From contig CM026433.1 in the NCBI GenBank assembly GCA_014871385.1, positions 15,565,985-15,629,984 on the forward strand: a DNA stretch of 64,000 nucleotides, in the 5' to 3' direction. Below are positions 1 through 64,000 of the stretch, in pieces. Source of the DNA: Ceratodon purpureus. Taxonomy: Eukaryota > Streptophyta > Bryopsida > Pseudoditrichales > Ditrichaceae. Each line of letters opens with the position of its first letter. Position 1 is the first letter of the stretch. Under the pieces are notes generated by a model. The model made no database searches. It saw nothing but the letters and a program-made list of their open reading frames with translations, and had not been told where the DNA came from. Both the position numbers and the translations under genes were made by a program.

Positions 1-1647
1 CCTATATCCAAAGATTTTTAAACAACTCTTTGTTGACTTTTGTACAAAAAATAACATGGTCATGAATGGTCTTGCTAAATATTTTATAAAATAGAGTTAT
101 TTGTAAAATCATCATGTATTTGACTTAGATACCTTGGATTTTAATTAAACGTAATTGTATGCATTTACTTTAAATAGTCAATATACATGGAAGAACTTCA
201 TGGTCTCTATATGTTAAATGTAAGAGCTTAGTGATCTTTAAACTCAAGGAAACTAATTTTCTATGAGTTTTCAAAGACCACAAAACTCTTACATGCCAAA
301 CATGATGAGACTACCTAACTCTTCCATGCCTTTCAACTATTTGGAGTAAAAAATAAGACTACAACAAAATAAAACTCATGATATTTTTTAAAGCAAAAGT
401 CTAGAATACAGATAAAGAGTTACTTATGGTTACTCAATTTGGAGGTAAAAAAAACTTGACTACTCATGTGATTGGAAGAGAGATCCAAGAGAGGTGGAGC
501 ACCCTCACAAATTAGGGTTAGAAATGACATAGGCTGAGGCCCATTGCCGTTTTAAATACTAGTACCCTGGTTTAAAAACTCAAGATGATTTGCAGGAGAA
601 TTCCTAATATAGTCAAACTGGTCATTCGGGGATACACTGGTGATGATAACTTAGGCTAGGTGGAACTTGAGAATCACGGTGACCCAGGTGAGCAGGCAAC
701 TCTTGGGTGAAGATTCATGAGGAGTGGTTGACAAGGCAAATCTGCATGGAAACTTATCAGAAAGCATGGAAGAAGGAAAAGTCCTTTCCTTCATAGTCAG
801 CCACCTTGTAAAGCTTTCAATTGGGGCTTTTCATTACCCCAAAAAGATTCAACAATTCAACCAGCTACCATTTCCAGATTCTAACCCTATGCAAACCCCA
901 TCACAAACTGATTCTACAAAAGCGGGTGATCTAAAGGATACATACCCTACACTGGTACTGCACTCAACCAAAACCAACAATTTTTATCCATTTTGTAGAT
1001 CTATATTTTTTTAAATGTATGACATTATAGATGACAATGATAGTGACAGTTTTGAATCTACATCTAGAATTGTTGTGACAAAAAAGATACTTGTCCACCA
1101 TAATATCCAAATTTAGCATATCAGTTGAATGAGTGCATAAAAAAAATAAAAAATAAAAATAAAAATAAAAAAGAGGAAAAGAAGAAGACAGAAAAAACAG
1201 AAAAACTACAACCATAAGCATAAGTCAAGATGATGCACATTGAAAACAATCACTTTACCTAAAACCAATAAGAGCTATTAGACTCTTTCTCAAGTCATAA
1301 TAGGTTTAGCAACAACATGGTAAAAATATTGTCCTATTATTGTAGTCATATGATTCATTTCTTGGAAATAGAACTTCATTTTTAGAAATTAAATATAATG
1401 ATAATTGATATTCATTTGGTAGTGAACAAATCAACTATATAAAGGGAGAGCCCCTCACCTCGGCCGTATATGATGGAAAGAAAAGGGCGCAACGTGTCCC
1501 AACATTTTGTGAGCTCCGATGCGGAGAACTCTCATGACGTATTACCCTGCAGTCCCGTGCCCTGTAATCTGCCCGAAGTGATTCCTGCATTCATTAATTT
1601 GAAATTTGTTGTTGTCCGAGTTTTTGGATGTGAGGCTATCCGGGATA
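1..1647. other. AT-rich intergenic DNA, no gene seen
   Basis: The sequence is AT-rich with short A-tracts (for example 1141-1175). The open frames are short and low-complexity and show no recognisable protein. I see no RNA gene or coding exon. Confidence 0.5.
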
Positions 1648-2043
1648 AGGTAGTGGTGGCAAAAACCGTGCAGGTCCAAAAACCAAGCAGTAGCCATTAG
1701 TGTAGGGTCCCAAAAACTTGTGCAGACTATTTCCAGAAAGTGTTCAAGAGTGTTGCTAAAACCGTCCATGCCTTAAAAATTGAATGCTTCTGATTGGTGC
1801 AGAAGCTGTTGATTTTCAGAATCCAACTGCTCATGAATGTCATGACTCTATGTTAAGTTTTTTGACCACCTAAGGCTTGACACTCAAAAATTCATAGGAA
1901 ATTAGTGACATACTGAAAAAATGTGTTTTATTTTGGGATGGAATTGCACTAACTTTACAGACCATCCAAAAATTCTAAATATTTTGTACCCCTGTTCTAA
2001 GTATGCACACCTGAAACTTGCACGGTTATTGCCACCACTACCT
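1648..2043. mobile_element. TA-flanked MITE (Tc1/mariner-type signature)
   Basis: The 396-bp segment begins AGGTAGTGGTGGCAA and ends TTGCCACCACTACCT. The inverted repeat continues imperfectly for about 30 bp (AACCGTGCA is shared on both sides). Each side is flanked by the dinucleotide TA (1646-1647 and 2044-2045), which is the target duplication of Tc1/mariner-class elements. It has no coding capacity, so it would be non-autonomous. The superfamily is inferred only from the TA flank and the termini. Confidence 0.65.
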
Positions 2044-2533
2044 TAATGGACGGGAGCTCTACGAAATACAATCTTGCGGGTATTACAATATGGGTACTAA
2101 CAATATGCAATCAATAACAATAATGTGGTGTTAGATGGGACACACCATCGGAACACCAGCACTGTGTGAAGCGTAGGAAATGCCGAATGTAGTCCTGTAA
2201 CGGGTTTTTGATATACATCCTTCAACAGCCCTAGTAAGACCCGGAAACAAGACTTGACCACGGATTCAGCAGAGCAAGGTAACCGGCCTGGCCGGGCTAG
2301 GGGAGGTAATAAACCGGAAGGCCCACCAGAAGAAGGAACCCAAACCAATAACCGGTCACGACGCCCAAAACTGACATTCTCCACAGCGGGTAGTCAGAAG
2401 GCAGAAATGTACGGCTGCAGTAGAGGCGTGGGGCAAGTGACGGAATTGTGAGTAGGAGTGGGGAAATGTAACTGCCGGGAGGAAGGGGGGGGGGGAACAT
2501 CGCTGTGTCTGTCCCGCCGGGGTGGGGGGTCCC

Positions 2534-2562
2534 GGGGGAGGGGGGAGGGGGGAGGGGGGAGG
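2534..2562 (+). repeat. G-run block (GGGGGA)n
   Basis: Four successive runs of five or six G separated by single A form a classic G-quadruplex-capable sequence. Further G runs lie at 2487-2497 and 2522-2529. The block is about 1 kb upstream of the start codon at 3573, just before the CT-rich tract that probably marks the leader of that gene. Confidence 0.7.
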
Positions 2563-2639
2563 AACTTGGGGCGATGATGATGCGATGACGATGCGCGAGT
2601 GACAGACGCAGCCGGTGTTGTGCTGCATTTGCTCAACTG

Positions 2640-3572
2640 CCTCGCTCTCCGTCTCTCTCTCTCTCTCCCTTCCTCTGTGTCTGTGTCTGTCCCTGCTCTG
2701 CTCCCCCCCCCTGTCCCCGTCCCTGCTTCCCACGGCCTCCTGCCATCGCGGTCTCCCAGAGTTTCACCCTCCCGGTCCCCTCGATCCCTGTGCTGCCACA
2801 CTCTCCCCCCACTCCACACTCCCCTCCCACTGGCGCCACCACTGCTGCCGCTCCTTAGCCTCCTTCGCCCTTAGATAGGGTTTCTGCCACCCTGCACCCT
2901 GCACCCACCCCTCCCCTTCTCTTTTCGTGGCGCTCACTTGTCGCTCCCCTCCGTCCGCTTTGTTTTGCGGCTCCTGCTTGGTTTCGCCGTCGCCTAGGGT
3001 AGGGTCTCGGGGCAATCGGTTAGTTTTTTACTCTTTTGCTGTGGCGCTCTGCCTTAGGTCGCCGGGATTGCGCTCGGTTGGTTTGTGATCATCTTGGTGC
3101 GGCGAGGTGACGGCTATTTGATCTGGCTCTTTGTTTGGCTGCCCTTTCTTGGCCTCCCTCTGTTTATTGCGTGTGTGTGGTTGTTCGCTCTGCGGTGCAT
3201 GCGTTCTTGATCTTGATATTGGTCGCTTCGGCGTTGTGGTTAGGTTTTTAGTTTTTAGTTTTTTTTTTTTTTTGGTTTCTCTCTCCTTTTTTGGTTTTTT
3301 GTTTTGTGTTTTTTGAGTTTGTTTTAGATAGTATTGGACTGTGAAGTGAAGAGTGAATCGTGGCCCGTGTAGTTTTTTGGGTTTATTTTGCGGTGTCAGC
3401 GTGGTGGATAGTTTTAGATTTCGTTTTGTTGATAGGGTGGGGGAGGTTTTTATTGTCACTTGAAGTTTAGGATTTGCTGATTAATTGCTCTTGGGAGGCG
3501 CTGGGCATTTTCGTGCCTCGGTGTCGGGCGGTAGAAAAGACGGCGGCCCAGGCGGGAAGCAAAGACATCAAA
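2640..3572 (+). promoter_or_regulatory. Probable 5' leader of the eIF4B-related gene
   Basis: The sequence turns sharply CT-rich at 2640-2850 and then G/T-rich with long T runs to about 3450, as in plant leaders and leader introns. No convincing protein frame is present, and the long open frames on the opposite strand are low-complexity artefacts. Transcription start and any leader intron could not be placed. Confidence 0.4.
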
Positions 3573-6500
3573 ATGTCGAAGAAGAAAATGCCGCGGGCTG
3601 TCATGACATTGAAGGACTTCCACGGTGGCTCTATTCCCTCGGATCTGCCTTTGCCGTCTGCCCCTGGAATGTAAGCCCGTGTGTGCCTCTCGATCCATGG
3701 TCGGAAACTCAATCGATTGTTAGGGTGGCTCGCAATCTATCCTTGCCAAGTTGTTATTTTAAAGAATGGCGATGAAGGGCCGCTGTTAGGAATTTTGGCA
3801 TATGCGGATAATTTGTTCAGTTATCTGGGAATGGCAAAGTTTTCGCTGTCTTTGGATTTGTGCGATTTCACGCATTTTCGGAGCGTTATCTCTCTCTTTG
3901 TCTGGAGCAGATGGTTGATAAATAGGTGTTGATGTTTTGCTTATTGACCTACAGGACTGTTGATCGGAGTGCTTATGAGAGGCAAGGTTCGGGTGCCTGG
4001 AGCAGCCCTTCTCTTGGAAGAGGTTATGGAGGTAATGACCGTGGTGTTGGACACTTCAGACAGGGTTCTGGCAACGGAGTTCGATCTTTTGAAGACAAGG
4101 CATCCTTTTTCCCTAATCCTGCGAACATTGGCCGGAATTATGAAGAGGATGAACGGAAGCCGGTGGATGGTCGACCTCGCAGCGGCCATGCTGACCGCTA
4201 CGAAGACCATGGGTACGAGGACCAGCGCCCTCACTCCAGCTATGAGAAGACTGTTGATCGCTTCTCTGTGGAGGAGCAGGGAAGTTATGCTCCCAATGCT
4301 CGCCCATACGGTCGAGCTGCTGAAACTGGCAGCTACGGACAGGGAGACGGACAGGTATGTCTCGGTCTTTTATCACTCTGCCTCATGGCGAATGTGACCG
4401 TCGTCTATTTGTGAGGTTTAGATTGGTGCACATCTTAGAGCTGGTCAGCGAGTCTGCTTGATTTTCATTTGTAACATGGTGCTGCATAATTGTTGTGCAG
4501 GGTTACAGGCAACAATCAGCGTCCGCCTATGTAACAGAGCAGGTGCCTCCTGGCGGCCGCAATCAGTCATCCTACACCCAAGCATCTCAACAGAATTTGC
4601 TCCGTGCGCAGCCAGCATCTCCGCCTAGTAGTTGGAGGCAGCAATTACAGCAGGCCCCTGCAGCCGCTGCAGCCACCCGATCTACAGGTCCTAACGTCTG
4701 GCCTGCACGTCAAGATAGCATCAACAACCGCGCTCCCGAGCCTGTTCAGAATGATTCTAGAAGTACTGCTCCGTGGAGAGCGCAGACTACTCCAGCCAGG
4801 TCGGATGTGGCTTCGGTAGAGAAAGCTCCACAAGGTAGGTGGCAGTCGGAATCAGACCGCCAGGTTCCTGGTCATGTAGCTGAGGTGAATCCGGTGCGCG
4901 GATCTAGCTTCTCTGACCTTAGCAGCAGACGGCTACCAGCAGAACCAAGTGCAAGTGCTTTTGATAGAGCACATGTTGCTCAGAGCACCTCTGCTGAGAC
5001 TGGACGGGGTGCCTATTTGGAGAGCGGAAGTGGAACTTTCACGGATGCTAGTAGACGTTCTTATGGGGATGGTTATGCAGATGCTGGAGGGCGTGGTGTG
5101 TATCAAGAGCCTAGTCGAGGAGGGTATGCTGATGATGGTGGTCGCCGGAGGGTCAACGATGAGAGGTCTCTTGGGTATGATGAACCTCTGAGAAGTGGGA
5201 ACTCTGAACGGATCACCTTTTCGGATTCTGGAAGGACCGTCTATCCTGACAGTGGCCGATACAGTGGGGAAGCTAACCGTGTTGTGGATTATCCGGAAAA
5301 TGGTCGTCGGGACTTTCGCGAGCATTCGAGACCGGAGTATGTTGAGAGCGGCAGGGAACGGGAGTCGATTGACAACAACAGGGGTGGCTATGCCGAAGCT
5401 GGTCGGGGTGGTCCGGACAATGGAGGTAGGGGTGCCTACACCGAAAGAGGACGACCTGGTTATGGAAGTGCGAGAGGGAATTATGGGGAGAACCCGCAGG
5501 CGAGCTCTCTCGTAGCTGGAGGTCGTGGGGCGTTTAATTTGGAAGGAGCTCGTGATTCTTATGGCCCAGTCAGTACTCGTGGAAGCTATTCTGCGGACGG
5601 TGCTGGTTCTGGTTCGTACCCTCGAGACAGTGGATACGGCGTTGACAGTAATGTTACGCCCTATGGCGAAAGTCAGGATAGAAGCAGAAGTCCTTTTGTT
5701 TCAAATGGCTCACGGTCCCCTCCCCCTATTGACGGCAATAGAGGTGGGTACAGTTCCTCGGATTCTGGACCTGCAGATCCTTCTCGGGGACCGGCCTCTG
5801 CCACTACTATTGCGGAGAGGCCACGCCTGAAGCTTCTTCCACGCAGTAAACCATTGGAGATTCCTCCTGCTGTGGGTACTGAAGCCCCACAACCCGAGGT
5901 AAGAAATCCAGAGACATTCTCCTTGGCGTTTTCGCCATGCATATGTTACACGTTATTCCATGTTGGATATTTCTGTAAAGCGTTTCTAAAATTTTGTGCC
6001 TATTTTTATTCAGGAGAGTTTGAAGGACCGTGTTCCTGAGGTGGAAGAAAAGCGGCCTGCAGAAGTATTAACGTTAGATGGTTTCAAGAGTGAAGGTCGT
6101 GACGGAGGTGATTCTAGCTTGGGCAATTCTCCCAGTAACGAAGACCTCAATCGGCCAGCAGAACGTCCGAAGTTGAACTTGAAGCCCCGGTCTCAGCCAG
6201 CTGAGCCTGGTGTCGATCTCGATAGTTCCGGAAATGTTCGGTAAGTACTATGGCTTTATAGCACTGACCTGGGAACCCCAGTGAGGTCTGTTGGTCAGTA
6301 TATCTTGAGTGTGTTGCTTTAAGATACTGTTTTGACCAACTTCCACATCGTCTAATATTGTGTGGTTTTATACTTAACTTCTTTGGACAAACTGTGTTGG
6401 ACATGTCCAGGCAAACAGTTTTTGGTGGTGCTCGCCCTCGTGAGCTGGTAAGCTTTCTGTCAATGTAGCATTAGGGTCGTTTTTCTAGAACCGACTTGAT

Positions 6501-7601
6501 GCAAGTAAGCAGTGGTAGGATTTGTTAATATGGATATCCAGTGTCACTCATTATATTCGAGTCAGCTATTTACGTTGTGTCTTGAGTTTTCCATTAGATT
6601 TACAGTGCTTCTTCGGAATGACCTCAGGTTCTCAAGGAACGCGGTGTTGATGATCCAATAGTAGTTGACACAGCTCCGACACCAGTGGCGGCTGTGTAAG
6701 TTGACCCCTCTTGGTTATTGTAAATCTTTGAACTTGATCCCAAAGTCTTTCACTTGGCGGTTACTTTTTTGTCCTCGATTCTTCTAACTGTCTGGTGTAT
6801 TGCTTCCACACCTGCAGCCCTAGCAAGCCTGAGCGACAAGAAGCTGCCAGTAATTGGGGGGATGAAAAACAGGAATTACCTCGGCGTTATGAACCTCGTG
6901 GTGCACGCTCCATGGAAAGGCAGGATGGAAACCGTGTCGGTAGTGATCCGAAGGAGTATCGGCGTGGTGATATTGATAGGCAAGATAGTAAAGACAGGTA
7001 CGAGAGTACCCGCTCTTATGATCGCCAGGAGAGCCGAAACCGTGATGGCCAGGAATCGCGGCGTGATATCGATAAGCAAGACAGCTGGCGCCGGCCCGCA
7101 TCACCCCCTGCGCCGGCACCGGCACCTTCTACGTTGCTGGATTCTACCAACCGTCAGAATTCTGGCAGGCTTGGTTATACTGCTCCTGCTTCGGCCGTGG
7201 AGCTGGCACAGGCCTTCTCCAGGTCCACTAGCTTAGGATCCCCCATTATTGGGGGCATGAATCGTACAAACAGTGGCAATCAGCGTGGTCCAGTTAGTCC
7301 AGGCATCCGACCTGGACAGAATTATGGTTCATCTGGCTATCACGGCGGATCCATGAATGGAAATTTAGGGGGTTATCCTGTCAAGGATGCCCCCTTCTCC
7401 CGGCTTGCAGAAGCTCCTGCTCTGCCATCTTCAAGTTACACTGCTGGTGGCGGTCAAGGAAACGACTACAATGGCTACAACGGCGGCAATAGAGGTTATG
7501 GGTCCGGTTCCAACGAATCAAATTGGGGTCCCTCTTATGGGCGGTCAGATGATGATTTTCCTGGAAAGCGAGGCCTTCCGTTACGGCGACCAAACGAGTA
7601 G
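3573..7601 (+). CDS. eIF4B-related Gly/Arg-rich plant protein, seven exons
   Basis: Coding exons are 3573-3670, 3955-4354, 4501-5898, 6014-6240, 6411-6447, 6628-6695 and 6818-7601. All junctions are GT-AG and phase-consistent, giving about 1003 aa. The N terminus (MSKKKMPRAVMTLKDFHGG, then SIPSDLPLPSAPG) is a signature I recall from plant proteins annotated as translation-initiation-factor-related. Two basic boxes, RPRLKLLPRSKP (about residue 606) and RPKLNLKPRSQP (about 683), and FGGARPREL (about 712) resemble motifs of plant eIF4B. Exon 3 is a long disordered stretch of imperfect Tyr/Gly/Arg repeats (G-R-G-x-Y, D-S-G-R). No RRM is visible. It is probably a cytoplasmic RNA or initiation-factor binding protein, by motif inference only. 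The first ATG is chosen because it opens the conserved block; the frame is open upstream but shows no conserved sequence. Confidence 0.85.
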
Positions 7602-9493
7602 ATCCCAAATTGTTTCATACTCTCACGAAGTCGTTTCACAAATATAGACGAGGAACTGTAGCAATCATTCAGAAGAGCTTGTGCATCTTACGGGACCATA
7701 GTTGGTTGTAGGGGAGAGACTTCGCAGTTTATTTTAGGAGCTTGATGGGTTTTCTGATTTCATTGTAGGGCTTGTTGGGGAATGCTATGATGACATTTGC
7801 ACATTATGTATGTGCTCTTGAACATTACTCTCCAAGTGTTCAATTGGCTAAGTTCTGCACCTCTTTTTTGGTAGACTAGGGTTTACAGGCTGTCTGTTTG
7901 TTGTAGTTGATGCAATTTGCAGAAGGTTAGTGAAGGTTCGTGAGGCTCATTTTACTCACCATGTCAAGTGCATCCTCTTCTGATTTTAGCTTCAATGACT
8001 GATAGTCGTATGGAGCCTGGGTGGTCAAGAATTGGCGCCATGGGCAGTTTGGTAATATCATGTATGCCGACCGGCCAGATTTTGAGCATATTTATGTTAC
8101 TTTTGAGGTTATGAGGCGTCTTTCGACTTGTTTTGATTTCGGTTGCATGGTCACATCGGCATGGGTGTTGGTGTACCGTTATTGCTGCTTCATTCAGATT
8201 GTACTTTCACAATGTTGCTGCATTCTCCCACTCACCCGTTTTATGTCGATCTGTTTGTAAACTGATGCCTACACATGAGAATGAGTTATACAACGATAGA
8301 TTATAGGTGTACTGCAAATTTTAAACTTAATTAGTCTGTACAGTACAGTGGCTGTTGCTGATACTGCCTCTTATTATTTTAAATGTGCAGATTCTATTGA
8401 TTGCTGGAACTGGAATAATTCCTAGTACAACTCTGCTACTTCTTTTTTTCGACTCTTCGAAGTTTCTCCTTGTTTCTGAAGAATACCTTTGACCTTCCTA
8501 TACAACATTACTGATCTGGATAACAGCAACCGATTTCCGATGTGAGACCCATTTCCTGTCTTAAAAGATAAAGTTCTACGGCTCAAGAATGGAGACACAG
8601 CATCTTGACGAGAGAGTCGAATGAAAACATCAAAACCGACAAAACTCTTGAACGATTCTTTCCTTTCCCCACAACTATTTTGTGTCGCTCATTTCGTCCT
8701 TGTTTCACTGTCGTACTGTCAAGGTCCGATGTTGCAGGCGCACCAGACTTGACTGAGTCGAACTTTATTGCTGGACATCGATACCTAACTGCAGGCGACT
8801 ATGTTGCGTTTCTCTAGAGCTAATGGTTTCAGCCATGCCTGAGGTTCACTGTTGTGATTGTGTGGAGGACGACGCTGCGACATCAAGACGAACGCTAACG
8901 ACGCAGAATTTCTGCCGAACCTTGAGTAGGTATGTCGAATTCCCCTCTCCTTCCTCGCTGTGAGTCTTCTTTCTTGCAGAAGAGAATGTCAAGTTCTTTC
9001 GACTTGCTTGCTTTGGGTCGGCTATGGCGCACGCCTTCTGTATTGTACATTTTCTATCTGCTTGAGAGAGGAATGGAGAGAGTTATGGACTTGTAGTATT
9101 TCTCGCAGCCTGTCTCCTCTGTTACACCTTAAGAGAATCTAAACATGAGTGCTTAAAGAATTGTTTTTTGGAATCGAATCACAGGCACGAGATAGGTGAT
9201 CAATACTTTCTAGTTGTACCCATCAAACGTTGATATTCGCTTATCATCTGGTGGACCCAACTCACGGTTGTCTCACAGCAGGCCTGGGACTATCTACTGC
9301 AGAAAATTTTCCACGGACTGGAACATTGTTGATGCTTGCTTTTGTGAACTCTACACGGTATTAACTCTTGCTGTGAGCTGAGGAATTTATTGAGGCGAGG
9401 TGAAATTATGCACTGAAAGGGGTGTGTGGCTATGCATTGATGGTACAGGTGAGACTCTATATCGGATCACATAATTGAGTGGGTTTTGTCACC
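7602..9493 (+). other. 3' flank of the upstream gene and 5' region of the oxidase gene
   Basis: T-rich sequence after the stop at 7601 fits a 3' UTR to roughly 7.9 kb. The remainder up to 9493 shows no coding exon that I can support and presumably holds the promoter and leader of the oxidase gene. No clear TATA box was placed. Confidence 0.4.
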
Positions 9494-10843
9494 ATGGATG
9501 ATGTGGAAGTGGTGGCAGTCGGGGCAGAATCAGTGAAGCAGAATGTTGTGCGGACCAACTGGGCGACCAACATCGTTTACAGCACGAATGTGCTTCACGA
9601 ACCTTCCTCCGTTGAGGAGATTCAAGAGCTGCTGAAGTCGCAATTGGAGAGTGTGACCGCGGTGGGCACGGGCCACACGTTCAATTTCATCGCCGACAAC
9701 CTCCACAACCGGCTCTCGCTGCGCCTCCTGCCCAGAGTGCTGCACCTCGACGCACCCGCGCGCACGGTGACCGTTGACGCGGGTACCAAGTACGACGAAC
9801 TGTGCCCCTTCCTCCACCGCCACGGCTTCGCGCTCCACAACCTGGCTTCGCTCACGCAGCTCTCCATCGCCGGCGCATGTAGCACCGCGGTGCACGGGTC
9901 GGGTGACCAGAATGGCAGCCTAGCCACGGCTGTCTGCGCCCTCGAGCTCGCCACTGCAAATGGGTCCCTCATTCACCTCTCACGCCACACCCATGGTGAC
10001 ACCTTCCCCGGCGCTGTGGTCGGACTCGGCGCCCTCGGCGTCATCACGCGCATCACTCTCGACATCCAACCTGCATTCACCATCCGGCAGTTTGTGTACG
10101 AGAATCTCCCGCTCTCTCAGCTCACGGAAAACTTTGACGCCATCATGTCCGCGGGCTACACCGTCAGCCTCTTCACAGATTGGCAGGAGAAATGCCTCTA
10201 CCAGCTCTGGATCAAGATCCGAGACGACGCCCCGAACCCGAACTTCAACCCGGACTCACCAAGTCGTCACCCTGCGCCTGAGAATTTCTTCGGAGCGAAG
10301 CTGCAAAGTGAAAACGTACACTTAGTTCGCGGATTGCCGGCGATCGAGTGCACCGAGCAGATGGGAGTGCCAGGGCCATCACACGAGCGGCTCCCGCACT
10401 TCCGCCCTGGTTTCATGCCCGGCGTCGGCGACGAGCTCCAGTCCGAGTATTTCCTGCCTCGGAGGTTCGCCGTGGAGGCCATCCTGGCCGTGGAGCATCT
10501 GCGGGATGAGATCGCCCCGGTTCTGCTCGAGTCCGAGATTCGCACCGTGGCGGCGGACGATCTGTGGCTGAGCCCGTGCTACGGGCGGGACTCAGTGGTG
10601 ATCCACTTCTGTTGGCGCAACAACTGGGACGCCGTGCGGCGCTTGCTGCCCACGATCGAGCGGGCGCTGGCGCCCTGGGATCCGCGCCCGCACTGGGGCA
10701 AGCTCTTCACCATGACGCCGCACGAGCTGCAAGCCAAGTATGCTCAGATGCCGGCGTTTCGTCGCCTGGCTGCGGCCTGCGATCCCACCGGCAAGTTCCG
10801 CAATGCGTTTCTCAACACTTACGTCGCCTTCGATCAGAAATAG
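9494..10843 (+). CDS. Alditol/xylitol oxidase-like FAD enzyme, intronless
   Basis: Single exon, 449 aa. The ATG sits in an excellent context (CACCATGG). The protein is collinear with bacterial alditol oxidase (AldO) of the vanillyl-alcohol-oxidase family, which oxidises xylitol or sorbitol at C1 with O2, releasing H2O2. The FAD domain has GTGHTFN with His61, matching the covalent flavin histidine, and ASLTQLSIAGACST followed by HGSG. The C-terminal ALO-type domain has EIRTV (Glu348, Arg350), His371 and HWGK (Lys403). The spacings Glu-His 23 and His-Lys 32 equal those I recall for Streptomyces AldO (320/343/375). No signal peptide is obvious. The gene is visibly more GC-rich than its neighbours and lacks introns while flanking genes have them, which suggests bacterial origin by transfer. 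L-gulonolactone oxidase is the alternative, but the EIRTV/HWGK layout favours AldO. Confidence 0.88.
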   Translation: MDDVEVVAVGAESVKQNVVRTNWATNIVYSTNVLHEPSSVEEIQELLKSQLESVTAVGTGHTFNFIADNLHNRLSLRLLPRVLHLDAPARTVTVDAGTKYDELCPFLHRHGFALHNLASLTQLSIAGACSTAVHGSGDQNGSLATAVCALELATANGSLIHLSRHTHGDTFPGAVVGLGALGVITRITLDIQPAFTIRQFVYENLPLSQLTENFDAIMSAGYTVSLFTDWQEKCLYQLWIKIRDDAPNPNFNPDSPSRHPAPENFFGAKLQSENVHLVRGLPAIECTEQMGVPGPSHERLPHFRPGFMPGVGDELQSEYFLPRRFAVEAILAVEHLRDEIAPVLLESEIRTVAADDLWLSPCYGRDSVVIHFCWRNNWDAVRRLLPTIERALAPWDPRPHWGKLFTMTPHELQAKYAQMPAFRRLAAACDPTGKFRNAFLNTYVAFDQK

Positions 10844-13800
10844 TTAATTAATGATCTTCAGGAGCAATGTATAGTATATAATTAATGGCCATGCCACTTA
10901 ATTGTCTACTTCGATAGATGATCAGACTGGATCATCAGAAGAGCAGCATAAACATGTACATTCCTAACAACTTACTTTCGTACTTATTTTATGAGTCTGA
11001 GCATTCTGCTTGTATGCAATATGCATGCTCCGGGATCATGGTCCAGCGGTACTACACAATCTCCCAGCTAGTTGTACCCATACATACAACTTAGTATTCA
11101 TTATTATGTATGGATACTTGCATCCCGGGGGACCGGAGCAGAGCATCACAGGCCAGTTCTACAAACCCCGGCGGACACAATTAGCAAGCTTGATTCTCAC
11201 TCAACTCCATCATTGTTGCACAGACAGTCCTTGACACTTGCTTTTCTTACACATATCTTTTAATGTGTTTTTCTGTTAGCAGAGATTCTTTATTATGTTT
11301 GTTATGATTTCTTAAAACAGTAGTTGTTCTGGACCCAATCAGGGATTTTTTAAAGTTTTTTTGCTGGTAGCACGACATGCACCCAGGAGTTTAGCCAAGT
11401 AAGGAAAATATGGACTGAATCATCCATTTACACATGTTCATTCATAAATTATCTATTATAAGTTGCTTTCATCCAAAAAGTGGCAATTTGATTAAAAATT
11501 TGAGAAGCCTTTGGTGATTTCATCCACAATTTTTTTACTATTTTTAGTGTATGAATAGCCAAACTCAGAAAACAGGTAAGATTTAGGCGACAATTCGCCA
11601 ATAAAAAAAACGCTGGACCCAATGGTCGTGGACTAGGGAAAGTAGAAGCGGAGAGAGAAGTAAGGTGGAGGCACCCATAGCCGACCATGTACCCATAACT
11701 AATGAGTAGACTTCTCCATTTCCGACCTCCATTTCCAACCACTTACTGTTCAAAATCTTGGGAGATCTAGAAGAAAGTATCAAGCATGATTGGTAGAAAG
11801 GGAATCAAAGGGAATAAAAGGGAATCATGTGGGAATATTTTGGTAGTAGCAGAGTGATTAAGTTTTGGTGTCATGGTGGTTGGTTATAGGTGTGCCTACA
11901 TATTGGTTATATGTATTACAAAAAAAATGTCTTTCAAAATTCATAGTAAATAAAATATTGAAGTAAACATGACATTTAAAGTTGCATTCCTCCTTAAACC
12001 TATTTCCCCTTCAAGGAAAAATCTCCCTCAATTTATACACCTTCAATCTTAGTGGCAAATCTCTTAACTGGTCGGTTATAGGTGCCTCCACCTTAAGAGG
12101 CTGAGGGGATTTGCATTTTCTTACTTGTTAAACTGGGTGTCCGGTATATAAGACGGGGTAGACTCTCACCATTTGAAACCCTATTCCTGTGAGGCCTCTC
12201 CACCTCTCGCGGAGCTCTCAAGGAATCATAGCAGTAGATCAAGATATTTTCACTCCGAAGTTAGAAAAGGGGAGGTAACCTCGGAAGTGAGTGGGGGAGT
12301 ACCGGTTTAAGTTATTACGTTAATGGAAACCATGCATGCAATGACTAGAAGAGGTGACCATGAACATGACCATTTTGGTCAGAATAGTTTAGTAATATTT
12401 AGTAAGAAGCTCTTTTCATTAATTTAAAAAATTGCATGTTTTAAAAAGAAATATGCCAACAATGAAAGATAACTTATGAATAAGTAAATTATCACTTTAA
12501 ATCTAAAATACTATGATTTATTTATTTTACTATTACATGGTCTCAATATTATTGATAAAACCAAAACTATAAAAAAAAACATTTTTAGAAATAGTAATTA
12601 AACAATTGCTAAATAAAAAAAATAAAAAACAAAAATCCACATCAGCCTTTGAATATTGTCCTTCTCCAAATAAATCTCAATTTTATTAAAATGTGAGTAT
12701 AATAGTCACAAAAAAATAATAGTTATAATAATTATAAGATTGACAGTCAGTGATGTTTGCTACCATTTCAACTCATAGAGGCTACTTAATCACAATAACA
12801 AAAATCCTTTGTTACTTTTCCCATCCACTTGTTCAAATGATTTGATGTTAAATTTTTGAGGCATTGTTGTATATACTTGCACTTTAGATATCATTTAGAA
12901 TTCCCAACATTTCCCAACATTTCCCAACAAGGTGAAACAAAAACACAAGAACAAGGTAACACAAGAACTTATAAGGTGGCAAGCTAAATTACATTGTAGT
13001 GAAGATTTACATAGAAAGTGGGATAGATCCAAACAAACTTTAGAGAGAACTGTTCAAATATTGTGAACCAAAGTAATTAACTAACCAGGAAAGAATTTAC
13101 TCTTTTTTTTTTCCTGAAAACAAAATCGAAGTATGTCACAAGACATTCAATATTCTGGTTAAAATCTTGGGCGATATGAAGACTTTGCAGTGATTTGTGG
13201 TTTCACAGTGATGTTGCTGAGGTCGGTTTTGGATGAATCATGTCATTTTGTACTGGACTGAAGTGAGTCACATAATATATTTTATATAGAAAATACATAT
13301 ATGCCCATTGTAACCACTTGTAGCCGCCTGTCAGAAGACTGGTTCTTGGGATGGCAGCCCACAATTGTCAAGAACTTGCCCCCACCGACCACTGCCATCC
13401 ACCAAACCCACTCTCCTCTCACACACTACATCATTTTGCATCCAAGAAATGTTCAACTGTTTCCAGAAAAACAAACAAACAAACAAACAGAGACAAACAG
13501 TCATACACACACATTGTGAGTGACACAATCCTCATGTCGATCATCAACTGATTAGTACTCCTACTAATTAGGTAGACTTCTCTCCAGACGGATCCCAACT
13601 CCATCTCCATCTCCATCTCCATCGCCAGAATGGAAGTAGCGTACTGCCAACTCAACTCATGACATACCTGCTCGTTCTCAGAAAGTAGTAGTCTAGACTA
13701 ACTCAGCCTCATCCCAGCTCCACCATCGTCTTCCTGCCTTCGTATGTTGAATTAGCCAAGGCCCAACTCTTCTATTCATTCTAAACTACTACTGTCTGTA

Positions 13801-14408
13801 ATCTTGCTTCAATTTTTCTTCTGTATATTGTCTTTTCTAATGTGCTACTACTCATTGATTGCTTTTAGAGAATCTAGGCTCTCATTATAGCATAGCTGCT
13901 GTATCAACCATTTCAGCCAAGTCCTTGCCTTGGTTGCATAATGTTGTTAATCACCTTAGCTTAGAAGTTAAGTAACTTCTCTACACATGCCCCCTTTTTT
14001 TTATCAGCAGTTGTTGTTAATTGAGCTGAGTGAAGCCAACTCTTCTTCTGTCTGTATTGCGTCGTCCATGTTTTCTCTCATGACTTGGTCGGTGTTTCGT
14101 TTTGCACATGTGAAGTAGCGCATGAGTTTTTGATAGCAATGACCAAACTTGGTTGCATGATGCTACCCTGTATCTATCCCTACACATGACTAAACTGTCT
14201 CAACAATATCAGACTGTGTTGGACTCTGGATCCATCCTCTCATGTGCTTGCTTGCTTGCTTGTGGAATTGACTCGGTCGGAGGTTTGTTTCTGGCGATGG
14301 AATTGAACTGAAGTAGTGGAGCTCATTGTTGGCAGTGTTCGTGGAGCCAGTTCGGTGGTGATGGATTTGTTTGGGAGGAAAGCCAGGGAGCTGTGAGCAG
14401 GATTGACA
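10844..14408. other. AT-rich intergenic DNA with short tandem repeats
   Basis: No gene was found. The stretch holds a short tandem repeat TTTCCCAACA x3 near 12902-12928, an A-run-rich section (12.4-12.7 kb), a CAAA repeat at 13470-13490 and a CCATCT repeat at 13591-13622. The part from about 13.7 kb probably includes the promoter and leader of the gene at 14464. Confidence 0.45.
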
Positions 14409-14444
14409 GGGGAGGGGAGGGGAGGGGAGGGGTGGGGTGGGGTG
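14409..14444 (+). promoter_or_regulatory. G-quadruplex-capable tract just before a start codon
   Basis: At least seven runs of four G separated by A or T lie 20 bp upstream of the ATG at 14464, on the mRNA-sense strand. If transcribed, this could fold as an RNA G-quadruplex and limit scanning. The runs are seen directly; the regulatory role is inferred. Confidence 0.6.
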
Positions 14445-14463
14445 CAATATTCTTCAGGTCACC

Positions 14464-15695
14464 ATGAGCACGAATTCTCATTTTGTGTCCATGAGGGCGG
14501 CCACCGACTTGGTTGTGGCGTCGAGGGTCTACATAGCCATGAGCATCCTGCTCTTCATCTACATGTGTTGTCTGCGGATGCTGGAGCGGTGTGCGCTTGT
14601 GGCGACCCTGCTTCAGATTTACAGAACGTTCCCGGAGCGTGTGTCGTCGTTTGTCGAGGTCGTCGCCTTGTCGTTCCGGGCTGCTTTGTGGATCACTCTG
14701 ATTGACTACCTCGGCGAGGAGAATTGCAAGCACTATTACGAGAGTGACCTCGTCGGGCTCTTGCGCCTTCGGTTCTGCAACTGCTTGAGGAGCGGGCTGT
14801 ATGTCACCCAGGGCGATGAGGCGTTTGCGTGCACGGATCGGTACAGAGTTAGCAGCCTGCGTCCCAGCAAAGCCCCTGCTCTCAGGTTTGATGCGAATAT
14901 TGCTCCTGCAGCGAGCCGTGAGCTGGGGCCTTTGAGGGATTATATGATTATGTTGAGGTCCAGTGCGGGGAAGGACGTGGTGGTACATTATGATGCAGAC
15001 TCGGAGTTTACAGAGCAATGCCAGAATGTCTTCAAAGAGGTAAGCTTAGGGTTTGATGCTCATCTTAGGCACAAGATTCTTGGTCAGTGTTCTTTGATTT
15101 GAGAGATCATTGCTTGAAGGTAATGTTGCGATAGTATAGTATTACGTCTTTTCCATGGATTGATTGTCATTACATATATTTATGATGGTGGATCTCTTCA
15201 TGGCAGATAACCAGATTGATGAGGTTTAATGAGAGTTATGCTGAGCTCTTTGCACCGAGGAAGAGGGAGCTCCTTGCGCCAGTGCGAGTGTGGGACAAAG
15301 GTGTGATTTTACCCGGGGCTTGGATAATGTGCACAAGGGATTATGTGATTGTTTTTCAAGATCTTGATGCAGATGTGAGCTTATGCGAGGTGATCTCGAA
15401 GTCTGGCAAGAAAATGTACCGGAGCATTTTTCCGAGCAGGTTGTTCGACCTCGAGAGGATGCTCGGTGGGCTGATGCCTGTGGTGAGGTTTGAGAATTTT
15501 GGGTTGGTGTCCTCGGGTTGGTTCTTCTGGGGCATGAACATACTGCACTCTTCCTCCTTTGACGAGCTCTTTAAATATTTGTTGTCCGGGCGAGATGTCT
15601 TTGTCACAAGGCTCTCCGGTGGCGGGCAGTCCACTCTTGTGTTGGGCAGAAGACCCAAATCCCTACCTGCATCGTTTGAAGATATATCGTTTTAG
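14464..15695 (+). CDS. Unrecognised putative membrane protein, two exons
   Basis: Exons 14464-15039 and 15207-15695 are joined in phase 0 (donor GAG|GTAAGC, acceptor GCAG|ATA) and encode 354 aa. The ATG has a good context (GTCACCATGA). A hydrophobic segment at about residues 16-38 (rich in Val, Ile, Leu, Met, Cys) is probably a membrane helix, and a second, weaker one lies at about 63-82. The rest is soluble-looking and Arg-rich, with a DYVIVFQDLDADVSL stretch and a GWFFWGMNILHSSSFDELF stretch in exon 2. I do not recognise a family and assign no function. The exon GC content is higher than that of the flanking DNA, which supports a real gene. Confidence 0.7.
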
Positions 15696-17625
15696 ATCAA
15701 GCAGATGACCTTGTGGACGTTGCTGGTTGACTGCGATCACTTGTTCCTTGAGCTTCTAATTCAGCAATTTCAACTTCAGAGTTTTTTGAACACTTATGGA
15801 GCATGGTTGTCTTAGACTGCCAAGCTGCAAAGAGCAATCTAGTCTCACAAGAGTTTACAGAACGAGCAATTATATTGTCCCGTTAAACCTGAAAACCTGC
15901 AATTAGCGACATTATCTGGGCTCGTCAGCCAACGGACTCTTTGTTCGATTGTATAAAGTAATACAGTAAGAAAGCAAGGCCTGTCAAGAACGCGAATTTC
16001 AGCCAAGACACTTGTACCAAGGTATGTACAGTACAGTGTTAATGCGGCAATTTTGTTTCCTATAGTGCTTGATTTTTTTGTTACACTTAAGTCATATTTG
16101 CTGCTCTTAATAGTTGTTGATACTTGCATAGCCACCTCTGTAACAGCGTGCACCACTACAGCATGCCATTGAGGGTGTCATGGCAGGAACCTGGAGTCTT
16201 TCATTTGGGTGAGATGAAAAGCTTTACAGAACGGCATGGCTGAAAGGAATTTAGCATTTGGGGAATCGGAGATGGAGCTGAGCACGTAAAGTTCTCGCAT
16301 TCTAACAAGTTGGTGCCAATGTGCAGACGATGCAGGCCTGTGTTTCATGGTAAAGATGTACTGCAGACACTGTTGGCAATTCATTAGTTTATTGGTCCTG
16401 ATTTGTATCCAGGTTTCTTCAAATAGCTCTGATGAATTTCTGATGTAATCACCTTATCAAATAGTCCGTCTTTTAGGTGCGAGGGTATGAATCTATAATA
16501 GATAAATTCATTACTTTGTACATCGTAGGATATACTTGTGATTCAAGCCTTCAATATCCTTGAATTGGTGAAAATCTCAGATTAGCTGAAAAATGTTTGA
16601 AGGTCAGAACACGGTTATGAATCAGCTTTCTTTGAATGTCTGATAACTCTAAACATTTCTCGATTTGCACATTCAGGTGTAGTGGACATCATTACTTCGT
16701 TTTGAAAGACAAATTTTGTTGGTTCGTTAATGAGTGTACTTGTAGACAATAGAGGTAAATTTTACACGTGACTTGTGAGTTTCGACATTACATGAAATGA
16801 GCATTGTCTTGATAAGATCTTCCAACAACCTCATACGGAAATGTCTCTGCCTTCCTTCTCCATCTGAGAAGGTCAACACTTCAAGTATCTATGGCACTGC
16901 CGAAACACCGCTCGTCTAAGCCACTTCTGTAGCCTGGCAGGTGATTCATTATAATTCATCAACTTCTACTTCGAAACCTGTTGAAGAATGGGTCACAAAA
17001 CCATGAAAAATCCGTTTGAACATTAATCTTGTCAGCTTACAGCTGCAAAAAAATAAAAATAAAAATAAAATAAATATACCATGTCGTAATCGAACATGCA
17101 CCACTTCTGATGAACCTGCTGTGAAACCTTCTTCAAAGCAAGTAACCCCAACTTCCAAGCACTGTGCCCTTTGCACTGCAGTACCCATGTAATAACTTGT
17201 TATCACTTATCTCACCAAAGAATATCTTAGTTCAGAATTGCATGAACGACTCAAGAATGATGCTGGGGAGGTAGCTTCATTAAATCAGTTTTTGTCTACC
17301 TGGCAATTGTACCATGCCAAGTGGCAGGCCTCCACATAATTGGTAAATTTGGTACCCATTAATATTAACTGCCACGTTACCCCCTTCACCTGTCGCCGCA
17401 TATAAGTTCTCATGAAATCATGATGTATCATTTCTCTCCAGATCCTGCACCACTTCAGTTTTTTTTTCGCCATCATTCAGAATCCAGATCATTCAGAGTT
17501 TGAAGAAGCAAGTTAGTGTAGAGGAGCTTAATAGATCAATCCCCGCATCAATTGCAATCGGTAGAGTTGATTTGATCAAGTGATCAGATTGTTGGTTTGA
17601 GGGAGATTGGAATTTGGGAGCCATC
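15696..17625 (+). other. Intergenic DNA, no gene seen
   Basis: The first few hundred bases are likely the 3' UTR of the two-exon gene. The remainder has only short open frames with no recognisable protein. An A-rich tract lies at 17046-17074. The last 150 bases probably form the leader of the gene starting at 17626. Confidence 0.4.
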
Positions 17626-18933
17626 ATGATGATGATGATGCACAAGGCTGTGAAGGTGTTGCCGTCCGGGTTGTGGGCTCGGGTGGAGGGCGTCGTTGGG
17701 AGATCAGTTGGTGAGCAGGGGCTATGGCAGAAGCCGGCCATGGCGATGAGCACCAAGTTAGACGGAAGCACGAAGTCAGGAATCGATGAAGGCTCTCCGG
17801 GAAACAACCCTGCTGAGCGGGAAGCTTTCAAGTAATTCTTTGCCTAAGAAACCTTTTCAGATCTCCTGCTTAACCCTTTCCTGTGATCATGCTCTGAAGT
17901 AGTTCGCAGAAGAATAGATTGGCTCCAGAGGTTGGGTTTGGTGAGAGTGGCTCAATTTTTTACTTATATATGTATTATCTACTATGGTTTAGTATAGGGG
18001 AGGCTGCCATTCAAAGACATCGGGCCCCTTATGTTTGTGGAAGGAATATTTAGGGCTCTTTTGCATCAAGATCGGAGCAGTGTTGGCAGATTCTTAAGAA
18101 GTGAACATCGTTTGGACGCAAGGCACAAAGTTGTGGAGTATCCAAACTGAAATGGACATTATTTATGTAAGAGTGATGTTTCTGCAATTGCATTATGCAT
18201 GTGTGCAGGATTGATATATGTATTCTTAAGCCGTGATTTGTGCTGTAACAGATCTGACATGGATTCCTCCTATGGAGATGCATACAGCACCCGGTCCTCT
18301 GATGAGGGTTTCGGGGAGCGATACGGTGAAGCTGTGAAAGTAGTGCTGGAGGAGAAGGAGGACACCAGAGAGCTTCAACGAGGTGAAACCGCCGAGCGTG
18401 ACCAGAACAAGGAATCCGGTAACATGTTTTTCTTTCCCTACTTTGCACACTAATGATTCAGGTTTTTCCGAATTGTAGGAATCTTCACTTTTCCGAGCAA
18501 TATATCTATATCCGACATGGGTTCACCCTCTGTCAACTAAAAAACTTACGATTTAAGAAAATCGTTGACAGATTCCATAAGAACCAGTGGAATAAACTGT
18601 TTCATAATCTGAGTTGCGCAGTTGGCATTCATATGAAAATTATGCCGTTTTCAACGCCGAGTATTTATTTGAAAAGATCTTCAAACTGAAAACTATGGCT
18701 CCCCAATCTGCAGAATCGTACTGTTGTTCTTGACGAGTTAATTCGGTTACTTGTACTGTCAATATGCAGTTAAACAGGTGCAATATGACACATCACAAGG
18801 GGAGCATGTTCGGGAGAAGGAAGTAGCTCGGCACAGCGAAAAGGGGACTGCATTTGAGAGTGATCTCGCTGCCCACAAGCGCCAGGAAGAAAATCACAAA
18901 TCTGAGGGTGGCCGTGGTGGTGCAGCAACTTGA
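17626..18933 (+). CDS. Small acidic plant protein of unknown function, three exons
   Basis: Exons 17626-17831, 18252-18418 and 18770-18933 use GT-AG junctions and keep phase, giving about 178 aa. The N terminus (Met repeat, then HKAVKVLPSGLWARV) is basic and Ser/Thr-containing and could be an organelle presequence; this is weak inference. The middle (SSYGDAYSTRSSDEGFGERYG) and end (YDTSQGEHVREKEVARH) are hydrophilic, charged and probably disordered. They are reminiscent of short plant proteins of unknown function, but I cannot name the family. The start could be any of four consecutive ATG codons. Confidence 0.62.
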
Positions 18934-19267
18934 AGTAGAATATGTTGTGATTGATTGTTGTAGCTTTGGAAGTTGTAGTCTGGCGCTCCGATCCAGTATG
19001 CAACGAACGAGCTGCAGCATGCTATGTTTCGTGGTGCCCATTATTACACGTTTAAGACTGATGCTCAGTTGGACTAACCTGCGGTGAATATCGAGGTTAC
19101 TCCATATGAGCTTCTAGGTGGATGCACCTCTTTTTTTATATGTATCATGATGTACAAAACAAGTGTATTACAATACATATTGCTCAACTTCTATGGACTT
19201 GCACTTGTGAGATTTGCTGGATTACGCCAACATTCTCAAAGTAAGACAGTATGATAACTTTGATGTA

Positions 19268-19825
19268 CAGTAGGGTCCAACATGGAATGTCCTTTTTGCA
19301 ATTCCAGGGATGGTGTCCAACATTGCTGCCAACTTTGACACCCTCCACAGGACTTAAAAATTGCTATTTTACCTTAAAAATTTGGGGAAAACATCATCAC
19401 TATGTTGAGAATATGCATACCAAATTTCAAGTCCAGGGTCTTATGAAACAAAAGTTATCAAAGATTAACCACCATGGGGTAGCTGTGAGAAAAGTTTCAC
19501 AACTGCCAAATTTGACACCCTCCCAAGGATTGAGGAATTTTTTTTACCTATGGAATCTTTGGAGTGGAAACACCTTCATGTTGATTAAATGTGTGAAAAA
19601 ATCCAAGTCCAAAAGACCCACACAAAAAATGATATTCCAAATCTACCAATAGGTGTAGTTGTGAGAAACAAAGAGGAAAATCATCTCATAACTTTGACAC
19701 CCTCCCTAGGGTTGAGTATTTGTTGTTTGAACATGAAATTTTTCACACGTGTTATCAAATTAAAAATTTCATGTCCCTATACCAGCCCGGCACCAAAAAA
19801 CGACATTCCATGTTGGACCCTACTG
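19268..19825. mobile_element. 558-bp MITE, TA duplication, internally triplicated
   Basis: The ends are near-perfect inverted repeats of about 26 bp (CAGTAGGGTCCAACATGGAA... and its complement) flanked by TA (19266-19267 and 19826-19827). This is a Tc1/mariner or pogo-type signature. Inside, a unit containing TTTGACACCCTCC recurs at 19334, 19511 and 19693, so the interior is about three diverged 180-bp copies. It has no coding capacity. Confidence 0.82.
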
Positions 19826-20273
19826 TACAGTAACTTTAACGAAACGAACTCTATCGCTATTTCAGAGCAGTGATTCAATTGGCACAAACAATCAGGCTGT
19901 CATTGTGATGCCAAATTAAATTGGTAAAACGTAATCAATTCACATCAAGGAACTCTTATTGATCTCCTGTTCGAGTATATAGATTTAGAGTCTCAATATT
20001 TACAGAAAACATTGAACTCATAAATCTGTAACTTCTTGAGCGCTTCCATGTGAAGTACCGTACAGGGAGTTCTAAAGAAGCTCCACTACTTATTTGGACA
20101 TAAACCAAAGAATTCTAAAACTAAAAATGAAAACATAATACTCTGTAGACAGTGCAGTATGTTTCTGTAGTTACTATGTAGTGTACCCCAAGTATGATAA
20201 TTCTCTGAGTCTGTCACTCTAACTGATTCGAATTTGAGACTTCCTCGTAGGACGTGAAAATTTGAAGGGCTAT

Positions 20274-20546
20274 TCATCCGTTGCATACTCTGCAGTACCA
20301 TTTTCCGCAGCTGCATCGCCTGCCGTCCCCAAAGGTTGTGAAACTTGGATGTCCTTCGGTATGAGCCGGCCAATAGTTTCCAGGTGCAGTCAGGCTCATT
20401 GATGGAGCATCGAGGATCATGGTCGCCATTACGAGGAGTTTTCCGATGTATGGACACTCCTTGAGTCCTTGGCGACGAGGCTCCTGGCCTTCGTGGAGCT
20501 CCGCAGGAAGGCCAAAGTATGTAAGAAAGTCCTCCATGGAACTCAT
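20274..20546 (-). CDS. Possible 90-aa Cys-tailed small protein
   Basis: The frame runs from an ATG at 20546 down to the stop at 20274. It begins MSSMEDFLTYFGLPAE and ends in a compact cysteine cluster, C-S-C-G-K-W-Y-C-R-V-C. A TATA box (TATAAAA on the minus strand, 20663-20669) lies about 120 bp upstream, which fits a short leader. I do not recognise it. A longer overlapping frame without good features exists, so the call rests on TATA placement and the cysteine tail only. Confidence 0.4.
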   Translation of the reverse strand: MSSMEDFLTYFGLPAELHEGQEPRRQGLKECPYIGKLLVMATMILDAPSMSLTAPGNYWPAHTEGHPSFTTFGDGRRCSCGKWYCRVCNG

Positions 20547-20662
20547 TTTCAGTGTGATGCTCTCTCAATGAGCCTTACAGCGAGCAATGAAGAGGGAATG
20601 ACGAGGCATGTGCAAGCAAGGGATAAGATGTGGTGGTGAGAATGTTGGTCGTCTTGACTGCA

Positions 20663-20669
20663 TTTTATA
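20663..20669 (-). promoter_or_regulatory. Candidate TATA box for the 90-aa gene
   Basis: TATAAAA on the minus strand, in the context CCAGTATAAAATGC, would place transcription start near 20635, about 90 bp before the ATG at 20546. Confidence 0.4.
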
Positions 20670-21833
20670 CTGGATACAAGACTGCCGTGATAGTTTCACT
20701 TGCCCAATTTTGACAATTCGGAGTCCTACTAAGACTCTTCAAGCTTGGGTAAATGTCCGACGTTAACTTGACCAGTTTGAGGACTTCCACTCCACCGACC
20801 GTAGTGCTTGTAAACCTCCCAGACAAGTGACAATATAACTGTTTGATTTGGTGCACCGGTTTGTATGCTGGTGCAGCAGGAGTCTTGAGGCAGATGATTT
20901 TCAGATTGTTTCTGACACGAAGCACACACACACTAGTGTGATCAAATTCTCCACTTCTAAGATTGTGGGGTCCAAGTCGTGCATGAAGCACAGTCTTGAC
21001 ACCGGTTGTGGCAATTGTGCAGACTGTGACCACCAGACAGGATGGAATTGGACACGAACATAGACCTGTAGTTGATTCGTCAAACATGTAGAGTTGCGTG
21101 ATGGAAGTTGATTGTTGAGTAGGTTCATACTAGGTTCTTTGAGCATTCACTCTCCTTAAATTGGCATGTAATTCAGAGACACCAGATGAAGGCTAATTTT
21201 GACACCAATTCGGTCGGAAAGCCTCGACCAAGAATCACTATATTGCTAAGAACTGCAGAGGTGTAGTGGGCCCACTGGTCATGGTCATAGTTTTGAGCAT
21301 AGCAGCGTGTCCATTATAAAGTGAGACTAATTAGAATTCAAATAAACAGCTTGTGAGAGTTCTGTCTGCAGATAACTTTTACCGATAACACCGTTCGCAG
21401 TGGAGCCAGAAACGTGGTACCGACTTTTCCATAAAATATTCGATATAGACTGCAGTGTCAACTGTCGGAGAAAGCAGCACTTTGGGCCACAAAGTCGCTA
21501 TTATAGTAGCGATTGATCAGTCGTAATCAGGGCAATGTAAGTCCGAACATGGACAAAAGAACCATCCAATGGACTCTACGCGTGGCACGGCATACCATTA
21601 AACGGGAACATAGTTTTCAAAGCCTAACGCTGTCGCATAGTTGCTATTTGACAAGAAAGTTGCATTCAATGTGGTGAAACCGTACAAGATTTCCCAAGGA
21701 ATGAGAGCCAAGAAATATTCTCTTCCATTTATGAATGGTGAACATTAGCACTCTCTTTCCGCACCCCGATTCAATAACAGAATGGGATTCTATAATCCAT
21801 ATCTCACCACTGTCTGAAACTTTGCGGAAATCC
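20670..21833. other. Intergenic DNA between the 90-aa gene and RPL27
   Basis: No coding exon is recognised. The stretch contains the upstream region of the minus-strand small gene and the 3' flank of RPL27. Open frames here are short and lack any family feature. Confidence 0.4.
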
Positions 21834-23440
21834 TCAAAACCTAAGCTTGGAGAAGAACCACCTGTTCTTGCCAGTCTTGAACCTCTCTTCCAAAACTGCT
21901 TTCGCCCCCTGTCAACGTCAACACAAAATCAGGAACGCATGCAAACAGGAAAATTCCGACACAGTTCCCCTATCTGCACAAAACCACATCCAAAACACTC
22001 CGACACTGTTTGATACCTACCACCGACAAACAAAATTCACACTTCACTCAGGTTGGAGTTGATTCAACCAAGGACTAAAAGTAAGGGCTTTGAGTGGTGA
22101 TCGTTGATTACCTTTCTGGCTTCAACACGGCTAGCGGTAGATTCCAACTTCTCAGCAGTCACAGTGTTCTTCAAGTCCACGTCCAGAGTATACCTGTCCA
22201 GATATATGATATGTAATGAATCAGTAGTCCCTCCTTTGAGGCTAGATGCAACAATTACAATGTGTTGAAAATCTCCTACCATTGTGAGGGACTCGTCATT
22301 CCGAACTAGAACGTTTTTTGAAAGAAGGTGTGGGACTAGCAACAAGATTGATCAAAATTATTCGTATATCCGAGTGTCAGCTACGCGCTTCCACAAATCC
22401 TAGACTACGAATTTAACCTTCAGATGTGCTAGACAATTCCAAGTCTTTAAAGTTCGTAATCAACCACTGTCTGAGAAGCTACTATCAGATTGCACCCAGT
22501 AATAGGGGTGTTGTCAGCGAAACTTCCAGGTTTCTTTATGCCTCCCATGAATCAGACGAACATAAACGTAAGGCTGGGATTAAAAAGAGGCAGAACCCAA
22601 TGACTTTCAGAACCCCCTAAAAAAGGTGCAAAGTTTCTCTTATAAACATCAGCCATATCACTCTGATTAGCAGAAACAGAGGTGTAACACAAATCTCAGA
22701 CTAAACAAATACCTGGTGGGCATAATGTGGTTGTAGTTGACGACTTTTGTGAACGCTTTCAGCCTTGAGCGCTTGGCAATGGTCTTCTGTGACGCCTTCT
22801 TGATCACCTGCAACCATAGAACAAGGAACAACTCTCAGAAGGAAATCCTCTTCATTGCATCCAGCTACGGTGCCACCACCGTCTCACCATCCCGTACCGA
22901 AAAAAAGTCGTTCCAGGGAAGATCCATTTGCAGTTGCTGATTGCTAGAGCTCCAGATAACGAACATACAACTCCATGCAACGCAATTCAACAGAGACGAG
23001 AAAAAGCACGGTAACCAAATAGCCCTATCTAAGCAAATATGTAGGTCATTGTCCGATGAAGGCTCAAGGTCAAAAAAAGACTAAATAAGAGAGCTCCCAA
23101 GGCAAATCGTACAAAAAGCTTCAAGCACAGGATCCGACCAACATTATTACCCCTAAAAGACGACCTAATCAACCAACTCCGAAGTCCGATTCCCAGCAAT
23201 ACGAGTTAACCCTGGACAGCCCCACTCACGCTCTCGAGACCACAAAACCCAGAAGATAGAAGCGGAGGAGGAAACAACTCATACCTTGCGGGGGTACTTG
23301 GCGATGCCGGTGACGATGGCGTGACCGTAGGGGCGCTCCTTGGTGCCATCGTCGAAGTTCTTAACGATGACAGCCTTGCGGCCGGCGTAGCGGCCCTGCA
23401 GGAGCACCACCACCTTGTTGGGCTTCAGAAACTTCACCAT
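21834..23440 (-). CDS. RPL27: 60S ribosomal protein eL27
   Basis: Minus-strand exons are 23440-23285, 22807-22713, 22193-22112 and 21908-21834. They join in phase to give 135 aa, the usual plant eL27 length. The N terminus [20 protein letters not shown] is the KOW-type fold of the family. [17 protein letters not shown] spans the second junction (split Arg codon), and the protein ends [17 protein letters not shown], the conserved C terminus. It is a structural component of the cytosolic large subunit. The gene is divergent from VPS36, with start codons 561 bp apart, and telomere-like CCCTAA repeats typical of ribosomal-protein promoters lie between them. All introns follow GT-AG. No truncation or frameshift is seen. 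Confidence 0.96.
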
Positions 23441-23578
23441 TGTGGCTCGCGACTGGAGACTCTGGCTGCACCCACCCGCTCGCTCACTCACTCACTCACT
23501 CACTCAGTCACTGCCGAGAGAAATGGCGAAAGAGGTTTGGCATCGTCTTCCTGCGCATTTCTACAACGCATTTCCCAA

Positions 23579-23596
23579 CCCCTAACCCTAACCCTG
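23579..23596. promoter_or_regulatory. Telo-box-like CCCTAA repeats in a divergent promoter
   Basis: Two and a half CCCTAA units lie about 140 bp upstream of the RPL27 start and about 410 bp upstream of the VPS36 start. Telo boxes (AAACCCTAA) are established elements of plant ribosomal-protein promoters. The role here is inferred from position. Confidence 0.6.
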
Positions 23597-24001
23597 TACC
23601 GTACCCGGAGCCCCGTTGATACCCCTCCGCGGCCGAGGCACGACGCTGCTGTGCCCTTGCGAGGGTATGCCCGGGTCTCGCTTCACGTTTCGACCCATCT
23701 CGTGCTCGTCCTAGGCTCAGTTGGGCTCGATCTGTCGGAACTCCTTCCATGTCATGTGTGTGATGTGATGTCGCATTTTGGGTTATGTCATGTTGTTTGT
23801 TGTGTCATCACATGTCAGGTCATGGTGGTGGTGGTGGTGTAGTTTTTTTTTTTTCTGCTTGCTTGCGGCAGTGGATGTGAGTGAGATTCCGGTACAGGTG
23901 CAGGGTTTATGAAGATTGCGGAGGATTGCCAGGGCCAAGTGTAAGCCTGCCCTGCCTGCTGGGTTTGGGGGAGTTGGGTGGTGGAGCTGGTTGATGTGGA
24001 G

Positions 24002-27000
24002 ATGGAGGCGTGTGGGCGAGTGTTGCAATCGGTGCAGCTGACAGCGAGTGGGAGGCCGAGCTTGGAGGCGGGGGAGGTGGAGTGCCAGCTCCTGGATGCG
24101 ATCGACTTGGAGGATGATGCAGGGGCGTGGGCGTTGAAGGCAGGGATTCTGACCTTAACCACGCATCGGCTGCTGTGGCTAGACGAGAAAGCGAGGAGAG
24201 CATGGGCAGTGCCTTTGGGGTCGATTGGCCAGGTGTTTGCTTCGAAGAAGGGGCTGAAGAGCATGTTTTCAGCGCCGCGAATGAGGTTCCAGGTCTGGAC
24301 GCAGAAGGATGGGCGAGTGTCGCCGCAGGGGTCCGGTGGAGCTGCGGGTTCCGTCGTGCTGACGATCGTGTTCAAGGGCCGAACTGGCCCGGAATCGTTT
24401 GTTCAGAAATTCGGAGAAGTTTTGCAAGCTCAGGCCTGGAAGGTTCATTCATCTCCTGCAACTGCCTCTTAGGATCGCGCAAATTAGGGTCCAGAGGTCT
24501 TGAGTTTTGAGGCGTGAAAGCGTAGGTCTCTGACATGCGCCTCTGCTTGTATGTATGTGAGATTTACCGATTGTTTGGTTCATGTATGTGTCTGGTCTGT
24601 GATTTTGTCGAATAGTATCGGATTCAGGCAATGAATTCAGCTCAGCTTAATATGACAGTCGGTGTGAATTTCAGGTGAATATGGAAGCTCCCCAAATTCG
24701 GCCGACATTGGATGAGTCTGCAGTAGCTGGCGAGGCAGGCACCAGCTCTGTTCCTACCGCTACAGTTCCCAGAAGGCCAGCTCCGTTTAAAATGAATCCA
24801 GCGATGGCAGGAGTGTCTGGCATACTTCGAAAGGAACAAGAACAACAGGAAGAAGTCGACAAGAACATGAAAGAGGCCTTTCAAGATTTGAATGGCCTCA
24901 TGGTACGTTATTTGTCGTCATGCCTACCCTGTTTATTTCGTTCCTGATGTTAAAATTGTGGTGTGTTGGTTTGTGTCTGCATTACTAAGGTTTTGTGATG
25001 CTCCGCGCAACTAATCATCCCCGTCAATCAATTAACACTATTGTGAACTAAAACGGCCACCATCACCACCACTAAAGATGGTTGTTGCTAAGTTATCGCC
25101 CATGGAATGGTCTGTCTTCACTGATGAATGGTGTTATGTTGTAGTCGGCCTGAGACGAATGTGAATCAGTTTTAGGAGCTTAATAGTGTATGGCATAAAT
25201 CTCAGGGCAAAGCCAAGGAGATGGTGCAACTGGCAGAGAAAATGAGAGCGAGGCTGCTGCAAGGTCAAACGGCTGGGGCGGATGAGGAGGGAATGGGTAC
25301 AAAGCAAGAGATGCAAGACTGGATGCTTAGCGTGGGTATTGCTTCACCAGTAACCAAAGAGTCAGCCGGGGCACTTTATCATCAGCAGTTGTCTCGCCAG
25401 GTGCATTTTCTATCATTTGGACATTATGCATTCCCGTGAATATTAATGGACCTCAACATTAGGTTGCACTTCGAGGGCAACATGATAATTGAGGGTGTCA
25501 GTTTATTTATTTTTTCCTGCTCACAAGACTTGAATGTAGCACTTGTAGATCACATCAATGTTGTTTTCGCTTCAAAATTAGTTTCGTGTTGTATAAAGGT
25601 GAACATGCTATATTGAAATGCAAAATGTTTATCTTAAGTTCTGAGTATAAGTAGCAGATTGTATTGTTGGTGCGTATCAGCTAGCTGATTTTGTCAAAGA
25701 TCCTGTGCAACGGGCAGGAGGAATGCTTGCCTTAGTAGATGCCTATTGTCTATTTAATCGAGCTCGTGGCACAGGTACCTACCATTCTAGCTTTGTTGTG
25801 TAACTCGTGGCATTCGATTCTTATATGTCCTTTTGAGAGATCGCATATGAATTGAAGTTGTAAGTGCAGTCTACATGAAACTTTTAACTAGGAGTACTCT
25901 ACTAATACATGCATATGGAGGGTGGCTACAGAACTTATTTCGCCAGAGGATCTGCTAACAGCTTGCACTGTGTGGGCAACCATTGATGTGTAAGTCTTTT
26001 GTAATGGTGTACCATGCAATATGTGTTCAGTTGGAGAAGCTGGTGTTTGCTATCATTAATCTTTGATTTTCAATACTCAACTCTTCATCTGGGTAGATGT
26101 TGCACCTGCTTCAACACGGTACCTGTTTCAGCCGATAGTTATCTGTACCGTAGAAGCTCGTATGTGGAATAAATGCACACAACTTTGTGATATTTACTGA
26201 TGGATCAGAGCAGATTTAGTGGGGTCTGATTGCTAAGCTTGATTGTGAATATGCAGACCTTTTAGGTTGCGCAAGTTTGACAGTGGAGTGATGGTCATTC
26301 AGTCTGTGAGTCAAAGTGATGATGAGGTAAATTTCATTCATCTTAGTATTCATTACAGTGATTACACATGTCAAAAAGTCTGCCTTATTGATATTCTCAA
26401 CGGGAGACTGAGTACTATCTTGTCGATATTTTGGTTGTGTGAAGATATCTCCTTCATTGCTCTGCTATTACTCTCGGTCTTGATAAGCTTGTGCACCTGA
26501 ATTTGGGTTGACATTGGAGAATATTCACATGTATCATGTTGCAGATCTTTACTAGACTACGAGCTTTGGTTAAAAGTGGAGATGCTGCAAAAGTAGGCGT
26601 GGGTGCGACTGAGGCAGCTCGTGCCTTGGGAATGGCTCCTGCTCTTGCCAAAGAACAACTTCTTGCAGCTGAGAGCCAAGGTTTGTTCTGCAGGATATAA
26701 CAAGAAAGAAACTATAGAATAGCACTCATTATTATTCAGGTCTAAGTTGCTAACGGAAAATTGCTGATGAGAAGCTGTGGAGTTTGAATTCTGTTTGAAT
26801 TTATACTAGTCTTTATACTGTTAGGATAGCAAGGATAGTTATATGAATTCGTGCTGTTGGATGAAACAATTAATTTCAGCTTTGTCTAGTTGAATTTGGC
26901 TCTTATGTTTCCATCCTTTGTTCTCTTTGCAGGGTTCTTGTGTCGGGATGACGGAGAAGACGGCTTGCGTTTCTTTCACAATTTTTTTATAGACATATCT

Positions 27001-27027
27001 GTTGCAACAGCATTTGAAGATAGCTGA
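24002..27027 (+). CDS. VPS36: ESCRT-II subunit VPS36
   Basis: Exons are 24002-24442, 24675-24902, 25206-25400, 25681-25774, 25932-25989, 26257-26326, 26545-26680 and 26933-27027. Phases agree throughout and give about 438 aa, close to the usual plant length. Exon 1 encodes the GLUE (split-PH-like) domain, including [13 protein letters not shown] and the [13 protein letters not shown] strand. Exons 2 on hold [15 protein letters not shown] and the winged-helix region ([22 protein letters not shown], and the final [19 protein letters not shown]). The protein acts with VPS22 and VPS25 at endosomes in sorting ubiquitinated cargo to multivesicular bodies. The first donor (AAG|GTTCAT) is weak and is the least certain boundary. 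Confidence 0.93.
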
Positions 27028-29777
27028 ATGCAACTGATTCTTTTTAAAATATCCAAATCATGTTTCTCACTGGTTTATGTTATTTTATGCTGCTCTCCTT
27101 CAACATAGTGAGAAAATGTGTAACAATTTGAGTTGCCATTTTTGTAAAGAATGGTTCATGATTTGTGATTGTGTTTTGATAATATGCCTGTAGATTTGCT
27201 GAATGTTTCTTACCGTGACTGTCGGTTTATGTTTTTGAGAATATCATATCAGTGGGGGCATCCAAGGATTGTTTTGGGGGCATCCAAGGATTTGTTTCAC
27301 ATGTTCCTAGCTTTCTGGGCTTAAATCGCAACTATGGATTGTCATATGTTCACGTCAGTTATTAATCTACATTTTATGGAGAGGTTTCTCGCTTCTTTTT
27401 TTCCTTTTTTTTCTTCTCTTTTTTCCTTGCTTCTTATGATATCTTGAATTGGGTATCCAGGTATATGACAGTAAAGTAATAGGGGTTCTTTATTTGAAAC
27501 TCTATTTCCAAAGCTTTTTTTTTTTATCTCTAATTTGCCATCAAAGTTGGAAACTAGTGTGTATTTTTTGTTGGAAAGATATATTAAAAAAATTCACTTC
27601 AAGTGTTTGGCTGATCATAGTGTGAAGCCAAAGGCCAGGACCTATGATATGAATATCTAAAAATCTATAGAAAATTGATAATAAATTATGAAATTATGAA
27701 AAATTAGGGAAAAGTATAAAACTTAATGGAGAATATGTGAACATTTCAACAATACTCATTGGTATGACAAAGTTATGACTAGTTGGAATTCAGCTTATTT
27801 TGGACCAATAGTGTCAATGATTGTCAAAAGGGTTGTTTGAGCATGATCAGCCCTTAATAATCCAAACACATTGTCTTCTTGTGTATATTTTAATAGAAAC
27901 TTTCTATGCCACTATGCACTATATTTATATTATTGTTTTGAAACTCTAAAATTTTGTGGGCATTGGAGATGTACTTGGTACCTTTTAGAAGCCCTTGATA
28001 AAAAGGAATATACATCAGCTATTTCATAAGTTATCATTCTATTAGCTAAAAACATTATTGTAAATTTGTTAAACTAAAGTTGGGTTTTTCAAGAATTTAA
28101 TATAATATTGTTTCAAGAATAAAATTGTCAATTCTATTGACTTTCTCAATTCACATGAATTTTGTTGACTTATATAGACTTTATTATTGTATATTGGAAA
28201 CATTGCTACAATAGTAAAGAAAATATATCAAAACTAAAGAATCCTACAAGGAAAATAAAGAAAATTCATCAATCTTAAATGTCATTGCTTGACACTTTAG
28301 ATGACTGAAACTTCAATTTTTATTCTTTCTCATCTGAATAATTGAAGGTTATTGATGTTTCATTGAAATAAAATCTCAAGACTATAAAGATTAATCTCTA
28401 CGTAAAATTTTAACTTTGTAGAAGGATATAAAACACACGACAAAATAATGAAAAAATTTGAAAAAATCTCTCCTAAAGTAGCTACTCTCAGCTCCTTTGT
28501 GGAGATTTGTCTGCCACTTGAGTTGTTCCGTCCCACCCACTATCTGATTCTGAAATTGCTCATGGCCGCCTCCCTGGTCAGCCACTTTGTTGGCATTCCA
28601 TTAGAATACTCCTGCAGTAGCACTATCATATTTGGTGTAGCAAAATCCACATGATCCAAATTGTTTCATGGTTGCCAATGTCAAAGAGTTATTTTCCTAC
28701 CTCTTCCAGTAATAATTCTTATCCTAAAACTCTCTGAAATCCTGCAAAAAATTGTGTACCAAGCTATCTAAGTTGCTCGTAATACTGCTATCAGATCTAA
28801 AACTTTTAAACTTAGATCTTAGATCTCTTCCAATCCTGGAGATATTTTCTTAGATCTGATATTTATTCCCCATCATCTTGGATTGATCTACAAGACCCAC
28901 TAGTTCATATCCCATATCTGCAACACCTACTATGTGAATCAATTATCATGCCCCCTCATTTGTCAAAATTAGATCTAAACACATTCTCCATTCAATATCC
29001 ATTCAATTCATTTCCATAAATCTCTATAAAATGTACAAACATCGTGCTCATTGCTATGAATACTATTTGGAATCTAGACCCTCCAGATACATTGAAATTA
29101 CCTTGACAACAACTCTTCTGCAGTCTAACTCTTTAACTTCCATACCATACTCCACACTATAAACACACTACTTCTAAGAAAGCTCAATCTATAAAAGAGA
29201 GAGAGAGGATAAGTCACCCCCATCCTTCTCCTCACTACCCCCTCCATAACCATAGCCGCCTTCATCCATCCACTATATTTCATTTGTCAAAAAATTCATC
29301 CATCCGACATATTTCATTCAAAATAGAGTTATTGCTATCTAGAGTAACTACACTTTAATCCTCTAAGTTCTACTATTAGAAAATCCTTGGTTAATACTGA
29401 CCTGCTGTATGCATTGATTCGTCATTTATCTTCTAAACACATTTTATTGTTTCCTAAATAACTCGTACAATTATTGTTCAATGAATGCATTCGTACTAAA
29501 CATAAAAAAATCTATGCAAATAATACTTTATTGGGAATATGCACGACTTGAAATTCACTTAACATCAAGATGGATTCCATTGCTTATGATCTAATAAAAT
29601 TTTGTCTTCAAAGGACCTCCTATAGAATCTCTCATGGAGGAAATTTACATATAAAAACATTCAACATAGCAAATCTAACATGGAGAACTTTGAAAGCAAA
29701 ACTTACTAATCCTTTAGAGCCTAGAGTTTTTTTTGGGACACGTTGATTTCGTTGGATACTTAGCACTTATTCTTTAA
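27028..29777. other. Gene-poor AT-rich DNA
   Basis: After the VPS36 3' UTR the sequence is AT-rich. A direct repeat of GGGGGCATCCAAGGATT lies near 27253-27293. A dispersed repeat is annotated separately at 27616-27896. No gene or RNA was recognised. Confidence 0.45.
27616..27896 (+). repeat. Dispersed repeat, second copy near 58.2-58.6 kb
   Basis: The segment from CATAGTGTGAAG to CTTCTTGTGTATATTTTAAT aligns collinearly by eye with 58230-58559. Shared blocks include TATGACAAAGTTATGA and CAATGATTGTCAAAAGG. The second copy is the interior of a TTA-flanked MITE, so this one is probably an internal remnant of the same family without recognisable ends. Confidence 0.7.
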
Positions 29778-32288
29778 CCCCTAAATGGCAATCATCCACA
29801 TTTGGGCTTTTTTGGAATTTGGGCATGTACCTATGAATGCAATTTACATTGGGATTTTCTGAAATTTTTATTAAAGGTGGGCCGTTTGGAGACCTTCGTG
29901 TGGGTATTTTTATTTTTCAATTCCGACATTGGGATCAAAAGTTATGAAGATTTAAAAGTCAAACGCTACTTGTTCGGCAACTGCTGAAATTTTCTAAGCC
30001 ACTGTGAATACAGCAAATTCTGCCCAAAACTGCCCAAAATTGCGAAAATCTGCCCAAAGACAAAACTTTAAAATTCCACCAAAAATTGACATTTTGATAT
30101 TTTTCAAAAATAAAAATTCTGTTTATAGAGAAGGCAGTAGAGCATGTTTCCACTGTTCGGATTTTCAATCCAAATTTTTTTCATATGCTATTTTATTGTC
30201 AAAAAACGGTCTTTGTACATGAATTTCAGCATACCCCCTAGCGGAAAATGATTTTTTTGGCAACCTTCCACAACTTTTTTGAATGTGGTGTTTTTTGGAC
30301 ATGTACCTAACTCACTTAGTAACAATAATATGGAGAGTCGACTCATTCCTTATCTACTTTAAAAAATGGTTTTTTGGGCCTTCAAAACTCTGCTGTCTCC
30401 TTTTTTTGCAGGGAAAAAAAACTTGTTTTTTTACTTTGAACTTTACGATCTTGCAATTGGTGAGGAATGAGTGTGTGATATTTTTTGAACATATAGACAT
30501 AGAAGTTAGCTACAAAATCTTACGGTTAGTTGTACTAAAAAAGACCCCAAGTTTGCAAAATCCACTTTGCTTTGAAGAGGGGTTGTTTTGAGGCAGTTTC
30601 GATGAAAAATACCCTCAAAACTTTAGGAGTTATACATATTAGAATTGTTACGTGCAATTTAGAATCTCTTTGTATAGAACTGTAGCGAGTGTATGTCAAT
30701 TGCTGGAGGCAAAATGTGGTGTTAAATCCAAAACTTAGAACTTCAAAACATGATTCGTATTTTTAACAACTTTTAAAGGAACTACACATTTTGAATCAAA
30801 TAAAACCTTCAATCAAATATCTAAAATTAGTAAATAAGCAGTTCACATGATCCTCATGTTATCATGTTTAAGACAAATAAAAAACTTGTAGATGATGGAT
30901 TACATAGATTTTGAGAATTTTCAAGGTGGAAAATGAAAAGGTTGTACCCTATGCATTGTTGTTTGAACATTGGGCCTAGTTAAAATGACTCCGTTCTAAT
31001 GCAATTGATAGTAAAAGAAAAGTGATGGCATAGGCAACAAAAAAGATAAATTTAAATTTAAAAAAAACAAAAATCATTAATTTCCTTATTATGGTTTACT
31101 ATGTTTGGTGAAGGTACGGTATTATATTCATTGTTACAATGCTATATTTACTACTATAGTGTTGTGTTCATTGTTATGGTGCTATTTTACTATTATAGAG
31201 AAAAATTGACTACATTTTTGGAGCTTTATTAAATACGTATATCTAATCAAGTGATATCACAATGAACGTCTAGTACAGACAAAAGTCTAAAGTGATTTGT
31301 TCAAACGTCAAATCATTCCAAATCAAAAGTTATTTAGGTTCTAATGATTTTCCAAACGCTTTCTTGTTGTATGGGCTTCAAAAACTTAAGAATATTATTT
31401 TTCTCTATAACCTTCTATAAATAACCAAGTGTAGTGAATTTACTATCTACTATTGGTTCTTTGATCAACAATATGTTCCCTTTAGTTAATTCCTAATCCT
31501 TAAAAATTCGTCATTTTAGGGTTCTTCAATATCCAGAGCAATTGTGGAGAAGCCACAATTTTAAGATGATATTTTTTTAAGAAACGCTATGTGTTGAAAT
31601 TAGTAATATATTTATAATATTTATCTATATAATTGTAAGTATACCTTGATCAATCAAAAGTTGATTAAACCTTATTTAGATTGAACTGTTAGATTGGAGA
31701 ATTATTGTATTTCTTTGAATTGTATAATGCACATCTTAAAATGAGATTATGGAGGATTAGTGACTTCAAAGTTAAACAAATTTGTTACAAATGACCTATA
31801 TCAGCACCTCTTTGATGCAATTTTCCATTTCAAGAACATACCTACACATATTTATTATGAATTTTATAAGTGAAAGTGACTTATTGATGTACGGTTTAAA
31901 ACCAAAAAATCCCTTTTAAAATTAAAACAAATTGATACATTGATCAAGATTAGAATATATAAACTTATAAAACATGAACTAGAGAAAACGATCCAAAAAA
32001 ATTAAAACAATATAACAAACTTCCAAACATAAAAAACAGCACATTGTGCATGTCTTGTATTTGTAAATATTTTTTGTATTTTCAAGTTCTTACAATACTT
32101 TTATGTTTTTTCTACAAGTGCTTCAATAGTTGCAAAACTCCAAATTAAACAAATTATTCTCTAGAAGATACATATTATAATTCTCTAGTTATAAACTTCA
32201 AAATTCAAAATCCAATTTTTTACAGATTTACTGGTATTTACATTTTTGACACTTGTGTAACCAATATGGTCTTCTAGGCATTAAAGGG
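29778..32288. mobile_element. Possible large TTAA-flanked element
   Basis: It starts TTAA|CCCCTAAATGGCAATC and a compatible end, GGCATTAAAGGG|TTAA, lies at 32288. Internal stretches (about 30.0-30.5 kb) are the inverted counterpart of the element at 38931-39764. The start also matches in reverse the end of the element at 37575-38552. Pairing of these two ends over 2.5 kb is uncertain, and it may be a composite. Confidence 0.35.
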
Positions 32289-33059
32289 TTAAGCTGGTGG
32301 CATGAGGTTTCTGTCATAACCAGTATTGCACCCTCTCCTTTGGGTAAGCCTTTGTACTACCGTATGTCGATAGCAGGTTTGTTCACCCTTGAACAAAAAT
32401 GAATTTATATTTTTTGAGAAAATGAGGTCAAATTTTTCAATTTTGTTTTTTTCAAAAAAATACTTAAATTTTTTTTAACTGGATTAAAATGGACAAATAT
32501 CACATAAAGTAATTCTGTTTTTTTTTTTCCATTTTCAAAATTTTCAATTTTTTTTTTCCCTCTTTGTTTAGAATCGTATTTGAACGAACTTGCTATCGAC
32601 ATGAGGTGTGAACATTCTGTAGCCATTCAATGGGCTAAAATTATTTATTTATTTATTTATTTTGAGTCAAATGGTGAACGTTCCATTGCACCCTGTCCCT
32701 TCTGTAAGTGTCTAACTTATATGTGGACATTCTACAGCCATTCTATGGCCTCAAATAGTGGGATGTCAACTGTGACCATCATGTGCTGGCCGATTGAAGA
32801 CTGCAAGAACTGCATGTACCGCAGGCAGTGGGCACATGGCAAATGAGCAGAGTACCGGATGGTATGATGAACAAATTTGTCCTATGACTCACACAGACAG
32901 AAACCTCCTCGACGGTGAGAGAAAACTTGAGCTGCTGTAATCCCAGATGCTGTTGTTTGAGTGGTGCAGTAATAAACGGTTGCAACAACACAAGGTGACA
33001 TTGACTTATTGGTATTGTTCGTATGCAAATACATTTTTTAGATAGTCTACTACAAGAAT
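32289..33059. other. Non-coding DNA with a short local repeat
   Basis: A TTTA microsatellite lies at 32641-32662. The phrase ACATTCTGTAGCCATTC / ACATTCTACAGCCATTC occurs twice, about 120 bp apart (near 32610 and 32727). No gene was recognised. Confidence 0.4.
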
Positions 33060-33920
33060 GAGGGCCTCTTTACACTAGTGACCAAGGGTCAGGACAAATA
33101 TTTCTCTTGGTCACGGCCCTTGGTAAGAGCCATGACCAAGAGCCAATTTTCTCATCCCTTGGTCACTTCCAGTAGTGTAAAGTGAAATTGGACCCGCCGG
33201 CTAGGTGGGCTGAAATTTTTAATGTATTTTTGAAAAGAGTAGATTTGATAACTTACGTTTCTTGATATTAACTTAGATTTGATAGCCATGTGTGGTTAAA
33301 TCCTCTAATTCCCACAACCATCCGAGCTTGTAACTTAGTCCATGTGTTCACCCCCATGGTAAGAGAGAGAACCACCAAGAAAATGTCAAAAAAATGCTCC
33401 AAGGCCATCAAATTAGCTCCTAAAAAACTAAGAGAGCACATAAGGTGGCTCTATTTAGCATAAATAGAAGTGCGATGGGATTGTGCACACCAAGAAAATA
33501 GGAGGAGGTGGTGGTGGAGGGTGTTGAATCACTCTCCACGGCGGAGAGTGGAGTTCAAACCTCTATAGCGGGTAGGAGGCTATGGGGCTCGTGGCTAAGT
33601 CCAAGGGAAAAATCTTTAAAAAATCATTGTTAAAAAAAATTCCATTAGTTCTTTGTTTTTTCAGCTCTTGGTCACCCGGATATTGCTGCAAGAGAACCTC
33701 TTTTGGTGGTTTCGCCGCATTATCTGGGTGACCATGAAACCTTATCTATTTATGGACATGTAGGATTCCATGTCATTTTCTCATCCGTTTTTCCTCTTGG
33801 TCACTTCCTCCTTTTATGGCTAGTGTAAAGTGTACTCGGACCGGTCGGCTCTTCCCCTCCAATCAAATTGCAGATTTTACCTTAGCCACGGCCCTTGGTC
33901 ACTAGTGTAAAGAGGCCCTC
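33060..33920. mobile_element. 861-bp element with 29-bp terminal inverted repeats
   Basis: Left end GAGGGCCTCTTTACACTAGT... and right end ...ACTAGTGTAAAGAGGCCCTC are perfect complements for about 29 bp (to CCAAGGG). CTTGGTCAC and its complement recur several times near both ends, like subterminal transposase-binding repeats. AGTGTAAAGTG recurs inside on both sides. No clear target duplication is seen (TGA versus TCA at GGGCC-type ends), so the superfamily is open; PIF/Harbinger or hAT are possible. No transposase frame is present. Confidence 0.75.
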
Positions 33921-34389
33921 AGTACATTAGCTGGTCCATGCTCTTGCACATTTTTGGATTTGGAAATGTGTTGTGTAGAATTGTGTGTAAAGTAGAAGCA
34001 TCTATAACCAACAACTTAAGGATTTTGAGCCTATTTTGAGGGTTATTTTTTAGGTGTAATTTTCACGTGTAGAAAAATAGGTTTCTCATAGAATACAATT
34101 TGTTTCGAAATTTTCTTCCCAATATTGAAATAGATACAAATTTTTAAACACAAAAGTACTTCGTGACCTAAAACTGGTATGTAGACTTTTCCATTGTCAC
34201 ATCTAGTTGGTATTAATTTCCACTCATGAGTGTTTTGATTGGTTAGTTTGAATTGAGTGGTCTGACAATGCTAGTTCAGCCAAGTTGCGGTTCTAGAGAC
34301 ATCTACAGGTTGGTGTTGGGGATGCGATTGGTTCCAGGTGCTTCTACCTTAAACATTCCTGAATTCATTTGAGATTGGGGGCTCCTTTA

Positions 34390-34829
34390 GAGCATTGCCA
34401 CCCGTAGCTCCTAACGCCACCGGTGGCGACCTCTCTCTCGTGGCTATTTCGAGTCCCTGCAGCACTTGGCCCGCCCACTCCCCCACCAAGCCCCGACCCT
34501 CCAAAACTGAATCACTGTTTTTTAGCCTAATTTGGTGCATGGTCCCCACTGACTCCTACTTTGAAATTGCCTTACTGTGTACTCCATCTTTCCCATTTGA
34601 CTGCATCTCCCCTCACCCACAAGAAGCAAACAAAAAAAAAGAACATTCGTAGAAAATGAGGCGCCATGTGAGGAGAAGAGAAGCACGGCAAGCTGCCGGT
34701 TAGGAGAGGTTAAGGGTCGTGGCTTGCCTCCCCGGGTCAGTTCACCGGCTTAGGGTGGGGCGCGCGGAGCCTCCGAGGCCGGCTTGAGCGCCGTTGGCGT
34801 GACCGGCCAGAGAGCCGGTGGCGATGCTC
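34390..34829. mobile_element. 440-bp GC-rich MITE, TTA duplication (PIF/Harbinger-type)
   Basis: The ends GAGCATTGCCACC and GGTGGCGATGCTC are imperfect complements flanked by TTA on both sides (34387-34389 and 34830-34832). It stands out as a GC-rich island in AT-rich surroundings. The GAGCAT start and TTA target are reminiscent of Harbinger-derived plant MITEs. No coding capacity. Confidence 0.7.
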
Positions 34830-37570
34830 TTAGAATATGTTGTAGAAGTCCGCCCGGACATTGAATTTTAGTAGATTGGAGCAATTTTGTTGATCAAAAT
34901 TGAAACTCTTATTCTTAGGGGGGAGGGGGGGGGGGGTCCAAGACTTTTCTCTTGGAGAACTTTGTTCATGTGGAAAAAATGACATGGCTATTAACATTGC
35001 CAATATAACATCATTTTTTGCAAGGGAAGTTTACTAAAGGTCAAGTTTCTTGAGCAATGTCAAATTCTTGAATAAGAAACTTGCCTCTACATAACTCCAA
35101 CTTTGTTTCTTTTCAAAAGTGCTTCTCAATATTCATAATACAAGTTCTTTTCATATATTGCTCTTTTTTATTCAACACCATTTAAAAAAATTTCAAGCAC
35201 TTTAAAATCTCTAATTTTCTTTTCTAAACTAACTAATGTATTGTCTTTTCATGTGCGGGTTGTGTTCCTTACACTCTATTTTTTGGAAGAAAAAATCAAG
35301 CATTTTTGAAGCAATTTGAATTGTACATTTGATAAAGTTGTCATAAAGACTTCCCTACTGTGTTTATAGAATGACCAATCAAATACTCTTTACATGATTT
35401 TTGATCTATTTTTGTATTGTCTACCATGCATTTGAGAAAAAGTTTGACCAATCAATGTAAAGTGGTCTTGAGTCTTGTCACTTTTTGATTTCATTTATGA
35501 ATGAAACCATACAACATAAAAAAATTGGAAGAGTCCACTTTCTACAATAGTTAGCCTTAGCAATACAAATCTACACTATAACAATTATAAAGGGATTTTT
35601 TGAATGCAAAACAAACACAAGTTTTTAACAACCTAGGAAGGATTTTTTGCAAAATTAATAAGTAAGAACTATGTTTTCTATTATATCAAAATTTATCAAT
35701 GTATTATGAAACAAATTAAAAAACCAAAAGTCTTTTGAACTAATTCAAACACATTTCTCGTCTTCAAATGCTTCTCTATTTTGAGCTAACAATACCGTTC
35801 ATATAGATAATTTGATCATTAAAATAAAGTATTGTGGCTTTTGCCACTTTGAAAGGTTGTAACTTGATGTAATGGATGTCATTACATATTACTAAATGGT
35901 TTCAAGATGCTTTATGTCTAAGCGGTGGTACATGTAAAATTTCATGATCAGTAACAGTAGTAGTGAGAGTGATAAATATTCCAGTGTGAGGTTTGAAAGT
36001 GGAGGTGCTAGACTTATTGGAAGCCATTGTATGATAATATATAAGTGGCAAATTAACGAATAAAGATTACTATTAGAAGTTAATATAGTTAATAATCTAA
36101 TTAGCAATATGAAGGGAGTACAATTTTGTTAAAAATTAATGAATTGAAGTTCATAATTATAAAATTTATTGAAGGATGAATGTAGGGATCATTACAAGCT
36201 CAGTTGCTTAAGTTGTATCATAATACTAGATAATGTGAAGACAAAGAGATTTGCATAATAGAATTAAAATTTTATTTTATTCAATTAATTTTCCATTTAG
36301 AAAAAAATAAATCATAAAGAAGCAAAGTGATTTCATATTTTTATCCCATGTGGATATTCTTCTACAAGTTTTCAAAGATGGAAGTATTTCAAATCCTTTA
36401 TTGCTTATGTAGACTTATCTTAAAGACTTAAACCAATATTAGAACTAATCCGAAGTCAATATATGGAATGACTATGGAATGACTGACTATTCTACCTAAA
36501 AGAAATAAATTATAAGAAGCCGATTGGTCAAAACTAGTCTCTTCAAGAAGAAGGTTTATAGTCACACTCTTAATTGTTTCAATATCAATTCAAGGTAAAT
36601 CAACATATTTCCAAACGCTTGCATATTTTGGACATTCTAAAATCTAAAAAAATCATTGATATCTAAAATTAATGCTAACAATAATGTACACCTACTGAAC
36701 ATGCAAGTATATCTTTAGAAATAGGCATATATATATAGTAAACATCTTTAAAATTTATAACTTGAGCATATGGTTTCCAAAAGATATATCATAATGTGTA
36801 TTGGAATCATCTTTTTTTTGCTAATGAGATCCCAAAGGAAAAAAATATATAAATAATTTATTAACAATAAGTGTGCTAATTACTTAAATGCTCTAAAATA
36901 GGTTGGTTTACCCTAAGGCTCAGCTTCTGGGCCTACACAGTTTATGGTATTCCCACGATAGGCTAGGCTTGGCAATATGGCAGGTCTCTGAGTGACAAGG
37001 GTACATCTACTTGCATGAATGCAAGCCTCTTGCATAATAACTGTCATTTGTCATTTTGTCGTTGTTTTTTCCAGTGAAAACAAGGAATAAATTTTACAAC
37101 TGCAATTTGTGGATTTGTCTTAATGCCCACTCGTGGTCTCTTGCACGGTACTCTACAGACCACTACATATTTGCTAGGATGAGAATGATCATTAGTGTTT
37201 GGCAAGAGAATGAATCATGTGGAGAGTGTGGAAGACATTCAAATATGGAAGTGTTGTAAGCCGGGGATACCTCATACCTGTCATTGACTATGACAATAAC
37301 TTATCACACAGAAGGCTTTGGTCCTATAGACATCCAACTTCTGAAGAAATCTGGTTGTCTGTACTTTGGTGATTTGGATTCTTTCAGACACTAACTTAGC
37401 AGTGGTTGGAACTTGGAAACTGTACTTGATTTGTGGTCTGTGTGATTTGGGTGACAGATGGTCACATAAAAATTTGCTTTTGCGTCAAGAATTCTTCCCC
37501 GTCAACTGTATCACCCAAAAAAATTCTCCCTTAATAAATTTACTAAATTTATGTGCAATTTCCCTCAAAT
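34830..37570. other. AT-rich gene desert
   Basis: There is a poly-G tract at 34918-34936, then uniformly AT-rich sequence with short random frames. I see no protein, RNA or complete element in this stretch. Confidence 0.45.
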
Positions 37571-37574
37571 TTAA

Positions 37575-38552
37575 CCCTTAAAGTTCCTTGAGTATGTTTC
37601 ACCAAAAAACACTTCAAAATTACCATTTTCAATGTAAAAAGCATGAATGACTAAAAAATCATTATTTTGAATTTCTTATCGTAAGATCTTTAAATAGATT
37701 ATTGTCGTAGATGGCTCAATAAATTTCATCATGATTGACCATGGAGATTAAAAGATTGTTGTTTGAAATTTGAAAACAAACTTTTCATGACACGATTTTT
37801 GACTAGGTCGACATACTCTCACTATTTTTTTCTTAGGTTTTTTGCACTATGGATTTTGGTGGTTTTGGTACATGACAAAGATAACTAAGTTAGCTAATTG
37901 TATAAAAAAAACAATTACACACAAAAAACAAGTGTAGCATATTGAAAACAATATTTTTATTGAGTTAAATGCAATAGAATGCTAATTCATATTTCTTTCC
38001 GAGAAATTCCATCATGGTGTAGATCCCCAATCCAAACGGTCAAAGTAAAGATTGATGTCCATACTTTAAGTGAAAAAAAAAAAAAAAAAAAGAAAAAAAA
38101 CCTAAAAAAACAAATTTTCTAACTTTTATGAAGGAAAGAAGAAGTTTTATAGTACACTATCCGAAACGGTGAAAAAACTTGAATATTTTGTGGAGTGAAC
38201 CTTTTGTACTTAAAGTAGTTTTTTTTTACAGGAAATCTCAAAGATGACAACATTCAGTATTCATAGAAAAAATCTTAGAGGTGACATATATATTTAGCAT
38301 GGCTACTCGAATTGCCCGTTGAACACCTAATTTCACTTCGGGTACCATAACTATTTTTTAAAACGTTTTACTAAAAAAAATTATATAATAATAAAAATAA
38401 ATAAATAAATTATTTTTTTAAAAAAAATCCCTCAAAGTCTTTGCTACGACAAACATTCAGAAAAGGTTTCAAAAAATCTCGACTTAAATTGAAGTTACAT
38501 GTGAATGCCCGAATTCTAAAAAGCCCAAATGTGGAAGACTGTCCTTTAGGGG
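37575..38552 (+). mobile_element. TTAA-flanked element, copy A of a three-copy family
   Basis: 978 bp between TTAA (37571-37574) and TTAA (38553-38556). It begins CCCTTAAAGTTCCTTG and ends GACTGTCCTTTAGGGG. It is collinear with copies at 41540 and 52212, with shared internal landmarks such as GCATGAATGACTAAAAA, AAACGGTCAAAGTAAAGATT and GCCCGAATTCTAAAAA. It has no long open frame, so it is non-autonomous. Confidence 0.75.
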
Positions 38553-38930
38553 TTAAAGAATACTTTAGTCAACTAAAATCTTTATTTCAAAAATAACAAA
38601 TCTAGGGTCACTTCAATTACAATGCACCAATAGTTGGAACTGGCTATTGTGCTCCGGAGTAGACATAGAACATAATGAACTTCACTAAATGGTGAAATTA
38701 GGTTTTGTTGCACCAGTTTTTTTGAAATTTCACACTTTATGAATGTATATAGATTCTTGGATACTTTTTATGGATTTCCAAATACAAAAATTTGTGAATT
38801 TAAAACACCAAAATGTACACATTCTATCTAATACAAATATCCAACCATGTTCATTCCTTTGATCATTTATGTCTAACTGTGTGTTATTGACAAATCTACA
38901 AATTTGTAGACATGGGAACTTAACCTTTAA

Positions 38931-39764
38931 CCCCTAAAGTTGAAAGGCCTCAAAACTACCAAAAACCCTAAAAATTAAATTCTTTCAATACAAGGTGTAA
39001 GTTTTAAGTTTTGATGTATTTTGGGGAGAAATAACTGTAGGATCTAGTACCTTACTTGTACATGTATATGTACCCCAAATCTTAGATTCAAACTTTTTAT
39101 CGTTTGTGAGATCGTAACGTTCTAAGTTGAAAGAAAAGTTTTTTTTCCTTGTTGCAAAATGGGTTCCAAGTTTTTCGAGAGCGAAAAAAACCTATTTCAA
39201 AAGCAAACTCGATGTGAGGCTCTTCAAATTCTTGTTCCTAGATGATTTAGGAATATGTCCATGCACTTTTTTCCCTCATACAACCTACAAAACCTAAAGA
39301 AATGCTTGATTTTTCACATGGGAGTATGCTGAAATTCAAATACAAAGGCCGGTCTATGATAGTAAAAAGGGCATATGGAGAAATATTGGATTGAAAATCC
39401 AAGCGGTGAGATCATGCCTTGAAATTGTATTTACAAGTAGTAAAAACAAAACTTGAAAAAAAAAAATCTCAATTTTTGGTGATTTTTTGAATTTTCTGTG
39501 ATCTAATTAATTTTAGACAAATTTTGAGCATATATTGTAGTTTTGGGCAGATTTGAGCATGCCTGAATAGTGTTTTCAAATTTTGACAGCGGATATCTCC
39601 TAAAGTAAGTATGAGGAATTTTGAAGCATGAATGGTCTTATTAAAAAGGTATGAAAATTTTCCATGTTGTGCCAAAGTTAGAGCCACATCCACTAAAATT
39701 TGACTCATAGGGAGCATGACCAGACCCTAAATCATACCAAAATTGCTGAATTGATGCTTAGGGG
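38931..39764 (+). mobile_element. TTAA-flanked element, different interior
   Basis: 834 bp between TTAA (38927-38930) and TTAA (39765-39768). It begins CCCCTAAAGTTGAAAGG and ends TTGATGCTTAGGGG. The interior is unlike copies A-C but resembles, in reverse orientation, sequence at 30.0-30.5 kb, and part (GATCGTAACNTTC) recurs near 49.65 kb. No coding capacity. Confidence 0.6.
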
Positions 39765-39768
39765 TTAA

Positions 39769-41535
39769 ACGACAATTCCTTGCCAAATATGACGTCCAAA
39801 ATCTCTTTCTATATCCATTTTAAGCACAATTCTATTTTTAATTTGCTTAGGCTCTATTCTAGAAAAGTATAGATCTTTTTAAAGTGCTATGTATGACATT
39901 CTAAAATTCCATTTGTTATAATGAAGTATAATTTATGAGCAAGATTCTCTCAAAATAAAAACAAGCCCAAGGGGTTAGGGTTGTCATTTAAGGGCTAATA
40001 GCATTATATAATGTGTAACTATTGAAATTCATTGAACAACCACAGAGCTTGAAATGACCCATATCATTCAGTTTTTCACCAAAAAAAAACTCATTATGTA
40101 TTATAGTACTCTAATACCATAGCAAGTTTGTTATGGCAAATAAATATTTATTTCTTTTCAAAAAAATAATCTCTGCCTCTCAAAACGCTAAATTTCTCAA
40201 TTTTCAAAAATAAGGTTTCTCATGCATGTCTTAGAAGTAATAAAATGTTGCAAAAACTAGTTGGTTTTATTTTTTCTCTCATTATAATTTTATAATTTTT
40301 ATGTCTTTTATTTTTAGAATTATTTTGGAACAAACCTCCTATGGCACGATGGGAGTGGTATACCAACGCATTCCAAAGTTAATAAAGAAATTGCATATTT
40401 GTACTTTGAGTTAGGATAATGTTGTTGATTAAGATGCAACAAAATAAAATCCTTGCTTGCATAATAAATGCAGATCTTGATGTTTTTTTCCTTCTCTTTT
40501 CTTCTATTTGAGAATACCAGTAGACATGAATCTTTGTTTTGACCATATGGATTTAAACTTTATAAGAAATTGCATTACCAAGAGAATAAAATGTGAATTA
40601 GTAATATTTTGAATCCATATCCGTATTACAATTTGTTTCACAAATATACACCTATGTAGAATCTCTAAAACATTGAGTAAATGAAACTACCATCATGTAG
40701 AATATACTAGTGTAAAATTGAAAACTTGTACAGTGCAAATTTTTGACACTCAAAAAGTCAAATTTTGCTAATCTTGCTTGAATAGGATAGAAAATAACAA
40801 TTTTATTTACTTCAAATTCTATAATTTTTCAATCAGTATAATCAAGTTTGATGAATTTTTTGTGCATTTTATTATAGTAGTATTCATCTCTAAAAGCTAA
40901 ATATATTTGACCAATCTTAGATATGTTATAATATAGGATTTTACAACTCTAGTGATATCCATTTCAAAAAGAATTCAAAATCATAACAAATAGATATCTT
41001 CGATAAGGTTGAAAGTTGAAAGATCATATTCAATCGTTATCAAATATTTTAAAAGTAATATATCTTTGAAAATACATTAAATTTCCAATTTTTATTAGTA
41101 TTTGAAATTTATTATGATTGATTGAAATCATAAGTTGCATTCATTAAAAAAGAAAAATGTGCAACAAGATATTTAGAACATCTTTATTTTTTGAAATAGT
41201 GAGTTGTCTAATACTAAAAAATTGTTGGGCCTATTTTAATAATTTCCATATAATTAAATTTTGACAAAATTGACATCATTTTGAAATAATTTACTTGGAG
41301 GGAATTCTTTTTGATAATTTATCTTTCAAAAAAATCAATGAAATTATTTTCTTCACTAAAAGTCATCCAAAATAGTGATACGATCTAGCACAACGTAGTT
41401 TGGACTATGGCCAATTGGCTAATTTCTAGCTCCAATGATGCAAATGAAATCATCTATGTTGTAAAGCATGTTAGTAGAATTAGACCATAACCACTATTCA
41501 GAGCAACAATCACGTCAACGAGGGGTTGGCATGGT
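39769..41535. other. AT-rich gene desert
   Basis: Only short, random-looking open frames and A/T runs are present. I see no gene, RNA or bounded element. Confidence 0.45.
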
Positions 41536-41539
41536 TTAA

Positions 41540-42439
41540 TCCCTAAAGTTCCTTGACTATGTTTCACCAAAAAATGCTCCAAAACTGCCATTTTCAATGT
41601 AAAAAGCATGAATGACTAAAAAATCATTATTTTTTAATTCTAACCGTAAGATCTTCAACTAGATTATTGTAATAGACAGCTAATTTTTTTTCAATATAAT
41701 TGACTATAGAGATTAGAAGATTATAGCAATTGAAATTTGAAAACAAACTTTTTGACAAGATTTTTGACTAGGTTGACACACTCTAACTTTTTTTTTCTTA
41801 GGTTTTTTGCATTATGGATTTTGGGGGTTTTGATGCATGTCAAAGAAGACTAAGTTAGCTAATTGTATTAAAAAAATTTACTCACAAAAGTCAAGTGTAA
41901 CATGTTGAAAAAAATATTTTTATGAAGTTGAATACATAAGAATGTTGTATTTTATTTCTTTCCTAGAAATTCCATTATTGAATAAAGTTCCAATCCAAAC
42001 GGTCAAAGTAAAGATTGATGTCCATCCTTTCACTGAAAAAAAGAAAAAACCTAAAATAATATTTTTTCTAAATTTTATGAAGGAAAGAAGAAGTTTTTTT
42101 AGTACACTGCCCGGAATGGTGAGAAAACTTTGATATTTTGTGGAGTGAATATTATGCACTCAAAGTTGTTTTTTTTTGGAAACCTCAAAGATGAGATCAT
42201 GAAGTATTTATAGAAATATTCTCAGAAGTGGTTGATGTATTTAGCATGGTTGCCCGAATTGCCCATGGAGCAGCTTTTTCCACTTCGGGTACTATAACTG
42301 TCCAATTGGAAAAAAAATTAGATTCCCTTAAAGTTCTTGTTATGGCCTATATTCACAAAAAGTTTCAAAAAATTGACTTCAATTGAAGTACATGCCCGAA
42401 TTCTAAAAAACCCATTCTAGGACAATTGTCCTTTAAGGG
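41540..42439 (+). mobile_element. TTAA-flanked element, copy B of a three-copy family
   Basis: 900 bp between TTAA (41536-41539) and TTAA (42440-42443). It begins TCCCTAAAGTTCCTTGACT and ends GTCCTTTAAGGG. It is closest by eye to copy C, sharing GTACACTG near the middle and TTTGTGGAGTGAA. Non-coding. Confidence 0.75.
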
Positions 42440-42443
42440 TTAA

Positions 42444-43370
42444 TGGTCACAAAATACCTATTTTACAAAACATTTAAAGCATTGTGAGATCTATTCGTGA
42501 AATTGATGGTCCTGTAATAATAAATCTGGTGACATATTTACAAAGTCTCACTCCAACTTGCAGCTCTTAGGATAACTCTTAACGTTTCAGGATAACTCTG
42601 GAGTCTGGAATATCCACAGTAACTTGTACCAGGTGCGCCTCCTGATGACTGTTATGTTCATGAGATTGAATGGTGGGATATCACTGATAAGCATAGGGAT
42701 ACACAAGCTGTCCAAAACGTGCCTTCCCTGGTGCAAGACACCAAAGACATTGTTGGATGTGCACACAATTTTAAAATAATGTCCATGTAGCCATCCACAG
42801 CATCTCAAGGTGATCCTTGTGAGAAGCGTGCAACCCAAGGAAGTGTACGGTCTCCAGCGAGATGCACACAATCTTTGAAATTCCACAATGATATGGCTGA
42901 TTGAATTCTAAGTTAGCATGGAGAGAACAGTTGCATTCCAACCCAAGTTCCACTGGACGTAGCAGACTGTAGTGTTGAACATAGTAATAGAGTAAGAATT
43001 AACTTTGTGTGGTGGCATTCATGCGGCATGTGCTCTCGCATCAGTTGGAGGAATAAGTTAGTAGCAGTCCAGTCCAGTCCAGACTCCAGTCCAGTCCAGT
43101 CCAGTCCGTGTTTTGATGTGTAAGTTAACCCCATCCGTGGTCCATGTGACCCAAAAATAGGTTCCCCCAACTCTATCCAATTAGTGTGGCTCTCATGAGA
43201 AACAGGTGGAGCTGCACCAATGCTCATTGCTCAGCCCCTCGTTCAGAATCTTATTGGTGGTAACTATCCCTTCCTCTTGCAATTATGGAATATCCACCGA
43301 ATTAGTAATCTCTAGTTCTGTCCGCTTCCCTCCAATCCTGCTTGCAGAGGACTCCTAGTTGCTGCCACTC
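42444..43370. other. Non-coding DNA with a CCAGT microsatellite
   Basis: The sequence is more complex than the surrounding desert, but I recognise no gene. CCAGT is repeated at 43069-43107. Minus-strand frames at 42587-42953 show no family feature. Confidence 0.4.
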
Positions 43371-43385
43371 TTCTATCATTGAATT

Positions 43386-44150
43386 TTTTTTTATTTTTTT
43401 TGACACAAATAAAGGGGGGCCCTTTACTGCAAAGGAAGGAAAAAAGTACAAATACATGCCACCCCCACCATGTCCGGCGAGGGCGGGGAAACCAGAGACT
43501 AAGGAACAGGCCTACTCCTCACTAATTGATCTAAGACTCGGACAGACAATGTGCCTGCGCGGTTGGGAATCCTCCCAGCTGGCGAAATTGCTCAAGGAGG
43601 TCTTGCACCTTCTTCGCCGAAGTAGCTTTTTTCTTGATATCAAGGGAGGTTTTCTCCCAGGCCAACCTGCCGTATTCGATGAGCCCAATCCAAAGTTTGC
43701 ACCATGTTTTCTCGGGTGGCCAAAGTGTCCCATTGAATGCCCTGTCATTCCGTCCGCGCCACAAGAGCCAGATTACTGCGCCTCTCAAGAGGAGCGAAGT
43801 GCGGCTGATTTTCTTGAAGCGACGTGGAATCCTGTGTGCAAAAATGCAGTGTTTCCAATTTAATTGGATCCGGTGATGCTGCGTGGGAGCATGCCGCCCC
43901 ATCTGTAGGGTGTTGTGCCTCAAGTCACGGTTGAGGTCGATTGAAGATGCTTGCTGTGCCGAGGATGCTTGCTGTGTCGAGGGGGCTCTATGTGCCCTTG
44001 ACGCACTTTGTGCCTCCGGGGCACTTTGTGTCCCTGGGGCCCGGAGAGCCCTCACGGTGCCTTGAGTCACAATGTCGTCCAGGACCCTTGTTGGCTCTGC
44101 GAGCCAGGCAAGGAGTTGAGCGTGACGACCGGTGGGGGGACCTATAGATG
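43386..44150 (-). mobile_element. 5'-truncated LINE (non-LTR retrotransposon) insertion
   Basis: The 765-bp insert is flanked by identical 15-bp target duplications TTCTATCATTGAATT (43371-43385 and 44151-44165). On the minus strand it ends in an A-rich tail (T runs at 43384-43401 on the plus strand). Its minus-strand frame carries IWLLWRGRNDRAFNG..., typical of the zf-RVT region at the C terminus of plant LINE ORF2 proteins. No reverse transcriptase core remains, as expected of 5' truncation. The 5'-most 150 bp (43925-44070) is a degenerate short repeat (GATGCTTGCTGTG, GCACTTTGTG) of unknown origin. The intact duplications suggest a fairly recent event. Confidence 0.82.
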
Positions 44151-44793
44151 TTCTATCATTGAATTGAAGTTTGAACAGAGACTGGACTAAATTAGACTCG
44201 ACTTTGCTCGGCCAAGTAAATAATTAAACAAAGAAAAATGAATAATAAATAGAATTTAAACTAGCAGTTGAAGCCTGGTGCCTGGTGCTGGGTTGTTTCT
44301 AAATGCGGCCTCCCTTCCTCCCTGCGGATGCGATGCTATATGGGGACACTCGTTCATGATTGATTGTGATCCCTGATATTTAGGCTCTAAATGTTGAGGG
44401 GAAGGGAAGGGAAGGGGGGCGGCCATGAGAGCCACTTCTTCTAGAGTTATCCAAGTGCAGTGGTCCAAGTCCAACATGTGGTGCAAAGCCACCATCCCTG
44501 CATCTTCTTCTTCTTCACTCCGCCTAAGTTCAGTCAGTCAGTCAGTCATCTGGAGCCACCTAAATGAATATTCACGCCCAGAAATAACTAGTACTGCACC
44601 CCAAAACAAAATTAAATAAGAAAATAACAATCCCCCAATTCACGCGCGGGGTCTATTGTTACCTCAGAACCAATCCATCCATCAACGTGGTAGCTCCTAG
44701 CCATCAATGCATGCCACAAACCCACCTCCGAAATTAAATGTAAAGGCATCACAACCCAAACCAAAATCAAATTCCAACCAGTCCGAAAGGAAA

Positions 44794-44840
44794 GAGAGGA
44801 GAGGAGAGGAGAGGAGAGGAGAGGAGAGGAGAGGAGAGGA
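44794..44840. repeat. GAGAG microsatellite
   Basis: Nine or so units of GGAGA lie upstream of the AdoMetDC gene, followed by a GGGCA repeat at 44880-44938. Both fall in the putative distal promoter and could be length-polymorphic. Confidence 0.8.
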
Positions 44841-45289
44841 GGGGCAGAAAAGCACATGGTGGGGGAAAGCGTAAGAAAGGGCAGGGCAGGGCAGGTTAGG
44901 GCAGGGCTGGGCTGGGCAGGGCAGGGCAGGGCAGGGAGGGGAAGGAAGTAAAAAACACACCAAGGAACGCGCACTCCACGGCTCCAGGTGGCGCCACGTC
45001 GTAGGGCAGCAGGGGGGGCGCGTGCCCGGAACCATCACGCAGCGACCCTCCCACCACCACCACCACCACCACGACGCATGCATCGACCGACCCCCCATAG
45101 CCCCCCCAAGCCCAAGTTCAGCCCGGGCCCCGAATCCTCCTCGCGACAAGCGCAGCGACCTACCGAACCCAAGCCACGCCATGGGGCCATCGGGCCATGG
45201 GGCCTTGGGGCCATCGGCCATGAGCAGAGTGAAGGAGGGAGTGTCCATTCCCTGCGGTGCCTATTCCCGTCAAACCCTCGCCCCAGCCG

Positions 45290-45296
45290 TATAAAG
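45290..45296 (+). promoter_or_regulatory. TATA box of the AdoMetDC gene
   Basis: TATAAAG in a GC-rich context is followed about 30 bp later by CT-rich leader sequence typical of a plant transcription start. It lies about 650 bp before the first uORF. Confidence 0.65.
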
Positions 45297-45792
45297 GGAC
45301 GACGACTGCACCACTTTGGAAAACCTCCCTGCGTAAACCTTCCCCTTCCATTCCTTCTTGCGTCTGTGCACCCTCTCCCCTGCCCCAAAAGCCCTCGCCC
45401 TCCCCCTCCCTCCCTCCCTCCCTTGTCCCTCCCTCTACCCTCTGCCCCGTCCCCTACTAGTCACTCCGCTCCCCTCACGAAGTTAGTGTTGAGTGAGCCC
45501 TTCTCTTCCTCTTCTCTCGTCTCTCTCCTCTTCACTTCGCGTCTGTTGCCTTCGCCACACTAGCTCTTCTTGCGCCTTGCTTTCCACGCCCCCTCTCTCT
45601 CTCTCTTGCCCTTGTTGCCTTCTCCCCCAGTCTGTGCCCTCCTGCCTTCGCCCTCTCTGCACCGGCTCTTTCCTCCCTGGATACGAGCGTCTCTTGAGGG
45701 TATTATTATTCCCTTTTTGGTGTCTGCGTTGGGACGCCTTCATCCAGTTGCGGTTAGGGGTTTCCCCCGTCCGTCAAGACGACGAAGTCATT

Positions 45793-45927
45793 GTAAGTTT
45801 TTTATCGGGGGATGGGAGTGGATAGGGGGGTTTGGATTTTGGTGTGTGTGTGTGTGTTTTTTGGTTGTGGAGATTTGTGTGATCGTGTGTTGACGGTTGT
45901 TTTTTTTCTTTCTGTGTTGATCTGTAG
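45793..45927 (+). other. Leader intron upstream of the AdoMetDC uORFs
   Basis: The donor ATT|GTAAGT and acceptor CTGTAG|GG are good matches. The intron lies in the CT-rich leader and ends 9 bp before the tiny uORF, as expected for the AdoMetDC gene layout. Confidence 0.7.
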
Positions 45928-45936
45928 GGTATCTGC

Positions 45937-45945
45937 ATGTTATAA
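45937..45945 (+). CDS. Tiny uORF of the AdoMetDC leader
   Basis: ATG TTA TAA encodes Met-Leu. Its final A is the first base of the small uORF's ATG (TAATG overlap). This one-base overlap of tiny and small uORFs is the established arrangement of plant AdoMetDC mRNAs. There the tiny uORF lets ribosomes bypass the repressive small uORF when polyamines are low. Confidence 0.88.
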   Translation: ML

Positions 45946-46203
45946 TGGAGACCAAAGGTGGTAAGAAGTCGAAGAGTTCAATACAATACGAGAGTCCGCT
46001 GGGATACGTGATTGAGGACGTACGACCGCACGGAGGGAGCGAGAAGTTCCGCACTGCTGCATACTCAAACGTAAGTCGGGAGTCTGGGGGAGGGTGAATT
46101 GTGGAGTTTTGGTGGTGGTTTTGGGGGGATTGATATGTGAACGCGGAGATGGCTGATGATGTCGCGGTGTCTGTGGGTGCAGTGCGTGCGCAAGCCATCC
46201 TGA
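45945..46203 (+). CDS. Small uORF of AdoMetDC, polyamine-responsive, split by an intron
   Basis: Exons 45945-46070 and 46183-46203 (donor AAC|GTAAGT, acceptor TGCAG|TGC) encode 48 aa. The peptide has the conserved blocks METKGGKKS, YESPLGY and EDVRPHGG, a KFRTAAYSN stretch, and the terminal CVRKPS, matching the plant AdoMetDC uORF peptide nearly position by position. In other plants this peptide stalls ribosomes at high spermidine/spermine and represses the downstream enzyme. Its amino-acid conservation, not just its presence, supports the same regulation here. The intron falls between the SN and CVRKPS codons. Confidence 0.93.
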
Positions 46204-46433
46204 TATTTGCTCAGGGGTAATCGGCAAAAACATAGATTAGATTATTTCTCCTTTCTGCCTCAGGGGCTGGTCTGTTGTGTTCTCGTTGTGGACATCTCTG
46301 CGGATCTGCAGATCAGCTCCCCGCTCGGGAGAGCGGTTTAACCTCCCGTCCTTTTTTTTGGTTCGGAGTCTCTGCTTTGTAGATACCCTTCACAGAGAGG
46401 AGGGATTTTTTGTCTTTTTTTTATTTAGTAAAA

Positions 46434-47591
46434 ATGGGTGTCTCGTTTCCGAATGATACGGGCGCGACGACTGGCTCTGTCGCCAGCCCAGGTTTTGAAG
46501 GATTCGAGAAGCGGCTAGATATTGAATTTCATCCTGCCCCCGTTTTCAGCGATCCCGAGGGGCAGGGCCTGCGGGCGATTCCTCGCGTCGAGCTTGACAA
46601 CATGCTGCGCGCTGCAGAGTGCACGATTGTTGCTCACATGAGCAACGCGGAGCTAGACTCTTACGTGCTGTCGGAGTCCAGCCTTTTCATCTATCCGCAG
46701 CGCATGGTGATCAAGACCTGCGGCACCACTCAACTTCTCTGCGCAATTCCGCTCCTTCTGGAGGCGACTGCTCGACTGGCCTTAAAAGTCAGTCGTGTTA
46801 AGTACACCAGAGGAACATTTATTTTTCCGCACGTGCAACCTTACCCGCACGGCAGCTTCACAGAGGAGGTTCGTTACTTGGAGGAGTATTTTGGAAATCT
46901 CGGGGACGGTGGGAAAGCTTTCGTGATGGGAAGTAAAGGTATATTCCCCAATTGGCATATCTACACTGCAGCAGACCATGGAGTTGAAGCCGACCCTGTT
47001 TATACTCTAGAAATGTGTATGACTAAGCTTGATAGGCAGGCAGCAGGAATTTTTTTCAAGGCTTCTGGTTTGGAAACTGGTCCTGAAATGACGAAGGCTG
47101 CCAACATTGACAAAATGCTGCCAGAATCACGTATATGTGATTTCACCTTCGACCCCTGCGGCTATTCCATGAATGGTATTGAAGGAGGTGCACACTCTAC
47201 TATTCATGTTACTCCTGAACCTAATCAGAGTTATGCTAGCTTTGAAGCTATGGGGTACAACCCCTGGCAAGTGGACTTGCCATCACTAGTGGAGAGAGTT
47301 GTTGCTTCTTTCAAACCTGCCGTCTTTGCCATGTCTGTGCATGTGACGGATGGGAATAGGGCTTTACATACTTCTGGATCGTGGGGGGAGTCGTACTGTC
47401 CTAGAGGTTACGTTTGTGATGGTAGTAGCCGTCAGGAGCTACCTTGCGGAAGTATCGTGGTGTTTCACACATTTAAGGAGGCGAATGGATTTGGAGATTC
47501 TGGCACTCCCTTAGCACTCATTCGAGGTGGACATGTCAGTCGTGGGACGAAGAAGGTTGTGATCAAGAACATTAAAGGTCTCAGGGCATGA
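46434..47591 (+). CDS. SAMDC: S-adenosylmethionine decarboxylase proenzyme
   Basis: The uninterrupted 385-aa ORF makes the pyruvoyl enzyme that decarboxylates AdoMet to supply aminopropyl groups for spermidine and spermine. The self-cleavage site is LSE|SS at Glu81-Ser82, Ser82 becoming the pyruvoyl group. Cys95 lies in KTCGTT, and Ser245 (CGYSMNG) and His258 (TIHVTPEP) match the processing residues. Glu22 and Glu25 lie in the N-terminal FEGFEK. ETGPEMT is near the PEST-like region of plant enzymes. The ATG at 46434 is the first in frame; upstream in-frame sequence has no ATG. The ORF is preceded by the tiny and small uORFs. A further leader intron ending TTTAG at 46427 (donor possibly at 46217) is conceivable but unproven. 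The protein acts in the cytosol. Confidence 0.96.
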   Translation: MGVSFPNDTGATTGSVASPGFEGFEKRLDIEFHPAPVFSDPEGQGLRAIPRVELDNMLRAAECTIVAHMSNAELDSYVLSESSLFIYPQRMVIKTCGTTQLLCAIPLLLEATARLALKVSRVKYTRGTFIFPHVQPYPHGSFTEEVRYLEEYFGNLGDGGKAFVMGSKGIFPNWHIYTAADHGVEADPVYTLEMCMTKLDRQAAGIFFKASGLETGPEMTKAANIDKMLPESRICDFTFDPCGYSMNGIEGGAHSTIHVTPEPNQSYASFEAMGYNPWQVDLPSLVERVVASFKPAVFAMSVHVTDGNRALHTSGSWGESYCPRGYVCDGSSRQELPCGSIVVFHTFKEANGFGDSGTPLALIRGGHVSRGTKKVVIKNIKGLRA

Positions 47592-50500
47592 GCAGGTTAG
47601 TCTTTAATTGTTGCTTATGTATTCTATTTCATGTTATTGGGATGTCTAAAGTCCATTGAGATTATAGAAATTGATTTCTATGTTTGTATGACATTAATTC
47701 TGATAAGATGTTGTTATGCAGACATATATTTACTCCTATTTTGCGTCGATGGTGGATATTCTTCCCGGAGGACATATAGAATTCAGACACTTCAAGCACG
47801 CAGTTGAGTCCATAGTGAGTCTATAGGCGGGTATAGGATAAGCCATTTATTTTCAATGCCAAGAGTTTCCAGAGTTCTTTGCATTTTTTCGGTTGCCAGA
47901 GAAGATCTGTTGATGTGATCATGATCTTTCTCGATCGAGCTACTTGTGTATGTTCTGTCTGAAATATATATTTTGTATCTGTTCCTCCAACTGTTCCTTT
48001 GTAAGATTATTCTTCGTGACCTGCTTGCATTCTTATCTTTACAGTCAACTTTAAAATCATATGTTGAATGGGTTAACAGAAATGTTTCGATTGTGATGAG
48101 ATACTGAATATAAATTTATACTTCCCGAGATATGATATATATGGATTGTATCGTCCCATAATTAAAGGCCAGTCACAGGATTCGAATCCCTAAAATTGCT
48201 CATCGCTTAAGTCTGATTGCACAGCGCTTCATCGCTTCTCAGCATTGACATATGTAGTACCTTACATGTGAGACCGTAAGTAAGGGGTCTGGTTGGTGGG
48301 TGAACTCTAGGGTTGCAAATTCATCTGCGGCGGTGTCAGAAGGGCGGCGTTTCTGATTGTTTCGATTAAATCCTAGAGTATATATCGGGTCAAATTGCAA
48401 CACCTAGAAGGGCAGCTGCAATGGTGATCGTAGAGCCAACAGCCGAGACCTGAAAGTTATCTGCAAGTGGTGCTAACTGACGCATGTGGAAAGGTGGGGA
48501 CGGGAGGAATCGTCGAGTCACCTCAGTGGCAGTGGATGCATGTAGTCACAAGCAAGACGGTGTCCCAGCCAGCAGATGCAGCAGACAATCTTCTTCCGGG
48601 ACGAGCATAATATCTCCTTGTAAATTAAGCAAGTGATGATGGGAACAAGCGCTTTGCTCATTTCTTTAGCCTTTTCACGATGAGTAGAGTGGAAGCTGCA
48701 TTCGGTAATTTATTTGCCATCGCCCAAGTCTACGGTACACCAAAGTTACCATGCTGCGGCCCACGGTGCCTTATGCTATGACCTTGCAGCGTTTAGAAAA
48801 TGTATTGAGAGATTAAAAAAAGAAGTATTTATGACCAAAATTAACCTTAATTCTAAATTTTTGTCACATGAAATATAAATTTCAGAGCCGCACTGTTGAC
48901 AGCCATGACAACCATGAAGATAATGACAATGGTCTCTTCCCTCCATCATTCAATTATCAACAATACATGATGATTTTGGTGTAGTGAGATGGTAAATTTA
49001 ACAAAAGACTATTACTACAGTTTATGAATACCTTGAACATAAAAACCACTCTAAATGAAATCAATTTAAAAGTCCACTTTGAACAATTATGTATGCCTAA
49101 TTTTTATTTTTTTGGATTTGCATGAAGTGTTTAAATAGAAAGAAAATTTTTAATACAAAAAGAACACTACCTTAGAAATGCAACACTGATATCTTACAAA
49201 GTACTATATCATGAACACAGTTCCAAAAAAATTAGAAAATCGAGGAAGGTTTATGAGTTAAGAACTTTTCCACTAATAAGTATTTGAGCTACACCAAATA
49301 TATTTAAATGTATTTTCATTGCAACTTGGCTCTAAAGTTTCCCACCAACATCACATTAGGGCCAAAAAAAACCTTAACTTTTGTACCAAATTATGTATTT
49401 CAAAGGCATTTTATAGTATTAAAAGAAGTCAGTGTCAAGCTTTTAACCACTAACTTTCCTTGTGTTTTTGGAAGCTTGAAACCTCAAAGCTGCGAATTTT
49501 TACCTCTGTGCACTTCCAAGGGTGTAAACAATTTTAAAAAAAAATTCAAAGACTTTCAACCATAAAATCTTTAATCTAAGCCTATTTGTAGTTCTGATTT
49601 AAAAAACTAACCGTTGGATGATTATCGTTTTCAAGATCGTAACATTCGAAGTTTGTGCAAAAGTTTTTTTTGGCATTGCTTCCACGGTGCGAAGAGAGAC
49701 TTGAAGATTGTTACCTCAAACATTTTGGTCATATTTTTTCAATGTAGCTAACTAAGTTAGCTATGCTCATGCAAAATTTTAGGGACTCAAAACGCTTTTT
49801 AGACCTTCATGCAAATTATTTTCTATAAGAAGGTATAATATTAACAAAATAGTAAAACATGCATTACAAAAACAATTTGTGAGGTAGGTACCTTTATAAA
49901 TTTGTGAATTTTAGAAAAAAAAAAAAATTACAAAAATTCAAAAATCTCAAAATTTGACAAATTTTTAAAGGAAAAACTAAAAAATTACCAAAAACTTTCA
50001 AGCTTGTTGTTGTAAGTTTTGGAGGCTGCTCTTGTAAAATTGGTCAACTTTTTGACATAAGTCACTATGGAATTTGAGTAGTGATTTGATTATGAACATA
50101 TTTCAATTTTTGTTTTTTTTAAAGACCTAATTTTAGACTGCCCGTTTTGGACTTGAAACCTAAAATTTCTAGATGAAGGTTCTAAAATTGGAATTTGGCT
50201 TCAAAATTTTTACTACATAGACCTTACCATAAAGGGAGCATCCAATAAAAATATTGAAAAGAAATATTACTTTTAACCCTTCCATCTAGGCTGCCCAAAA
50301 TTGCAAAAACCCATTTTGGGTTTCAAAGATAGTTAGGGGTCAAAAACTAAAGAGAACCTTCTCTCCTACAACATTGGACTTTAAAAAGCAAACAATCTAA
50401 TTGGAATCCAAAATCAAAATATATGAAGAACTCATGAAGGTGCATTAAAGCCTAAAGGCGTTGGTATGGAGCATGAATTGATGGACGATTGTAATGGTGT

Positions 50501-52211
50501 TGCAGAAAACTCCTTCAATATAATTGGTCTTGGACATGCCAATATAGTTTTATAAGAGGCCTTTACCTCAAGCAAATGAAGAAGCCCAAATGAAGAAGAA
50601 CTTTATTTTAAAATGAAAATTGTAAATCACCAATGCCAAGTGACCACATTCTCCACATCTGCTCAAATGAGCCCACCAAGGTTTGAACCTAGACCAATTA
50701 TATGAGATAAATGCTCTTTTCAATCAACAATGAACAAATGGCTTGGCGTTCAAATTCCCGTAAAAAACAATCCTTATACCAATGAGTCCTTGTTTGAATT
50801 GGTTTTAAATTTTGTTATTAATTAGTTATGACGATAGTGTCTATTCTAAAAAAGAAGACTAGTTCTTTACTTTTGTTTATTTGTCTCGTGGACATAAGTC
50901 TAAGGGTGGAATAAACAAACATGTCATTCACGTCGGTCTCCTTCGGAAACCAAAGTTTTTCTTCTTCTTGTTAAAAATTGGCTTCTTTTTACCAACAATG
51001 GTCCAATATTAATGATTATCAATGGCTTGATAATTAGAGCATAATACTGCTAGTGGAGCATGGAGCATGGAGCATGACCAATCCTTCATAGTCCAAGAAT
51101 TTTATCTTTGTTTACTTAATTTAACATAAACTCTTGGAATTTTGAAAAGGAAATAGGTCTATTTTTAGTCTGATCCAATCCTATATTCTCATGGTCCTAA
51201 ATCTCACCAAAAGTATTGCTATATAAATATTTAGACAAACAAGAAACTTTGAGATTTGGCCTTTCATTTAAATCCCAAAGGTCATTTTTTTTTGCTACTG
51301 CAATTTGATTTTGGTATTCAACGGACTCTTGACCTTTGGTTTCCATGTGAATTGGTCCAAATTGGTGGAATTTTTGAGCTATTCATTTTTGGAAACTGGC
51401 TATAGTATGCAACGGCCTTACGCTTAGTACGTGCAATGTTTGCATATATGGGCTACCTCTTGTAGTCCCAAACATCATGAAACTTAAAAGATAGTCACTT
51501 TGACATTATGATGAAATCAGGAATAACTTATTGGTTTTTTGTTATTTTGTCACCAGGTTAATATATCAAAATAAGAAAAAAAAACCTAAAAATATCTTAA
51601 AGTTAAGAGATATTAAAATGACATGAAATTGAGGCCAAAGAAACTTTAAAATGGCATTTTATATTAGTTTGATGTCATTGTAACTTATATCATAATAACG
51701 TCATTTTCGTCTCATTTTGGCAATATTTTGATCTAGGTTATTTTAAAATCAATATTATATAGTTCTAATTCATGTCATTTTGTGTCAATTTAATGATATT
51801 TTTAACCCTTTGAATGCCAAGACAACCGTAAACTAATGTTAAATCCAAATTTATCAGTTTGATGTTTGACCCCAAGTCATGTCAAATAGACACAAAGTGA
51901 TTATGCTAATGAGACAAGTTATTGGACTTGGATTCTAGGAAAATTTCTATGGTAACTAAAATAAGAAATTTCTTTATTATTAAGACAAAGGCAAGTTGTA
52001 CTACAAGGGTTCATGTGCAACTGCATAATAATTAAGTTTTGCAAACTTAAAGAGTATCAAAATTGTAACCTAAATCTTTTATTCTTTCAAGTCACTTATG
52101 TAGTAATGATTACCATAACACCATAGCAGGTTTGTTCTTTGCCAAACGTGTATTTTTTTTTATCTTTTTTGGAAAAATAAGGTTCTTTTCTCAAAAATTG
52201 ATTTTCTTTAA
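47592..52211. other. AdoMetDC 3' flank, then AT-rich gene desert
   Basis: The first 400 bp or so is probably 3' UTR. From 48.8 kb the sequence is AT-rich with fragments related to other repeats here (near 49.6-49.7 kb to the 38.9-kb element). TTAA-CCC starts occur without a confident partner at 50277 and 51805. A near-tandem GGAGCAT triplet occurs at 51055-51074. No gene was recognised. Confidence 0.45.
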
Positions 52212-53135
52212 CCTCTAAAGTTCCTTGACTATGTTTCACCAAAAAAACGCTCCAAAATTGCCATTTCCAATGTAAAGAGCATGAATGACTAAAAATAAAT
52301 AAAATTCTAAATATAACCGTAAGATCTTAAACTAGATTATTTTAATAGACAGCTTAAAAAAATTAAATATAATTGGCCGTAAAGATTAGAAGATTATAGC
52401 AATTGAAATTTGAAAACAAACTTTTTGACAAGATTTTTGACTAGGTTGACACACTCTAACTTTTTTTCCTTAGGTTTTTTGCATTATAGATTGTCGGGGT
52501 TTTGATGCATGTCAAAGAAGACTAAGTTAGCTAATTTTAATAAAAAAAAGTTACAACAAAAAATCAAGTGTAGCATGTTGAAAACAATATTTTTATTAAA
52601 TTGAATACATAAGAATGCTAAATCTTATTTCTTTCCTAGAAATTCTTTTATTTAATAAAGTCTCAATTCAAACGGTCAAAGTAAAGATTGATGTCCATTC
52701 TTTCAGTGAAAAAAAGAAAAAACCTAAAAATAATAATTTTTCTAACTTTTATGAAGGAAAGAAGAAATTTTTTTAGTACACTGGCCAAAACGGTGAGAAA
52801 ACTTTGATATTTTGTGGAGTGAACATTATGCACTCAAAGTCGTTTTTTTTTGGAAACCTCAAAGATGACATCATGAAGTATTTATAGAAATATTTTTAGA
52901 GGTAATTGATATATTTAGCATGGCTGCCCGAATTGCCCATCGAGCAGCTTTTTCCACTTTGGGTACCCTAACTATATTAATAAATGTCCAATTGAAAAAA
53001 AAATTAGATTCCCTCAAAGTTCTTGTTATGGCCTATGTTCACAAAAAGTTTCAAAAAATCTTGACTTTAATTGAAGTCACAGGTACATGCCCGAATTCTA
53101 AAAAAGCCCATTCTAGGACTATTATCCTTTAGGGG
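52212..53135 (+). mobile_element. TTAA-flanked element, copy C of a three-copy family
   Basis: 924 bp between TTAA (52208-52211) and TTAA (53136-53139). It begins CCTCTAAAGTTCCTTGACT and ends TATCCTTTAGGGG. It is collinear with copies A and B over its full length by eye. Non-coding. Confidence 0.77.
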
Positions 53136-53556
53136 TTAAAAAAAAACAACAAAAAATCAATTAAAACAACCTTAAATGGCTTAGATATAACAAAATATGA
53201 CAAAAAACAATTCATTCTATTTATTATCTCTTGTCTTCATAAATTTCAAGATTTTCCATTTTTTTGGAGAAATTATTCAAGTGCTAACGTGCTATGGTGT
53301 TCGGTAGTATAGTGTAATTTACATACATGCGCTTCGTCAAATAATTCAAATTTAGGAAGACAATCTTTCTTGGAAATTATGAAACCATGTTGCCAGATGT
53401 AGTTAAAATGGGGTAAAATTAAAAGATCAACATTGAATCCAGTGATCAACTATTAAAATAGAAGGTTGTAGAAGAAATGGATTTAGGTTTTGTAACAATG
53501 TTGGGCTAAAGGGTCAACCACTCCAGGTGACCCAGATGACCCATTCTGTTACTTAC

Positions 53557-53847
53557 ATTAACCTTCCTGTAAGCTGCCATTTTTCTCATTGTCTGTTTAA
53601 GAAATTTCCTGCCAGCTGGATAACCATCATCATCAAATTCGAAATACTGGACAGTATGATATTGGGTTTCACAGTTTGAAATCCAAGGCCCAACTGATAA
53701 CTGCCATGATGCCATCATAGTTTGGCAGCTCATGAACAGTTGCAAGGGCTCACAAGCCAGTTTCAAGTGTACAAGTAAATTGTACTCCGAGTATATATCA
53801 AAAGTTTTGTCCATCATTGACCACTGCTCTTCTCTTGACTTCCTCAA
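53557..53847 (-). pseudogene. Possible orphan exon or gene fragment
   Basis: The minus-strand frame reads like real protein, including MMDKTFDIYSEYNLLVHLKL and FEFDDDGYPAGRKFL, then MRKMAAYRKVN. It ends at a strong donor (AAT|GTAAGT, 53556-53551). I find no partner exon or promoter, and it is wedged between two TTAA-flanked elements (ending 53135 and starting 53866). I do not recognise the family. It could be a degraded gene, a captured exon or chance. Confidence 0.3.
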
Positions 53848-53865
53848 TGGATTTGTCTAACTTAA

Positions 53866-54403
53866 CCCTTTAAGGACCGGATTCAACACTGTTTTTAAAG
53901 ATTTGTTATATAATGGTTGAGGAATCACGAAAATTGACTTGATGTGCAAAGCAAAGTTGCAAATGTCAATGTGAAGATAAGATCTTTACAGTTGGATTCA
54001 TAATATTCATTATTAATATTTTAAAAAGAATTTTGCAAGTTTTTCTCTTGAAATTCAATTAAAATTCCGAAATTAACTCAATTTTTTTTTTGAAATATTG
54101 TTATGAAATGAAAATAACTTACATTATGAGATGGTATAGTTTCCATTATTTGATTTCACTTATTATGGAAAATCATATTTGAGATCTCACTTTCTGAACT
54201 AAGAATGAAACTTGACATAATCTACTTTTATGGATTTTTAGAAAATTACAAGATCTTATTTTGAAGATCCATACCGTACAAATGATAAACATCTAGCACA
54301 AAATTGAAAAAAAAAGGGGGATGAAAAACATCCAATTTCTACAGAAATTAGGCTCCTGGATTTCATCCGGCATCCAGAATCTGGGCGCCAGCAAGTTAAA
54401 GGG
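53866..54403. mobile_element. TTAA-flanked element, 538 bp
   Basis: It lies between TTAA (53862-53865) and TTAA (54404-54407). It begins CCCTTTAAGGACCGG and ends GCAAGTTAAAGGG. The ends are complementary for only 8 bp and the interior is unrelated to copies A-C. Non-coding. Confidence 0.6.
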
Positions 54404-54743
54404 TTAAACACCCCTGCGCAATGTGGCTCAAAGCAAAGGTTTGAAAGAGGGTGAGAACTTCGAAGGGTGGGGCAGAACTCTGTCCCTATTATTACATTGG
54501 ACTGGATCTTGGGGGCCCCGCTAAGAAAATTGGGGCCACAAGTCTTGTTTTAGCGCCTCAAAAAAACCTCAAGAACTCCAAAATGACCACAGCTTGAAAA
54601 ATAGACCAAACCAAGCTTGAGGTTTGGTGCAACACTCATTTAAAATTAAAATACCAACTAAAATTGGATTCAATTAGACTCTAAAACAAGGACCCCTTTA
54701 CATATCATATTTGCAAGACTTATAGAAGCTACATCTAGGAGGT

Positions 54744-54746
<3 letters not shown>

Positions 54747-54828
<82 letters not shown>
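54747..54828. repeat. (AT)n microsatellite, about 82 bp
   Basis: An uninterrupted AT dinucleotide run just left of the TTAA-type element beginning at 54840. The length may be unreliable in an assembly. Confidence 0.95.
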
Positions 54829-54829
<1 letters not shown>

Positions 54830-54839
54830 AGAACCTTAT

Positions 54840-55387
54840 CCCTTTAGGGCCTAGCAAACCAAATTTGGTCGTTTTAAACTGAATTTTGGGAATTGGAACA
54901 ATTTCTTAGCTTCAATTGCCTATGAGCTATGAACAAGATGTGAGGGCTCGGAAATTACGTTTCCAATGAGCCATTGGCCATCAAATTTGGAGTAATAATA
55001 ATTTGTCCATGGCAATTTGAAGTTGGGATTTCTAGAGTTCAAAATGTATTGTGGAACATGTTTTTCTATCAAATTTATTTGTGTATAACTAAAGAGAGCA
55101 TGACAACTTCACCATAGTGTTCTATATATATCTAAATAAATATTCTGTTAAATTTTCATGGAAATGAGATTTTTTGTAATTACTACAAATTTTCAAAGGT
55201 AGAAACTCTAAAAAATATTGTAAATTCCATTTCTTTCCAAAAAATATTCAAAATCAAATCTGATAAAAGACATGATTGGTTGTTTGTGTAAAAATAATAA
55301 ATTAAATTAAATTATAAAATTTCAATATGAATATTTGATTATAAAGAAATTCAAGAGATTGCTTGGGGCTCCTTAGGCCCTAAAGGG
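54840..55387. mobile_element. TTAA-type element with 14-bp perfect inverted repeats
   Basis: It begins CCCTTTAGGGCCTA and ends with the exact complement TAGGCCCTAAAGGG. The right flank is TTAA (55388-55391); the left is TTAT (54836-54839), one base off. 548 bp, no coding capacity. It shares its right TTAA with the next element. Confidence 0.72.
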
Positions 55388-55391
55388 TTAA

Positions 55392-56047
55392 CCCCCTAAC
55401 GTCCATGAAGCCTGATTTGGGCTTATGTAGCTGGTTTCTGGCCTATAACTTTTTTTCGACAAGGAATTCGATTCTGAGTCCAACTAGAGAGTTGGGCAGG
55501 TTGAAGTTAGCTATCCAATCCACTTTACCTCACATGAATTGAAGTCTCCAGTCAAAATTTATGGCCATTTGAGTGGCAGTGGGTATGAGAAAAGCCAGAA
55601 AAGCTCCTTGTGACCTAGCAAATTTCCTCAAATTTTCTCAAAGAAATTTGGGATTTGATCCATCTTTGAACATCAATATCTTTAGCTAGGATGTGCGGAT
55701 TGGGGTACTTTCAATTCCCACACATTTCTCATGCCCTGATGCTCCCAAAACGCAGCTTCTCTAAAAAAATTTAGAAGAAAAAAAAACAAAAAAAAACAAA
55801 AAACATGTGACAAAATGCTGTTTTCAGTGAAGCAATTCTCAGCTTTTTCTTGACAGATTTGTTATAATATCTGTGACTTTGATTCGGAATGGGACAATTC
55901 TCCGTAGATAGATTAAGTGCCATGCTACAAATCTATCCGTACGGTTAGATTTTTTGAAAAAAGTGCCAAATTTGAGCTATGAAGCTTGCAATTAGACCCT
56001 ATCTAAAATCCCAAAACAGCCTAAAAATAGTCTTGGACGTTAAGGGA
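55392..56047. mobile_element. TTAA-flanked element abutting the previous one
   Basis: 656 bp from CCCCCTAACGTCCA to TGGACGTTAAGGGA (12 of 14 complementary), flanked by TTAA at 55388-55391 and 56048-56051. The interior differs from its neighbours. Non-coding. Confidence 0.7.
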
Positions 56048-56432
56048 TTAAAGGACTTATTGCAGACTAGAGAGACAATTGGAACTCTAGGCACGTTCTC
56101 ACAATGTCAACTTTGAAGGTAATTTTTTTGATTTTTTTTGTGGATGTCGGTAATACAAATACAAGAGCTTCATGCAAAAAAAGTTTTTTATTTTATTTAT
56201 TTTTGTTTTGTTTTTGGTTTTTGTTTTTTGGTGGGCCTCTAGAAAATAAGTTATGCTCCTTTAAGTGATTTCCGTTAACAAGGGGGTAGTTTCAATATTT
56301 TGCTATACCCTTCTACTATTTTTGAGGTCTTTTTTATACAAAGTAGTTAACTTGATTGCCTTCAACATTGGTTAAACAAAACCCAGTCCATCCTAGAAAA
56401 AAATCATGCTCCTCTTCAGTCATGATGAATTG

Positions 56433-56450
56433 CCCCCCCCCCCCCAAATA

Positions 56451-56513
<63 letters not shown>
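56433..56513. repeat. Poly-C run followed by a (TA)n microsatellite
   Basis: A 13-base C run (56433-56445) is followed after eight bases by about 60 bp of TA repeats (56454-56513). The Ile-Tyr repeat frame across it is an artefact. Confidence 0.95.
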
Positions 56514-56514
<1 letters not shown>

Positions 56515-58079
56515 TTGCAATGTTATAAAATGTTAACAAAAAATTAAAAATGTGAACTAGCAGTATTATGAATCCATGTTCCTTTCACAATGTTACACCC
56601 CTTTACAACCTTGTATACAAAAAACTAGCATCATGTACACCATACAAATATGAAATTTAGTCCTTGTATAGTGTAGAAATTTAACACCAATAGAAGTCAA
56701 AGCTTGCTGATTTTGTTTGGATAGAATAAGAAAAAACGATTTTGCTTATTTCAAATTCTATATTTTCCAATGCGTGCAATGAAGTTTTAGAGAAACATTT
56801 TTATACATGATCTTTTAGTACTCTTAGGCAAGATGCTACTGTTAGAGATGCATCAGAAACTGCTGTTTTGATTCCTTCGCTCTAGACTTTGGAACTACAA
56901 TTTTACAGTGATTTTATTTAGACATTGTAAATGGGGATTGATGGGAAAATCCCAGTATAGAGTCCCTTCTTTATGGCTCTTTGCATGTAGTTTAAATTTT
57001 CCCTACATATACATGTGAGTCTCTGAGCCTTGGATCTGGCAGGGGCTCCCTTAAAACCTCAGAAGCTGGGCAATGTCATGGTATGAAAGATACAATAATG
57101 AGCGGTCCCATAAGATCTTGGTGAGTTCTGGGCCAGGACAATGGGCAATGGGCATCCATGTGGAAGCCCCTGGGTCTTGAACAAACATTCAATTACAGTT
57201 GTATAGAATATCAGCCCGATTCAGCAGATGATGGGGAATGTTTCAGTGCAATCGAAGGAATATATTGGATCTGAGTCATTGGATCTTGGGGACATGCAAG
57301 TGGAGGCTTGAGGTCTGTGCCTCAGCTTGCATAACTTTCTGCCTCTAGAGCTTTGAGAACTGTTCCACAAAACCAAGGGTAAAAGATGTCCTCTGGAGTC
57401 TGGACCTCCTCCACCTCTTTGAATCTTTTATGAAACAAAGCAGCACTTTTCAGCACAATGCTCGGATAACCTCTGGTCCTTTGTGGATCCAAGGAGAGAC
57501 ACACTCTGCATCGACTCCCCGTCCAATACAGTGAGCGAATGATTGCTTCTAGGGTTGTACACAAACTGTATGAATAAAAAGGTCCCATATGACCCTAAAC
57601 TTATACCCTCGTGAAGGCTAAGTAGAACTCTATGCAAATTAGATTGTTACAGTGGCAGTTTGCTTCCCGGAAAACTCTTCATGTGTCATTTTAAAAAAAA
57701 ATGGATAAATTGTACAACCTAGGCATTGTATTCACTACTAGACTTATCTTGCATCTAAATGTGGGTTCAACTAGATGTAAATCTGGGCATAATATGGCTT
57801 GATGATGGTTTAAGGAACATCCAATATAATTTTCACATGATTTAAGATAATATGCCAATGTCTATGTCATAACCTTCATGCCATCTACGAATTCATCAAG
57901 TATTTGGAAACCTGCAGTGCAGTCTGTACCATGTGATTCTGTTTACTTTCAGAACCAGTTAGCTGTTTTGTAGATATCCCAGACAAGTCGAGCTTATCAC
58001 GGTAGGATATTCCTATGATACATGCATGAAAAGCTTGATCAGAGTTCTCTAGTGATTGCAAGCCAGGAACATTAACTTA
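56514..58079. other. Gene-poor DNA
   Basis: No gene was recognised. A minus-strand frame at 57322-57588 looks somewhat protein-like but lacks a promoter, splice partners or a known motif. Confidence 0.4.
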
Positions 58080-58814
58080 GGGCCGGTTTAGGGCCATTTT
58101 AGGGCCGGTTCAGACTATGGCCGAACTCGAGAGGAGAAGCTTAGTCCAGTGTCCCGAACTTGGTCCATAGGAGAAGGTTTTGAGCTAAAAAGTAATCTTA
58201 AAATAACCCACTTGGGGACTTTGGCCGGGCATAGTGTGAAGGCCCAAAGGAGAAGGCCAAAGGTCAAGACCAATGATCCGAATATTTAGACATTTATAGA
58301 AAATCGAAAAAAAATCCAAATAATCTGAAAAAATTAGGGAAGGTGCAAAAACTAATGAAGAATGTGTGGAAAAAATTCAGCAAATTCTACATTGTTATGA
58401 CAAAGTTATGAGTGATTGAAGTTCAGCTTATTTTTGGACAGCATTGGTCTAAACCCAATGATTGTCAAAAGGTTCATTAAATAGAACATGACAAGGCAAG
58501 TGGAGCATGACTAGCTCTTATTAGCCTATGAGCCTTGTCTTCTTGTGCATATTTTAATGAAAAAAAAGTTTCTCCTCTCGACGGAAGTTAAGGTCGAGCA
58601 TTTTGCTCGACCCAAACTTTGGTCGGGAGGAGAAACTCTTGGCGCCAAAATTTCCCAAAAGTGCTGCCACCTAAGCTTTTTTGCAGGCGACCTCCTTTGG
58701 ACCTTGGCCTTAGTGTAAAGGCCAAGAGGAGAAACTTTGTGGTTTTCTGTAATTTCATTGGTTGGGACGCTTCTCCTCTCAAAGTTTGGCCACAGTCTGA
58801 ACCTGAACCGGCCC
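58080..58814. mobile_element. 735-bp MITE, TTA duplication (PIF/Harbinger-type)
   Basis: It is flanked by TTA (58077-58079 and 58815-58817). Ends GGGCCGGTT... and ...AACCGGCCC are complementary, and the inverted similarity extends about 60 bp (GGTTCAGACTATGGCC; GAGAGGAGAAGC on both arms). The left arm has an extra short duplication of GGGCCGGTT. The interior (58230-58559) matches 27616-27896. Non-coding. Confidence 0.78.
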
Positions 58815-58817
58815 TTA

Positions 58818-60119
58818 GGCTACGGTGGAGAAGTCCACTAGTCATGAAAAAAAAGGCGTTTGTCAACTGTGATTGGCCAAAAATGCAACTCTTGACCGGA
58901 AGGTGTTTACACTATGTGTAGACAAAAATGGTGGTGAATTTTTCTCATGGATGATAAAATGACATAGCCGCCTACATGGCAACACTTTTTGGACTTGGGC
59001 TTCCCTGAAGGAAGAGTTTCTATATCGGCCTCTTAAGGCCGGACAAGAAACTTCTCCTCTGGAAAAGCCCAAAAGAATAAAAAATTAATTTTCAAAATAA
59101 ATCTGGACCAGAGATTCTATATTTAGCAATTCAAAAGTATTTTAAAAAAGTTCTAATCTTCAAAATAGGATTTCATGAGGAATGCAAAAATTTGCAATTC
59201 TCAATTATAGAAAATGTCAAAATTCAAAGTACTCTTAGAGCCATTTTTAATTTAGAATTTTCCATGAGCAGTAATAGTGGTACTCAATTTTACTCACCAT
59301 TAAACCCACAACCATAATCTTTGACTATGAGAGTTCATCCACTAGCTAACCACTGGCAAGGTGACCAATATGCAAATTAGTCTTCCAAATGAGGACTGCA
59401 ATTCGTTTTTAGAGTTACTGGAGGGTGGTGGGATCACATTGGGGGTGGTGATTTTGTAGGCTGTGGTGATTTTAGGTGCTCCTACCATACTACAACTTCT
59501 TGGGCCTCATTCACACTTGCATGATCCAAATTGTACTATAACCAACCAGAGCAGTGGCATCATGTTTCAAATCCAAGTTCATGGGTGTCAACTGTTACAC
59601 AAATGATTGCATATCTACCCACTGATTCAAAGTCTACACAAGCAGGATTTGAGACACCAGTCTTCAAAGATTTTTAAAGGTGGAGGTTTCCACAAACAAG
59701 TCAAAAATTGAGGATTTAAAGTTCCAAAATGTACACTTGAAGACATGTACACAACAAGTAATATGGATGAACCAGAAGTAGAATTTGAAAGACAACCTTA
59801 GTCTGCAGTTTCTTGAAATCTGGACCTAACAAATGTACAAGAGCCTGAGATGATTGATAAGTCAAATTAACAAAACCTATCACTACACAATCTCAGAAAC
59901 CTGGAGTACCTTGTGTTGGATACAAAGCAATAGTCAACCATGAAGTTATCAAAGAGGTTTTGACCACTCCTCACAACGCAAGGGTTAACCGGTATTCAGA
60001 TTTTTGTGCATGTTTTCACAGAAAGGATGTCCAAAGAATTTACCGAGGCACAGACATGGATCGGCGGATACAAGCTTCGCGTTTTTGGTCAAAAAGCATC
60101 CCAGAGGTATATCCGTCAC
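58818..60119. other. Intergenic DNA between repeats and the IBTK-like gene
   Basis: Sequence near 58.96-59.06 kb (GAAACTTCTCCTCT) resembles arms of the neighbouring MITE. From about 59.9 kb it is probably the 3' UTR or flank of the minus-strand gene. GGG|TTAA at 59984-59990 resembles the right end of a TTAA element, but no left end was found. Confidence 0.4.
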
Positions 60120-63100
60120 TTAGTTCTCCATTGGCCTTACAATTTTTACACTCTTGTATAGACGCCGTAAATCCTTCATAGCCTCTTCTTCTTTCTGGAT
60201 GTTGCGGATGGGAGAAGGGTTAACAATTTCTGGTTTGTACCACCGATTGGGAGCCTCTGTGGATGGGGAAGCATGATCAGATATCTGGCTGCTGCCTCCA
60301 GGTGCAGATATCATCGACCCCAAGGGACTGGTTAGCTGAGGGCTGCCTCGTGATGCAAGGGGGCGCTGCTGCGCTTTGTGTTGCTTGACCTGCACAAAAC
60401 CTCAAACTATCAGAAATTTACGTAGTATTAGCAGACCACATGGGACACCTGCATACAGGACAATATCACGTCTCAAAGAGAAGGACTTGTCATAGCAGTT
60501 AAACGATCCTTGATGGGAACACAATGATGTTTTGAAGAGAAACCACATGTAGATCATACCTGCTGCACTTGGATATCCCGCAACAAAGGAGCAGAGGTCC
60601 CTGGGGATCGTCCTGCCCAGGCAGGAGGGCTATTCTCTGGATGCAGACCCTGAGAGTTCTTTGAGAACGTTACGGCAATAGGGGCCGAACTTCGAACAAA
60701 CTCGCTAAGAGGTACCCGCAGCACACTTCCATCGATTTCATCAATTGACAATTCACTAGCTAGTTCACTACGACCCAGATTTACCCTAGAAACACTAAAT
60801 GCTACCGAGCTTGTTTTTACAGAACTTGAGACTGCGTGAGAAGTTCTAGACTTCGCACTGGATCCTTCACCTTTTTCCAAAATTGGGTTCCTCAAAACTG
60901 CAGGTTTTCCTACACTATTCGCCTTTTTCACAGTCAATTCGCTAGGACTAGTTCCCGTTATGCCTTTCTCGCTATTAAATGCTTTACCTACCGAAATTAA
61001 CTTTGCAGAAGGACTAATCTCAACAGGACTAACTACTGATCTTTTTGACTTAATCAATTGTACACTCTGCTGGGTCTGTATATCCCGTAATGACGAAGAC
61101 CCCTTAGGCAGATGAGTGCCGCCCCATGCTGGACCATCAGCTTTCGGTACAGAAGGTGGAGATGTAATCAGCAGTTTAGGTGGCGCTTCCAGTGCTCCGC
61201 TGAGAAACATTGAGAGGCCCCCCTTTTTAGCTTTCTTCTTGGATGAAGATTTAGGTATCTGTGCATTTGTCCAAGAGTCGGATGAAGCAGCTAAACCTGC
61301 TGAAGAAAACCCTGAAATTTCCTTGAATCCCACGGATGGAGGTAAGGTTTTCTGAGGAGTCTGAGGCTCAGGTAAAGATGGCGTAGAAGGAGAAGGCTGA
61401 CCTGGTTCTCCTGTGCTCTCCAGCAAAGCGATCTGTTGAAGAGTTTCCTGCCAAATAATCGAGACAAGACCACAGTGTTTTCAGTGTACACCAAAACACT
61501 AGGCAACGGACACGAGACCAGACACTTCCTCTGAAGATTACTTAATTTCACATGAACTGCAAATACCTGAAGATCGAAGTCTTCATCTCTGATCACTTCC
61601 TTGGATTTCACAGTCGCAGGTGGATCACTCTGACTGCGTCCTGCGGAACCTTTGCTCTTCTTTCGACCAAGGCGTCCATTATGTTTGGAAGTAGTTGTGC
61701 TTTCTGCTTTACCTGGCGCATGCTTCATCTCCTTCTCAACAGGACTGCTATTTATCTTCAATACTGCTGTCACCGGAGGTAATACTCCAGACTCGAGCAA
61801 TGAAAGAGAAACTTCTAAATCGTGCTTTGATAGAAGCTTGGCCAGCTGCTGGCTATCCAGATCATGACCCTTAAGCTGTTTCAACTCAAGTGCTTCAATT
61901 TGTTGAAGCTTCTTCCGCACAGCCCTTAATTGTTTACCAACTTCATTATCTCCTCCTGTATCTCTAGAAAGCAAGAAACCTTCACTTGATGTCTTCTCTC
62001 CTATTAAATCTAGCTCCCCGCTTCCAACCCGTAAGTTACGCGTCCGGGGATCTCCACAAGTATCACTGTCCTCTTCTTCACTGTCTATAACAACAGGGAG
62101 CGTCGCACTGGGCGTTGGTAGTAACCTCTGGCTCCATGGTTCACTGGAACTAGAATCGAGGACTTTCTCTAACTCGGCCAAAAGGGCAGATGGTAATTGT
62201 GCATATATCGAAGTGGATATGGTGAGAATGTAATCCAGATTACGAAGTACTAGATCCTGCAGTGCCAGAGTCATTATTCAGAATGATAGCAAACATAGAA
62301 ACTGGAAAAATATTACAATAAAATAACGGTCTGAATAGTACATAATTACGCCTTATCTCACACTCTAGGAGTTTGACAGTACTTGTTCATCCAGGAACAG
62401 TTTATCCCACGCACCACAATTGCCAGTAACGAGCTCCTTATGAAATCCTAAACAAGTATTTCATTATGCAACTACTCATTTTTCTGAGAAACACAACTTC
62501 GTGCCACAAAATATATATTTTCAAAAACAGTTTCCAATGCAAACCTTCAGAGATCAATGGCCCTTTTTGGAGCTCCACTTTTAAGAGATTGCACAACAGC
62601 ACGAGAAACAAGAGCGTGTAACACATACTAAATGAACCACAAAGTGATGACATGATTCTTAAATTGGAGAGATAGATGCAGTATGAACTTTTCACCTCAC
62701 AATACCGCTTCAGATGATCTGCACCAAGAGAGTCTGCAAACTCAAGCAGCTGTAATACATTCTTCGGCTCTACTATGGAATCCGCGACCACCTTTTGACA
62801 TAGGTCTTTCAGACTCGGTATACCTTCATCCACTCTGCTCGGAGCTACAGCCACAAGTGTCTCAGATTCCTCCTCCACATCAGCATCTTCATCGGCAGAT
62901 TCTTCACCTTCTCCACTTGCTTTAGATACAGCAGGCAGCTCAGTAACTGGTTTTGTAGAATAAGTAGGAGCATACAGAGAAGCGACAGCCAATGAGTGGG
63001 TTTCTCCCACAGACAACCGCGTGATATGTTTTGCACCATGAACACGAACAGGAGATGGGCGTACATCTGCCTTGCCTTCACCATCCCAGACGTAAACATT

Positions 63101-64000
63101 CCCAGTGCTTGTTGCTACTGCGGTACGGTACTTGCCAGCTGCAACAGCCACAGCTTGGTGGCCCGCCATTGAAGATAGCTGTACACAGATGATGTGAAAA
63201 ACAGAATGAGGTGCAAGATAGTGGTCTCTCGTACAACTTATATACTAAGAAATCTATTAATTAGGCAGCTGAATATCTAGATATTGCGAATGAGCAGGAG
63301 AATACAATCATTGCTAAGGGATTCGCGTCCGCAAATGCTACGGGAATCCATCGCATGATGGCCTTAGTAAAAAGGGGGAATAACCCTGTTCATTTTTCAA
63401 GAAGTCAAAAGAGAGCGCAAACCAGACTTCCATTCTAAAAATTAAATTCAAGGCAGATTTTCACCTGGTGAGGCCGCAGATGTGGATCAGCAGACACCCA
63501 GTAGAAAATCAGACCATCCTCTGTGACTGCTGTACTGTGAGTCATGCCTGCTGCAATAGCAACCACATGGAGACGATCTGCTCGATGATACTTCAGTGGG
63601 TGGAGCCCCTTCTTTCTAATGTCTCGAGCAACGACCACACGGCGAGGAGTCACCATCTTATAGCCCCATGTCATTACCTGCGCGAGAACCAGCATCAGCA
63701 CGTCAACAAACACTTTTACCACCCCATAATAGTCTGCTGCCGATTAAAACGTCAAGTCAGAACTAAATTGAAATAATTAAGATTAAGATTCAAGATCACT
63801 TGAGATACTTGAATGATGGAGACTTGATGATCACTTGAGATACTTCTTGCTTTGTCTACCTCATTGCAACCTGACAACAACTAAATCGATTATGAATTAC
63901 TTAAGTACCTCCCCTTCAGCTCCAAGAACCACAGTGTGGTATTTTGCAGTAGAAATGGCCACCATTTGCCTACCCTTCAGATAATCAATCAAGCGTGGTA
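60120..64000 (-). CDS. RCC1-repeat protein, IBTK-like, 3' part only
   Basis: Minus-strand exons visible are 64000-63909 (partial), 63677-63465, 63178-62696, 62256-61567, 61447-60560 and 60389-60120. All are GT-AG and phase 0, giving at least 877 aa to the stop. The N-terminal visible part has RCC1-type blades (AISTAKYHTVVLGAEGEV, IAAGMTHSTAVTEDG, VAAGKYRTAVATSTGNVYVW, LSVGETHSLAVA). Next comes an acidic linker, then a BACK-like helical stretch (IPSLKDLCQKVVADS, NVLQLLEFADSLGADHL, DLVLRNLDYI). The long Ser/Pro/Lys-rich tail carries three W...[LI]R[DN]IQ motifs. This order matches plant homologues of IBTK (ankyrin-RCC1-BTB proteins, likely cullin-3 adaptors); the 5' ankyrin part would lie beyond the window. 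Function is inferred from family. Confidence 0.85.

Follow-up and report, generated by a model that had tools for sequence, protein, structure and literature searches.

The question raised by this locus is whether a series of short segments, bounded by TTAA and CC-type ends, are mobile elements of the piggyBac superfamily in a plant. With a probability of about 0.96, they belong to several families of the piggyBac superfamily as non-autonomous (MITE-like) members; the host is a land plant and most probably a moss.

Elements in the window and their genomic copies

In the window (the whole stretch of 64,000 nucleotides that was analyzed), the following features were delimited:

29778..30629, no strand assigned: eighth, non-autonomous element; flanks TTAA and TTAT
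37575..38552, plus strand: non-autonomous piggyBac element, main family; TTAA at 37571-37574 and 38553-38556
38931..39764, plus strand: non-autonomous element, second family; TTAA on both sides
41540..42439, plus strand: main family; TTAA on both sides; identity of 81% with 37575 and 88% with 52212
49447..50339, no strand assigned: ninth element; flanks TTAA and TCAA; ends CCACTAACTTTCC and CCCCTAACTATCTTT
52212..53135, plus strand: main family; TTAA on both sides; sits in an older dispersed repeat
53866..54403, plus strand: non-autonomous element, third family; TTAA on both sides
54840..55387, plus strand: non-autonomous element, fourth family; TTAT left, TTAA right
55388..55391, no strand assigned: single TTAA common to two back-to-back insertions (54840-55387 and 55392-56047)
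55392..56047, plus strand: internally deleted derivative, L009/L010/L011 piggyBac family; TTAA on both sides

The six segments described in the initial annotation as TTAA-flanked all carry exact TTAA on both sides, and the seventh (54840-55387) has TTAT on its left and TTAA on its right, as described there. Since the TTAA at 55388-55391 is common to both, the latter element and 55392-56047 lie back to back. Some window elements have damaged flanks (TTAT, TCAA). The left ends were found to be CCCTTAAA (37575), CCCCTAAA (38931), TCCCTAAA (41540), CCTCTAAA (52212), CCCTTTAA (53866) and CCCCCTAA (55392), with the right ends approximately their complements. The elements at 37575, 41540 and 52212 form one family with 77-88% identity over most of their length.

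For the eighth element, previously placed at 29778-32288, the start was correct and the right end was not. A copy of 860 bp (L066:432-1291) aligns with window positions 30627-29778 at 84% over 865 columns; therefore the element was set to 29778-30629, the last two bases being an extrapolation, and the pairing with 32288 was rejected. The ninth element, 49447-50339, had been missed in the initial annotation. It matches L069:1947-2879 (75% over 814 columns) and L068:1767-2681 (71% over 770 columns); its right edge was taken from the L068 copy and its left edge from the TTAA-CC pattern alone.

Using 30 dinucleotide shuffles as the chance baseline, single TTAA plus CC-type ends were mildly in excess (left 21 vs. 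a mean of 14.1; right 17 vs. 15.0). Four end pairs had at least 9 of 12 terminal bases matching, compared to a shuffle mean of 0.03 (maximum 1). Two of these four pairs were false: 53866 with 55387 combines ends from different elements, and 32288 is the wrong partner for 29778. The flank pattern taken alone is therefore suggestive, and the proof of the elements comes from their genome copies.

For each of the five window elements tested, the genome from which the window derives (362 Mb) contains many dispersed copies whose edges are sharp at TTAA. Among the matches listed, 18 of 46 for the 37575 element span base 1-2 to 978 and 31 of 42 for the 38931 element span base 1-2 to 833-834, the window copy being included in both cases (the 38931 search gave 3280 first-look candidates, of which 40 were scored). 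The corresponding values were 36 of 41 for the 53866 element (base 1-2 to 536-538), 19 of 27 for the 54840 element (base 1-4 to 547-548) and 23 of 40 for the 55392 element (base 1-2 to at least 654). A search for exact matches to inner bases, which took no account of the flanks, gave 133 matches; of the first 30 copies, 27 had TTAA on the left. In an alignment of 27 copies, conservation of 0.85-1.0 across the TTAA fell to 0.30-0.67 in the 26 adjoining bases displayed on each side. This alignment excluded 11 of 30 loci lacking a recognized right end as well as L005 and L007; L066 and L067, copies with nearly identical flanks, were both counted. The main-family end including TTAA occurred 824 times at up to 3 mismatches, whereas its reversed control occurred 0 times. 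A sharp boundary at TTAA, which the initial annotation had proposed to look for in copy alignments, is thus seen in the genome. PIF/Harbinger (Tourist) elements, characterized by a 3-bp TAA/TTA duplication in the section of PMC10004981 concerned, were rejected as a source, since four bases, TTAA, are conserved on both sides with a sharp drop outside.

Transposase genes and their relation to the short families

A genome search with PF13843 (DDE_Tnp_1_7) gave 998 first-look candidates and at least 116 scored places over the curated cut-off, with a best E of approximately 5e-84; the 14 control genomes gave 0 matches. Such genes, suggested beforehand as a target for a genome search, were therefore found to be abundant and, where intact ends were found, flanked by TTAA-CC ends. 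The earlier statement that the window holds no transposase agrees with a tblastn of 30 transposase cores, which gave no match in the window at E <= 1e-3.

In-frame stops were absent from 25 of the 30 fetched cores. The three Asp columns that we take to be the catalytic ones in piggyBac, and a fourth Asp column, read D in 30 of 30 transposases. The L011 transposase matches the solved structures of piggyBac (6x67; E 8e-30) and piggyBat (9c0f; E 1e-28) with the Asp residues aligned. A cysteine-rich C-terminus was identified in frame in seven of eight elements, four by pattern and three by reading translations; the long frame of L010x did not show it. Open frames in the largest transposase cluster comprise 657-1071 codons, these being lengths of genomic frames. 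The 30 sampled copies fell into ten groups, and some loci are 95-99% alike and have open frames.

Of the nine transposase elements examined at their ends, eight are bounded by TTAA-CC...GG-TTAA inverted ends; they represent six families and measure 3.9-5.6 kb:

L010x, 4646 bp
L009x, 4637 bp
L011x, 4605 bp
L014x, 3949 bp
L028x, 5127 bp
L029x, 5130 bp
L024x, 5535 bp
L022x, 5583 bp

Wider flanks were taken for L009-L011, L014, L028 and L029 since their 1.5-kb flanks already showed a CC-type end. L024 and L022 alone were picked without a previously visible end, and both proved to have CC-type ends. Over 4650 columns, L009x and L010x agree at 95%, and the likeness stops within two bases of the TTAA; the edges of L011x, L014x, L022x, L024x, L028x and L029x were derived from inverted ends or more distant copies, not from close copies. 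A relative of the 55392 element (L072, at the C8 locus) was rejected as an intact element, as it is degenerate with broken frames, aligns only from base 7 of TTAA plus element, and gave no intact TTAA-CC end by pattern on either side.

Three window families have ends homologous to those of a transposase-bearing element. In the 55392 element with its TTAA flanks, bases 1-208 and 275-664 are 76% and 72% identical, respectively, to the two ends of L010x. This element is an internally deleted derivative of the L009/L010/L011 family which has lost its middle. For the main family (37575, 41540 and 52212), the right-terminal 100 bases of the majority sequence, TTAA included, match the end of L024x at 76% without gaps (E 3e-15), and the reversed control gave no match; the 52212 element itself also resembles the ends of a transposase-bearing element. 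An internal match of 29 bases between the majority sequence and L011x (E 7e-4) was taken as chance. The first 30 transposase loci, fetched with 1.5 kb flanks, did not yield a partner of the main family because these flanks stop short of the ends in most loci; it emerged once wider L024 flanks were taken. Finally, 72% identity links bases 26-139 of the 29778 element with bases 30-142 of L024x (TTAA counted in the latter). The view that one transposase mobilized several MITE families is too simple, because different window families have their matches in at least two transposase families.

The families 38931, 53866, 54840 and 49447 gave no terminal match among the eight transposase-bearing elements compared. 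This would fit a different TTAA-using enzyme moving some of these families, with only the terminal CC motif in common, which we consider improbable. All four have TTAA-derived flanks and CC-type ends, and of the transposase elements, numbering at least 116, only 9 had their ends examined. Furthermore, 38931 is 65% identical over approximately 400 columns to 29778, and 29778 has the match to the end of L024x described above. Judged from the sequences, piggyBac membership can be regarded as established, with these four short families standing without a direct transposase link.

Empty sites and target duplication

Because TTAA is a palindrome next to the inverted repeats, the flanks alone cannot discriminate a duplicated target from the outermost bases of a longer inverted repeat without duplication, as in other repeat classes, e.g., foldback elements. 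The empty-site comparison, proposed earlier for related accessions, was run on paralogous sites. The joined flanks of L066 match L002 at 85-87%, and L002 has exactly one TTAA. The copy L069:1947-2879 is inserted within a main-family copy, and its site is empty in register in 36 rows (35 distinct places). TTAA is found there in 7 of the 36 rows, among them all three closest empty copies, each with a single TTAA. The remaining 29 rows lack TTAA at the site, which is expected of old copies and is not proof. Two clean cases with a single TTAA were thus obtained, and TTAA is therefore read as the duplicated target.

Of the six window junctions searched, the 29778 one having been built on the wrong boundary, only that of 52212 matched elsewhere. 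Its joined flanks match 32 other places across the junction. In the 20 places fetched, a variable T/A tract surrounds the insertion site; 11 of 20 read TGAT, and only L085 has a TTAA, which is one base off. These places indicate absence of the element and do not prove a TTAA target there. The lack of TTAA exactly at the aligned site in 29 of 36 rows (L069 site) and 20 of 20 rows (52212) is in line with a longer inverted repeat. The single TTAA in L002 and in the closest L069-site copies, together with the transposase genes enclosed by the same ends, makes this reading very improbable, and a lack of duplication is refuted by the two clean cases. The L050 junction, matching two window places at 73%, was dropped as support since the alignable one has no TTAA at the site, and the L068 junction gave a spurious self-match, to its own flank read from the opposite strand.

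The piggyBac assignment made initially is thus supported by sharp copy edges, single-TTAA empty sites, DDE_Tnp_1_7 genes and three family links. Full-length elements elsewhere in the genome encode a DDD piggyBac-type transposase with a cysteine-rich tail. This enzyme would bind the TTAACC... ends (TTAACCCC) and cut the element out, probably seamlessly. The excised element would then be inserted, presumably by cut-and-paste chemistry, at a TTAA, which is duplicated. The short copies have kept the ends and lost the gene, and would therefore have to be mobilized in trans; any pairing of an enzyme with a short family is likewise putative.

Comparison with known TTAA elements

Sola3 elements also have a TTAA target. 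Sola is a cut-and-paste element known from moss, with Sola1 listed from Physcomitrella (PMC9033089, Table 1). Kolobok-superfamily elements, another eukaryotic group duplicating TTAA, are scarcely credible here, since the relevant part of PMC9587614 gives their ends as 5′-RR...YY-3′ compared to 5′-CC...GG-3′ in this study, their transposase differs, and the enclosed genes match DDE_Tnp_1_7 (E approximately 1e-84) and solved piggyBac structures, which refutes this origin for the families tied to a transposase.

The elements resemble piggyBac (Trichoplusia ni, 6x67) and piggyBat (9c0f) in the TTAA duplication, the CC-rich short inverted ends and the DDE_Tnp_1_7 transposase with D-D-D and a cysteine-rich tail. 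Unlike these, their host is a land plant. The commonest start of animal piggyBac ends is CCCTT (PMC10813416, section on ends). For angiosperms, piggyBac is one of seven MITE superfamilies named in PMC10004981; the portion concerned names no transposase-bearing element, whereas here such elements occur in the same genome.

A land-plant TE review from 2022 lists six cut-and-paste superfamilies (Tc1-Mariner, hAT, Sola, MuDR, PIF-Harbinger and CACTA), and the word piggyBac is absent from it (PMC9033089). In the literature titles and abstract openings searched, no report of a bryophyte piggyBac was found; one bryophyte paper with an apparent mention contained the word "piggybacking". Strict novelty is countered by a table row in a fern genome paper (PiggyBac 1230 / 122417 / 0.00; PMC6890710, table excerpt) and by passing mentions of piggyBac in plants in parts of two animal papers (PMC10140906; PMC10813416). 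New are the host and the scale: piggyBac is abundant in this plant, whose genome holds at least 116 transposase matches along with their short offspring. The chances are about even that a moss harbors here a piggyBac radiation that is large, diverse and recently mobile, with hundreds, perhaps thousands, of short derivatives, and that would be the first full transposase-bearing lineage described in a land plant. If true, plant genome work could draw on it for natural piggyBac enzymes, adapted to plants, and for a TTAA-targeting system testable in moss. It also raises the question of whether piggyBac was lost from most plants or entered mosses sideways.

With 3.9-5.6 kb, the transposase-bearing elements exceed the 2472 bp of T. 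ni piggyBac (PMC10140906) and lie inside the range of 1.23-9.51 kb given for animal piggyBacs (PMC10813416).

Window elements and their genomic copies

All seven firm segments of the initial annotation proved to be real elements, with exact TTAA at both edges in six of them; in 54840-55387 the reported TTAT lies at the left edge. The possible eighth element, 29778-32288, had been assigned a wrong right end; copies elsewhere give 29778-30629. A ninth element, at 49447-50339, was revealed by copies elsewhere in the genome. Comparison of the window elements placed 37575, 41540 and 52212 (named by start position) in one family, referred to as the main family.

Chance occurrence of TTAA-CC ends was estimated from 30 shuffles of the window. 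Single left ends (21 vs. 14.1) and right ends (17 vs. 15.0) were mildly more common than in the shuffles. Paired ends that agree in 9 or more of their 12 terminal bases occurred four times against a shuffle mean of 0.03. Two of these four are false pairs, linking 53866 to 55387 and 29778 to 32288, and the proof for the window elements comes from their genomic copies. Further TTAA-CCCTTT(G)AATGCC ends at 51806 and 32288 have no matching partner and possibly represent solo or truncated elements. The following features were also observed:

46410-47588, plus strand: S-adenosylmethionine decarboxylase gene (E 1e-104), located between elements
54840-56047: two elements of different families with one TTAA in common, which places the insertion of one precisely at its neighbour's target duplication

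Ceratodon purpureus has 13 chromosomes. The genome searched comprises 362.5 Mb in 151 contigs; among the contigs of the fetched loci 13 are large, one of 110.5 Mb (C6) and twelve of 16-29 Mb. A genome of 360 Mb with sex chromosomes of more than 100 Mb each has been described for the species (PMC8000587). Since at most 40 candidates were scored per search, most of the full-length copy counts, which include the window copy, are lower bounds. Among the matches listed, full-length copies were 18 of 46 for 37575 (2677 first-look candidates), 31 of 42 for 38931 (3280), 36 of 41 for 53866 (318), 19 of 27 for 54840 (26) and 23 of 40 for 55392 (59). Eight of the 27 listed 54840 matches lie within 0.3 Mb of contig C2 (23.30-23.60 Mb), four of them half copies (base 269 onward); this cluster is a local tandem or segmental array. 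An arrangement similar to that at window 54840-56047 came up in the 37575 search, where main-family matches at C11:11719181-11720071 and C11:11720077-11721010 are 5 bp apart.

With up to 3 mismatches allowed, TTAA followed by the first 29 bases of the main family occurs 824 times in the genome; reversed, the pattern has 0 occurrences. When copies were selected solely on 30 inner bases, 133 matched exactly; of the first 30 of these, 27 have TTAA on the left, the remaining three reading ACAA, ATAA and TCAA. Within this sample of 30, a right end was recognized for 19 copies, and in 14 of the 19 TTAA lies at both edges. These 19 copies, five from the 37575 search and the three window copies were aligned, and the sharp boundary expected at TTAA was found: conservation is 0.85-1.0 across TTAA and 0.30-0.67 just outside. 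The mean K2P distance of the 27 copies to their majority sequence is 0.11.

Transposase genes and full-length elements

The DDE_Tnp_1_7 transposase proposed as a search target was detected in at least 116 places, all scored above the curated Pfam cut-off (best 5e-84; 998 first-look candidates), whereas none of 14 control genomes had a hit above it. Clustering at 70-80% identity divides the 30 fetched transposases into ten groups; 25 of the 30 have no stop within the core, and D occupies all three catalytic columns in 30 of 30. For one transposase, the catalytic Asp residues were aligned with those of piggyBac (6x67) and piggyBat (9c0f). In several loci of the largest cluster (L012-L038), similarity stops near GTAAGT/GTGAGT about 345 bases past the core, pointing to a conserved intron followed by another exon on the 3′ side.

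Nine elements representing six families had their ends examined; L009-L011, L014, L028 and L029 were chosen because one end was already visible, L024 and L022 without that. TTAA-CC inverted ends bound the transposase genes in eight of nine elements, including L024 and L022, and the ninth (L072) is degenerate. A cysteine-rich tail is in frame in seven of the eight.

Transposase-bearing elements (x, whole element; inverted repeat lengths of L014x, L029x, L028x and L024x include TTAA)
L010x: 4646 bp, ends TTAACCCCCTAACG; grouped with L009x and L011x
L011x: left end mutated, CCACATAA
L014x: 3949 bp, 19-bp perfect inverted repeat
L029x: 5130 bp, 18-bp inverted repeat
L028x: 5127 bp, 11-bp inverted repeat
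L024x: 5535 bp, 19-bp inverted repeat
L022x: 5583 bp, inverted repeat of 12/14 bases after TTAA

Transposase matches at C1:26682207 and C1:26687522 have identical scores and are separated by 5.3 kb, roughly the length of an element; they may form a head-to-tail pair or result from a tandem duplication.

Several short elements could be tied to these long ones. With TTAA flanks included, 55392-56047 aligns with both ends of L010x, at 76% across 208 bases on the left and at 72% across 390 bases on the right; the middle is absent. It matches L009x and L011x similarly. The main-family majority sequence, read inward from its right end, is 76% identical to the first 100 bases of L024x, gap-free from TTAA onward (E 3e-15), and 68% identical near its other end over 192 columns; its reversed control produced no match. 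Element 52212 itself matches the left end of L024x at 67% over 214 columns (E 2e-11), with short stretches matching the right end, and 29778 aligns with the left L024x end over 114 columns (72%). Of the transposase groups sampled, the one that includes L024x is the largest. A 29-base internal match of the majority sequence to L011x (E 7e-4) is probably fortuitous. For 38931, 53866, 54840 and 49447, no direct link was found among the elements compared.

Empty sites

Empty sites with a single TTAA had been regarded as decisive, and paralogous sites of this kind were found. The joined flanks of a main-family copy (L066; L067 is a near-duplicate) match the paralogous locus L002 at 84-87%, with one TTAA in L002. 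At L069, a 933-bp element of another family is nested within a main-family copy, and the site is empty in register in 36 rows (35 distinct places, L001 being the window's own 37575). TTAA is present in 7 of the 36 rows, including the three closest, at 92.5%, with window element 52212 among these three; the other 29 read otherwise.

The 52212 element interrupts an older dispersed repeat, to which both of its flanks (52112-52211 and 53140-53239) belong and which has at least 32 more places in the genome. Once joined, the flanks match 32 places besides their own, spanning the junction; for the five remaining window junctions of this query, the window itself was the sole match. In the 20 of 32 places fetched, the site lies within a variable T/A tract (TGAT in 11 of 20; TTAA one base off in locus L085), so these places show absence of the element, not the exact target.

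Mobility and comparison with known systems

By analogy with the piggyBac family, the transposase would bind the TTAACC ends, the excised element would be joined to TTAA with duplication of TTAA, and the short copies would have moved in trans. Some transposase loci are nearly identical (L034/L037, 98% over 4.1 kb; L031/L036, 99% over 3.2 kb; L009/L010, 95%), which suggests recent movement; segmental duplication can also produce such pairs.

Those features of the piggyBac superfamily that sequence could test are present. Kolobok is excluded, because its ends are RR...YY (PMC9587614). In the literature searched, land-plant coverage is thin. A 2022 land-plant review gives six cut-and-paste superfamilies without piggyBac, a word that occurs 0 times in it (PMC9033089); a MITE review counts piggyBac-type elements among the MITEs of angiosperms (PMC10004981), and one table of a fern genome paper contains a small PiggyBac row (PMC6890710). 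No bryophyte piggyBac report was among the literature matches listed, which were drawn mainly from openly accessible papers. Given these sparse plant mentions and the limited literature, the elements are of a known kind, piggyBac, in a host group for which piggyBac is poorly documented, and not of a new kind.
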